Part shown: positions 1-64,000 of the stretch, piece by piece
Position numbering within the stretch: the stretch's first letter is position 1
Layout: the number at the start of each line of letters is the position of its first letter
DNA from: Chamaelirium japonicum
Taxonomy: Eukaryota > Streptophyta > Magnoliopsida > Liliales > Melanthiaceae
Direction of reading: 5' to 3'
Assembly: GCA_947650365.1 (NCBI GenBank)
Contig: CANTAL010000027.1
Location: forward strand, 496,001 to 560,000
DNA: 64,000 nucleotides
Program-made: the position numbers and the translations under genes
Notes under the pieces: generated by a model
Databases searched by the model: none
Seen by the model: only the letters and a program-made list of their open reading frames with translations
What the model was told of the DNA's origin: nothing

Positions 1-970
1 CATACGATCCATTCTAATTCATTCATACGATCCATTCTATTTCGTTCGTATGATTCATTCTAATTAATTCATACGATCCATTCTATTTCATTCGTACGAT
101 CCATTCTTACTCATTCGTATGATCCATTCTAATTCATTCGCACGATCCAATCTAATTCATTCGCACAATCCATTGTAATTCTTTCGTACGATCCATTCTA
201 TTTCATTCGTACGATCCATTCTTACTCATTCGTATGATCCATTCTAATTCATTCGCACGAAGGTATCCATTCTAATTCATTCGTACGATCCATTCTAATT
301 CATTCGCACGATCCATTCTGATTCATTCATATGATCCATTCTAATTCACTCGTACGATCCATTCTAATTCATTCATACAATCCATTCTAATTCTTTCGCA
401 CGAATGTATCCATTCTAATTCATTCGTACGATCCATTCTAATTTGTTCGCACGATCCATTCTAATTCATTCATATGATCCATTCTAATTCATTCGTACGA
501 TCCATTCTAATTCATACGTACGATCCATTCGAATTCATTCATACGATCCATTCTAATTCATTCATACGATCTATTCTAATTCATTCGCACGAATATATTC
601 ATTCTAATTCATTCGTACGATCCATTCTAATTCATTCGCACGATTCAATCTAATTTATTCGCATGATCCATTGAAATTGATTCGTACGATCCATTCTATT
701 TCATTCATACGATCCATTCTTACTCATTCGTACGATCCATGCTAATTCATTCGCACGAATGTATCCATTCTAATTCATTCGTACGATCCATTCTAATTCA
801 TTCGCACGATCCATTCTAATTCATTCATACGATCCATTCTAATTCATTCGTACGATCCATTCTAATTCATTCGCACAATCAATTCTAATTCATTCGTATG
901 ATCCATTCTAATTCATTAGCACGATCCATTCTAATTCATTCGCACGATCCATTCTAATTCATTCATGCAA

Positions 971-988
971 TAGAATTAGAATGGATTG
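971..988 (-). repeat. Micro-inversion of about one unit
   Basis: TAGAATTAGAATGGATTG reads in reverse orientation between forward units ending ATTCATGCAA and starting CACGAATGTATCC. It is shorter than one full unit. Confidence 0.8.
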
Positions 989-1960
989 CACGAATGTATC
1001 CATTCAAATTCATTCGTACGATCCATTCTAATTCCTTCGTACGATCCATTCTAATTCCTTTGTATAATCCATTCTATTTCATTCGTACGATTCATTCTAT
1101 TTCATTTGTATGATCCATTCTAATTCCTTCATTCGATCCATTCTAATTCATTCCCACGAATGCATCCATTCTAATTCATATGTACGATCCATTCTAATTC
1201 ATTCATACGATCCAATCTAATTCATTCATACGATCCATTCTAATTCATTCGCACGAATGTATCCATTCTAATTCATTCGTACGATCCATTCTAATTTATT
1301 CGCACAATCTATTCTAATTCATTCGTACGATCCATTCTAGTTCATTAGCACGATCCATTCTAATTCATTCGTACGATCCATTCTATTTCATTCTTACTCA
1401 TTCGTACGATCTATTCTAATTCATTCGCACGAATGTATCCATTCTAATTCATTTGTACGATCTATTCTAATTCATTCACACGATCCAATCTAATTCATTC
1501 ATACGATCCAATCTAATTCATTCATACGATCCATTCTAATTCATTCGCACGAATGTATCCATTCTAATTCATACATACGATCCATTCTAATTCATTCGCA
1601 CAATCTATTCTAATTCATTCGTACGATCCATTATAATTCATTAGCATGATCCATTATAATGGATTCGTACAGTCCATTCTTTTTCATTCGTACGATCCAT
1701 TCTTACTCATTCGTACGATCCATTCTAATTCATTCGCACGAATGTATCCATTCTAATTCATTCGTACGATCCATTCTAATTCATTCGCATGATCCATTCT
1801 AATTCATTCATACGATCCATTCTAATTCATTCGTACGATCCATTCTAATTTATTCGCACGATCAATTCTAATTCATTCATACGATCCATTCTAATTCATT
1901 CATACAATCCATTCTAATTCTGTCGCACTAATGTATCCATTCTAATTTATTCGTACGATC

Positions 1961-2818
1961 CACCATAATTCCTTCGTATGATCCATTCTAATTCATTCGC
2001 ACGAATGTATCCATTCTAATTCATTCGTACGATCCATTCGAATTCATTCATACGATCAATTCTAATTCATTCATACGAACCATTCTAATTCATTCGCACG
2101 AATGTATCCATTCAAATTTATTCGCACGATCCATTCTAATTCATTCGCACAATCTATTCTAATTCATTCGTACGATCCATTCTAATTCATTAGCATGATC
2201 CATAATAATTCATTCGTACGATCCATTCTATTTCATTCGTACGATCCATTCTAACTTATTAGCACAATCCATTCTAATTCATTCGCACGATCCATTCTAA
2301 TTCATTCATACGATCCATTCTAATTCATTCATACAATCCATTCTAATTCTTTCGCACGAATGTATCCATTCTGATTCATTCGTACGATCCACCCTAATTC
2401 CTTCGTATGATCCATTCTAATTCATTCGCACGAATGTATCCATTCTAATTCATTCGTACGATCCATTCGAATTCATTCATACGATCCATTCTAATTCATT
2501 TATACGATCCATTCTAATTCATTCGCACGAATGTATCCATTCTAATTCATTTGTACGATCCATTCTAATTCATTCGCATGATCTATTCTAATTCATTCGT
2601 ACAATCTATTCTAATTCATTAGCACGATCCATTCTAATTCATTCGTACGATCCATTCTTACTCATTCGTACATTCCATTATAATTCATTCGCACGAATGT
2701 ATCCATTCTAATTCATTCGTACGATCCATTCTAATTCATTCGCACGATCCATTCTAATTCATTCGTACGATCCATTCTAATTCATTCGTACGATCCATTC
2801 TAAGTCATTCGCACGATC
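1961..2818 (+). repeat. 429-bp higher-order repeat, two copies
   Basis: The marker variant CACC(A/C)TAATTCCTTCGTATG lies at 1961 and again at 2390, 429 bp apart, which equals fifteen 23-bp plus three 28-bp units. Other markers keep their order in both copies: the 28-mer after CTTTCG or CTGTCG, then CACCMTAATTCC, the 28-mer, CCATTCGAATTC, the 28-mer, the ATTAGCA unit. Spacing of the ATTAGCA marker (1641, 2190, 2629) shows the period is not fixed. Confidence 0.75.
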
Positions 2819-2843
2819 CATTCTAATTCATTCACACAATCTT

Positions 2844-3081
2844 TTCTAATTCATTCGTAATTCATTCGCACGATCATTCAGGTGTTTAGGTTGCGGCCTT
2901 AGACTTTGTATTTGGTTGAATACAAAGGTGCACCTTTGAACGTTAGTTGATCGTGGGGAGACCCTGTGTGATCCATTCTAATTCATTCAAAGGTGCACCT
3001 TTGAATTCAACCAATACAAAGTCTGAGGTCGCAACGTAAACTTCTGAATGATCGTGCGAACGAATTACGAATGAATTAGAA
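2844..3081. repeat. Inverted repeat around the non-satellite island
   Basis: The arms are 2844-2940 and 2986-3081. The inner parts (2875-2940, 66 bp, and 2986-3050, 65 bp) are non-satellite and match as reverse complements with six substitutions and one gap, about 89% by hand alignment. The outer parts are satellite and share the same unusual shortened unit (GTAATTC joined to TTCGCACGAT), so the arms are true inverted copies. The outer edges are CATTCAG and CTGAATG. Each arm also holds the 16-bp palindrome CAAAGGTGCACCTTTG (2923-2938 and 2988-3003). The satellite is forward to the left and reverse to the right. I recognise no transposon family or coding frame. A fold-back or MITE-like remnant, or a captured unique fragment later inverted, are both possible. 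Confidence 0.9.
2941..2985. other. Spacer between island arms
   Basis: About 29 bp of non-satellite DNA (CGTTAGTTGATCGTGGGGAG and onward, ending GTGTG near 2970) runs into most of one forward satellite unit (GATCCATTCTAATTCATTC, 2970-2988). A satellite unit therefore sits inside the hairpin loop. No function is recognised. Confidence 0.85.
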
Positions 3082-4067
3082 TGGATCGTGCGAATGAATT
3101 AGAATGGATCGTACGAATGAATTAGAATGGATCGTATGAATGAATTAGAATGGATCGTGCAAACGAATTAGAATGGATCATACGAATGAATTAGAATGGA
3201 TCGTACGAATGAATGGATCGTACGAATGAATTAGAATGGATACATTCGTGCGAATGAATTAGAATGGATCGTACGAATGAGTAAGAATGGATCGTACGAA
3301 TGAAAAAGAATGGATCATACGAATGAATTAGAATAGATCGTGCGAATGAATTAGATTGGATCATGCGAATGAATTAGAATGGATTGTACGAATGAGTAAG
3401 AATGGATCGTACGAAAGAAATAGAATGGATCGTATGAAATGATTTAGAAATGGATCGTGCGAATAAGGATACATTCGTGCGAATGAATAAGAATGGATCA
3501 TACGAATGAGTAAGAATGGATCGTACGAATGAAATAGAATGGATAGTACGAATGAATTAGAATGGATCGTGCGAATGAATTAGATTGGATCGTGCGAATG
3601 AATTAGATTGGATCGTATGAATGAATTAGAATGGATACATTTGTGCGAATGAATTAGAATGGATCGTATTAATGAATTAGAATGGATCGTATGAATGAAT
3701 TAGAATGGATCGTATGAATGAATTCGAATGGATCGTACGAATGAATTTGAATGGATACATTCGTGCGAATGAATTAAAATGGATCATACGAAGGAATTAG
3801 GGTGCATCGTACGAATGAATTAGAATGGATACATTCGTGCAAAAGAATTAGAATGGATTGTATGAATGAATTAGAATGGATCGTATGAATGAATTAGAAT
3901 GGATCGAGCGAATGAATTAGAATGATCGTACGATGAATTAGAATGGATCGTATGAATGAATTCGAATGGATCGTACGAATGAATTAGAATGGATACATTC
4001 GTGCGAATGAATTAGAATGGATGATACGAAGGAATTAGAATGGATAGTACGAATGAATTAGAATGGA
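3051..4067 (-). repeat. Reverse satellite block 2
   Basis: Reverse units run from the island's right arm to GGATCC at 4065-4070. It contains a shortened unit near 3207 (GAATGAATGGATCG) and an irregular pair near 3425-3470 with single-base insertions (GAAATGATTTAGAAATGG). Confidence 0.93.
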
Positions 4068-4520
4068 TCCATTTTATTCTAATTCATTCGCACGATCCAT
4101 TCTAATTCATTCATACAATCCATTCTAATTCATTCATACAATCCATTCTAATTCTTTTGCACGAATGTATCCATTCTAATTCATTCGTACGATCCACCCT
4201 AATTCCGTCGTATGATCCATTCTAATTCATTCGCACGAATGTATCCATTCTAACTCATACGTACGATCCATTCTAATTCATTCATACGATCCAATCTAAT
4301 TCATTCATACGATCCATTCTAATTCATTCGCACGAATATATCCATAGGAATGAATCCATTCTAATTCATTCATACGATCCATTCTAATTCATTCGTACGA
4401 TCCATTCTAATTCATTTGCACGATTTATTCATACGATTCATTATAATTCATTCGCACAACCCATTCTAATTCATTCGCACGATTCATTCGTATGATCCTA
4501 TCTAATTCATTCGCACGAAT
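4068..4520 (+). repeat. Forward satellite block 3
   Basis: Starts at GGATCC (4065-4070) and ends at CACGAATGGAATGAATT (4514-4530), where the tail of a 28-bp linker runs into reverse units. An irregular stretch, ATAGGAATGAATCC near 4345, looks like a very short inverted scrap. Confidence 0.9.
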
Positions 4521-5416
4521 GGAATGAATTAGAATGGATACATTCGTGAGAATGAATTCGAATGGATCGTATGAATGAATTAGATTGGATCGAAATGGAT
4601 CGTAAGAATGAATTAGAATGGATACATTCGTGCGAATGAATTAGAATGGATCGTATGAATGAATTAGAATGGATCGTATGAAGGAATTAGAATGGATCGT
4701 ACGTATGAATTAGAATGGATACATTCATGGGAATGAACTAGAATGGATCGTATGAAGGAATTAGAATGGGTCATACGAATGAAATAGAATGGATCGTGCG
4801 AATGAATTAGAATGGATCGTACGAATGAATTAGAATGGATTGTATGAATGAATTAGAATGGATCGTACGAATGAATTAGAATGGATCCTGCAAATGAATT
4901 AGAATGGATCGTAAGAATGAATTAGAATGGATACATTTGTGCGAATGAATTAGAATGGATCGTACGAATGAGTAAGAATAGATCGTACGAATGAAATAGA
5001 ATGGATCGTACGAATGAATTAGAATGGATCGTGCTAATGAATTAGAGTGGCTCGTACGAATGAATTAGAATAGATTGTGCGAATGAATTAGAATGGATCT
5101 TACAAATGAATTAGAATGGATACATTCGTGCGAATGAATTAGAATGGATCTTATGAATGAATTAGATTGGATCATATGAATGAATTAGAATGGATCGTAC
5201 GTATGAATTAGAATGGATACATTCATGGGAATGATCTAGAATGGATCGTACGAAGGAATTAGAATGGATCATACGAACAAAATAGAATGGATCGTACGAA
5301 GGAATTAGAATGGATCGTACGTTATGAATGAATTAGAATGGATCGTACGTATGAATTAGAATAGATACATTCATGGGAATGAATTAGAATGGATCGTACG
5401 AAGGAATTAGAAGGGA
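4521..5416 (-). repeat. Reverse satellite block 4
   Basis: Ends at GGATCC 5414-5419. The last ~200 bp hold the marker CGTATGAATTAGAATGG then ACATTCATGGGAATG (from 5200), which recurs at 8218 and 11591. A shortened unit lies near 4575-4595. Confidence 0.92.
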
Positions 5417-5810
5417 TCCATTCTAATTCATACCAATTCATTCATACGATCCATTCAAATTCATTCGTACGATCCATTCTAATTCATTCATACGATCCAA
5501 TCTAATTCATTCATACGATCCAATCTAATTCATTCGCACGATCCATTCTAATTCATCATTCGCACAATCCATTCTAATTCATTCGTACGATCCATTCTAA
5601 TTCATTAGCACGATCCATTCTAATTCATTCGTATGATCCATTCTATTTCTTTCGTACGATCCATTCTTACTCATTCGTATGATCCATTCTAATCCATTCG
5701 CACGAATGTATCCATTCTAATTCATTCTACGATCCATTCTAATTCATTCGCACGATCCATTATAATCCATTCATACTATCTATTCTAATTCATTCGTACG
5801 ATCCATTCTA
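5417..5810 (+). repeat. Forward satellite block 5
   Basis: Lies between the GGATCC switch at 5414 and the CTATAG switch at 5801-5820. Homologous to block 7 (8527-8995), including the unusual ending ATAATCCATTCATACTATC. Confidence 0.93.
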
Positions 5811-5820
5811 TAGAATGGAT
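5801..5820. repeat. CTATAG palindromic strand switch
   Basis: ATCCATTCTATAGAATGGAT is a perfect 20-bp palindrome joining forward to reverse units in mid-core. Copies lie at 8986, 52746, 58071 and, with a decayed left side, 63360. Confidence 0.95.
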
Positions 5821-8526
5821 ACATTCATGGGAATGAATTAGAATCGATCGTGCGAAGGAATTAGATTGGATCATACGAATGAATTAGAATGGATCGTATG
5901 AATGAATTCGAATGGATCATACGAATGAATTAGAATAGATTGTTCGAATGAATTAGAATGGATCGTACGAATGAATTAGAATGGATACATTCGTGCGAAA
6001 GAATTAGAATGGATTGTATGAATGAATTAGAATGGATCGTGCAAATGAATTAGAATGGATCGTGCGAATGAATTAGAATGGATCGTACGAATGACTTAGA
6101 ATAGATTGAGCGAATGAATTAGAATGGATCGTACGATTGAATTAGAATGGATACATTCGTGCAAATGAATTAGAATGGATAGTATGAATGAATTAGAATG
6201 GATCGTATGAATGAATTCGAATGGATCGTGCGAATGAATTAGAATGGATACATTCGTGCGAATGAATTAGAATGGATCATACAAAGGAATTAGGGTGGAT
6301 CGTACGAATGAATTAGAAAGGATACATTCGTGCGAGAGAATTAGAATGGATTGTATGAATTAATTAGAATGGATCGTATGATTGAATTAGAATGGATCGT
6401 GCAAATTAATTAGAATGGTTCGTGCTAATGAATTAGAATAGATCGTACGAATGAATTAGAATAGATTGTGCGAATGAATTAGAATGAATCGTACGAATGA
6501 ATTAGAATGGATCGTATGAATGAATTAGAATGGATCGTGCGAATGAATTAGAATGGATCGTACGATTAAATTAGAATGCATACATTCGTGCAAATGAATT
6601 AGAATGGATCGTACGAGTAAGTAAGAATGGATCGTACGAATGAAATAGAATGGAACGTACGAATGAATTAGAATGGATCGTGCTAATGAATTAGAATGGA
6701 TCGTACGAATGAATTAGAATAGATTGTGCGAATGAATACATTCGTGCAAATGAATACATTCGTGCGAATGAATTAGAATGGATCGTATGAATGAATTAGA
6801 ATGGATAGTATGAATGAATTAGAATGCATCGTATGAATGAATTCGAATGGATTGTACGAATGAATTAGAATGGATACATTCGTGCGAATGAATTAGAATC
6901 GATCGTACGAATGAAATAGAATATATCCATTCTAATTCTAATTCATTCATAGAATGGATCGTACGAAGGAATTAGAATGGACCATACGAATGAATTAGAA
7001 TGGATCGTACGAATGAATTAGAATGGATTGTGTGAATGAATTAGATTGGATCGTGCGAATGAATTAGAATGGATCGTACGAATAAATTAGAATGGATACA
7101 TTCGTGCGAATGAATTAGAATGGATCGTATGAATGAATTAGAATGGATCGTATGAATTAATTTGAATGGATCGTACGAATGAATTAGAATGGATCGTGCG
7201 AATGAATTAGAATGGATCGTACGAATGAATTAGAATTGATCGTATGAATGAATTCGAATGGATCGTGCGAATGAATTAGAATGGATCGTAGGAATGAATT
7301 AGAATGGATCGTAGGAATGAATTAGAATGGATCGTATGAATGAATTCGAATAGATCGTACGAATGAATTAGAATGGATACATTTGTGCGAATGAATTAGA
7401 ATGGATCATACGAAGGAATTAGGGTGGTTCACACGAATGAATTAGAATGGATACATTCGTGCGAAAGAATTAGAATGGATTGTATGAATGAATTAGAATG
7501 GATCGTATAAATGAATTAGAATGGATCGTGCGAATGAATTAGAATGGATCGTGCAAATGAATTAGAATGGATCGTATGAATGAATTAGAATGGATCATGC
7601 GAATGAATTAGAATGGATCGTACGGAAGAATTAGAATGGATACATTCGTGCGAATGAATTAGAATGGATCATACGAATGAGTAAGAATGGATCGTACGAA
7701 TGAAATAGAATGGATCGTACAAATGAATTAGAATGGATTGTGCTAGTGAATTAGAATGGATCGTACGAATGAATTAGAATAGATTATGCGAATGAATTAG
7801 AATGGATCATACGAATGAATTAGAATGGATACATTCGTGTGAATGAATTGGAATGGATCGTATGAATGAATTAGATTGGATCGTATGAATGAATTAGAAT
7901 CGATCATTCGAATGACTTAGAATGGATCGTACGAATGAATTAGAATGCATACATTAGTGCGAATGAATTAGAATGGATCATATGAATGAGTAAGAATGGA
8001 TCGTACGAATGAAATAGAATGGATCGTACGAATGAATTAGAATGGATCGTGCTAATGAGTTAGAATAGATCGTACGAATGAATTAGAATAGATTGTGCGA
8101 ATGAATTAGAATAGATCATACGAATGAATTAGAATGGATACATTCGTACGAATGAATTAGAATGGATCGTATGAATGAATTAGATTGGACCGTATGAATA
8201 AATTAGAATGGATCGTACGTATGAATTAGAATGGATACATTCATGGGAATGAATTAGAATGGATCGTACGAAGGAATTAGAATGGATCATACGAATGAAA
8301 TAGAATGGATCGTACGAAGGAATTAGAATGTATCGTACGAAGGAATTAGAATGGATCGTACGAAGGAATTAGAATGGATCATACGAACAAAATAGAATGG
8401 ATCGTACGAAGGAATTAGAATGGATCGTACGTTTTGAATGAATTAGAATGGATCGTACGTATGAATTAGAATGGATACATTCATGGGAATGAATTAGAAT
8501 GGATCGTACGAATGAATTAGAAGGGA
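5811..8526 (-). repeat. Reverse satellite block 6
   Basis: Begins with the ACATTCATGGGAATG marker right after the CTATAG centre and ends at GGATCC 8524-8529. Contains the forward micro-insert 6923-6950 and several GGAATTAGGGTGG variant units. Confidence 0.93.
6923..6950 (+). repeat. Forward micro-insert
   Basis: ATCCATTCTAATTCTAATTC then ATTCAT, with a duplicated CTAATT step, sits inside reverse units (AGAATATATCC to the left, CATAGAATGG to the right). An almost identical insert lies at 10320-10349. Confidence 0.9.
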
Positions 8527-8995
8527 TCCATTCTAATTCATTCTAATTCATTCGTAAGATCCATTCTAATTCATTCATACGATCCATTCTAATTCATTCA
8601 TACGATCCAATCTAATTCATTCATATGATACATTCTAATTCATTAGCACGAATGTATCCATTCTAATTCATTTGTACAATCGATTCTAATTCATTCGCTT
8701 GATCCAATCTAATTCATTCGCACGATCCATTCTAATTCATCATTCGCACAATCCATTCTAATTCATTCGTACGATCCATTCTAATTCATTAGCACAATCC
8801 ATTCTAATTCATACGTATAATCCATTCGTTTTCTTTCGTACGATCTATTCTTCCTCATTCGTACGATCCATTCTAATCCATTCGCACGAATATATCCATT
8901 CTAATTCATTCGTACGATCCATTCTAATTCATTCGCACGATCCATTATAATCCATTCATACTATCTATTCTAATTCATTCATACGATCCATTCTA
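8527..8995 (+). repeat. Forward satellite block 7
   Basis: From GGATCC 8524-8529 to the CTATAG palindrome 8986-9005. Copy of block 5, about three units longer. Confidence 0.93.
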
Positions 8996-9005
8996 TAGAA
9001 TGGAT
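8986..9005. repeat. CTATAG palindromic strand switch, copy
   Basis: Same 20-bp perfect palindrome as at 5801 and, like it, followed by ACATTCATGGGAATG. Confidence 0.95.
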
Positions 9006-12000
9006 ACATTCATGGGAATGAATTAGAATCGATCGTGCGAAGGAATTAGAATGGATCATCCGAATGAATTAGAATGGATCGTATGAATGAATTCGAATGG
9101 ATCGTACGAATGAATTAGAATAGATTGTTCGAATGAATTAGAATGGATCGTACGAATGAATTAGCATGCATACATTCGTGCGAAAGAATTACAATGGATT
9201 GTATGAATAAATTAGAATGGATCGTGCAAATGAATTAGAATGGATCGTGCGAATGAATTAGAATGGATCGTACGAATGACTTAGAATAGATTGTGCGAAT
9301 GAATTAGAATGGATCGTACGAATGAATTAGAATGGATACATTCGTGCGAATGAATTAGAATGGATCGTATGAATGAATTAGAATGGATCGTATGAATGAA
9401 TTCGAATGGATCGTGCGAATGAATTAGAATGGATACATTCGTGCGAATGAATTAGAATGGATCATACGAAGGAATTAGGGTGGATCGTACGAATGAATTA
9501 GAATGGATACATTCGTGCGAAAGAATTAGAATGGATTGTATGAATTAATTAGAATGGATCGTATGAATGAATTAGAATGGATCGTGCGAATGAATTAGAA
9601 TGGATCGTACGAATGAATTAGAAAGGATCGTATGAATGAATTAGAATGGATCGTGTGAATGAATTAGATGGATCGTACGAATGAATTAGAATGGATACAT
9701 TTGTGCGAATTAATTAGAATGGATCGTACGAATCAGTAAGAATGGATCGTACGAATAAAATACAATAGATCATACGAATGAATTAGAATGGATCGTGCTA
9801 ATGAATTAGAATGGATCGTACGAATGAATTAGAATAGATTGTGCGAATGAATTAGAATGGATCGTACGAATGAATTAGAATGGATCGTATCAATGAATTA
9901 GAATGGATCGTGCGAATGAATTAGAATGGATCGTACGAATGAATTAGAATGGATACATTCGTGCGAATGAATTAGAATGGATCGTACGAATAAGTAAGAA
10001 TGGATCGTACGAATGAAATAGAATGGATCGTACGAATGAATTAGAATGGATCGTGCTAATGAATTAGAATGGATCGTACGAATGAATTAGAATAGATTGT
10101 GCGAATAAAAACATTCGTGCGAATGAATACATTCGTGCGAATGAATTAGAATGGATCGTATGAATGAATTAGAATGGATCGTATGAATGAATTAGAGTGG
10201 ATAGTATGAATGAATTAGAATGCATCGTATGAATGAATTCGAATGGATTGTACGAATAAATTAGAATGGATACATTCATGCGAATGAATTAGAATGGATC
10301 GTACGAATGAAATAGAATGTATCCATTCTAATTCTAATTCATTCATAGAATGGATCGTACGAAGGAATTAGAATGGACCGTACGAATGAATTAGAATGGA
10401 TCGTACGAATGAATTAGAATGGATCGTGTGAATGAATTAGATTGGATCGTGCGAATGAATTAGAATGGATCGTACGAATAAATTAGAATGGATACATTCG
10501 TGCGAATGAATTAGAATGGATCGTATGAATGAATTAGAATGGATCGTATGAATGAATTCAAATGGATCGTACGAATGAATTAGAATGGATCGTGCAAATG
10601 AATTAGAATGGATCGTTCGAATGAATTAGAATGGATCGTATGAATGAATTCGAATGGATCGTACGAATGAATTAGAATGGATCGTGCGAATGAATTAGAA
10701 TGGATCGTAGGAATGAATTAGAATGGATCGTATGAATGAATTCGAATGGATCGTACGAATGAATTAGAATGGATACATTTGTGCGAATGAATTAGAATGG
10801 ATCATATGAAGGAATTAGGGTGGTTCATACGAATGAATTAGAATGGATACATTCGTGCGAAAGAATTAGAATGGATTATATGAATGAATTAGAATGGATC
10901 GTATGAATGAATTAAAATAGATCGTGCTAATGAATTAGAATGGATCGTACAAATGAATTAGAACGGATCGTATGAATAAATTAGAATGGATCGTGCGAAT
11001 GAATTAGAATGGATCGTACGAAAGAATTAGAATGGATACATTCGTGTGAATGAATTAGAATGGATCGTACGAATGAGTAAGAATGGATCGTACGAATGAA
11101 ATAGAATGGATAGTACGAATGAATTAGAATGGATCGTCCTTATGAATTAGAATGGATCGTACGAATGAATTAGAATAGATTATGCGAATGAATTAGAATG
11201 GATTATACGAATGAATTAGAATGGATACATTCGTGCGAATGAATTGGAATGGATCGTATGAATGAATTAGATTGGATCGTATGAATGAATTAGAATGGAT
11301 CGTTCAAATGACTTAGAATGGATCGTACGAATGAATTAGAATGCATACATTCGTGCGAATGAATTAGAATGGATCGTACGAATGAAATAGAATGGATCGT
11401 ACGAATGAATTAGAATGGATCGTGCTAATGAATTAGAATGGATCGTACGAATGAATTAGAATAGATTGTGCGAAGGAATTAGAATAGATCATACAAATGA
11501 ATTAGAATCGATACATTCGTACGAATGAATTAGAATGGATCGTATGAATGAATTAGATTGGATCGTATGAATGAATTAGAATGGATCATACGTATGAATT
11601 AGAATGAATACATTCATGGAAATGAATTAGAATGGATCGTACGAAGGAATTAGAATGGATCATACGAATGAAATAGAATGGATCGTACGAAGGAATTAGA
11701 ATGGATCGTACGAAGGAATTATAATGGATACATTCGTGCAAAAGAATTAGAATGGATTGTATGAATGAATTAGAATGGATCGTGCAAATGAATTAGAATG
11801 GATCGTGTGAATAAATTAGAATGGATCGTATGAATGAATTAGAATAGATTATGTGAATAAATTAGAATGGATCGTACGAATGAATTAGAATGGATATATT
11901 CGTGCGAATAAATTAGAATAGATCGTATGAATGAATTAGAATGGATCGTATGAATGAATTCGAATGGATCGTTCGAATGAATTAGAAAGGATCGTACGAA

Positions 12001-14075
12001 TGTATTAGAATGGCTCATGTGAATGAATTAGAATTGATCGTGCGAATGAATTAGACTGGATCGTATGAATGAAATAGAATGGATCGTATGAATTAGAATG
12101 GATCGTACGAAGGAATTAAAATAGATCATACGAATGAAATAGAATGGATCGTACGAAGGAATTCGAATGGATCGTACGAAGGAATTAGAATGGATCGTAC
12201 GAATGAATTAGAATGGATACATTCGTGCAAAAGAATTAGAATGGATTGTACGAATGAATTAGAATGGATCGTGCGAATGAATTAGAATGGATCGTACGAA
12301 GGAATTAGAATGGATCGTACGAAGGAATTAGAATGGATCGTATGAATGAATTAGAATGGATACATTTGTGCAAAAGAATTAGAATGGATTATATGAATGA
12401 ATTAGAATGGATCGTGCAAATGAGTTAGAATGGATCGTGCGAATGAATTAGAATGGATCGTACAAATGAATTAGAATAGATTGTGCAAATGAATTAGAAT
12501 GGATCGTACGAATGAATTAGAATGGATACATTCGTGCGAATGAATTAGAATGGATCGTATGAATAAATTAGATTGGATCGTATGAATGAATTAGAATGGA
12601 TCGTGCGAATGAATTAGAATGGATCGTACGAATAAATTAGAATAGATCGTACGAATGAATTATAATGGATCGTTTGAATGAATTAGAATGGATCGTACGA
12701 ATGAGTAAGAATGGATCGTAAGAATGAAATAGAATGGATCGTATGAATGAATTTTAATTGATCGTGGGAATGAATTAGAATGGATCGTACGAATGAGTAA
12801 GAATAAAATAGAATGAAATATGGATCGTACGAATGAATTATAATGGATCGTGCTAATGAATTAGAATGGATCGTACGAATGAATTAGAATAGATTGTGAG
12901 TGAATTAGAATGGATCGTACGAATGAATTAGAATAGATCGTACGAATGAATTAGAATGGATCGTATGAATGAATTAGAATGGATCGTGCGAATGAATTAG
13001 AATGGATCGTACGAATGAATTAGAATGGATACATTCGTGCAAATGAATTATAATGGATCATACGAATAAGTAAGAATGGATCGTACGAATGAAATAGAAT
13101 GGATCGTACGAATGAATTAGAATGGATCGTGATAATGAATTAGAATGGATCGTACGAATGAATTAGAATGGATCGTGCTAATGAATTAGAATGGATCGTA
13201 CGAATGAATTAGAATGGATCGTAGTACGAAGGAATTAGAATGGATCATATGAATGAAATAGAATGGATCGTACGAAGAAATTAGAATCGATCGTACGAAG
13301 GAATTAGAATGGATCCTATGAAGGAATTAGAATGGATCGTACGAATGAATTAGAATGGATACATTCATGCAAAAGAATTAGAATGGATTGTATGAATGAA
13401 TTAGAATGGATCGTGCAAATGAATTAGAATGGATCGTGCGAATGAATTAGAATGGATCGTACGAATGAATTAGAATAGATTGTACGAATGAATTAGAATG
13501 GATCGTACGAATGAATTAGAATGGATACATTCGTGCGAATGAATTACAATGGATCGTATAAATGAATTAGAATGGATCGTATGAATGAATTAGAATGGAT
13601 CGTGCGAATGAATTAGAATGGATCGTACGAATGAATTAGAATGGATACGTTCGTGCGAATGAATTAGAACGGATCGTACGAATAAGTAAGAATAGATCGT
13701 ACGAATAAAATAGAATGGATCGTACGAATGAATTAGAATGGATCGTGCTAATGAATTAGAATGGATCATACTAATGAATTAGAATAGATTGTGTGAATGA
13801 CTTAGATTGGATCGTACGAATGAATTAGAATGGATCGTATGAATGAATTAGAATGGATCATGCGAATGAATTAGAATGGATCGTACGAATGAATTAGAAT
13901 GGATACATTCGTGCGAATGAATTAGAATGGATCGTACGAATGAGTAAGAATGGACCGTACGAATGAAATAGAATGGATTGTATGAATGAATTATAATGGA
14001 TCGTGCGAATGAATTAGAATGGATCGTACAAATAAGTAAGAATGGATCATACGAATGAAATAGAATGGATCGTAC
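8996..14075 (-). repeat. Reverse satellite block 8 (longest, ~5.1 kb)
   Basis: Reverse units with one forward micro-insert (10320-10349). Irregular stretches near 12080-12100 (shortened unit) and 12785-12820 (AAGAATAAAATAGAATGAAA) mark lost or scrambled units. Ends at the 30-bp palindrome 14061-14090. Confidence 0.94.
10320..10349 (+). repeat. Forward micro-insert, copy
   Basis: Same CCATTCTAATTCTAATTC step as 6923-6950, 3396 bp downstream. It shows the insert predates the duplication. Confidence 0.9.
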
Positions 14076-14090
14076 GTACGATCCATTCTA
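14061..14090. repeat. 30-bp perfect palindromic strand switch
   Basis: TAGAATGGATCGTAC followed by its exact reverse complement, centred on ACGTACGT at 14075/14076, joins reverse to forward units. Unit variants on the two sides stop matching in order just beyond the palindrome. Related junctions lie at about 52023 and 57348. Confidence 0.96.
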
Positions 14091-15632
14091 ATTCATTCAT
14101 ACGATCCATTCTAATACATTCGCATGAATGTATCCATTCTAATTCATTGATACGATTCATTCTAATTCATTCACACAATCTATTCTAATTCATTCGGATG
14201 ATCCATTCTAATTCATTCGTACGATCCATTCTAATTCATTCCCATGAATGTATCCATTCTAATTCATACGTACGATCCATTCCTTCTCATTCGTACGATC
14301 CATTCTAATTCATTCGCACGATCCATTCTAATTCATTCGTACGATCCATTCTAATTCATTTGCACGAATGTATCGATTCTAATTCATTCGTACGATCCAT
14401 TCTAATTCATTCGCATGATCCAATCTAATTCATTCGCACGATCCATTCTAATTCATTGATACGATCCATTCTATTTCATTCGTATGATCCATTCTTACTC
14501 ATTCGTACGATCCATTCTAATTCATTCATACGATCTATTCTAATTCATTCGTACGATTCATTCTTACTCATTCATACGATCCATTCTAATTCATTCTAAT
14601 TCGAATTCATTCATACCATCCATTCTAATTCATTCGCACGATCTATTCTAATTTATTCATACGATCCATTCTAATTCATTCGTACGATCCATTCTAATTC
14701 ATTCGCATGATCCATTCTAATTCATTCATACGATCCATTCTAATTCATTCATACAATCTATTCTAATTCTTTCGCACGAATGTATCCATTCTAATTCATT
14801 CGTACAATCCACCCTAATTCCTTCGTATGATCCATTCTAATTCATTCGCACGCATATATCCATTCTAATTCATTCGTACGATCCATTCGAATTCATTCAT
14901 GCGATCCATTCTAATTATTCGCACGATCCGTTCTAATTAATTCGTACGATCCATTCTAATTCATTCACACGATCCATTCGAATTCATTCATACGATCCAT
15001 TCTAATTCATTTATACGATCCATTCTAATTTATTCATACAATCCATTCTAATTTTTTTGCAAAGTATCCATTCTAATTAATTCATACGATCCATTCTAAT
15101 TCCTTCATACGATCCATTCTAATTCCTTCGTACGATCCATTCTAATTCTTTCGTACGATCTATTCTATTTCATTCGTATGATCCTTTCTAATTCCTTCGT
15201 ACGATCCATTCTAATTCATTCCCATGAATGTATCCATTGTAATTCATACGTACGATCTATTCTAATTCATTCATATGATCCAATCTAATTCATTCATACG
15301 ATCCATTCTAATTCATTCGCACGAATGTATCCATTCGAATTCATTCGTATAATCCAATCTAATTCATTTACACAATCTATTCTAATTCATTCGTACGATC
15401 CATTCAAATTCATTAGCACGATCCATTCTAATTCATTCGTACGATCCATTCTATTTCATTCGTACGATCCATTCTTACTCATTCGTACGATCCATTCTAA
15501 TTCATTCGCACGAATGTATCGATTCTAATTGATTCATATGATCCATTCTAATTCATTCGCACGATCCATTCTAATTCATTCATACGATCCAATCTAATTC
15601 AGTCATACGATCCATTCTAATTCATTCGCACA
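14076..15632 (+). repeat. Forward satellite block 9
   Basis: Forward units with several CCCATGAATGTAT 28-mers. An A/T-rich decayed unit (TTTTTTTGCAAAGTATCC) lies near 15053-15070. A 67-codon open frame at 15325-15528 is satellite read-through, not a gene. Confidence 0.93.
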
Positions 15633-15724
15633 ATGAATTAGAATGGATACATTATTATGACTGAATTAGAATGGATCGTATGAATGAATTAGAATGGATC
15701 GTACGAATGCATTAGAATGAATCG
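15633..15724 (-). repeat. Short reverse satellite block 10
   Basis: About four reverse units between CACAATGAATT and ATCGAT (15721-15726). The junction's right side carries AACTTGTC, not a satellite sequence. Its copy at 18401 keeps less than one reverse unit. Confidence 0.9.
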
Positions 15725-16891
15725 ATCCAACTTGTCTATTTCATTCGTACGATCCATTCTTACTCAATCGTACAATACATTCTATTTCATTTGCACGAAT
15801 ATATCCATTCTAATTCATTCGTACGATCCATTCTAATTCATTCGTACGATCCACCCTAATTCCTTCATATGATCCATTCTAATTCATTCGCACGAATGTA
15901 TCCATTCTAATTCATTCGTACGATCCATTCGAATTCATTCATATGATCCATTCTAATTCATTCGTATGATCCATTCTAATTCATTCGCACGATCCATTCT
16001 AATTCATTCATATGATCCATTCTAATTCATTCGCACGAATGTATCCATTCAAATTCATTCGTACGATCCATTCTAATTCAATCGTACGATTCATTCTAAT
16101 TCATTCGCACGATCCATTGTAATTCATTCGCACAATCAATTCTAATTCTTTCGTACGAATGTATCCATTCTAATTCATTCGTATGATCCACCCTAATTCC
16201 TTCATATGATCCATTCTAATTCATTCGCACGATCCATTCTAATTCATTCGCACAATCCATTCTAATTCATTCGCACAATCTATTCTAATTCTTTCTCATG
16301 AATGTATCCATTCTAATTCATTCGTACGATCCACCCTAATTCCTTCATATGATCCATTCTAATTCATTCGCACGAATGTATCCATTCTAATTCATTCGTA
16401 CGATCCATTCGAATTCATTCATACGATCCATTCTAATTCATTCATACGATCCATTCTAATTCATTCGCACGAATGTATCTATTCTAATTCATTCGTACGA
16501 TCCATTCTAATTCATTCGCACAATCTATTCTAATTCATTCGTACGATCCATTCTAATTCATTTGCACGATCCATTCTAATTCATTCATACAATCCATTCA
16601 AATTCTTTTGCACGAATGTATCCATTCTAATTCATTCGTACGATCCATTCTAATTCCTTCGTACGATCCATTCTAATTCCTTCGTATGATCCTTTCTAAT
16701 TCCTTCGTACGATCCATTTTATTTCATTCCTATGATCCATTCTAATTCCTTCATATGATCCATTCTAATTCAATCCCATGAATGTATCCATTCTAATTCA
16801 TACGTACGATCCATTCTAATTCATTCGTACGATCCATTCTAATTCATTCATACGATCCATTCTAATTCATTCATATGTGTCCATTTTAATT

Positions 16892-16930
16892 CATTCGTAC
16901 GAATGAGTAAGAATGGATCGTACGAATGAA
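16892..16930 (-). repeat. Micro-inversion of two units, copy 1
   Basis: CATTCGTACGAATG (16892-16905, perfect palindrome on the GTAC dyad) starts about 30 bp of reverse sequence with the AGTAAG variant. It returns to forward at GAATGAATCCATTC. Confidence 0.9.
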
Positions 16931-18400
16931 TCCATTCTAATTCATTCTAATTCATTCATACGATCCATTCTAATTCATTCGCACGATCCATTGTAATTCA
17001 TTCCCACGAATGTATCCATTCTAATTCATTCTAATTCCTTTGTATGATCCATTCGTACGATCCATTCTAATTTCTTCGCACGAATATATCCATTCTAATT
17101 CATTCATACGATCCATTCTAATTCATTCGCACAATCTATTCTAATTCATTCGTACGATCCATTCTAATTCATTAGCACGATCTATTTTAATTCATTCGTA
17201 CGATCCATTCTATTTCATTCGTACGATCCATTCTTACTCATTCGTACGATCGATTCTAATTCATTCGCACGAATGTATCCATTCTAATTTGTTCGTACGA
17301 TCCATTCTAATTCATTCGCACGATCCATTCTAATTCATTCATACGATCCATTCTAATTCATTCATACGATCCATTCTAATTCATTAGCACAATCCATTCT
17401 GATTCATTCTAATTCATTCATATGATCCATTCTAATTCATTCGCACGAATGTAACCATTCTAACTCATTCGTACGATCCATTCTAATTCATTCACATGAA
17501 TGTATCCATATAATTCATTCTAATTCCTTCGTACGATCCATTCGCACGATCCATTCTAATTTCTTCGCACGAAAATATCCATTCTAATTCATTTATACGA
17601 TCTATTCTAATTCATTCTTATTCATTCGTACGATCCATTCGAATTCATTCATACGATCCATTATGCGATCCATTCTAATTCATTCATACGATCATTCATA
17701 CGATCCATTCTAATTCATTCATACGATCCATTTAAATTCATTCGCACGAATGTATCCATTCTAATTCATTCGTACGATCCATTCTAATTCATTTGCACAA
17801 TCTATTCTAATTCATTCGTATGATCCATTCTAATTCATTCGCACGATCCATTCTAATTCATTTGCACGATCCATTCTAATTCATTCATACAATCCATTCT
17901 AATTCTTTTGTATGAATGTATCCATTCTAATTCATTCGTACGATCTATTATAATTCCTTCGTACGATCCATTCTAAATCCTTCGTACGATCCATTCTATT
18001 TCATTCGTATGATCTATTCTAATTCCTTCGTACGATCCATTCTAATTCATTCCCATGAATGTATCCATTCTAATTCATACGTACGATCCATTCTAATTCA
18101 TTCAAACGATCCAATCTAATTCATTCATACGATCCATTCTAATTCATTCGCACGAATGTATCCATTCTAATTCATTCGTACGATCCAATCTAATTCATTT
18201 GCACAATCTATTCTAATTCATTCGTACGATCCATTCTAATTCATTAGCACGATCCATTCTAATTCATTCGTACGATCCATTCTATTTCATTCGTACGATC
18301 CATTCTAATTCATTCGCATGAATGTATCCATTCTAATTCATTCGTACGATCCATTCTAATTTATTCGCACGATCCATTCTAATTCATTTATACGATCCAA

Positions 18401-18417
18401 TGAATTAGAATGGATCG
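18401..18417 (-). repeat. Micro-inversion with ATCGAT junction
   Basis: TGAATTAGAATGGATCG, then forward at ATCGAT (18414-18419), followed by CATATAGTCTATTTC, whose ATATAGTC does not fit the unit. Paired with 15633-15724. Confidence 0.85.
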
Positions 18418-19435
18418 ATCCATATAGTCTATTTCATTCGTACGATCCATTCTTACTTATTCGTACGATCCATTTTAATTCATTCGCACGAATGTATCCA
18501 TTCTAATTCATTTGTACGATCCATTCTAATTCATTCGTACGATCCACCCTAATTCCTTCGTATGATCCATTCTAATTCATTCGCACGATCTATTCTAATT
18601 CATAAACATACGATCCATTCTAAATCATTCTAATATCCATTCTAATTCATTCGCACAATCTATTCTATTTCATTCATACGATCCATTCTAATTCATTCGC
18701 ACGAATGTATCCATTCTAATTCATTCGTATGATCCATTCTAAATCATTCGTACGATCCATTCAAATTTATTCGCATGATCCATTCTAATTCATTCATACG
18801 ATCCATTCTATTTCATTCATAAAATCCATTCTAATTCTTTCGCACGAATGTACCATTCTAATTCATTCGTACGATCCACCCAAATTCCTTCATATGATCC
18901 ATTCTAATTCATTCGCACGAATGTACCATTCTAATTCATTCGTACGATCCATTCGAATTCATTCATACGATCCATTCTAATTCATTCATACAATCCATTC
19001 TAATTCATTCGCACGAATGTATCCATTCTAATTCATTCGTACGATCCATTCTAATTCATTCGCACAATCTATTTTAATTTATTCGTACGATCCATTCTAA
19101 TTCATTCGCACGATCCATTCTAATTCATTCATACAATCCATTCTAATTCTTTTGCACGAATGTATTAATTCTAATTCATTCGTACGATCATTCTAATTCC
19201 TTCGTACGATCCATTCTAATTCCTTCATACGATCCTTTCTAATTCCTTCGTACGATCCATTCTATTTCATTCGTATGATCCATTCTAATTCCTTCGTACG
19301 ATCCATTCTAATTCAATCCCTAGAATGTATCCATTCTAATTCATACGTACGATCCATTCCAATTTATTCGTACGATCCATTCTAATTCATTCATTCGATC
19401 CATTCTAATTCATTCTGATGTGTCCATTCTAATTC

Positions 19436-19473
19436 ATTCGTACGAATGAGTAAGAATGGATCGTACGAATGAA
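19436..19473 (-). repeat. Micro-inversion of two units, copy 2
   Basis: Repeats 16892-16930: CATTCGTACGAATG, GAGTAAGAATGGATCG, then GAATGAATCCATTC. It lies 2543 bp downstream of the first copy. Confidence 0.9.
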
Positions 19474-20732
19474 TCCATTCTAATTCATTCATATGATCCA
19501 TTCTAATTCATTCGCACGATCCATTTTAATTCATTCGCACGAATGTATCCATTCTAATTCATTCTAATTCTTTCGTATGATCCATTCTAATTCCTTCGCA
19601 CGAATGTATCCATTCTAATTCATTCGTACGATCCATTCTAATTCATTCGCACAATCTATTCCAATTCATTCGTACGATCCATTCTAATTCATTAGGACGA
19701 TCCATTCTAATTTATTCGTACGATCCATTCTATTTCATACGTATGATCCATTCTTACTCATTCGTACGAACGATTCTAATTCATTCGCACGAATGTATCT
19801 ATTCTAATTCATTCGTACGATCCATTCTAATTCATTCGCACGATTCAGTCTAATTCATTCATACGATCCATTCTAATTCATTCATACGATCCATTCTAAT
19901 TCATTAGCACAATCCATTCTATTTCATTCTAATTCATTCATACGATCCATTCTAATTCATTCGAACGAATGTATCCATTCTAATTCATTCGTACGATCCA
20001 TTCTAATTCATTCGCACGGATATATCCATTCTAATTCATTCTAATTCCTTCGTACGATCCATTCGTACGATCCATTCTAATTCCTTCGCACGAAAATATC
20101 CATTCTAATTTATTCTTAGGATCTTTTCTAATTCATTCTAATTCATTCGTACAATCCATTCGAATTCATTCATACGATCCATTGTGCGATCCATTCTAAT
20201 TCATTCATACGATCATTCATACGATCCATTCTAATTCATTCATACGATCCATTCTAATTCTTTCGTACGATCCATTGTAATTCATTCGCACGATCCATTC
20301 TAATTCATTCATACGATCCATTCTTACTCATTCGTACGATCCATTCTAATTCATTCGCATGAATGTATCCATTCTAATTCATTCGTACGATCCATTCTAA
20401 TTCATTTGCACAATCTATTCTAATTCATTCGTACGATCGATTCTAATTCATTCGCACGAACCATTCTAATTCATTTGTGCGATCCATTCTAATTCATTCA
20501 TACAATCCATTCTAATTCTTTTGCATGGATATATCCATTCTAATTCATTCGTCCGATCCATTCTATTTCAATTGCACGATCCATTCTAATTCATTCATAC
20601 GATCCATTCTAATTCATTCGTATGATCCATTGTAATTCATTCGCACAATACATTCCAATTCCTTCGTCTGATCCAATCTAATTCATTCGTACGATCCATT
20701 CTAATTCATTCTTACGTATGATCCATTCGAAT

Positions 20733-21720
20733 TTATTAGAATGGATCGTGCGAATGAATTTGAATGGATCGTATGATTGAATTAGAATGGATCGTATGAA
20801 TGAATTAGAATGGATCGTGCGAATGAATTAGAATGGATCGTACGAATGAATTAGAATGGATACATTCGTGCGAATGAATTAGAATGGATCGTACGAATAA
20901 GGAAGAATGGATCGTACGAATAAAATAGAATGGATCGTACGAATGAATTAGAATGGATCGTGCGAATGAATTAGATTGGATCGTGCGAATGAATTAGAAT
21001 AGATTGTGCAAATGAATTAGAATGGATCGTACGAATTAATTAGAATGGATACATTCGTGCGAATGAATTAGAATGGATCGTATGAATGAATTAGATTGGA
21101 TTGTATGAATGAATTAGAATGGATCGTACGTATGAATTCGAATGGATACATTCGTGCAAAAGAATTAGAATGGATTGTATGAATGAATTACAATGGATCG
21201 TGCGAATGAATTAGAATGGATACATTCGTGTGAATGAATTAGAATGGATCGTATGAAGAATTAGAATAGATTCTTACGTATGAATTAGAATGGATACATT
21301 CATAGGAATGAATTAGAATGGGTCGTACGAAGGAATTAGAATGTATCATACGAATGAAATAGAATAGATCGTACGAAGGAATTAGAATGGATCGTACGAA
21401 GGAATTAGAATGGATCATACGAATGAATTAGAATAGATTGTGCGAATGAATTAGAATGGATCGCACGAATGAATTAGAATGGATACATTCATGCGAAAGA
21501 ATTAGAATGGATTGTATGAATGAATTAGAGTAGATACATTCATGCGAAAGAATTAGAAAGGATTGTATGAATGAATTAGAATGGATCGTATGAATGAATT
21601 ACAATGGATCGTGCGAATGAATTAGAATGGATCGTACGAATGAATTAGAATGGATCGTATGAAATAATTAGAATGGATCGTGCGAATGAATTAGAATGGT
21701 TCGTACGAATGAATTAGAGT
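20733..21720 (-). repeat. Reverse satellite block 12
   Basis: Starts after CCATTCGAATTTATTAG. Ends at TTAGAGTATCCATTC (21715 onward), which has no GGATCC. Confidence 0.9.
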
Positions 21721-22372
21721 ATCCATTCTAATTCATTCGTACGATCCATTCTAATTCATTGGCACGATCCATTCTAATTCATTCATACGATCCATTCTAA
21801 TTTATTCGTACGATCCATTTTAATTCTTTCATACAATCCATTCTAATTCTTTCGCACAAATGTTTCCATTCTAAGTCATTCGTACGATCCATTCTATTTC
21901 ATTCGCACGATCCATTCTAATTCATTTATACGATCCATTCCAATTCATTCGTACAATCCATTCTAATTCATTCGTACGATCCATTCTAATTCCTTCGTAC
22001 GATGCATTCTAATTCATTCGTACGATCCATTCTTACTCATTCGTACGGTTCATTCTAATTGATTCATACGATCCATTCTGTTCCATTCGTGCGATCCATT
22101 CTAATTCATTCATACGATCCATTCTAATTCATTCGCACGAATGTATCCATTCTAATTCATTCGTACGATCCATTCTAATTCATTCGCACAATCTATTCTA
22201 ATTCATTCGTACGATCGATTCTTATTCATTAGCACGATCCATTCTAATTCATTCGTACGATCCATTCTATTTCATTCGTACGATCCTTTCTTACTCATTC
22301 GTACGATCCATTCTAATTCATTCGCTCGAATGTATCCATTCTAATTCATTCGTACGATCCATTCTTATTTGT
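21721..22372 (+). repeat. Forward satellite block 13
   Basis: Ends inside a shortened unit, ATTCTTATTTGTACGATACATTCG. The switch is near GTAC 22371-22374. Confidence 0.9.
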
Positions 22373-23150
22373 ACGATACATTCGTGCGAAAGAATTAGAA
22401 TAGATTGTATGAATGAATTAGAATGGATCGTATGAATGAATTAGAATGGATCGTGCAAATGAATTAGAATGGATCGTATGAATGAATTAGAATGGATCGT
22501 GCGAATGAATTAGAATGGATCATACGAAGGAATTAGGGTGGATCGTACGAATGAATTATAATGGATACATTCGTGCGAAAGAATTAGAATGGATTGTATG
22601 AATGAATTAGAATGGATCGTACGAATGAATTAGAATTGATCGTGCGAATGAATTAGAATGGATCGTGTGAATGAATTAGAATGGATACATTCGTGCGAAT
22701 GAATTAGAATGGATCGTACGAATGAATTAGGATGGATCGTATGAATGAATTAGAATGGATCGTATGATTGAATTCGAATGGATCGTACGAATGAATTAGA
22801 ATGGATACATCGTGCGAATGAATTAGAATGGATCATACGAAGGAATTAGGGTGGATCGTACGAATGAATTAGAATGGATACATTCGTGCGAATGAAATAG
22901 AATGGATCGTTCGAATGAATTAGAATGGATCGTACGAATGAATTAGAATGGATCGTGCTAATGAATTAGAATGGATCGTACGAATGAATTAGAATGGATC
23001 ATACGAAGAAATTAGGGTAGATCGTGCAAATGAATTAGAATGGATCGTGCGAATGAATTAGAATGGATCATACTAATGAATTAGAATAGATTGTGCGAAT
23101 GAATTAGAATGGATCGTACGAACGAATTAGAATGGATCGTATGAATGAAT
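22373..23150 (-). repeat. Reverse satellite block 14
   Basis: Ends at ATGAATTAGCACGATCC, a switch using the ATTAGCAC variant. The same switch recurs at ~25754 and ~30609. Confidence 0.9.
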
Positions 23151-24108
23151 TAGCACGATCCATTCTAATTCATTCGCACGAATGTATCCATTCAATTTCA
23201 TTCGTACGATGCATTCTTACTCATTCGTACGATCCATTCTAATTCATTCGCACGAATGTATCCATTCTAATTCATTCGCACGAATGTATCCATTCTAATT
23301 CATTCGTACAATCCATTCTAATTCATTCGCACAATCCATTCTAATTCATTCAAATGATCCATTCTAATTCGTTTGCACAAATGTATCCATTCTAATTCAT
23401 TCGTACGATCCAATCTAATTCCTTCGTACGATCCATTCTAATTCCTTCGTACGATCCATTCTATTTCGCACGATCCATTCTAAGTCATTCGTACGATCCA
23501 TTCTATTTCGCACGATCCATTCTAATTCCTTTTTATGATCCATTCTATTTCGTACGATCCATTCTATATCGCACGAATGCATCCATTCTAATTCCGTCGT
23601 ACGATCCATTCTCTTTCGCACGATCCATTCTAAGTCATTCGTACGATCCATTCTAATTCATTCGCACGATCTATTCTTATTCATTCGTACGATCCACTCT
23701 AATTCATTCGCACGATCTATTCTAATTCATTCATACGAGCTATTCTAATTCATTCGTACGATCCTTTCTAATTCATTCGCACGATCTATTCTAATTCATT
23801 CATACGATCCATTCTAATTCATTCATACAATCCATTCTAATTCTTTCGCACCAATGGATCCATTATAATTCATTCGTACGATCACTTCTATTTCATTCGT
23901 ACGATCCATTCTTACTCATTCGTATGATCCATTCTAATTAATTCGCACGATCCATTCTAATTCATTCATATGTTCCATTCTGTTTCATTCGTACGATCCA
24001 TTCTTACTCATTCGTGCGAATTCATTCTAATTCATTCGCACGATCCATTCTAATTTATTCGCACGATCCATTTTAATTCATTCATACGATCCATTCTAAT
24101 TCATTCGT
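23151..24108 (+). repeat. Forward satellite block 15
   Basis: Includes a cluster of shortened units at about 23462-23640 (TTTCGCACGATCC, TTTCGTACGATCC) in which the AATTCA half of the core is missing. A minus-strand open frame of 78 codons (23415-23651) is a by-product of these shortened units. Confidence 0.92.
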
Positions 24109-25754
24109 ACGAAGGAATTAGAATGGATTGTGCGAATGAATTAGAATGGATCGTACGAATAAATTAGAATCGATACATTCGTGCGAATGAATTAGAATGG
24201 ATCGTATGAATGAATTAGATTGGATCGTATGAATGATTTAGAATGGATCGTACGTATGAATTTGAATGGATACATTCAAGGGAATGAATTAGAATGGATC
24301 GTACGAAGGAATTAGAATGGATCGTACGAAGGAATTAGAATGGATCGTACGAATGAATTAGAATGGATACATTTGTGCAAAAGAATTAGAATGGATTGTA
24401 TGAATGAATTAGAATGGATCGTACAAATGAATTAGAATGGATCGTGCGAATGAATTAGAATGGATCGTATGAATGAATTCGAATGGATCGTATGAATGAA
24501 TTCGAATAGATCATATGAATGAATTAGAATGGATACATTCGTGCGAATGAATTAGAATGGATCGTACGAGTGAGTAAGAATGGATCGTACGAATGAATTA
24601 GAATGGATCGTATGAATGAATTAGAATGGATCATGCGAATGAATTAGAATGGATCGTACGAATGAATTAGAATGGATACATTCGTGCGAATGAATTAGAA
24701 TGGATCGTACGAATGAGTAAGAATGTATCGTACGAATGAATTCGAATGGATCGTACGAATGAATTAGAATGTATTAGGAATTAGAATGGATCGTATGAAT
24801 TAATTCGAATGGATCGTACGAATGAATTAGAATGGATACATTTGTGCGAATGAATTAGAATGGATCATACGAAGGAATTAGGGTGGATTTTACGAAAGCA
24901 TTAGAATGGATACGTTCGTGCGAAAGAATTAGAATGGATTGTATGAATGAATTAGAATGGATCGTATGAATGAATTAGAATGGATCGTATGAATGGATTA
25001 GAATGGATCGTATGAATGAATTAGAATGGATCATAGGAATGAGTAAGAATCGATCATACGAATGAAATAGAATGGATCGTACGAATGAGTAAGAATGGAT
25101 CGTACGAATAAAATAGAATGGATCGTACGAATGAATTAGAATGGATCGTGCTAATGAATTGCAATAGATCATACGTATGAATTAGAATAGATTGTGTGAA
25201 TGAATTAGAATGGATCGTATGAATGAATTAGACTAGATACATTCGTGCGAATGAATTAGAATGGATCGTATAAATGAATTAGAATGGATTGTATGAATGA
25301 ATTAGAATGGATCGTGCAAATGAATTAGAATGGATCGTGCGAATGAATTAGAATGGATCGTACGAATGAATTAGAATGGATTGTGTGAATGAATTAGAAT
25401 GGATCGTACGAATGAAGTAGAATGGATACATTCGTGCGAATGAATTAGAATGGATCATATGAATGAATTAGAATGGATCGTATGAATGAATTCGAATGGA
25501 TCGTACGAATGAATTAGAATGGATACATTCGTGCGAATGAATTAAAATGGATCATACGAAGGAATTAGGGTGGCTCGTACGAATGAATTAGAATGGATAC
25601 ATTCGTGTGAAAGAAATAGAATGGATCGTACGAATGAATTAGAATGGATCATGCTAATTAATTAGAATGGATCGTACGAATGAATTAGAATAGATTGTGC
25701 GAATGAATTAGAATAGATCGTACGAATGAATTAGATTGAATCGTATGAATGAAT
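24109..25754 (-). repeat. Reverse satellite block 16
   Basis: Begins at GTAC 24107-24110 with GAAGGAATTAG. Contains GTATTAGGAATTAG near 24772. Ends in ATGAATTAGCATGTTCC. The open frame 24975-25172 on the minus strand is repeat-derived. Confidence 0.92.
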
Positions 25755-26339
25755 TAGCATGTTCCATTCTAATTCATTCATACGAATGTATCCATTCTAT
25801 TTCATTCGTACGATCCATTCTAATTCAATCGCACGATCCATTCTAATTCATTCAAACGATCCATTCTTATTCTTTTGCACGAATGTATCCATTCTAATTC
25901 AATCGTACGATCCATTCTAATTCCTTCGTACGATCCATTCTAATTCCTTAGTACGATCCATTCTCTTTCGCACGATCCATTCTAAGTCATTCGTACGATC
26001 CATTCTAATTCATTCACACGATCTATTCTTATTCATTCGTACGATCCACTCTAATTCATTCGCACGATCTATTCTAATTCATTCGTACGATCCATTAGAT
26101 TCATTCGTACGATCCATTCTAATTCATTCGCACGATCCATTCTAATTCATTCGCACGATCCTTTCTTACTCATTCGTACTATCCATTCTAATTCATTCGC
26201 ACGATCCATTCTAATTCATTCATATGATCCATTCTATTTCATTTGTACGATCCATTCTTACTCATTCGTGTGAATTCATTCTAATTCATTCGCACGATCC
26301 ATTCTAATTCATTCATACGATCCATTCTAATTCATTTGT
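25755..26339 (+). repeat. Forward satellite block 17
   Basis: Contains the CTCTTTCGCACGATCCATTC shortened unit also present in block 15 (near 23611), supporting common descent. Confidence 0.92.
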
Positions 26340-29300
26340 ACGAAGGAATTAGAATGGATTGTGCGAATGAATTAGAATGGATCGTACGAATGAATTAGAA
26401 TGGATACATTTGTGCGAATGAATTAGAATGGATCGTATGAATGAATTAGATTGGATCGCATGAATGATTTAGAATGGATCGTACGTATGAATTAGAATGG
26501 ATACATTCATGGCAATGAATTAGAATACATTGTACGAGGAAATTAGAATGCATCGTACGAAGGAATTAGAATGGATTGTACGAATGAATTAGAATGGATA
26601 CATTCGTGCAAAAGAATTAGAATGGATTGTAGTAATAAATTAGAATGGATCGTACAAATGAATTAGAATGGATCGTGCGAATGAATTAGAATGGATCGTA
26701 TGAATGAATTAGAATGGATCGTATGAATGAATTCGAATGGATAGTATGAATGAATTAGAATGGATACATTCGTGCGAATGAATTAGAATGGATCGTACGA
26801 ATGAGTAAGAATGGATCGTACGAATGAATTAGAATGGATCGTATGAATGAATTAGAATGGATCATGTGAATGAATTAGAATGGATCGTACGAATGAATTA
26901 GAATGGATACTTTCGTGCGAATGAATTAGAATGGATCGTACGATTGAGTAAGAATGGATCGTACGAATGAAATAGAATGGATCGTACGAATGAATTAGAA
27001 TGCATCGTACGAATGAATTCGAATGGATCAGACGAATGAATTAGAATGTATTAAGAATTAGAATGGATCGTATGAATGAATTCGAATGGATCGTACGAAT
27101 GAATTAGAATGGATACATTCGTGCGAATAAATTAGAATGGATCATACGAAGGAATTAGGGTGGATCGTACGAATGAATTAGAATGGATACGTTCGTGCGA
27201 AAGAATTAGAATGGATTATATGAATGAATTAGAATGGATCGTATGAATGAACTAGAATGGATCGTATGAATGGATTAGAATGGATCGTATGAATGAATTA
27301 GAATGGATCGTATGAATGAGTAAGAATGGATCGTACGAATGAAATAGAATGGATCGTACGAATGAGTAAGAATGGATCGTACGAATGAAATAGAATGGAT
27401 CGTACGAATGAATTAGCATGGATCGTGCTAATGAATTGGAATGGATCGTACGAATGAATTAGAATAGATTTTGTGAATGAATTAGAATGGATCGTACGAA
27501 TGAATTAGAATGGATACATTCGTGCGAATGAATTAGAATGGATCGTATGAATGAATTAGATTGGGTCGTATGAATGAATTAGAAAGGATCGTACCTATGA
27601 ATTAGAATGGATACATTCATGGGAATGAATTAGAATGGATCTTACGAAGGAATTAGAATGGATCATACTAATGAAATAGAATGGATCGTATGAAGGAATT
27701 AGAATGGATCGTACGAAGGAATTAGAATGGATCGTACGAAGGAATTAGAATGGATACATTCATGCAAAAGAATTAGAATGGATTGTATGAATGAATTAGA
27801 ATGGATCGTGCAAATGAATTAGAAAGGATCGTGCGAATGAATTAGAATGGATCGTACAAATGGATTAGAATAGATTGTGCGAATGAATTAGAATGGATCG
27901 TACGAATGATTTAGAATGGATACATTCGTGCGAATGAATTAGAATGGATCGTATGAATGAATTCGAATGGATCGTACGAATGAATTAGAATGGACACATT
28001 CGTGCGAATGAATTATAATGGATCATACGAAGGAATTAGGGTGGATCGTACGAATGAATTAGAATGGATACATTCGTGCGAAAGAATTAGAATGGATTTT
28101 ATAAATGAATTAGAATGGATCGTATGAATAAATTAGAATGGATCGTGCGAATGAATTTGAATGGATCGTACGAATGAATTAGAATGGATCGTATGAATGA
28201 ATTATAATAGATCGTACGAATGAATTTGAATGGATCGTACGAATGAATTACAATGGATACATTCGTGCGAATGAATTAGAATGGATTGTACGAATGAGTA
28301 AGAATAGATCGTACGAATGAAATAGAATGGATCGTACGAATGAATTAGAATGGATCGTGCTAATGAACTAGAATAGATTGTACGAATGAATTAGAATGGA
28401 TCGTACGAACGAATTAGAATGGATCGTATGAATGAATTAGAATGGATCGTACGAATGAATTAGAATGGATACATTCGTGCAAATGAAATTAGAATGGATC
28501 GTACGAATGAGTAAGAATGGATCTTACGAATAAAATAGAATGGATCGTACGAATGAATTAGAATGGATCGTACTAATGAATTAGAATGGATCGTATGAAT
28601 GAATTAGTATGGATTGTGCGAATGAATTACAATGGATCGTACAAATGAATTAGAATAGATCGTATGAATGAATTAGAATGGATCGTGTGAATGATTTAGA
28701 ATGGATCGTACGAATGAATTAGAATGGATACATTCGTGCGAATAAATTAGAATGGATTGTATGAATGAATTAGAATGGATCGTATGAATGAATTAGAATG
28801 GTTCGTGCGAATGAATTAGAATGGATCGTACGAATTAATAAGAATGGATCGTACGAATGAATTAGAATGGATCGTGCGAATGAATTAGAATAGATCGTAC
28901 GAATGAATTAGAATGGGTACATTTGTGCGAATGAATTAGAATGGATCGTACGAAGGAATTAGAATGGATCATACGAATGAAATTAAATTGATCGTACGAA
29001 GGAATTAGAATGGATCGTACGAATGAATTAGAATGGATACATTCGTGCAAAAGAATTAGAATGGATTGTATGAATGAATTAGAATGGATCGTATGAATGA
29101 ATTAGAATGGATCGTGCGAATGAATTAGAATGGATCGTACGAATGAATTAGAAAGGATACATTCGTGCGAATGAATTAGAATGGATCGTACAAATGAGTA
29201 AGAATGGATCGTACGAATGAAATAGAATGGATCGTACGAATGAATTAAAATAGATCGTGCGAATAAATTAGATTGGATCATGCGAATGAATTAGAATGGA

Positions 29301-30609
29301 TCGTACGAATGAATTAGAATGGATACATTCGTGCGAATGAATTAGAATGGATCGTATGAATGAATTAGAATGGATCGTATGAATAAATTTGAATGGATCG
29401 TACATATGAATTAGAATGGATCGTACGAATGAATTAGAATGGATCTTACGAATGAATTAGAATGGATCGTGTGAATGAATTAGAATGGATCGTATGAATG
29501 AATTAAAATGGAAACATTCGTGCGAAAGAATTAGAATGGATTGTATGAATGAATTAGAATGGATCGTACGAATTAGAATGGATCATATGAATGAATTAAA
29601 ATATATCGTGCGAATGAATTAGAATGGATCGTACGAATGAATTAGAATGGATACATTCGTGCGAATGAATTAGAATGGATCGTATGAATGAGTAAGAATG
29701 GATCGTACGAATGAAATAGAATGGCTCGTACGAATGAATTAGAATGGATCGTGCGAATGAATTAGATTGGATCATATGAATGAATTGGAATGGATGGTAT
29801 GAATGAATTAGAATGGATCGTGCGAATGAATTAGAATAGATACATTCGTGCGAATGAATTAGAATGGATACATTCATGCGAATGAATTAGAATGGATCGT
29901 ACGAATGAATTAGAATGAATCGTATGAATGAACTCGAATGGATCGTATGAATGAATTCGAATGGATCGTACGAATGAATTATGATGGATACATTCCTGCG
30001 AATGAATTAGAATGGATCATACGAAGGATTTAGGGTGGATCGTACGAATGAATTAGAATAGATACATTTGTGCAAAAAAATTAGAATGGATCGTGCGAAT
30101 GATTTAGAATGGATCGTACGAATGAATTAGAATGGATCGTCTGAATAAATTAGAATGAATCTTGTGAATGAATTAGAATGGATCGTATGAATTAGAATGG
30201 ATTGTATGGATGAATTAGAATGGATCGTATGAATGAATTAGAATGAATCATGCGAATGAATTAGAATAGATTGTGCGAATGAATTAGAATGGATCGTGCG
30301 AATGAATTAGAATGAATCGTACGAATGAATTAGAATGGATCCTATGAATGAATTAGAATGGATCGTGCTAATGAATTAGAATGGATCGTACGAATGAATT
30401 AAAATGGATCATACGAAGGAATTAGGGTGGATCGTACGAATGAATTAGAATGGATATATTCATGCGAAAGAATTAGAATGGATTGTATGAATGAATTAGA
30501 ATGGATCGTGCGAATGAATTAGAATGGATCGTACGAATGAATTAGAATAGATTATGCGAATGAATTAGAATGGATCGTACGAATGAACTAGAATGGATCG
30601 TATGAATGA
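26340..30609 (-). repeat. Reverse satellite block 18 (~4.3 kb)
   Basis: Long reverse block. Minus-strand open frames at 28862-29050 and 29596-29877 (the longest, 93 codons) are satellite read-through. Ends in ATGAATTAGCACGATCC. Confidence 0.93.
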
Positions 30610-31366
30610 ATTAGCACGATCCATTCTAATTCATTCGCACGAATGTACCCATTCTATTTCATTCGTATGATCCATTCTTACTCATTCGTACGATCCATTC
30701 TAAATCATTCGCACGAATGTATCCTTTCTAATTCTTTCGTACAATCCATTCTAATTCATTCGCACGATCCATTCTAATTCCTTCATACGTTCCATTCTAA
30801 TTCCTTCATACGATCCATTCTAATTCATTCATACAATCCATTCTAATTTTTTCGCACGATCCATTCTAAGTCATTCGTACAATCCATTCTAATTCATTCG
30901 CACGATCTATTCTTATTCATTCGTACGATCCACCCTAATTCATTTGCACGATCTATTCTAATTCATTCGTACGAGCTATTCTAATTCATTTGTACGATCC
31001 ATTCTAATTCATTCGTACGATCCATTCTATTTCAATCGCACGATCCATTCTAATTCATTCATACGATCCATTCTAATTCATTCATACAATCCATTCTAAT
31101 TATTTCACACGAATAGATCCATTCTAATTTATTCGTACGATTTATTCTATTTCATTCGTACGATCCATTATTACTCATTCGTACGATCCATTCTAATTCA
31201 TTCGCACGATCCATTCTAATTCATTCATACGATTATTTTATTTCATTCGTACGATCCATTCTCACGCATTCGTGCGAATTCATTCTAATTCATTCGCATG
31301 ATCCATTCTAATTCATTCGCACGATCCATTCTAATTGATTCATACGATCCATTCTAATTCATTCGT
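30610..31366 (+). repeat. Forward satellite block 19
   Basis: Shares the order of variants with block 15, including the GAGCTATTC unit (30984 and 23737) and the GTGCGAATTCATTC unit just before the end. Confidence 0.92.
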
Positions 31367-33011
31367 ACGAAGGAATTAGAATGGATTGTGCGAATGAATT
31401 AGAATGGATCGTATAAATGAATTAGAATGGATACATTCGTGCGAATGAATTAGAATGAATCGTATGAATGAATTAGATTGGATCGTATGAATGAATTAGA
31501 ATGTATCGTACATATGAATTAGAATGGATACATTCATGGGAATGAATTAGAATGGATCGTACGAAGGAATTAGAATGGATCGTACGAAGGAATTAGAATG
31601 GATACATTCGTGCAAAAGAATTAGACTGGATCGTGCGAATGAATTAGAATAGATCATACGAATGAATTGGAATAGATTGTGCGAATGAATTAGAATGGAT
31701 CGTACGAATGAATTTGAATAGATACATTCGTGCGAATGAATTAGAATGGATCGTATGAATGAATTAGAATGGATCGTATGAATGAATTCGAATGGATCGT
31801 ATGAATGAATTAGAATGGATACATTCGTGCGAATGAATTAGAATGGATCGTATGAATGAGTAAGAATGGATCGTACGAATGAATTAGAATGGATCGTATG
31901 AATGAATTAGAATGGATCGTGCGAATGAATTAGAATGGATCGTACGAATGAATTAGAATGGATACATTCGTGCGAATGAATTAGAATGGATTGTACGAAT
32001 GAGTAAGAATGGATCGTACGAATGAAATAAAATGGATCGTATGAATGAATTAGAATCTATCGTACGAATGAATTCGAATGGATCGTATGAATGAATTAGA
32101 ATGTATTAGGAATTAGAATGGATCGTATGAATGAATTCGAATGGATCATACGAATGAATTAGAATGGATATATTCGTGCGAATGAATTAGAATGGATCAT
32201 ACGAAGGAATTAGGGTGGATCGTACGAATGAATTAGAATGGATACATTCGTGCGAAAGAATTAGAATGGATTGTATGAATGAATTAGAATGGATCGTATG
32301 AATGGATTAGAATGGATCGTATGAATGAATTAGATTGGATCGTACGAATGAGTAAGAATGGATCGTACGAATGAAATAGAATGGATCGTACGAATGAGTA
32401 AGAATGGATCGTACGAATGAAAAAGAATGGATCGTACGAATGAATTAGAATGGATCGTGCTAATGAATTAGAATGGATCGTACGAATGAATTAGAATAGG
32501 TTGTGCGAATGAATTAGAATGGATCGTACGAATGAATTAGAATAGATACATTCGTGCGAATGAATTAGAATGGATCGTATGAATGAATTAGATTGGATCG
32601 TATGAATGAATTAGAATGGATCGTACGTATGAATTTGAATGGATACATTCATGGGAATAAATTAGAATGGATCGTACGAAGGAATTAGAATGGATCGTAC
32701 GAATGAATTAGAATGGATCGTACGAATGAATTAGAATGGATACATTCGTGCGAATGAATTAGAATGGATCGTATGAATGAATTAGAATGGATCATATGAA
32801 TGAATTCGAATGGATCGTACGAATGAATTAGAATGGATACGTTCGTGTGAATGAATTAGAATAGATCATACAAAGGAATTAGGGTGGATCGTACGAATGA
32901 ATTAGAATGGATAGATTCGAGCGAAAGAATTAGAATGGATTGTATGAATGAATTAGAATGGATCGTATAAATGAATTAGAATGGATCGTGCGAATGAATT
33001 AGAATGGATCG
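31367..33011 (-). repeat. Reverse satellite block 20
   Basis: Starts GAAGGAATTAGAATGG. Ends at GGATCGCACGTATGTATCC (33007 onward), a switch through a decayed 28-bp linker. Confidence 0.92.
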
Positions 33012-33299
33012 CACGTATGTATCCATTCTAATTAATTCGTGCGATCCATTATAATTCATTCATACGATCCATTCTAATTTATTCGTACGATCCATTCTAA
33101 TTCATTTGCACGATCCATTCTAATTCATTCGCACGAATGTATCCATTCTAATTCATTCGCACGAATGTATCCATTCTAATTCATTCGTACGATCCATTCT
33201 AATTCATTCGCACGATCCAATCTAATTCATTCGGACGATCCATTGTACTTCATTCGTACGATCCATTCTATTTCATTCGTATGATCCATTCTATTTCAA
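33012..33299 (+). repeat. Forward satellite block 21
   Basis: About twelve units. Ends TTTCAATTGTGCGAATG, with CAATTG at 33297-33302. Paired with block 25. Confidence 0.9.
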
Positions 33300-34144
33300 T
33301 TGTGCGAATGAATTAGAATATATCGTATTAATGAATTAGAATGGATCGTATGAATGAATTAGAATAGATCGTATGAATGAATTCGAATGGATTGTATGAA
33401 TGAATTAGACTGGATATATTCGTGCGAATGAATTAGAATGGATCATAAGAAGGAATTAGGGTGGATCGTATGAATGAATTAGAATGGATACATTCGTGCG
33501 AAAGAATTAGAATGGATTATATGAATGAATTAGAATGGATCGTATGAATGAATTAGAATGGATCGTGCGAATGAATTAGAATGGATCGTACGAATAAATT
33601 AGAATGGATTGTATGAATGAATTAGAATGGATCGTGCGAATGAATTAAAATGGATCGTACGAATGAATTAGAATGGATACATTCGTGCGAATGAATTAGA
33701 ATGGATTGTACGAATGAGTAAGAATGGATCGTACGAATGAAATAGAATGGATCGTACGAATGAATTAGAATGGATCGTGCTAATGAATTAGAATGGATCG
33801 TACGAATGAATTAGAATAGATTGTGCGAATGAATTAGAATAGATTGTACGAATGAATTAAAATGGATACATTCTTGCGAAGGAATTAGAATGGATCGTAC
33901 GAATGCATCATACGAAGGAATTAGAATGAATTAGAATGGATACATTCGTGTGAATGAATTAGAATAGATCGTATGAATGAATTAGAATGGATCGTGCTAA
34001 TGAATTAGAATGGATACATTCATGCGAATGAATTAGAATGGATCGTATGAATGAATTAGATTAAATCGTATGAAAGAATTAGAATGGATCGTATGAATGA
34101 ATTAGAATGGATCGTACGAATGAATAAGAATGAATTAGAATGGA
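33300..34144 (-). repeat. Reverse satellite block 22
   Basis: Holds irregular units near 33900 (GAATGCATCATACGAAGG). Ends with doubled GAATTAGAATG before GGATCC 34142-34147. Confidence 0.92.
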
Positions 34145-34540
34145 TCCATTCTAATTCCTCCGTACGATCCACTCTAATTCATTCCCATGAATGTTTCCAT
34201 TCTAATTCATACGTACGATCCATTCTAATTCATTCATAACGTACGATCCATTCTAATTCCTTCGTACGATCCATTCTATTTCATTCGTATGATCCATTCT
34301 AATTCCTTCGTACGATCCATTCTAGTTCATTCCCATGAATGTATCCATTCTAATTCATACGTATGATCCATTCTAATTCATTCATACGATCCAATCTAAT
34401 TCTTTCATACGATCCATTCTAATTCATTCGCACGAATATATCCATTCTAATTCATTCGTACGATCCATTCTAATTCATTCGCACAATCTATTCTAATTCA
34501 TTCGTACGATCCATTCTAATACAATCTAATTCATTTGTAC
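34145..34540 (+). repeat. Forward satellite block 23
   Basis: Carries the ATTCATAACGTACGATCC insertion variant (near 34231), also found at 38394, 45368, 53310 and 58654. Ends in TTTGTACGATTGTATG. Confidence 0.92.
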
Positions 34541-37180
34541 GATTGTATGAATGAATTAGAATGGATCGTACTAATGAATTAGAATAGATTGTGCGAATGA
34601 ATTAGAATGGATCGTACGAATGAATAAGAATGAAGCTATTAGAATGGATCGTACGAATGAATTAGCATAGATTGTGCGTATGAATTATAATGGATCGTAC
34701 GAATGAATGGATCGTACGAATGAATTAGAATGAATACATTCGTGCGAATGAATTAGAATGGATCGTACGAATGAGAAAGAATGGATCGTACGAATGAAAT
34801 AGCATGGATCGTACGAATGAATTAGAATGGATCGTGGTAATGAATTAGAATGGATCATACGAATGAATTAGAATAGATTGTGCGAATGAATTAGAATGGA
34901 TCGTACGAATAAATTAGAATGGATACATTTGTGCGAATGAATTAGAATGCATCATATGAATGAATTAGATTGGATCGTATGAATGAATTAGAATGGATCG
35001 TACGTATGAATTAGAATGGATACATTCATTGGAATGAATTAGAATGGATCGTACGAAGGAATTATAAAAGATCATACAAATGAATTAGAATGGATACATT
35101 CGTGCAAAAGAATTAGAATGGATTGTATGAATGAATTAGAATGGATCATACAAATGAATTAGAATGGATCGTACGAAGGAATTAGAATGGATCGTACGAA
35201 GGAATTAGAATGGATACATTCGTGCGAATGAATTAGAATGGATCGAATGAATGAATTCAAATGTATCGTACGAATGAATTAGAATGGATACATTCGTGCG
35301 AATGAATTAGAATGGATCATAAGAAGGAATTAGGGTGGATCGTACGAATGAATTATAATGGATACATTCGTGCGAAAGAATTAGAATGGATTGTATGAAT
35401 GAATTAGAATGGATCATATGAATGAATTAGAATGGATCGTATGAATGGATTAGAATGGATCGTATGAATGAAATAGAATGGATCGTATGAATGAGTAAGA
35501 ATGGATCGTACGAATGAGTAAGAATGGATCGTACGAATGAAATAGAATGGATCGTACGAATGAATTAGAATGGATCGTGCTAATGAATTAGAATGGATCG
35601 TACGAATGAATTAGAATAGGTTGTGCGAATGAATTTGAATGGATCGTACGAATGAATTAGAATAAATACATTCGTGCGAATGAATTAGAATGGATCGTAT
35701 GAATGAATTAGATTGGATCGAATGAATGAATTAGAATGGATCGTACGTATGAATTAGAATGGATTTATTCATGGGAATAAATTAGAATGGATCGTACGAT
35801 GGAATTAGAATGAATCGTACGAATGAAATAGAATGGATCGTACGAAGGAATTAGAATGGATCGTACGAAGGAATTAGAATGGATCGTACGAATGAATTAG
35901 AATGGATACATTCGTGCAAAAGAATTAGAATGGATTGTATGAATGAATTAGAATGGATCATGCAAATGAATTAGAATGGATCGTGCGAATGAATTAGAAT
36001 GGATATTACGAATGAATTAGAATAGATTGTGCGAATGAATTAGAATGGATCGTACGAATAAATTAGAATGGATACATTTGTGCGAATGAATTAGAATGGA
36101 TGGTATGAATGAATTAGAATGGATCGTATGAATGAATTTGAATGGATCGTACGAATGAATTAGAATGGATACATTCGTGCGAATGAATTAGAATAGATCA
36201 TACGAAGGAATTAGGGTGGATCGTACGAATGAATTAGAATGGATACATTCGTGTGAAAGAATTAGAATTGATTGTATGAATGAATTAGAATGGATCGTAT
36301 GAATGAATTAGAATGGATCGTGTGAATGAATTAGAATAGATCGTACGAATGAATTAGAATTGATCGTATGAATGAATTAGAATGGATCGTGCGAATGAAG
36401 TAGAATGGATCATACGAATGAATTAGAATGGATACATTCAAGCGAATGAATTAGAATGGATCATACGAATGAGTAAGAATGGATACATTCGTGCGAATAA
36501 ATTAGAATGGATCGTACGAATGAGTAAGACTGGATCGTACGAATGAATTAGAATGGATCGTACGAATGAATTAGAATGGATCGTGCGAATGAAGTAGAAT
36601 GGATCGTATAAATGAATTAGAATGGATTGTACGAATGAATTAGAATGGATCGTACAAAGGAATTAGAATGGATCGTACGAATTAATTAGAATAGATTGTA
36701 TGAATGAATTAGAATGGATCGTATGAATGAATTAGAATGGATCGTGCGAATAAATTAGAATGGATCGTACGAATGAATTAGAATGGATACATTCGTGCGA
36801 ATGAATTAGAATGAGTAAGAATGGATCATACGAATGAATTAGAATAGATCGTATGAACGAATTAGAATAGATCGTATGAATGAATTAGAATGGATCGTGC
36901 TAATGAATTAGATTGGATTGTACGAATGAATTAGAATAGATTGTGCGAATGAATTAGAATGGATCGTACGAATGAATTAGAATGGATCGTACGAATGAAT
37001 TAGAATGGATCGTACGAATGAATTATAATGGATACATTCGTGCGAATGAATTAGAATGGATCGTACGAATGAGTAAGAATGGATCGTACGAAGGAATTAG
37101 AATGGATCGTACGAATTAATTAGAATGGATACATTCATGCAAAAGAATTAGAATGGATTGTACGAATGAGTTAGAAAGGA
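34541..37180 (-). repeat. Reverse satellite block 24
   Basis: Opens with the irregular GAATAAGAATGAAGC unit (34622), whose copy lies at about 38781. Ends at GGATCC 37178-37183. Confidence 0.92.
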
Positions 37181-37482
37181 TCCATTCTAATTCATTCACA
37201 CGATCCATTCTAATTCATTCGAACGTATGTATCCATTCTAATTTATTTGTACGATCCATTCTAATTCATTCATACGATCCATTCTAATTTATTCGTATGA
37301 TCCATTCTAATTTATTTGCACGATCCATTCTAATTCATTCGCACGAATGTATCCATTCTAATTCATTCGTACGATCCATTCTAATTCATTCGCACGATCC
37401 AATCTAATTCATTCGCACGTTCCATTCTAATTCATTCGTATGATCCATTCTATATCATTCGTACGATCCATTCTATTTCATT
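37181..37482 (+). repeat. Forward satellite block 25
   Basis: Copy of block 21 with one or two extra units. Ends TTTCATTTGTGCGAATG. Confidence 0.9.
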
Positions 37483-38303
37483 TGTGCGAATGAATTAGAA
37501 TGTATCGTATGAATGAATTAGAATGGATCGTATGAATGAATTCGAATGGATCGTACGAATGAATTAGAATGGATACATTTGTGCGAATGAATTAGAATGG
37601 ATCATAAGAAGGAATTAGGGTGGATCGTACGAATGAATTAGAATGGATACATTCGTCCGAAAGAATTAGAATGTTTTATATGAATGAATTAGAATGGATC
37701 GTATGAATGAATTAGAATGGATCGTGCGAATGAATTAGAATGGATCGTACGAATGAATTAGATTGGATCGTATGAATGAATTAGAATGGATCATGCGAAT
37801 GAATTAGAATGGATCGTACGAATGAATTAGAATGGATACATTCGTGCGAATGAATTAGAATGGATCGTCGGAATGAGTAAGAATGGATCGTACGAATGAA
37901 ATAGAATGGATCGTACGAATGAATTAGAAGGGATCGTGCTAATGAATTAGAATGGATTGTACGAATGAATTAGAATAGATTGTGCGAATGAATTAGAATG
38001 GATCGTACGAATGAATTAAAATGGATACATTCTTGCGAAGGAATTAGAATGGATCGTACGAATGGATCATACGAACTTATTAGAATGAATTAGAATGGAT
38101 ACATTCGTGCGAATGAATTAGAATGGATCGTATGAATGAATTAGATTGGATCATGCTAATGAATTAGAATGGATACATACGTGCGAATGAATTAGAATGG
38201 ATCGTATGAATGAATTAGATTGGATCGTATGAATGAATTAGAATGGATCGTTTGAATGAATTAGAATGGATCGTACGAATGAATTAGAATGAATTAGAAT
38301 GGA
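37483..38303 (-). repeat. Reverse satellite block 26
   Basis: Copy of block 22. Ends with doubled GAATTAGAATG before GGATCC 38301-38306. Confidence 0.92.
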
Positions 38304-38698
38304 TCCATTCTCATTCCTTCGTACGATCCATTCTAATTCATTCCCATGAATGTTTCCATTCTAATTCATACGTATGATCCATTCTAATTCATTCATAACG
38401 TACGATCCATTCTAATTCCTTCGTATGATCCATTCTATTTCATTCGTATGATCCATTCTAATCCTTCGTACGATCCATTGTAATTCATTCCCATGAATGT
38501 ATCCATTCTAATTCATACGTACGATCCATTCTAATTCATTCATACGATCCAATCTAATTCATTTATACGATCCATTCTAATTCATTCGCACGAATGTATC
38601 CATTCTAATTCACTCGTACGATCCATTCTAATTCATTCGCACAATCTATTCTAATTCATTCGTACGATCCATTCAAAAACATTCTAATTCATTTGCAT
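38304..38698 (+). repeat. Forward satellite block 27
   Basis: Copy of block 23 with the ATTCATAACGTACG variant. Ends in a decayed unit, CATTCAAAAACATTC, then TTTGCATGATTGTATG. Confidence 0.92.
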
Positions 38699-40107
38699 GA
38701 TTGTATGAATGAATTAGAATGGATCGTACAAATGAATTAGAATAGATTGTGCGAATGAATTAGAATGGATCATACGAATGAATAAGAATGAAGGAATTAG
38801 AATGGATCGTACGAATGAATTAGAATAGATTGTGCATATGAATTATAATGGATCGTACGAATAAAGGGATCGTACGAATGAATTAGAATGGATACATTCG
38901 TGCAAATGAATTAGAATGGATCGTACGAATGAAGGGATCGTACGAATGAATTAGAATGGATACATTCGTGCAAATGAATTAGAATGGATCGTACGAATGA
39001 GAAAGAATGGATCGTACGAATGAAATAGAATGGATCGTATGAATGAATTAGAATGGATCATGGTAATGAATTAAAATGGATCGTACAAATGAATTAGAAT
39101 AGATTGTGCAAATGAATTAGAATGGATCGTACGAATGAATTAGAATGGATACATTCATGCGAATGAATTAGAATGGATCGTATGAATGAATTAGATTGGA
39201 TCGTATGAATGAATTAGAATTAATGGATCGTACGTATGAATTAGAATGGATACATTCATGGGAATGAATTAGAATGGATCGTACGAAGGAATTATAATAG
39301 ATCATACGAATGAATTAGAATGGATACATTCCTGCAAAAGAATTAGAATGGATTGTATGAATGAATTAGAATGGATCATGCAAATGAATTAGAAAGGATC
39401 ATACGAAGGAATTAGAATGGATCGTACGAAGGAATTAGAATGGATCGTACGAATGAATTAGAATAGATACATTCGTGCGAATGAATTAGAATGGATCATA
39501 TAAATGAATTAGAATGGATCGTATGAATGAATTCGAATGGATCATACGAATGAATTAGAATAGATACATTCGTGCGAATGAATTAAAATGGATCGTACGA
39601 AGGAATTAGAATGGATCGTACGAATGAATTAGAATGGATCATACGAAGGAATTAGAATGGATCGTACGAATAAATTAGAATGGATACATTCATGCCAATG
39701 AATTAGAATGGATCGTATGAATGAATTAGAATGGATCGTATGAATGAATTAGAATGGATCGTATGAATGAATTCAAATAAATTGTACGAATGAATTAGAA
39801 TGGATACATTCGTGCGAATGAATTAGAATGGATCGTACGAAGGAATTAGAATGGATCGTACGAAGGAATTAGAATGGATACATTCGTGCAAAAGAATTAG
39901 AATGGATTGTATGAATGAATTAGAATGGATTGTGCAAATGAATTAGAATGGATCGTACGAATGAAATAGAATGGATCGTACAAATGAATTAGAATGGATC
40001 GTGCGAATGAATTAGATTGGATCATGCGAATGAATTAGAATGGATCGTATGCACGAATGAATGAATTAGAATGGATCGTACATATGAATTCTATTAATTA
40101 GAATGGA
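38699..40107 (-). repeat. Reverse satellite block 28
   Basis: Holds a 68-bp local duplication (38865-39000). Ends at AATTCTATTAATTAGAATGG and GGATCT (40105-40110), a decayed form of the GGATCC switch. Confidence 0.9.
38865..39000 (-). repeat. 68-bp local tandem duplication
   Basis: AGGGATCGTACGAATG recurs at 38865 and 38933. The step equals a 28-bp plus a 23-bp unit plus a 17-bp shortened unit. Copy 1 of the 4.2-kb duplication has only one (near 34700). Confidence 0.85.
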
Positions 40108-40705
40108 TCTATTCTAATTCATTTGCACGATCCATTCTAATTCATTGGTACGATCCATTCTAATTCATTCGCACGAATGTATCCATTCTAATTAATTCGT
40201 ACGATCCATTCAAATTCATTCATACGATCCATTCTAATTCATTCATACCATCCATTCTAATTCATTCGCATGAATATATCCATTCTAATTCATTCGTACG
40301 ATCCATTCTAATTCCTTCGTACGATCCATTCTAATTCATTTGCATGATCTATTCTAATTCATTCGCACAATCTATTCTAATTCATTCGTACGATCCATTG
40401 TAATTCATTAGCACGATCCATTCTAATTCATTCGTACGATCCATTCTATTTCATTCATACGATCCATTCTTACTCATTCGTACGATCCATTCTAATTCAT
40501 TCGCACGAATGTATCCATTCTAATTCATTCGTACGATCCATTCATTCGTACGATCCATTCTAATTCATTCGCACAATTTATTCTAATTCATTCGTACGAA
40601 CCATTCGAATTCCATCATTCTTATTCGTTCGTACGATCCATTCTAATTCATTTGCACAATCTACTCTAATTTATTCGTACGATCCATTCTAATTCATTCA
40701 TACAA
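40108..40705 (+). repeat. Forward satellite block 29
   Basis: Includes a shortened unit at 40540-40550 (CCATTCATTCGTACG). Ends CATACAATCGTGCGAATG. Confidence 0.9.
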
Positions 40706-41103
40706 TCGTGCGAATGAATTAGAATGTATTAGAATGGATCTCACGAATGAATTAGAATAGATTGTGTGAATGAATTAGAATGGATCGTACGAATGAATTA
40801 GAATGGATACATTCATGCGAATGAATTAGAATGGATCGTATGAATGAATTAGATAGGATCGTATGAATGAAAACGAATGGATCGTATGTATGAATTAGAA
40901 TGGATATATTCATGGGAATGAATTAGATTGGATCGTACGAAGGAATTAGAATGGATCATACGAATGAAATAGAATGGATCGTACGAAGAAATTAGAATGG
41001 ATTATACGTTATGAATGAATTAGAATGGATCGTACATATGAATTAGAATGGATACATTCATGGGAATGAATTAGAATAGATCGTACGAAGGAATTAGAAT
41101 AGA
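40706..41103 (-). repeat. Reverse satellite block 30
   Basis: Its last ~150 bp match the ends of blocks 4 and 6: ACGTTATGAATG, ACATTCATGGGAATG, then GAAGGAATTAG and the switch, here AGATCC (41101-41106) instead of GGATCC. Confidence 0.9.
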
Positions 41104-41771
41104 TCCATTCTAATTCATTCTAATTCATTCGTACGATCCATTCTAATTCATTCATACGATCCAATCTAATTTATTCATATGATCCATTCTAATTCATTCG
41201 CACGAATGTATCCATTCTAATTCATTTGCACGATCCATTATAATTCATTCGTACGATCCATTCTAATTCATTCACACGAATGTATCCATTCTAATTCATT
41301 CTAATTCCTTCGTATGATCCATTCTAATTCCTTCTCACGAATGTATCCGTTCTAATTCATTCGTATGATCCATTATAATTCATTCGCACAATCTATTCTA
41401 ATTCATTCGTACTATCCATTCTAATTCATTAGCACGATCCATTCTAATTCATTCATACAATTCATTCTATTTCATTCGTACGATCCATTCTTACTTATTC
41501 ATACGATCCATTCAAATTCATTCACACAAATGTATCCATTCTAATTCATTCGTACAATCCATTCTAATTCATTCGCACGATCCATTCTAATTCATTCGTA
41601 TGATCCATTCTAATTCATTCGTACGATCAATTCTAATTCATTCGCACGATCCATTCTAATTCATTCATACGATCCATTCTAATTCATTCGCACGAATGTA
41701 TCCATTCTAATTCATTCGTACGATCCATTCTATTTCATTCCTACGATCCATTCTTACTCATTCGTACGATC
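41104..41771 (+). repeat. Forward satellite block 31
   Basis: Starts with the doubled ATTCTAATTCATTC seen after the 8524 switch. Ends CGATCCGTACGAATGAG, where GTAC is the centre. Confidence 0.9.
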
Positions 41772-42079
41772 CGTACGAATGAGTAAGAATGGATCGTACG
41801 AAAGAAATAGAATGGATCGTACGAATGAATTAGAATGGATCGTGCGAATGAATTAGATTGGATCGTGCGAATGAATTAGAATGGATCGTACGAATGAATT
41901 AGAATGGATAAATTCGTGCGAATGAATTAGAATGGATCGTGCAAATGAATTAGAATGGGTCGTACGAATGAATTAGAATGGATGGTATGAATGAATTAGA
42001 ATGGATCGTACGAATGAATTAGAATGGATACATACGTGCGAATGAATTAGAATGGATCGTGCGAATGAATTAGAATGGA
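41772..42079 (-). repeat. Reverse satellite block 32
   Basis: About thirteen units ending at GGATCC 42077-42082. Overlapping open frames on both strands (41973-42237) simply cross this switch. Confidence 0.92.
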
Positions 42080-42848
42080 TCCATTCTAACTCATTCGTAC
42101 AATCCATTCTAATTCTTTTGCACGAATGTATACATTCTATTTCATTCGTACGATCCATTCTAATTCATTCGTATGTTCCATTCTTACTCATTCGTCCGAT
42201 CCATTCTAATTCATTCGCACGAATGTATCCATTCTAATTCATTCGTGTGATCTATTCTAATTTATTCGCATGATCCATTTAAATTTATTCATATGATCCA
42301 TTCTAATTCATTCGTATGATCCATTCTAATTCATTCGCACAATATATTCTAATTCATTCGTACGATCCAATCTAATTCATTAGCACGATCCATTCTAATT
42401 CATTCGTACGATCCATTCTATTTCATTCGTATGATCCTTTCTTACTCATTCGTACGATCCATTCTAATTCATTCGCACGAATGTATCCATTCTAATTTAT
42501 TCGTACGATCCATTCTAATTCATTCACACAATCCATTCTAATTCATTCGTTTGATCCATTCTAATTCATTCGCACGAATGTATCCATTCTAATTCATTCA
42601 TATGATCCATTCTAATTCATTCGCACGATCCATTCTAATTCATTCATACTATCCATTCTAATTCATTCATATGATCCATTCTAATTCATTCGCACGATCC
42701 ACTCTAATTCATTCATACGATCCATTCTAATTCATTCATACAATCCATTCTAATTCTTTCGCACGAATGTATCCATTCTAATTCATTCATACGATCCACC
42801 CTAATTCCTTCGTGTGATCCATTCTAATTTATTCGCACGAATGTATCG
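42080..42848 (+). repeat. Forward satellite block 33
   Basis: Ends in a 28-bp linker fused to reverse DNA: GAATGTATCGTACGAGAATTAG. Confidence 0.9.
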
Positions 42849-42968
42849 TACGAGAATTAGAATGAATCGTACGTATGAATTAGAAAGGATCGTACAAATG
42901 AGTAAGAATGGATCGTACGAATGAATTAGAATGGATCGCACAAAGGAATGAATTAGAATGGATACATT
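42849..42968 (-). repeat. Short reverse satellite block 34
   Basis: About five units. Returns to forward within GATACATTCGTATAATCC, where a reverse 28-bp linker meets a forward 23-bp linker. Confidence 0.88.
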
Positions 42969-43875
42969 CGTATAATCCATTCTAATTCATTCGTACGATC
43001 CATTCTAATTCTTTCGCACGAATGTATCAATTCTAATTCATTCGTACGATCCACCCTATTTCCTTCGTATGATCCATTCTAATTTATTCGTACGATCTAT
43101 TCTAATTCACTCGTACGATCCATTCTAATTCATTCATGCGATCCATTCTAATTTATTCATACGATCCATTCTAATTCATTCGCACGAATGTATCCATTCT
43201 AAATCATTCGTACGATCCATTCTAATTTATTCGCACAATCTATTCTTATTCATTCGTACGATCCATTCTAATTCATTCGCACGATCCATTCTAATTCATT
43301 CATACGATCCATTCGAATTCATTCATACGATCCATTCTAATTCATTCGTACGATCCACTCTAATTCATTCGCACGATCCATTCTACGTACGATCCAATCT
43401 AATTCATTCCCATGAATGAATCCATTCTAATTCATACGTACGATCCATTCTAATTCATTCATACGATCCAATCTAATTCATTCATATGATCCATTCTAAT
43501 TCATTCGTACGATCCATTCCGATCCAATCTAATTCATTCGTACGATCCATTCTAATTCATTCGTACGATCCATTCTTACTCATTCGTATGATCCATTCTA
43601 ATTCATTCGCTCGAATGTATCCATTCTAATTCATTCGTATGATCCATTCTAATTCATTCACACGATCCATTCTAATTCATTTATATGATCCATTCTAGAT
43701 CATTTGTACGATCCATTCTAATTCATTCATACGATCCATTCTAATTCATTCATACAATCCATTCTAATTCTTTCGCACGAATGTATCCATTCTAATTCAT
43801 TCGTACAATCCACTCTAATTCCTTCGTACGATCCATTCGAATTCATTCATACGATCCATTCTAATTCATTCGCAC
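42969..43875 (+). repeat. Forward satellite block 35
   Basis: Contains two ill-formed joints, CATTCTACGTACGATCC (near 43380) and CCATTCCGATCC (near 43516). Ends CGCACGTATGAATTGG. Confidence 0.9.
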
Positions 43876-45278
43876 GTATGAATTGGATCGTATGAATGAA
43901 TGAATTAGAATGGATCGTACGAATGTATTAGAATGGATCATATGAAGGAATTAGGGTGGATCGTACGAATGAATTAGAATGGATTAGAATGTATCGTACG
44001 AATGAATTAGAACGGATCGTACGAATGAATTAGAATGGATCGTACGAATAAATTATAATAAATTATGCGAATAATTTAGAATGGATCGTACGAATGAATT
44101 AGAATGGATACATTTGTGCGAATGAATTTGAAAGGATCGTATGAATGAATTAGATTGGATCGTTTGAATGAATTAGAATGGATCGTACGTATGAATTAGA
44201 ATGGATCGTACGAATGAATTAGAATGGATCGTATGAATGAATTTTTCGTACGAATAAATTAGAATAGATCATACGAAGGAATTAGGGTGGATCGTACGAA
44301 TGAATTAGAATGGATACATTTGTGCGAAAGAATTAGAATGGATTGTATGAATGAATTAGAATGGATCGTGTGAATGAATTAGAATGGATCGTACGAATGA
44401 ATTAGAATTGATTGTGCGAATGAAGTAGAATGGATCGTACGAATGAATTAGAATGGATACATTCGTGCGAATGAATTAGAATGGATCGTACGAAGGAATT
44501 AGAATGGTTACATTCGTGCGAATAAATTAGAATGGATCATACGAAGGAATTAGAATGGATCGTACAAATGAATTAGAATGGATACATTCGTGCAAAAGAA
44601 TTAGAATGGATTGTTTGAATGAATTAGAATGGATCATGTAAATGAATTATAATGGATCGTGCGAATAAATTAGAATGGATCGAACGAATGAATTAGAATA
44701 GATTGTGTGAATGAATTAGAATGGATCGTACGAATGAATTAGAATGGATACATTCATACGAATAAATTAGAATGGATCATATGAATGAATTAGATTGGAT
44801 CGTATGAATGAATTAGAATGGATCGTACGTATGAATTAGAATGGATCGTATGAATGAATTTTTCATACGAATAAATTAGAATGGATACATTCGTGCGAAT
44901 GAATTAGAATGGATCATACGAAGGAATTAGGGTGGATCATACGAATGAATTAGATTGGATAAATTTGTGCGAAAGAATTAGAATGGATTGTATGAATGAA
45001 TTAGAATGGATCGTGCGAATGAATTAGAATGGATCGTACGAATGAATTAGAATGAATCGTATGAATGAATTAGAATGGATCGTGCGAATGAATTAGAATG
45101 AAATAGAATGGATCGTGCGAAAGAATTAGAATGGATCGTATGAATGAATTAGAATGGATCGTACGAATGAAATAGAATGGATACATTCGTGTGAATTAAT
45201 TAGAATGGATCGTATGAATGAATTAGAATTGATCGTATAAATGAATTAGAATGGATCATACGAATAAATTAGAATGGA
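43876..45278 (-). repeat. Reverse satellite block 36
   Basis: Includes the duplicated GAATTTTTC unit. Ends at GGATCC 45276-45281. Confidence 0.92.
44108..45060 (-). repeat. ~0.62-0.64-kb local tandem duplication
   Basis: A rare decayed unit GAATGAATTTTTC...ACGAATAAATTAG occurs with ATTTTTC at 44241 and 44858 (617 bp apart). The flanking ATACATTTGTGCG / ATACATTCATACG units are 640 bp apart (44108/44748). Both copies continue with GAAGGAATTAGGGTGG. Confidence 0.85.
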
Positions 45279-48200
45279 TCCATTCTAATTCTTTCATATG
45301 ATCCATTCTAATTCATTCCCATGAATGTTGACATTCTAATTCATACGTACGATCCATTCTAATTCATTCATAACGTACGATCCATTCTAATTCCTTCGTA
45401 CGATCCATTCTAATTCATTCGCACAATCTATTCTAATTCTTTCGCATGATCTATTCTAATTCATTAGCACGATCCATTCTAATTCATTCGTACGATCCAT
45501 TCTATTTTATTCGTACGATCCATTCTTACTCATTCGTACGATCCATTCTTACTCATTCGTACGATCCATTCTAATTCATTAGCACGATCCATTCTAATTC
45601 ATTCATATGATCCATTCTATTTCATTTGTATGATCCATTCTTACTCATTCGTACAATCCATTCTTATTCATTCGCACGAATGTATCCATTCTAATTCATT
45701 CGTACGATCCATTCTAATTCATTCGCACGATCCATTCTAATTCATTTGTACGATCTATTCTAATTCATTCATACAATCCATTCTAATTCTTTCGCACGAA
45801 TGTATCCATTCTAATTCATTCGTACGATCCATTCTAATTCATTCGCACGATCCATTCTAATTCATTCATACGATCCATTCTAATTCATTCGTACGATCCA
45901 TTCTAATTCATTCGCACAATCCATTCTAATTCCTTCGTACGATCCATTCTAATTCATTCGTACGATCCATTCTATTTCATTCGTACGATCCATTCTTACT
46001 CATTCGTACGATCCATTCTAATTTATTCGCACGATCCATTCTAATTCATTCATACGATCAATTCTAATTCATTCATACGATCCATTCTAATTCATTCGCA
46101 TGATCTATTCTAATTTATTCATCCGATCCATTCTAATTCATTCATACGATCCATTCTAATTCATTCGCACGAATGTATCCATTCTAATTCATTCTTACGA
46201 TCCATTCTTACTCATTCGTACGATCCACTCTATTTCATTCGTACGATCCATTCTTACTCATTCGTACGATCCATTCTAATTCATTCGCACGAATGTATCC
46301 ATTTTAATTCATTCGTACGATCCCTTCTAATTCATTCGTACGATCCATTCTAATTCATTCGTATGATCCATTCTAATTCATTCGCATGATCCATTCTAAT
46401 TCATTCATACGATCCATTCTAATTCATTCAAACAATCCATTCTAATTCATTCACACAATCTATTCTAATTCATTCATACGATCTATTCTAATTCATTAGC
46501 ACGATCCATTCTAATTCATTCGTACGATCCATTCTATTTCATTCGTACGATCCTTTCTTACTCATTCGTACGATCCATTCTAATTCATTCGTACGATCCA
46601 TTTTAATTCATTAGCACGATCCATTCTAATTCATTCGTACGATCCATTCTATTTCATTCGTACGATCCATTCTTACTCATTCGTACAATCCATTCTAATT
46701 CATTCGCGCGAATGTATCCATTCTAATTCATTTGTACGATCCATTCTAATTCATTCGCACGATCCATTCTAATTCATTCGTACGATCCATTCTAATTCTT
46801 TCGGACGAATGTATCTATTCTAATTCATTCGTACGATCCTTTCTAATTCATTCGCACAATCCATTCTAATTCCTTCGTAAGATCCATTCTAATTCATTCG
46901 TACGATCCATTCAATTTCATTCGTGCGATCCATTCTTACTCATTCATACGATCCATTCTAATACATTCGCACGAATGTATCCATTCTAATTCATTCGTAC
47001 GATCCATTCTAATTCATTCGCACGATCCATTCTAATTCATTCATATGATCTATTCTAATTCATTCGCACGATCCATTCTAATTCATTCATACGATCCATT
47101 CTAATTCATTCATAAGATCCATTCTAATTTATTTCCATGAATGTATCCATTCTAATTCATTCGTACGATCCATTCTATTTCATTTATACGATCCATTCTT
47201 ACTCATTCGTACGATCCACTCTATTTCATTCGTACGATCCATTCTTACTTATTCGTACGATCCATTCTAATTCATTCGCACGATCCATTCTAAATCATTC
47301 ATACGATCTATTCTAATTCATTCGTACGATCCGTTCAAATTCATTCGCACGATCCGTTCTAATTCATTCATACGATCAATTCTAATTCATTCAAACAATC
47401 CATTCTAATTCTTTCGCACGAATGTATCCATTCTAATTCATTCGTACGATCCACCCTAATTCCTTCGTATAATCCAATCTAATTCATTCGCACGAATGTA
47501 TCCATTCTAATTTATTCGTACGATCCATTCGAATTCATTCATACGATCCATTCTAATTCATTCATACGATCCATTCTAATTCATTCATATGATCCATTCT
47601 AATTCATTCGCACGAATGTATCCATCCTAATTCATTCGTACGATCCATTCTAATTCATTCGCACAATCTATTCTAATTCATTCGTACGATCTATTCTAAT
47701 TCATTCGCACGATCCATTCTAATTCATTTGCACGATCCATTCTAATTCATTCATACAATCCATTCGAATTCTTTTGCACGAATGTATCCATTCTAATTCA
47801 TTCGTACGATCCATTCTAATTCCTTCGTACGATCCATTCTAATTGCTTCGTACGATCAATTCTATTTCATTCGTATGAACCATTCTAATTCCTTCGTACG
47901 ATCCATTCTAATTCATTCCCATGAATGTATCCATTCTAATTCATACGTACGATCCATTATAATTCATTCATACAATCCAATCTAATTCATTCATACGATC
48001 CATTCTAATTCATTCGCATGAATGTATCCATTCTAATTCATTCGTACGATCCATTCTAATTCATTCGTATAATCTATTCTAATTCATTCGTACGATCCAT
48101 TCTAATTCATTAGCACGATCCATTCTAATTTATTCGTACGATCCATTCTATTTCATTCGTACGATCCATTCTTACTCATTCGTACAATCCATTCTAATTC

Positions 48201-48655
48201 ATTCGCACGAATGTATCTATTCTAATTCATTCGTACGATCCATTTTAATTAATTCGCACGATCCATTCTAATTCATTCGTACGATCCATTCTAATTCATT
48301 CACACGATCCATTCTAATTCATTCACACCATCCATTCTAATTCATTCATACAATCCATTCTAGTTCTTTCGCACGAATGTATCCATTCTAATTCATTCGT
48401 GCGATCCACCCTAATTCCTTCGTACGATCCATTCTAATTCATTCGCACGAATGTATCCATTCTAATTCATTCGTACGATCCATTCGGATTCATTCATACG
48501 ATCCATTCCAATTCATTCATACGATCCATTCTAATTCATTTGCACAAATGTATCCATTCTAATTTATTCGTACGATCCATTCCGATCCAATCTAATTCAT
48601 TCATTTGATCCATTCTAATTTATTCGCACGAATGTATCCATTCTATTTCATTCCA
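45279..48655 (+). repeat. Forward satellite block 37 (~3.4 kb)
   Basis: Regular forward array. 28-mers at 45678 and 45798 are 120 bp apart (one 28-bp and four 23-bp units), a common module. Ends TTCCATTCGTGCGAATG. Confidence 0.94.
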
Positions 48656-49084
48656 TTCGTGCGAATGAATTAGAATGGATCATACGAATGAATCGTGCGA
48701 ATGAATTAGAATGGATTGTGCGATTGAATTAGAATGAATCGTATGAATGAATCGTGCAAATGAATTAGAATGGATCGTACGAATGAATTAGAATGGATCG
48801 TACAAATGAATTAGAATGGATTCATTCCCATGGATAAATTCGTGGAAATGAATTAGAATAAATCGTATGAATGAATTAGATTTGATCGTATGAATGAATT
48901 AGAATGGATCGTACGTATGAATTAGAATGGATACATTCATGCGAATGAATTACAATGGATCATACGAAGGAATTAGGGTGGATCGTACGAATGAATTAGA
49001 ATGGATATATTCGTGCGAACGAATTAGAATGGATCGTATGAATGAATTAGAACGGATCGTGTGAATGAATTAGAATAGAATGGA
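48656..49084 (-). repeat. Reverse satellite block 38
   Basis: Contains a scrap of forward linker, GGATTCATTCCCATGG (48826-48841). Ends AATAGAATGGATCCATTC with GGATCC 49082-49087. Confidence 0.92.
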
Positions 49085-50214
49085 TCCATTCTCATTCATT
49101 CGTATGATCCATTCTAATTCACTCATACGATCCATTCTAATTCATTCACACGATCTATTCTAATTCATTCATACGATCCATTCTAATTCATTAGCACGAT
49201 CCATTCTAATTCATTCGTACGATCCATTCTATTTCATTCGTATGATCCATTCTTACTCATTCCTACGATCCATTCTAATTCATTCGCATGAATGTATCCA
49301 TTCTAATTCATTCATACGATCCATTCTAATTCATTCGCACGATCCATTCTAATTTATACATACGATCCATTATAATTCATTCATACAATCCATTCTAATT
49401 CTTTCGCACGAATGTATCCATTCTAATTCATTCGTACGATCCATTCTAATTCATTCGAACGATCCATTCTAATTCATTCATACGATCCATTCTAATTCAT
49501 TCGTACGATCCATTCTAATTCATTCGCACAATCCATTCTAATTCCTTCGTACGATCCATTCTAATTCCGTCGTACGATCCATTCTAATTCCGTCGTACGA
49601 TCCATTCTAATTCATACGATCCATTCTAATTCATTCATACGATCCATTCCAATTCATTCGCTCTAATTCCTTCGTACGATCCATTCTAATTCTTTTGTAC
49701 GATCCATTCTAATTCCTTCGTACGATCCATTCAATTTCATTCGTATGATCCATTCTAATTCCTTCATACGATCCATTCTAATTCATTCCCATGAATGTAA
49801 CCATTCTAATTCATACATACGATCCATTCTAATTCATTCATACGATCCAATCTAATTCATTCATATGATCCATTCTAATTCGTTCGCACGAATGTATCCA
49901 TTCTAATTCATTCATACGATCCATTCTAATTCATTCGCATAATCTATTCTAATTCATTCGCACGATCCATTATAATTCATTCTAATTCATTCATACAATC
50001 CATTCTAACTCATTCTTATTCATTCGCACGATCTATTCTTATTCATTCGTACGATCCATTCAATCAAATTCATTCGCACGATCCAATCTAATTCATTCGC
50101 ACGATCCTTTCTAATTCATTCGCACGAATGTATCCTCATTCGCACGATCTATTCTAATTCATTTGCACGATCCATTCTAATTCATTCATACAATCCATTC
50201 TAATTCATTCGCAC
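49085..50214 (+). repeat. Forward satellite block 39
   Basis: Includes shortened units near 49610 (ATTCATACGATCC), 49655 (CATTCGCTCTAATTCC) and 50105-50140 (GTATCCTCATTCG). Ends CGCACTAATGAATTAG. Confidence 0.92.
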
Positions 50215-50719
50215 TAATGAATTAGAATGGATCGTACGAATGAAATAGAATGGTTCGTACGAATGAATTAAAATGGATACATTCGTGCGAATGAATAAGA
50301 ATGGATCGTATGAATGAATTAGAATGGATCGTATGAATAAATTAGAATGGATTGTACGAATGAATTAGAATAGATCGTATGAATGAATTAGAATTGATCG
50401 CATGAATGAATTAGAATGGACCACGCGAATGAATAAGAATGGATCGTACAAATGATGCGAATGAATAAGAATGGATCGTACGAATGAATTAGAATGGATA
50501 CATTCGTGCGAATGAATTAGAATGGATCGTACGATAAGTAAGAATGGATCGTATGAATAAAATAGAATGGATCGTACGAATGAATTAGAATTGATCGTGC
50601 CAATGAATTAGAATGGATCGTACGAATGAATTAGAATAGATTGTGCGAATGTATTAGAATGGATCGTACGAATGAATTAGAATGGATCGTGCGAATGAAT
50701 AAGAATGGATCGCACGATT
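50215..50719 (-). repeat. Reverse satellite block 40
   Basis: Holds a shortened pair, ACAAATGATGCGAATG (50449). Ends CGCACGATTGAATACATTC. Confidence 0.9.
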
Positions 50720-51103
50720 GAATACATTCTAATTCATTAGCACGATCCATTCTAATTCATTCGTACGATCCATTCTATTTCATTCGTACGATCCATTCTT
50801 ACTCATTCGTACGATCGATTCTAATTCATTCGCACGAATGTATCCATTCTAATTCATTCGTACAATCCATTCTAATTCCTTCGTACGATCCATACTATTT
50901 CATTCATACGATCCATTCTAATTCATTCATATAATCCATTCTAATTCTTTTGCACAAATGTATCCATTCTAATTCATTCGTACGATCCACCCTAATTTCT
51001 TCGTATGATCCATTCTAATTCATTCGCACAAATGTATCCATTCTAATTCATTCGTATGATCCATTCGAATTCATTCATATGATCTATTCTAATTCATTCG
51101 CAC
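50720..51103 (+). repeat. Forward satellite block 41
   Basis: Begins ACATTCTAATTCATTAGCAC. Ends CGCACGAAGGAATTAAATTGG. Confidence 0.9.
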
Positions 51104-52023
51104 GAAGGAATTAAATTGGATCGTACGAATAAATGAATTAGAATGGATAATACGTACGAATGTATTAGAATGGATACATTCGTGCGAAAGAATTAGAATG
51201 GATTGCATGAATGAATTAGAATGGATCGTATGAATGAAATAGAATGGATCGTACGAATGACTTAGAATGGATCGTACGAATGAATTAGAATGGATACATT
51301 CGTGCGAATGAATTAGAATGGATCGTACGAATTTGTAAGAATGGATCGTACGAATGAAATAGAATGGATTGTACGAATGAATTAGAATGGATCATGCTAG
51401 TGAATTAGAATGGATCGTACGAATGAATTAGAATAGATTGTGCGAATGAATTAGAATGGATCGTACGAATAAATTAGAATGGATCGTATGAATGAATTAG
51501 AATGGATCGTGCAAATGAATTAGAATGGATCGTACGAATGAATTAGAATGGATACATTCGTGCGAATGAAGTAGAATGGAGTGTATGAATGAATTAGAAT
51601 GGATCGTATGAATGAATTAGAATGTATCGTGCGAATGAATTAGAATGGATCGTACGAATGAATTAGAATGGATCGTGCGAATGAATTAGAATGGATCGTA
51701 CGAATGAATTAGAATGGATACATCCGTGCGATTAAATTAGAATGGATCGTACGAATCCGTAAGAATGGATCGTACGAATGAAATAGAACGGATCGTACGA
51801 ATCCGTAAGAATGAATCGTACGAATGAAATAGAACGGATCGTACGAATGAATTAGAATGGATCGTTCTAATAAATTAGAATGGATCGTACGAATGAATTA
51901 GAATGGATCGTAAGAATGAATTAGAATGGATTGTATGAATGAATTAGATCGTGCGAATGAATTAGAATGGATCGTACAAATAAGTAAGAATGGATCGTAC
52001 GAATGAAATAGAATAGATCATAC
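51104..52023 (-). repeat. Reverse satellite block 42
   Basis: Holds a 46-bp local duplication. Ends AATAGATCATACGTACGATCC, homologous to the 14061-14090 palindrome and its left flank (ACAAATAAGTAAGAATGG). Confidence 0.92.
51757..51848 (-). repeat. 46-bp local tandem duplication
   Basis: CCGTAAGAATG recurs at 51757 and 51803, exactly two units apart, with the same AGAACGG variant. Copy 2 of the 5.3-kb segment has it once (57123), so this arose after or was lost from the other copy. Confidence 0.9.
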
Positions 52024-52755
52024 GTACGATCCATTCTAATTCATTCATATGATCCATTCTAATTCTTCGCACGATTGAATCCATTCTAATTCATTCGTAC
52101 GATCCATTCTAATTCATTTGCACAATCTATTCTAATTCATTCGTACGATCCATTCTAATTCTTTCGCACGATCCAATCTAATTCATTCGCACGATCCATT
52201 CTAATTCATCATTCGCACAATCTATTCTAATTCATTCGTATGATCCATTCTAATACATTAGCATGATCCATTCTAATTCATTCGTACGACCCATTCTATT
52301 TCATTCATATGATCCATTCTTACTCATTCGTAAGATCCATTCTAATTCATTCGCACGAATATATCCATTCTAATTCATTCATACGATCCATTCTAATTCA
52401 TTCGCACGAATATATCCATTCTAATTCATTCGTACGATCCATTCTAATTCATTCGCACAATCTATTCTAATTTATTCGTATAATCCATTCTAATTCATTC
52501 GCACGATCCATTCTATTTCATTTGCACGATCCATTCTAATTCATTCATACAATCCATTCTAATTCTTTCGCACGAATGTATCCATTCAAATTCATTCGTA
52601 CGATCCATTCCAATTCATTCGCACAATCTATTCTAATTCATTTGTGCGATCCATTTGAATTTATTCATACGATCCATTCTAATTCATTCGTATGATCTAT
52701 GCTAATTCCTTCGTATGATCCATTCAAATTCATTCCCATGAATGTATCCATTCTA
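52024..52755 (+). repeat. Forward satellite block 43
   Basis: Contains the shortened ATTCATCATTCGCAC unit (near 52206), also at 5555, 8739, 57533 and 63109. Ends at the CTATAG palindrome. Confidence 0.92.
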
Positions 52756-52765
52756 TAGAATGGAT
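52746..52765. repeat. CTATAG palindromic strand switch, copy
   Basis: Same 20-bp palindrome as 5801, but here the left flank is the 28-bp linker (GAATGTATCC) and the right flank continues CGTACGAATG. Confidence 0.95.
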
Positions 52766-53224
52766 CGTACGAATGAATTAGAATGGATCGTATGAATGAA
52801 TTTGAATGGATCGTGCGAATGAATTAGAATGGATCGTAAGAATTAATTAGAATGGATACATTCGTGCGAAAGAATTAGAATGGATCGTACGAATGGGTAA
52901 GAATGGATTGTACGAATGAAATAGACTGGATCGTATGAATAAATTAGAATGGATCGTGCTAATGAATTAGAATAGATCGTACGAATGAATTAGAATATAT
53001 TGTGCGAATGATGAATTAGAATGGATCGTGCGAATGAATTAGATTGGATCGTGCGAATGAATTAGAATGGATCGTACGAATGAATTAGAATGGATACATT
53101 TGTGCGAATGAATTAGAATGGATCGTATGAATGAATTAGATTGGATCGTATGAATGAATTAGAATGGATCGTATGAATGAATTAGAATGGATCGTACGAA
53201 TGAATTAGAATGAATTAGAATGGA
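52756..53224 (-). repeat. Reverse satellite block 44
   Basis: Includes the shortened GCGAATGATGAATTAG unit (53005). Ends with doubled GAATTAGAATG before GGATCC 53222-53227, like blocks 22 and 26. Confidence 0.92.
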
Positions 53225-53963
53225 TCCATACTAATTCCTTCATACGATCCATTCTAATTCATTCCCTTGAATGTATCCATTCTAATTCATACATTCGATC
53301 CATTCTAATTCATTCATAACATATGATCCATTCTAATTCCTTCATACGATCCATTCTATTTCATTCGTATGATCCATTCTAATTCCTTCGTACGATCCAT
53401 TCTAATTCATTCTCATGAATCTATCCATTCTAATTCATACGTACGATCCATTCTAATTCATTCATACGATCCAATCTAATTCAATCATACGATACATTCT
53501 AATTCATTCGCACGAATGTATCCATTCTAATTCATTCGTACGATCTATTCTAATTCATTTGCACAATCTATTCTAATTCATTCGTACGATACATTCTAAT
53601 TCATTAGCACGATCCATTCTAATTCATTCACACGATCCATTCTAATTCATTCATACAATCCATTCTAGTTCTTTCGCATGAATGTATCCATTCTAATTCA
53701 TTCATGCGATCCACCCTAATTCCTTCGTACGATCCATTCTAATTCATTCGCACGAATGTATCCATTCTAATTCATTCGTACGATCCATTCGGATTCATTC
53801 ATACGATCCTTTCCAATTCATTCATACGATCCATTCTAATTCATTTGCACAAATGTATCCATTCTAATTTATTCGTACGATCCATTCCGATCCAATCTAA
53901 TTCATTCATTCGATCCATTCTAATTTATTCGCACGAAGGTATCCATTCTATTTCATTCCATTC
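53225..53963 (+). repeat. Forward satellite block 45
   Basis: Spans the join between the two 5.3-kb copies (~53610). It opens with CCATACTAATTCCTTC and an ATTCATAACATATG variant. Confidence 0.92.
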
Positions 53964-54389
53964 GTGCGAATGAATTAGAATGGATCATATGAATGAATCG
54001 TGCGAATAAATTAGAATGGATTGTGCGAATGAATTAGAATGAATCGTATGAATGAATCGTGCAAATGAATTAGAATGGATCGTACGAATGAATTAGAATG
54101 GATCGTACAAATGAATTAGAATGGATTCATTCCCATGGATACATTCGTGGAAATGAATTAGAGTGGTTCGTATGAATGAATTAGATTTGATCGTATGAAT
54201 GAATTAGAATGGATCGTACGTATGAATTAGAATGGATACATTCGTGCGAATGAATTAGAATGGATCATACGAAGGAATTAGGGTGGATCGTACGAATGAA
54301 TTAGAATGGATATATTCGTGCGAATGAATTAGAATGGATCGTATGAATGAATTAGAATGGATCGTGTGAATGAATTAGAATAGAATGGA
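53964..54389 (-). repeat. Reverse satellite block 46
   Basis: Copy of block 38 with the same GGATTCATTCCCATGG scrap. GGATCC 54387-54392. Confidence 0.92.
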
Positions 54390-55577
54390 TCCATTCTCAT
54401 TCATTCGTACGATCCATTCTAATTCATTCGTATGATCCATTCTAATTCATTCATACGATCCATTCTAATTCATTCGCACGATCTATTCTAATTCATTCAT
54501 ACGATCCATTCTAATTCATTAGCACGATCCATTCTAATTCATTCGTACGATCCATTCTATTTTAATCGTATGATCCATTCTTACTCATTCTTACGATCCA
54601 TTCAAATTCATTCGCACGAATGTATCCATTCTAATTCATTCATATGATCCATTGAAATTCATTCACACGATCCATTCTAATTCATACATACGATCCATTC
54701 TAATTCATTCATACAATCCATTCTAATTCTTTCGCACGAATGTATCCATTCTAATTCATTCGTACGATCCATTCTAATTCATTCGAACGATCCATTCTAA
54801 TTCATTCATACGATCCATTCTAATTCATTCGTACGATCCGTTCTAATTCATTCGCACAAACCATTCCAATTCCTTCGTACGATCCATTCTAATTCCGTCG
54901 TACGATCCATTCTAATTCCGTCGTACGATCTATTCTAATTCCTACGATCCATTCTAATTCATTCATACGATCCATTCCAATTCATTCGCTCTAATTCCTT
55001 CGTACGATCCATTCTAATTCTTTTGTACGATCCATTCTAATTCCTTCGTACGATCCATTCTATTTCATTCGTATGATCCATTCTAATTCTTTCATACGAT
55101 CCATTCTAATTCATTCCCATGAATGTAACCATTCTAATTCATACATACGATCCATTCTAATTCATTCATACAATCCAATCTAATTCATTCATACGATCCA
55201 TTCTAATTCATTCGCACGAATATATCCATTCTAATTCATTCATATGATCCATTCTAATTCATTCGCACAATCTATTCTAATTCATTCGTACGATCCATTC
55301 TAATTCATTCGCACGATCCATTATAATTCATTCGTACGATCCATTCTAATTCATTCATACAATCCATTCTAACTCATTCTTATTCATTCGCACGATCTAT
55401 TCTTATTCATTCGTACGATCCATTCAAGCAAATTCATTCGCACGATCCAATCTAATTCATTCTCACAATCCATTCTAATTCATTCGCACGAATGTAACCT
55501 CATTCGCACGATCTATTCTAATTCATTTGCACGATCCATTCTAATTCATTCATACAATCCATTCTAATTCATTCGCA
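54390..55577 (+). repeat. Forward satellite block 47
   Basis: Copy of block 39. The CATTCGCTCTAATTCC and CCTCATTCG shortened units are kept. It ends CGCACGAATGAATTAG, one base closer to the dyad than copy 1. Confidence 0.92.
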
Positions 55578-56086
55578 CGAATGAATTAGAATGGATCGTA
55601 CGAATGAAATAGAATGGATCGTACGAATGAATTAGAATGGATACATTCGTGCGAATGAATTAGAATGGATCGTATGAATGAATTAGAATGGATCGTATGA
55701 ATGAATTAGAATGGATTGTACGAATGAATTAGAATAGATCGTATGAATGAATTAGAATTGATCGCATGAATGAATTAGAATGGACCGTGCGAATGAATAA
55801 GAATGGATCGTACGAATGATGCGAATGAATAAGAATGGATCGTACGAATGAATTAGAATGGATACATTCGTGCGAATGAATTAGAATGGATCGTACGAAT
55901 AAGTAAGAATGGATCGTATGAATAAAATAGAATGGATCGTACGAATGAATTAGAATTGATCGTGCCAATGAATTAGAATGGATCGTACGAATGAATTAGA
56001 ATAGATTGTGCGAATGTATTAGAATGGATCGTACGAATGAATTAGAATGGATCGTGCGAATGAATAAGAATGGATCGCACGATTGA
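55578..56086 (-). repeat. Reverse satellite block 48
   Basis: Copy of block 40. The 79-codon minus-strand open frame at 55729-55968 is repeat-derived and is broken in copy 1. Confidence 0.92.
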
Positions 56087-56467
56087 ATACATTCTAATTC
56101 ATTAGCACGATCCATTCTAATTCATTCGTACGATCCATTCTATTTCATTCGTACGATCCATTCTTACTCATTCGTACGATCGATTCTAATTCATTCGCAC
56201 GAATGTATCCATTCTAATTCATTCGTACGATCCATTCTAATTCCTTCGTACGATCCATTCTATTTCTTTCATACGATCCATTCTAATTCATTCAGATAAT
56301 CCATTCTAATTCTTTTGCACAAATGTATCCATTCTAATTCATTCGTACGATCCACCCTAATTCCTTCGTATGATCCATTCTAATTCATTCGCACAAATGT
56401 ATCCATTCTAATTCATTCGTATGATCCATTCGAATTCATTCATATGATCTATTCTAATTCATTCGCA
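56087..56467 (+). repeat. Forward satellite block 49
   Basis: Copy of block 41, bounded by GATTGAATACATTC and CGCACGAAGGAATTAAATTGG. Confidence 0.92.
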
Positions 56468-57348
56468 CGAAGGAATTAAATTGGATCGTACGAATAAATG
56501 AATTAGAATGGATCATACGTACGAATGTATTAGAATGGATACATTCGTGCGAAAGAATTAGAATGGATTGCATGAATGAATTAGAATGGATCGTATGAAT
56601 GAAATAGAATGGATCGTACGAATGACTTAGAATGGATCGTACGAATGAATTAGAATGGATACATTCGTGTGAATGAATTAGAATGGATCGTACGAATGAG
56701 TAAGAATGGATCGTACGAATGAAATAGAATGGATTGTACGAATGAATTAGAATGGATAATGCTAGTGAATTAGAATGGATCGTACGAATGAATTAGAATA
56801 GATTGTGCGAATGAATTAGAATGGATCGTACGAATGAATTAGAATGGATCGTATGAATGAATTAGAATGGATCGTGCAAATGAATTAGAATGGATCGTAC
56901 GAATGAATTAGAATGGATACATTCGTGCGAATGAAGTAGAATGGATTGTATGAATGAATTAGAATGGATCGTATGAATGAATTAGAATGTATCGTGCGAA
57001 TGAATTAGAATGGATTGTACGAATGAATTAGAATGGATCGTGCGAATGAATTAGAATGGATCGTACGAATGAATTAGAATGGATACATCCGTGCGATTAA
57101 ATTAGAATGGATCGTACGAATGCGTAAGAATGGATCGTACGAATGAAATAGAACGGATCGTACGAATGAATTAGAATGGATCGTGCTCATAAATTAGAAT
57201 GGATCGTACGAATGAATTAGAATGGATTGTACGAATGAATTAGAATGGATCGTATGAATGAATTAGAATGGATCGTGCGAATGAATTAGAATGGATCGTA
57301 CAAATAAGTAAGAATGGATCGTACGAATGAAATAGAATAGATCATACG
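56468..57348 (-). repeat. Reverse satellite block 50
   Basis: Copy of block 42, about two units shorter because it has the CCGTAAG/GCGTAAG pair once. Ends ATCATACGTACGATCC. Confidence 0.92.
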
Positions 57349-58080
57349 TACGATCCATTCTAATTCATTCATATGATCCATTCTAATTCATTCGCACGAT
57401 TGAATCCATTCTAATTCATTCGTACGATCCATTCTAATTCATTCGCACAATCTATTCTAATTCATTCGTACGATCCATTCTAATTCTTTCGCACGATCAA
57501 ATCTAATTCATTCGCACGATCCATTCTAATTCATCATTCGCACAATCTATTCTAATTCATTCGTATGATCCATTCTAATACATTAGCATGATCCATTCTA
57601 ATTCATTCGTACGACCCATTCTATTTCATACATATGATCCATTCTTACTCATTCGTAAGATCCATTCTAATTCATTCGCACGAATATATCCATTCTAATT
57701 CATTCATACGATCCATTCTAATTCATTCGCACGAATATATCCATTCTAATTCATTCGTACGATCCATTCTAATTCATTCGCACAATCTATTCTAATTTAT
57801 TCGTACGATCCATTCTAATTTATTCGCACGATCCATTCTAATTCATTTGCACGATCCATTCTAATTCATTCATACAATCCATTCTAATTCTTTCGCACAA
57901 ATGTATCCATTCTAATTCATTCGTACGATCCATTCTAATTCATTCGCACAATCTATTCAAATTCATTTGTGCGATCCATTTGAATTTATTCATACGATCC
58001 ATTCTAATTCATTCGTATGATCTATTCTAATTCCTTCGTATGATTCATTAAAATTCATTCCCATGAATGTATCCATTCTA
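57349..58080 (+). repeat. Forward satellite block 51
   Basis: Copy of block 43, ending at the CTATAG palindrome 58071-58090. Confidence 0.92.
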
Positions 58081-58090
58081 TAGAATGGAT
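58071..58090. repeat. CTATAG palindromic strand switch, copy
   Basis: Duplicate of 52746-52765, still a perfect 20-bp palindrome in both copies. Confidence 0.95.
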
Positions 58091-58565
58091 CATACGAATG
58101 AATTAGAATGGATCGTATGAATGAATTTGAATGGATCGTGCGAATGAATTAGAATGGATCGTAAGACTTAATTAGAATGGATACATTTGTGCGAAAGAAT
58201 TAGAATGGATCGTACGAATGGGTAAGAATGGATTGTACGAATGAAATAGCGTACGAATTAATTAGAATGGATCATGCTAATGAATTAGAATAGATCGTAC
58301 GAATAAATTAGAATATATTGTGCGAATGATGAATTAGAATAGATCGTGCGAATGAATTAGATTGGATCGTGCGAATGAATTAGAATGGATCGTGCGAATG
58401 AATTAGAATGGATCGTACGAATAAATTAGAATGGATACATTTGTGCGAATGAATTAGAATGGATCGTATGAATGAATTAGATTGGATCGTATGAATGAAT
58501 TAGAATGGATCGTATGAATGAATTAGAATGGATCGTACGAATGAATTAGAATAAATTAGAATGGA
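58081..58565 (-). repeat. Reverse satellite block 52
   Basis: Copy of block 44. One unit is altered near 58245-58262 (GAAATAGCGTACGAATTAATT) by loss of part of a unit. Ends at GGATCC 58563-58568. Confidence 0.92.
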
Positions 58566-61500
58566 TCCATACTAATTCCTTCGTACGATCCATTCTAATT
58601 CATTGCCTTGAATGTATCCATTCTAACTCATACGTATGATCCATTCTAATTCATTCATAACGTATGATCCATTCTAATTCCTTCGTACGATCCATTCTAT
58701 TTCATTCGTATGATCCATTCTAATTCCTTCGTACGATCCATTCTAATTCATTCTCATGAATCTATCCATTCTAATTCAATTCATACGTACGATCCATTCT
58801 AATTCATTCATACGATCCAATCTAATTCATTCATACGATACATTCTAATTCATTCGAACGAATGTATCCATTCTAATTCATTCGTACGATCTATTCTAAT
58901 TCATTCGCACAATCTATTCTAATTCATTCGTACGATACATTCTAATTCATTAGCACGATCCATTCTAATTCATTCGTACGATCCATTCTATTTCATTCAT
59001 ACGATCCATTATTACTCATTCGTACGATCCATTCTAATTCATTCATACGATCCATTCTAATTCATTAGCACGATCAATTTTAATTCATTCGTACGATCCA
59101 TTCTATTTCATTCGTACGATCCATTCTTACTCATTCATACGATCCATTCTATTTTATTCACACGAATGTATCCATTCTAATTCATTCGTACGATCTATTC
59201 TAATTTATTCGCATGATCCATTCTAATTCATTCATACAATCCATTCTAATTCATTCATACAATCCATTCTAATTCTTTAGCACGAATGTATCCATTCTAA
59301 TTCATTCGTATGATCCATTCTAATTCATTCACATGATCCATTCAAATCCATTCATACGATCCATTCTAATTCATTCGTATGATCCATTCTAATTCATTCG
59401 CACAATCCATTCTAATTCCTTCGTACGATCTATTCAAATTTCTTCGTACGATCCGTTCTATTTCATTCGTATGATCCATTCTAATTCCTTCGTATGATCC
59501 ATTTTAATTCATTCCCATGAATGTATCTATTCTAATTCATACGTACGATCCATTCTAATTCATTCATACGATCCAATCTAATTCATTCATACGATCCATT
59601 CTAATTTATTCGTACAATCCATTCTAATTCATTCGCACAATTTATTCTAATTCATTCGTACGATCCATTCTAATTCATTAGCATGATCCATTCTAATTCA
59701 TTCGTACGATCCATTCAAATTCATTCGTACGATCCATTCTATTTCGTTAGCACGATCCATTCTAATTCATTCGTACGATCCATTCTAATTCATTAGCACG
59801 ATCCATTCTAATTCATTCGCACGAATGTATCCATTCTCATTCATTCGAACGATCCATTCTAATTCATTCGCACGATCCATTCTAATTCATCCATACGATC
59901 CATTCTAATTCATTCATATAATCCATTCTAATTCTTTCGCATGAATGTATCCATTCTAATTCATTCGTACAATCTATGCTAATTCCTTCGTATGATCCAT
60001 TATAATTCATTCGCACGAATATATCCATTCTAATTCATTCATACGATCTATTTTAATTCATTCATAAGATCCATTCTAATTCATTCGTACGATCAATTCT
60101 AATTCATTCGCACGAATGTATCCATTCTAATTCATTCGCACGATCCATTCTAATTCATTCGCACAATCTATTCTAATTCATTCGTACGATCCATTCTAAT
60201 TCATTAGCACGATCCATTCTAATTCATTCGTACGATCCATTCTATGTCATTCATACGATCCATTCTTACTCATTAGCACAATCCATTCTAATTCATTCGC
60301 ACGATCTATTCTAATTCATTCATACGATCCATTCTAAATAATTTATACAATCCATTCTAATTCTTTCGCACGAATGTATCCATTCAAATTCATTCGTACG
60401 ATCCACCCTAATTCCTTCGTATGATCCATTCTAATTCATTCGCACGAATGTATCCATTCTAATTCATTCGTATGATCCATTCGAATTCATTCATACGATT
60501 TATTCTAATTCATTCATACGATCCATTCTATTTCATTCGCACGAATGTATCCATTCTAATTCATTCGTACGATCCATTCTAATTCATTCGCACGATCCAA
60601 TATAATTTACTCGCACGATCCATTATATTTCATTCGTACGATCTAGTCTATTTTATTCGTACGATCCATTCTTACTCATTCGTACGATCCATTCTAATTC
60701 ATTCGCACAAATGTATCCTCATTCGCACGATCCATTCTAATTCATTTGCATGATCCAATCTAATCCATTCATACAATCCATTCTAATTCTTTCGCATGAG
60801 TGTATCCATTCTAATTCATTCATACGATCCACCCTAAATCCTTCGTATGATCCATTCTAATTCATTCGCACGAATGTATCTATTCTAATTCATTCTTACG
60901 ATCCATTTGAATTCATTCATACGATCCATTCTAATTCATTCATACGATCCATTCTAATTTATTTGCACGAATGTATCCATTCTAATTCATTCATACAATC
61001 CATTCTTATTTATTCGCACAATCTATTCTAATTCATTCGTACGATCCATTCTAATTCATTCGCACGATCCATTATAATTCATTTACATGATCCATTGTAA
61101 TTCATTCATACAATCCATTCTAATTCTTTTGGACGAATGTATGCATTCTAATTCATTCGTACAATCCATTATATTTCCTTCGTACGATCCATTCTAATTC
61201 CTTCGTACGATCCAGTCTATTTCATTCGTATGATCCATTCTAATTCCTTCGTACGATCCATTCTAATTCATTCCTATGAATGTATCCATTCTAATTCATA
61301 CGTACGATCCATTCTAATTCATTCATATAATCCAATCTAATTCATTCATATGATCCATTCTAATTCATTCGCACGAATGTATCCATTCTAATTCATTCAT
61401 ACGATCCATTCTAATTCATTCACACAATCTATTCTAATTCATTTGTACGATCTATTCTAATTCATTATCACGATCCATTCTAATTCATTCGTACGATATC

Positions 61501-62215
61501 CATTCTATTTCATTCATACGATCCATTCTTACTCATTCGTACGATCCATTCTAATTCATTCGCATGAATGTATCCATTCTAATTCATTCATACGATCCAT
61601 TCTAATTCATTCGCACGATCCAATCTAATTCATTTGCACGATCCATTCTAATTCATTTATACGATCCATTCTAATTCATTCGCACGAATGTATCCATTCT
61701 AATTCATTCTAATTTCTTCGTACGATCCATTCATACGATCCATTCTAATTCATTCGTATGATCTATTCTAATTTATTCGCACGATCCATTCTAATTCATT
61801 CATACGATCCATTCTAATTCATTCATACAATCCATTCTAATTCTTTCGCACAAATGTATCCATTCTAATTCATTCGTACGATCCACCCTAATTCCTTCGT
61901 ATTATCCATATTAATTCATTCGTACGATCCATTCTAATTCATTCGCACGATCCTTTCTAATTCATTCATTCGATCCATTCTAATTCATTCGTACGATCCA
62001 TTCTAATTCATTCGCACAATCTATTCTAATTCATTCGTACAATCCATTCTAATTCTTTAGCACGATCCATTCTAATTCATTAGTACGATCCATTCTATTT
62101 CATTCATACGATCCATTCTTACTCATTCGTACGATCCATTCTAATTCATTAGCATGGTCCACTCTAATTCATTAGAACGATCCATTCTATTTTATTCGTA
62201 TGATCCATTCTTACT
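58566..62215 (+). repeat. Forward satellite block 53 (~3.65 kb)
   Basis: The first ~390 bp belong to the 5.3-kb duplication; the rest is unpaired. Includes a CAATTCATACG two-step unit (58778) and GATATCC insertion (61497). Ends TTACTCAATGAATTAG. Confidence 0.94.
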
Positions 62216-62454
62216 CAATGAATTAGAATGGATCGTGCGAATGAATTAGAATGGATCGTACAAATGAGTAAGAATGGATCATACGAATGAAATAGAATCG
62301 ATCGTACGAATGGATTAGAATGATTCGTGCTAATGAATTAGAATGGATCGTATGAATGAATTAGAATAGATTGTGCGAATGAATTAGAATGTATTGTACG
62401 AATGAATTAGAATTGATACATTCGTGCGAAGGAATTAGAATGGATCGTACGAAG
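62216..62454 (-). repeat. Short reverse satellite block 54
   Basis: About ten units. Returns to forward at GTACGAAGGCGTATGATCC. Confidence 0.9.
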
Positions 62455-63365
62455 GCGTATGATCCATTCTAATTCATTCGCACGAATGTATCCATTCAAA
62501 TTCACTCATACGATCCATTCGAATTCATTCATACGATCCATTCTAATTCATTCATACGATCCATTCTAATTCATTCGCACGAATTTATCCATTCTAATTT
62601 ATTCGTACGATCCATTCCGATCCAATCTAATTCATTCATACGATCCATTCTAATTCATTCGTAGGATCCATTCTTACTCATTCGTACGATCCATTCTAAT
62701 TCATTCGCACGAATGTATCCATTCTAATTCATTCGTACTATCCATTCTAATTCATTCGCATGATCCATTCTATCTCATTCATACGATCCATTCTAATTCA
62801 TTCGTACGATCCATTCTAATTCATTCACACGATCCATTCTAATTTATTCATACGATCCATTCTAATTCATTCATACAATCCATTCTAATTCTTTCGCACG
62901 AATGTATACATTCTAATTCATTCGTACGATCCATTCTAATTCCTTCGTACGATCCATTCGAATTCATTCAAACGATCCATTCTAATTCATTCATATGATC
63001 CATTCTAATTCATTCACACAAATATATCCATTCTAATTCATTCATACGATCCATTCTAATTCATTCGCATGATCTAATCTAATTCATTCGCACGATCCAT
63101 TCAAATTCATCATTCGCTTAATCTATTCTAATTCATTCGTACGATCCATTCTAATTCATTAGCACGATCCATTCTAAATCATTCGTACGATCCATTCTAT
63201 TTCATTCGTACGATCCATTCTTACTCATTCGTACGATCCATTCTAATTCACTCGCAAGAATGTATCCATTCTAATTCATTCGGCCAATCCATTCTAATTC
63301 ATTCGCACGATCCATTCAAATTGATTCATACGATCCATTCTAATTCATTCGTACGAACAATTCTA
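62455..63365 (+). repeat. Forward satellite block 55
   Basis: Has the CCATTCCGATCC joint (near 62614) also seen at 43516, 48576 and 53881. Ends at the CTATAG switch. Confidence 0.92.
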
Positions 63366-63371
63366 TAGAAT
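63360..63371. repeat. CTATAG strand switch, decayed copy
   Basis: ATTCTATAGAAT is palindromic, but the left side reads GAACAATTCTATAG, so the outer symmetry is lost. The right flank ACATTCATGGGAATG matches 5811 and 8996. Confidence 0.9.
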
Positions 63372-64000
63372 GGATACATTCATGGGAATGAATTAGAATG
63401 GATCGTACGAAGGAATTAGGATGGATCATACGAATGAAATAGAATGGATCGTACGAAGGAATTAGAATGGATCGTACGAAGGAATTAGAATGGATCGTAA
63501 GAAGGAATTAGAGTGGATCGTACGAATGAATTAGAATGGATACATTCGTGCAAAAGAATTAGAATGGATTGTATGAATGAATTAGAATGGATCGTGCAAA
63601 TGAATTAGAATGGATCGTGCGAATTAATTAGAATGGATCGTACGAATGAATTAGAATAGATTGTGCGAATGAATTAGAATGGATCGTACGAATGAATTAG
63701 AATGGATACATTCGTGCGAATGAATTAGAATGGATCGTATAAATGAATTAGAATGGATCGTATGAATGAATTCGAATTGATCATACGAATGAATTAGAAT
63801 GGATACATTCGTGCGAATGAATTAAAATGGATCATACGAAGAAATTAGGGTGGATCGTACGAATGAATTAGAATGGATCTTACGAATGAATTAGAATGGA
63901 CACATTCGTGCGAATGAAATAGAATGGATCATATGAATGAATTAGATTGGATAGTATGAATGAGTTAGAATGGATCGTACGTATGAATTAGAATGGATAC
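63366..64000 (-). repeat. Reverse satellite block 56, runs off the window
   Basis: Opens with the ACATTCATGGGAATG and GAAGGAATTAG series of blocks 6 and 8, and is still reverse satellite at the last base. Confidence 0.93.

Follow-up and report, generated by a model that had tools for sequence, protein, structure and literature searches.

A Palindrome of Probable Fold-Back Origin as a Marker in the Apparent Holocentromere Satellite of Chionographis japonica

Introduction

Fold-back inversions are built as inverted duplications around a short, unduplicated spacer. In yeast with intact Mre11-Sae2, the hairpin loops predicted for such events have a median length of 36 nt (PMC7467729). At 13 junctions of fold-back duplications in humans the inverted microhomology measures 2–8 bp, and the spacers there are far longer (PMC3907307). 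The palindrome described here shares with the events described in these two reports (PMC7467729, PMC3907307) an inverted duplication, a short unduplicated loop, and possibly an inverted microhomology of a few bases. It differs from them in lying inside satellite DNA, in having diverged arms, in existing in well over a hundred copies, and in the extent of its mirrored part, which does not exceed a few hundred bp.

A second point of reference is the centromere repeat of Chionographis japonica, which is listed by NCBI as Chamaelirium japonicum. The Chio arrays of this plant bind CENH3 and consist of satellite units of 23 and 28 bp in mixtures of forward and reverse orientation, and both the mixed orientation and the dyad symmetries of Chio are already published (PMC10264360). 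The same source describes an assembly of 12 chromosome scaffolds (N50 of 81.11 Mb; 1.526 Gb of contigs; 58.5x HiFi coverage) and a measured genome size of 1.368 Gb. Since the assembly is larger than the measured genome, unpurged haplotigs are likely.

Retrotransposon-derived tandem repeats make up a third comparison, as they are known to occur in plant centromeres (PMC3648361, PMC7004042). The likeness is that retroelement DNA has apparently been amplified in centromeric or satellite DNA. The difference is that the scrap in the present array does not itself form the repeat unit but occurs as a rare insert where the satellite inverts. The palindrome is read in this report as a fossil fold-back joint that is now a hitch-hiking marker in the satellite of the apparent C. 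japonica holocentromere, and the probability of this reading is put at about 0.72. The reading assigns the palindrome no function in the cell.

Anatomy of the Palindrome

The window is the whole stretch of DNA that was analysed, 64,000 nucleotides at C39:496001-560000 of the assembly. Its features are as follows.

1-2843, forward strand: 23-bp satellite array, with a short reversed stretch near 973-996
2844-2875, forward strand: left flank, satellite with a shortened unit that is mirrored on the other side
2876-2938 (63 bp), forward strand: left arm, a fragment that is similar to a dispersed retroelement's 95-bp tandem repeat and ends in the 16-bp palindrome CAAAGGTGCACCTTTG (2923-2938)
2939-2969 (31 bp), forward strand: non-satellite part of the loop; its common form, together with the last six arm bases and the next GATC, agrees at 39/41 positions with non-coding retroelement DNA at L047
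2970-2987 (18 bp), forward strand: satellite part of the loop, the start of a forward 23-bp unit (GATCCATTCTAATTCATT), inside which the strand switch presumably lies
2988-3049 (62 bp), reverse strand: right arm, an inverted copy of the left arm
3050-3081, reverse strand: right flank, reverse satellite with the mirrored shortened unit
3082-64000, mixed strands: 23/28-bp satellite in alternating orientation

When the two arms (63 and 62 bp) are aligned, 56 of 63 columns are identical (88.9%), and the total loop measures 49 bp (2939-2987). The 16-bp core is found at 2923 and 2988. With up to two substitutions allowed, the shortened-unit motif TTCATTCGTAATTC occurs in the window at 2850, at 3062 in reverse, and at one other site, 36003. 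The satellite is in forward orientation on the left of the palindrome and in reverse on the right. Within the 64-kb window, the only long runs free of satellite k-mers are 2876-2968 and 2990-3049; the next-longest uncovered run is 29 bp and resembles degenerate satellite. The interval 2876-3049 is the only clear non-satellite DNA of the window. These measurements bear out the anatomy drawn in the earlier note, namely arms that are ~89% reverse complements, each holding the core and continuing outward into satellite with the same shortened unit, a loop made of a satellite unit plus ~29 bp of other DNA, a flip of satellite orientation, and an absence of other non-satellite DNA from the stretch.

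The interval 2844-3081 folds into one hairpin of -97.7 kcal/mol. Among 200 shuffles (mean -22.7, sd 3.35) none was as low, and a chance inverted repeat is ruled out by this comparison. The overall build is an inverted duplication around a short unduplicated spacer, as in fold-back inversions, and it is present in two-arm form in 83 of the 107 places read in the genome.

Orientation Switches in the Surrounding Satellite

Tandem repeat periods in the window (TRF) are 23 and 28, and both units occur in mixed orientation, as they do in Chio arrays. The window satellite is most likely Chio1/Chio2, the CENH3-bound holocentromere repeat of C. japonica, an identity drawn from the period and the mixture of forward and reverse 23- and 28-bp units. 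The surrounding array resembles Chio1/Chio2 in its unit lengths, mixed orientation, and dyad symmetries. A palindrome of apparent retroelement derivation lies inside the array described here. The genome paper reports that Chio does not resemble annotated transposable elements (PMC10264360).

Viterbi segmentation of the whole window gave 67 orientation switches, which are not all independent, as several are copies of one another via higher-order repeats. The palindrome lies at one of them and is absent from the other 66. Roughly half of the forward-to-reverse switches (16/34) share an axis at the GTAC dyad of the 23-bp unit, and 15/33 of the reverse-to-forward switches share a different one at the GATC dyad of the same unit. 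Since it is found at 1/67 switches, the palindrome does not explain satellite inversion in general. The suggestion in the earlier note that it might record how the first inversion arose is not supported by the same counts, with many of the remaining switches on the satellite’s own dyads.

A higher-order repeat of ~5.3 kb is present twice at 48657-58596. It carries eight matching switches (e.g., 48665/53970, 49083/54388, and 53223/58564), which indicates that orientation switches were copied along with the repeat. Duplicated switch patterns are also seen at 5811-10348 and 23153-31371, with spacings of ~3.2–3.4 kb and ~7.3–7.5 kb.

The switches also bear on whether the palindrome is itself active, with its hairpin breaking or stalling forks and thereby driving new inversions or seeding spread between centromere units. 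Its very stable fold, its spread over many arrays, and the existence of forms in which the right arm has been deleted (class C and the copy at L088, described below) speak for such activity. A role of this kind is nevertheless very unlikely, given the 66 window switches that have no palindrome and the many ordinary switches centered on the satellite’s own dyads.

Copies in the Genome

The genome searched comprised 1,518,659,071 bases. In it, the 16-bp core has 291 exact sites, including the two in the window. A search with the 177-bp palindrome returned 458 candidates, and all 40 of the 40 that were scored match over the full length at 96–100%. The folded joint has 173 genome matches at three or fewer mismatches, and at least 9 of the 12 chromosome scaffolds carry the palindrome.

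The spacer-bearing places that were read number 107. They comprise 83 two-arm copies (class A), 17 of class B, five of class C, one copy whose right arm was lost in another way (L088), and one non-satellite place (L047). This set omits L001-L005, L010, L011, L018, L033, L034, L131, and L135-L142. For instance, L005 is the window’s own copy, L018, L033, and L034 duplicate copies in L035, L049, and L042, and L010 and L011 were left out though two-arm, being the same two C1 copies as L001-L004.

The earlier note had proposed mapping other copies and asking whether each sits at an orientation switch, and they do. All 106 satellite copies, or tags, have the same forward-to-reverse switch across them (83/83 in class A, 17/17 in class B, 5/5 in class C, and 1/1 in the other form). 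The shortened unit stands beside the left arm in 99/106; the remaining seven are without it in the stretch searched, and in two of these, L071 and L074, the arms are trimmed and the motif may lie beyond that stretch. A flip and a shortened unit held in common point to one ancestral joint copied many times, which would be the simplest reading of the sequences. A perfectly matching arm pair is found in 0/83 two-arm copies.

Drosophila Foldback (FB) transposons have long inverted arms of short tandem repeats around a loop, like the palindrome. Long inverted arms and a loop, in many copies on several chromosomes, would also suit a non-autonomous fold-back transposon or MITE with a preference for satellite, and the earlier note had raised a fold-back transposon remnant or MITE as a possibility. 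In contrast to FB elements, there is no sign of transposition here: the insertion point and flanks are common to the copies, and the mirror continues into the satellite without target-site duplication. The uniform flip and the shared shortened unit argue for one common insertion point, and the 100 arm sites listed of 299, not all of which were fetched, are all in tag-bearing satellite blocks. The transposon candidate was rejected on the common flanks and flip, and its probability is remote.

An assembly artefact, either a false fold-back join or a hairpin library chimera, is scarcely credible. Palindromes are trouble spots for assembly, and with 1.526 Gb assembled against 1.368 Gb measured, some copies may be haplotigs. 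Against this, dozens of copies with differing point mutations stand in different places of a 58.5x HiFi assembly.

One-Arm Forms

Several forms possess a single arm. In class B, the spacer GTGTGAT is joined to reverse satellite, and 98 such joints were found at three or fewer mismatches. In class E, 12 spacer bases are followed by reverse satellite; this arrangement was seen at 7/8 of the single-arm sites fetched. Classes B and E share the left joint and could be older than the palindrome. In class C, the spacer TGATC is joined to the sequence that, in two-arm copies, comes after the TGATC of the right flank, the mirrored shortened unit included. Point changes aside, fusing a class-A loop to its right flank at TGATC gives the class C sequence, which marks class C as a deletion derivative of the two-arm form.

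Two further joints were looked for. A right-arm-only joint gave one convincing match, at C8:69189814 (1 mismatch), and the other 7/8 matches, each with 3 mismatches, resemble plain satellite. The predicted unfolded joint, with the loop running into a full forward unit, had no genome matches at three or fewer mismatches, compared with the 173 for the folded-joint pattern of equal length; the intermediate was thus lost or never existed.

These forms bear on a different route to the palindrome, in which two facing one-armed joints (e.g., B- or E-like) recombined at a common GATC in place of one fold-back step. One-arm joints are common, as the class B and class E counts attest, and GATC is present in the 23-bp unit. 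In addition, the right arm viewed from outside resembles another one-arm joint, with the arm and then reverse satellite directly after CCTTTGAA. However, the right-arm-type joint such recombination calls for was found once, and class C derives from the two-arm form. Recombination of two joints is accordingly considered unlikely, and a single fold-back step is preferred.

Source of the Inserted DNA

The DNA beside the satellite, called unique in the earlier note, is not unique. The spacer plus six arm bases agrees with L047 at 39/41 positions and scores 72, where 200 shuffles reached 31 at most; about half of this identity is by construction, L047 having been chosen via an exact 20-base match. 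A 22-base piece of the spacer has 190 genome matches, tags included. Of 100 of these matches that were listed, 20 were fetched, and at 19/20 the spacer stands in non-satellite DNA, the exception (L131) being a class-B tag; part of the identity at these sites is likewise by construction, as they were picked away from tag clusters by exact 22-base match.

Results for the arm are more varied. Its score against the 95-bp tandem repeats of L047 was reached by 0/1000 shuffles. The same was true of L132 in forward orientation (0/1000), which was the best of 21 stretches and so pre-selected. The score against reversed L132 was reached by 266/1000 shuffles, and that against the 72-bp repeats of L047 by 94/1000. 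With plainer scoring, alignment of the arm by itself to all of L047 gave 28, a value that the best of 200 shuffles matched. The idea that the arm is the stretch just upstream of dispersed spacers was rejected as mostly shuffle-level: over 21 sites, 539/2100 shuffles reached the observed scores, the best single sites being L132 and L118 (0/100 shuffles each). The 95-bp repeat fits the arm better than these upstream stretches do.

L047 bears tandem arrays of its own, 72-bp and 95-bp, at 579-936 and 1602-2001.

Homology to a dispersed non-satellite repeat was thus found for the spacer and, more weakly, for the arm. Judged from the alignments, homology to a dispersed retroelement is firm for the spacer and probable for the arm, and the inserted DNA evidently derives, at least in part, from the non-coding DNA of such an element. 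The forward strand of L047 holds TTTGGCGCCGTCTGTGGGA, a plant primer-binding site motif, and by this motif the source element is a candidate LTR retrotransposon.

Proposed Fold-Back Origin

The fold-back origin can be set out in three steps. First, a ~93-bp, internally shortened scrap of retroelement non-coding DNA would have entered a forward satellite array at GATC, an event suggested by the homology seen above. Second, we infer from the anatomy that the 3′ end, lying in the first satellite unit past the scrap (...CATTC), snapped back, that TTC paired with GAA just inside the arm, and that the scrap and the outer satellite were then copied in reverse. The product would have been a 49-nt loop plus a mirrored flank. 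Third, the joint, whose copies are observed, was probably amplified together with its satellite within and between chromosomes. Later, class C lost its right arm via deletion between TGATC repeats.

Two-arm copies turn once the loop has crossed GATC and entered a forward unit; the loop ends ...CATTC, and the arm interior reads ...TTTGAACG. The inverted microhomology at the turn is 3 nt (TTC/GAA) and was read directly, although so short a match can be chance. A fold-back duplication of a joint between satellite and other DNA, as put forward in the earlier note, explains the mirrored arms and shortened unit, the single-copy loop that enters a forward unit, and this microhomology.

Mirroring of the flanks was examined in 69/83 two-arm copies, namely those with boundaries found and full flanks. 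The mirrored flank is clear in the 17 A1-like copies, of which 13, 9, and 11 exceeded 95% of the controls for the same copy at 0–50, 50–150, and 150–250 bp, respectively. It is weaker in A2-like copies, the window’s kind, with corresponding numbers of 5, 8, and 28 of 52. In an ungapped shift test, zero shift was best in only 15/69 copies; unit gains or losses may have blurred the ungapped mirror. A strong mirror reaching far into the flank was rejected, having been cut down by the shift test and by a larger control set.

Spread Between Chromosomes

Exact spacers are located on C1-C5, C7-C10, and unplaced contigs, and none is on C6, C11, or C12 among the matches listed (100 of 152, in contig order, reaching C73). 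One class-B joint is on C12, with all 98 class-B joints listed. Relatedness was assessed over ~650 bp in the 59/83 two-arm copies that are placed on chromosome scaffolds. The nearest relative was on another chromosome for 33 copies, in the same block for 19, and elsewhere on the same chromosome for seven, with blocks defined by the analyst from position. In 1000 label shuffles, same-block nearest relatives averaged 4.8 and reached at most 15. Along the tree the chromosome label changes 30 times, whereas 200 shuffles gave 40.6 changes on average and never fewer than 35. By both measures, the tags show local clustering plus much cross-chromosome kinship, the latter to be read in light of satellite contigs that may be misplaced in scaffolds and of haplotigs that are likely unpurged. 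For example, tag pairs on C2 (3389972/3398503) and C4 (91672378/91680909) have an equal spacing of 8,531 bp, and two tag pairs between these scaffolds differ by 0.3 and 0.6%.

Repetition at larger scales was also observed. Along C39 and along C45, class-B tags turn up repeatedly on one strand; intervals between the first five on C39 are 276–326 kb, the rest are less regular, and a very long higher-order repeat along these contigs is possible. Two C45 tags are 98–99% like the window’s, and C45 may be a second copy of C39, perhaps the other haplotype.

On C10, two tag pairs (61879832, 61901918, 62347152, and 62369238) are offset by exactly 467,320 bp; over ~650 bp one is identical and the other nearly so, reflecting either a recent duplication or an assembly duplicate. 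Tag positions on C5 at 79.6–80.6 and 85.1–86.1 Mb mirror each other as if in a ~1-Mb inverted copy, the cause being either a genuine duplication or a haplotig that was put into the scaffold.

The chances are about even that one captured retroelement joint was repeatedly exchanged between centromere units of different chromosomes of this holocentric plant, in blocks tens of kilobases long.

Significance

The palindrome was not found in the published literature searched, which took in passages of PMC10264360 and PMC12722358. Cluster CL73, a Chio-containing higher-order repeat described in the genome paper (PMC10264360), could include it. It is a real joint, apparently of single origin, most likely formed by fold-back from a retroelement scrap and carried by a holocentromere satellite; events of this kind are known, and the setting is unusual. 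It illustrates at sequence level how the orientation of a satellite can flip.

Its main value is as a natural tracer of centromere DNA spread. Tracing a satellite of nearly uniform 23-bp units is difficult. The tag is rare, long enough to bear mutations of its own, and confined to some arrays. On C1, for instance, every exact core site is within 114.56–118.67 Mb, and satellite-like matches are at many other C1 places (100 of 240,276 listed). The spread of Chio arrays to about 100 centromere units was left open by the genome authors, who named conversion, inversions, and eccDNA (PMC10264360). If repeated exchange is true, tag subfamilies record the route by which the holocentromere satellite spread, and they could tell interlocus conversion in shared chromocentres apart from reinsertion of eccDNA.
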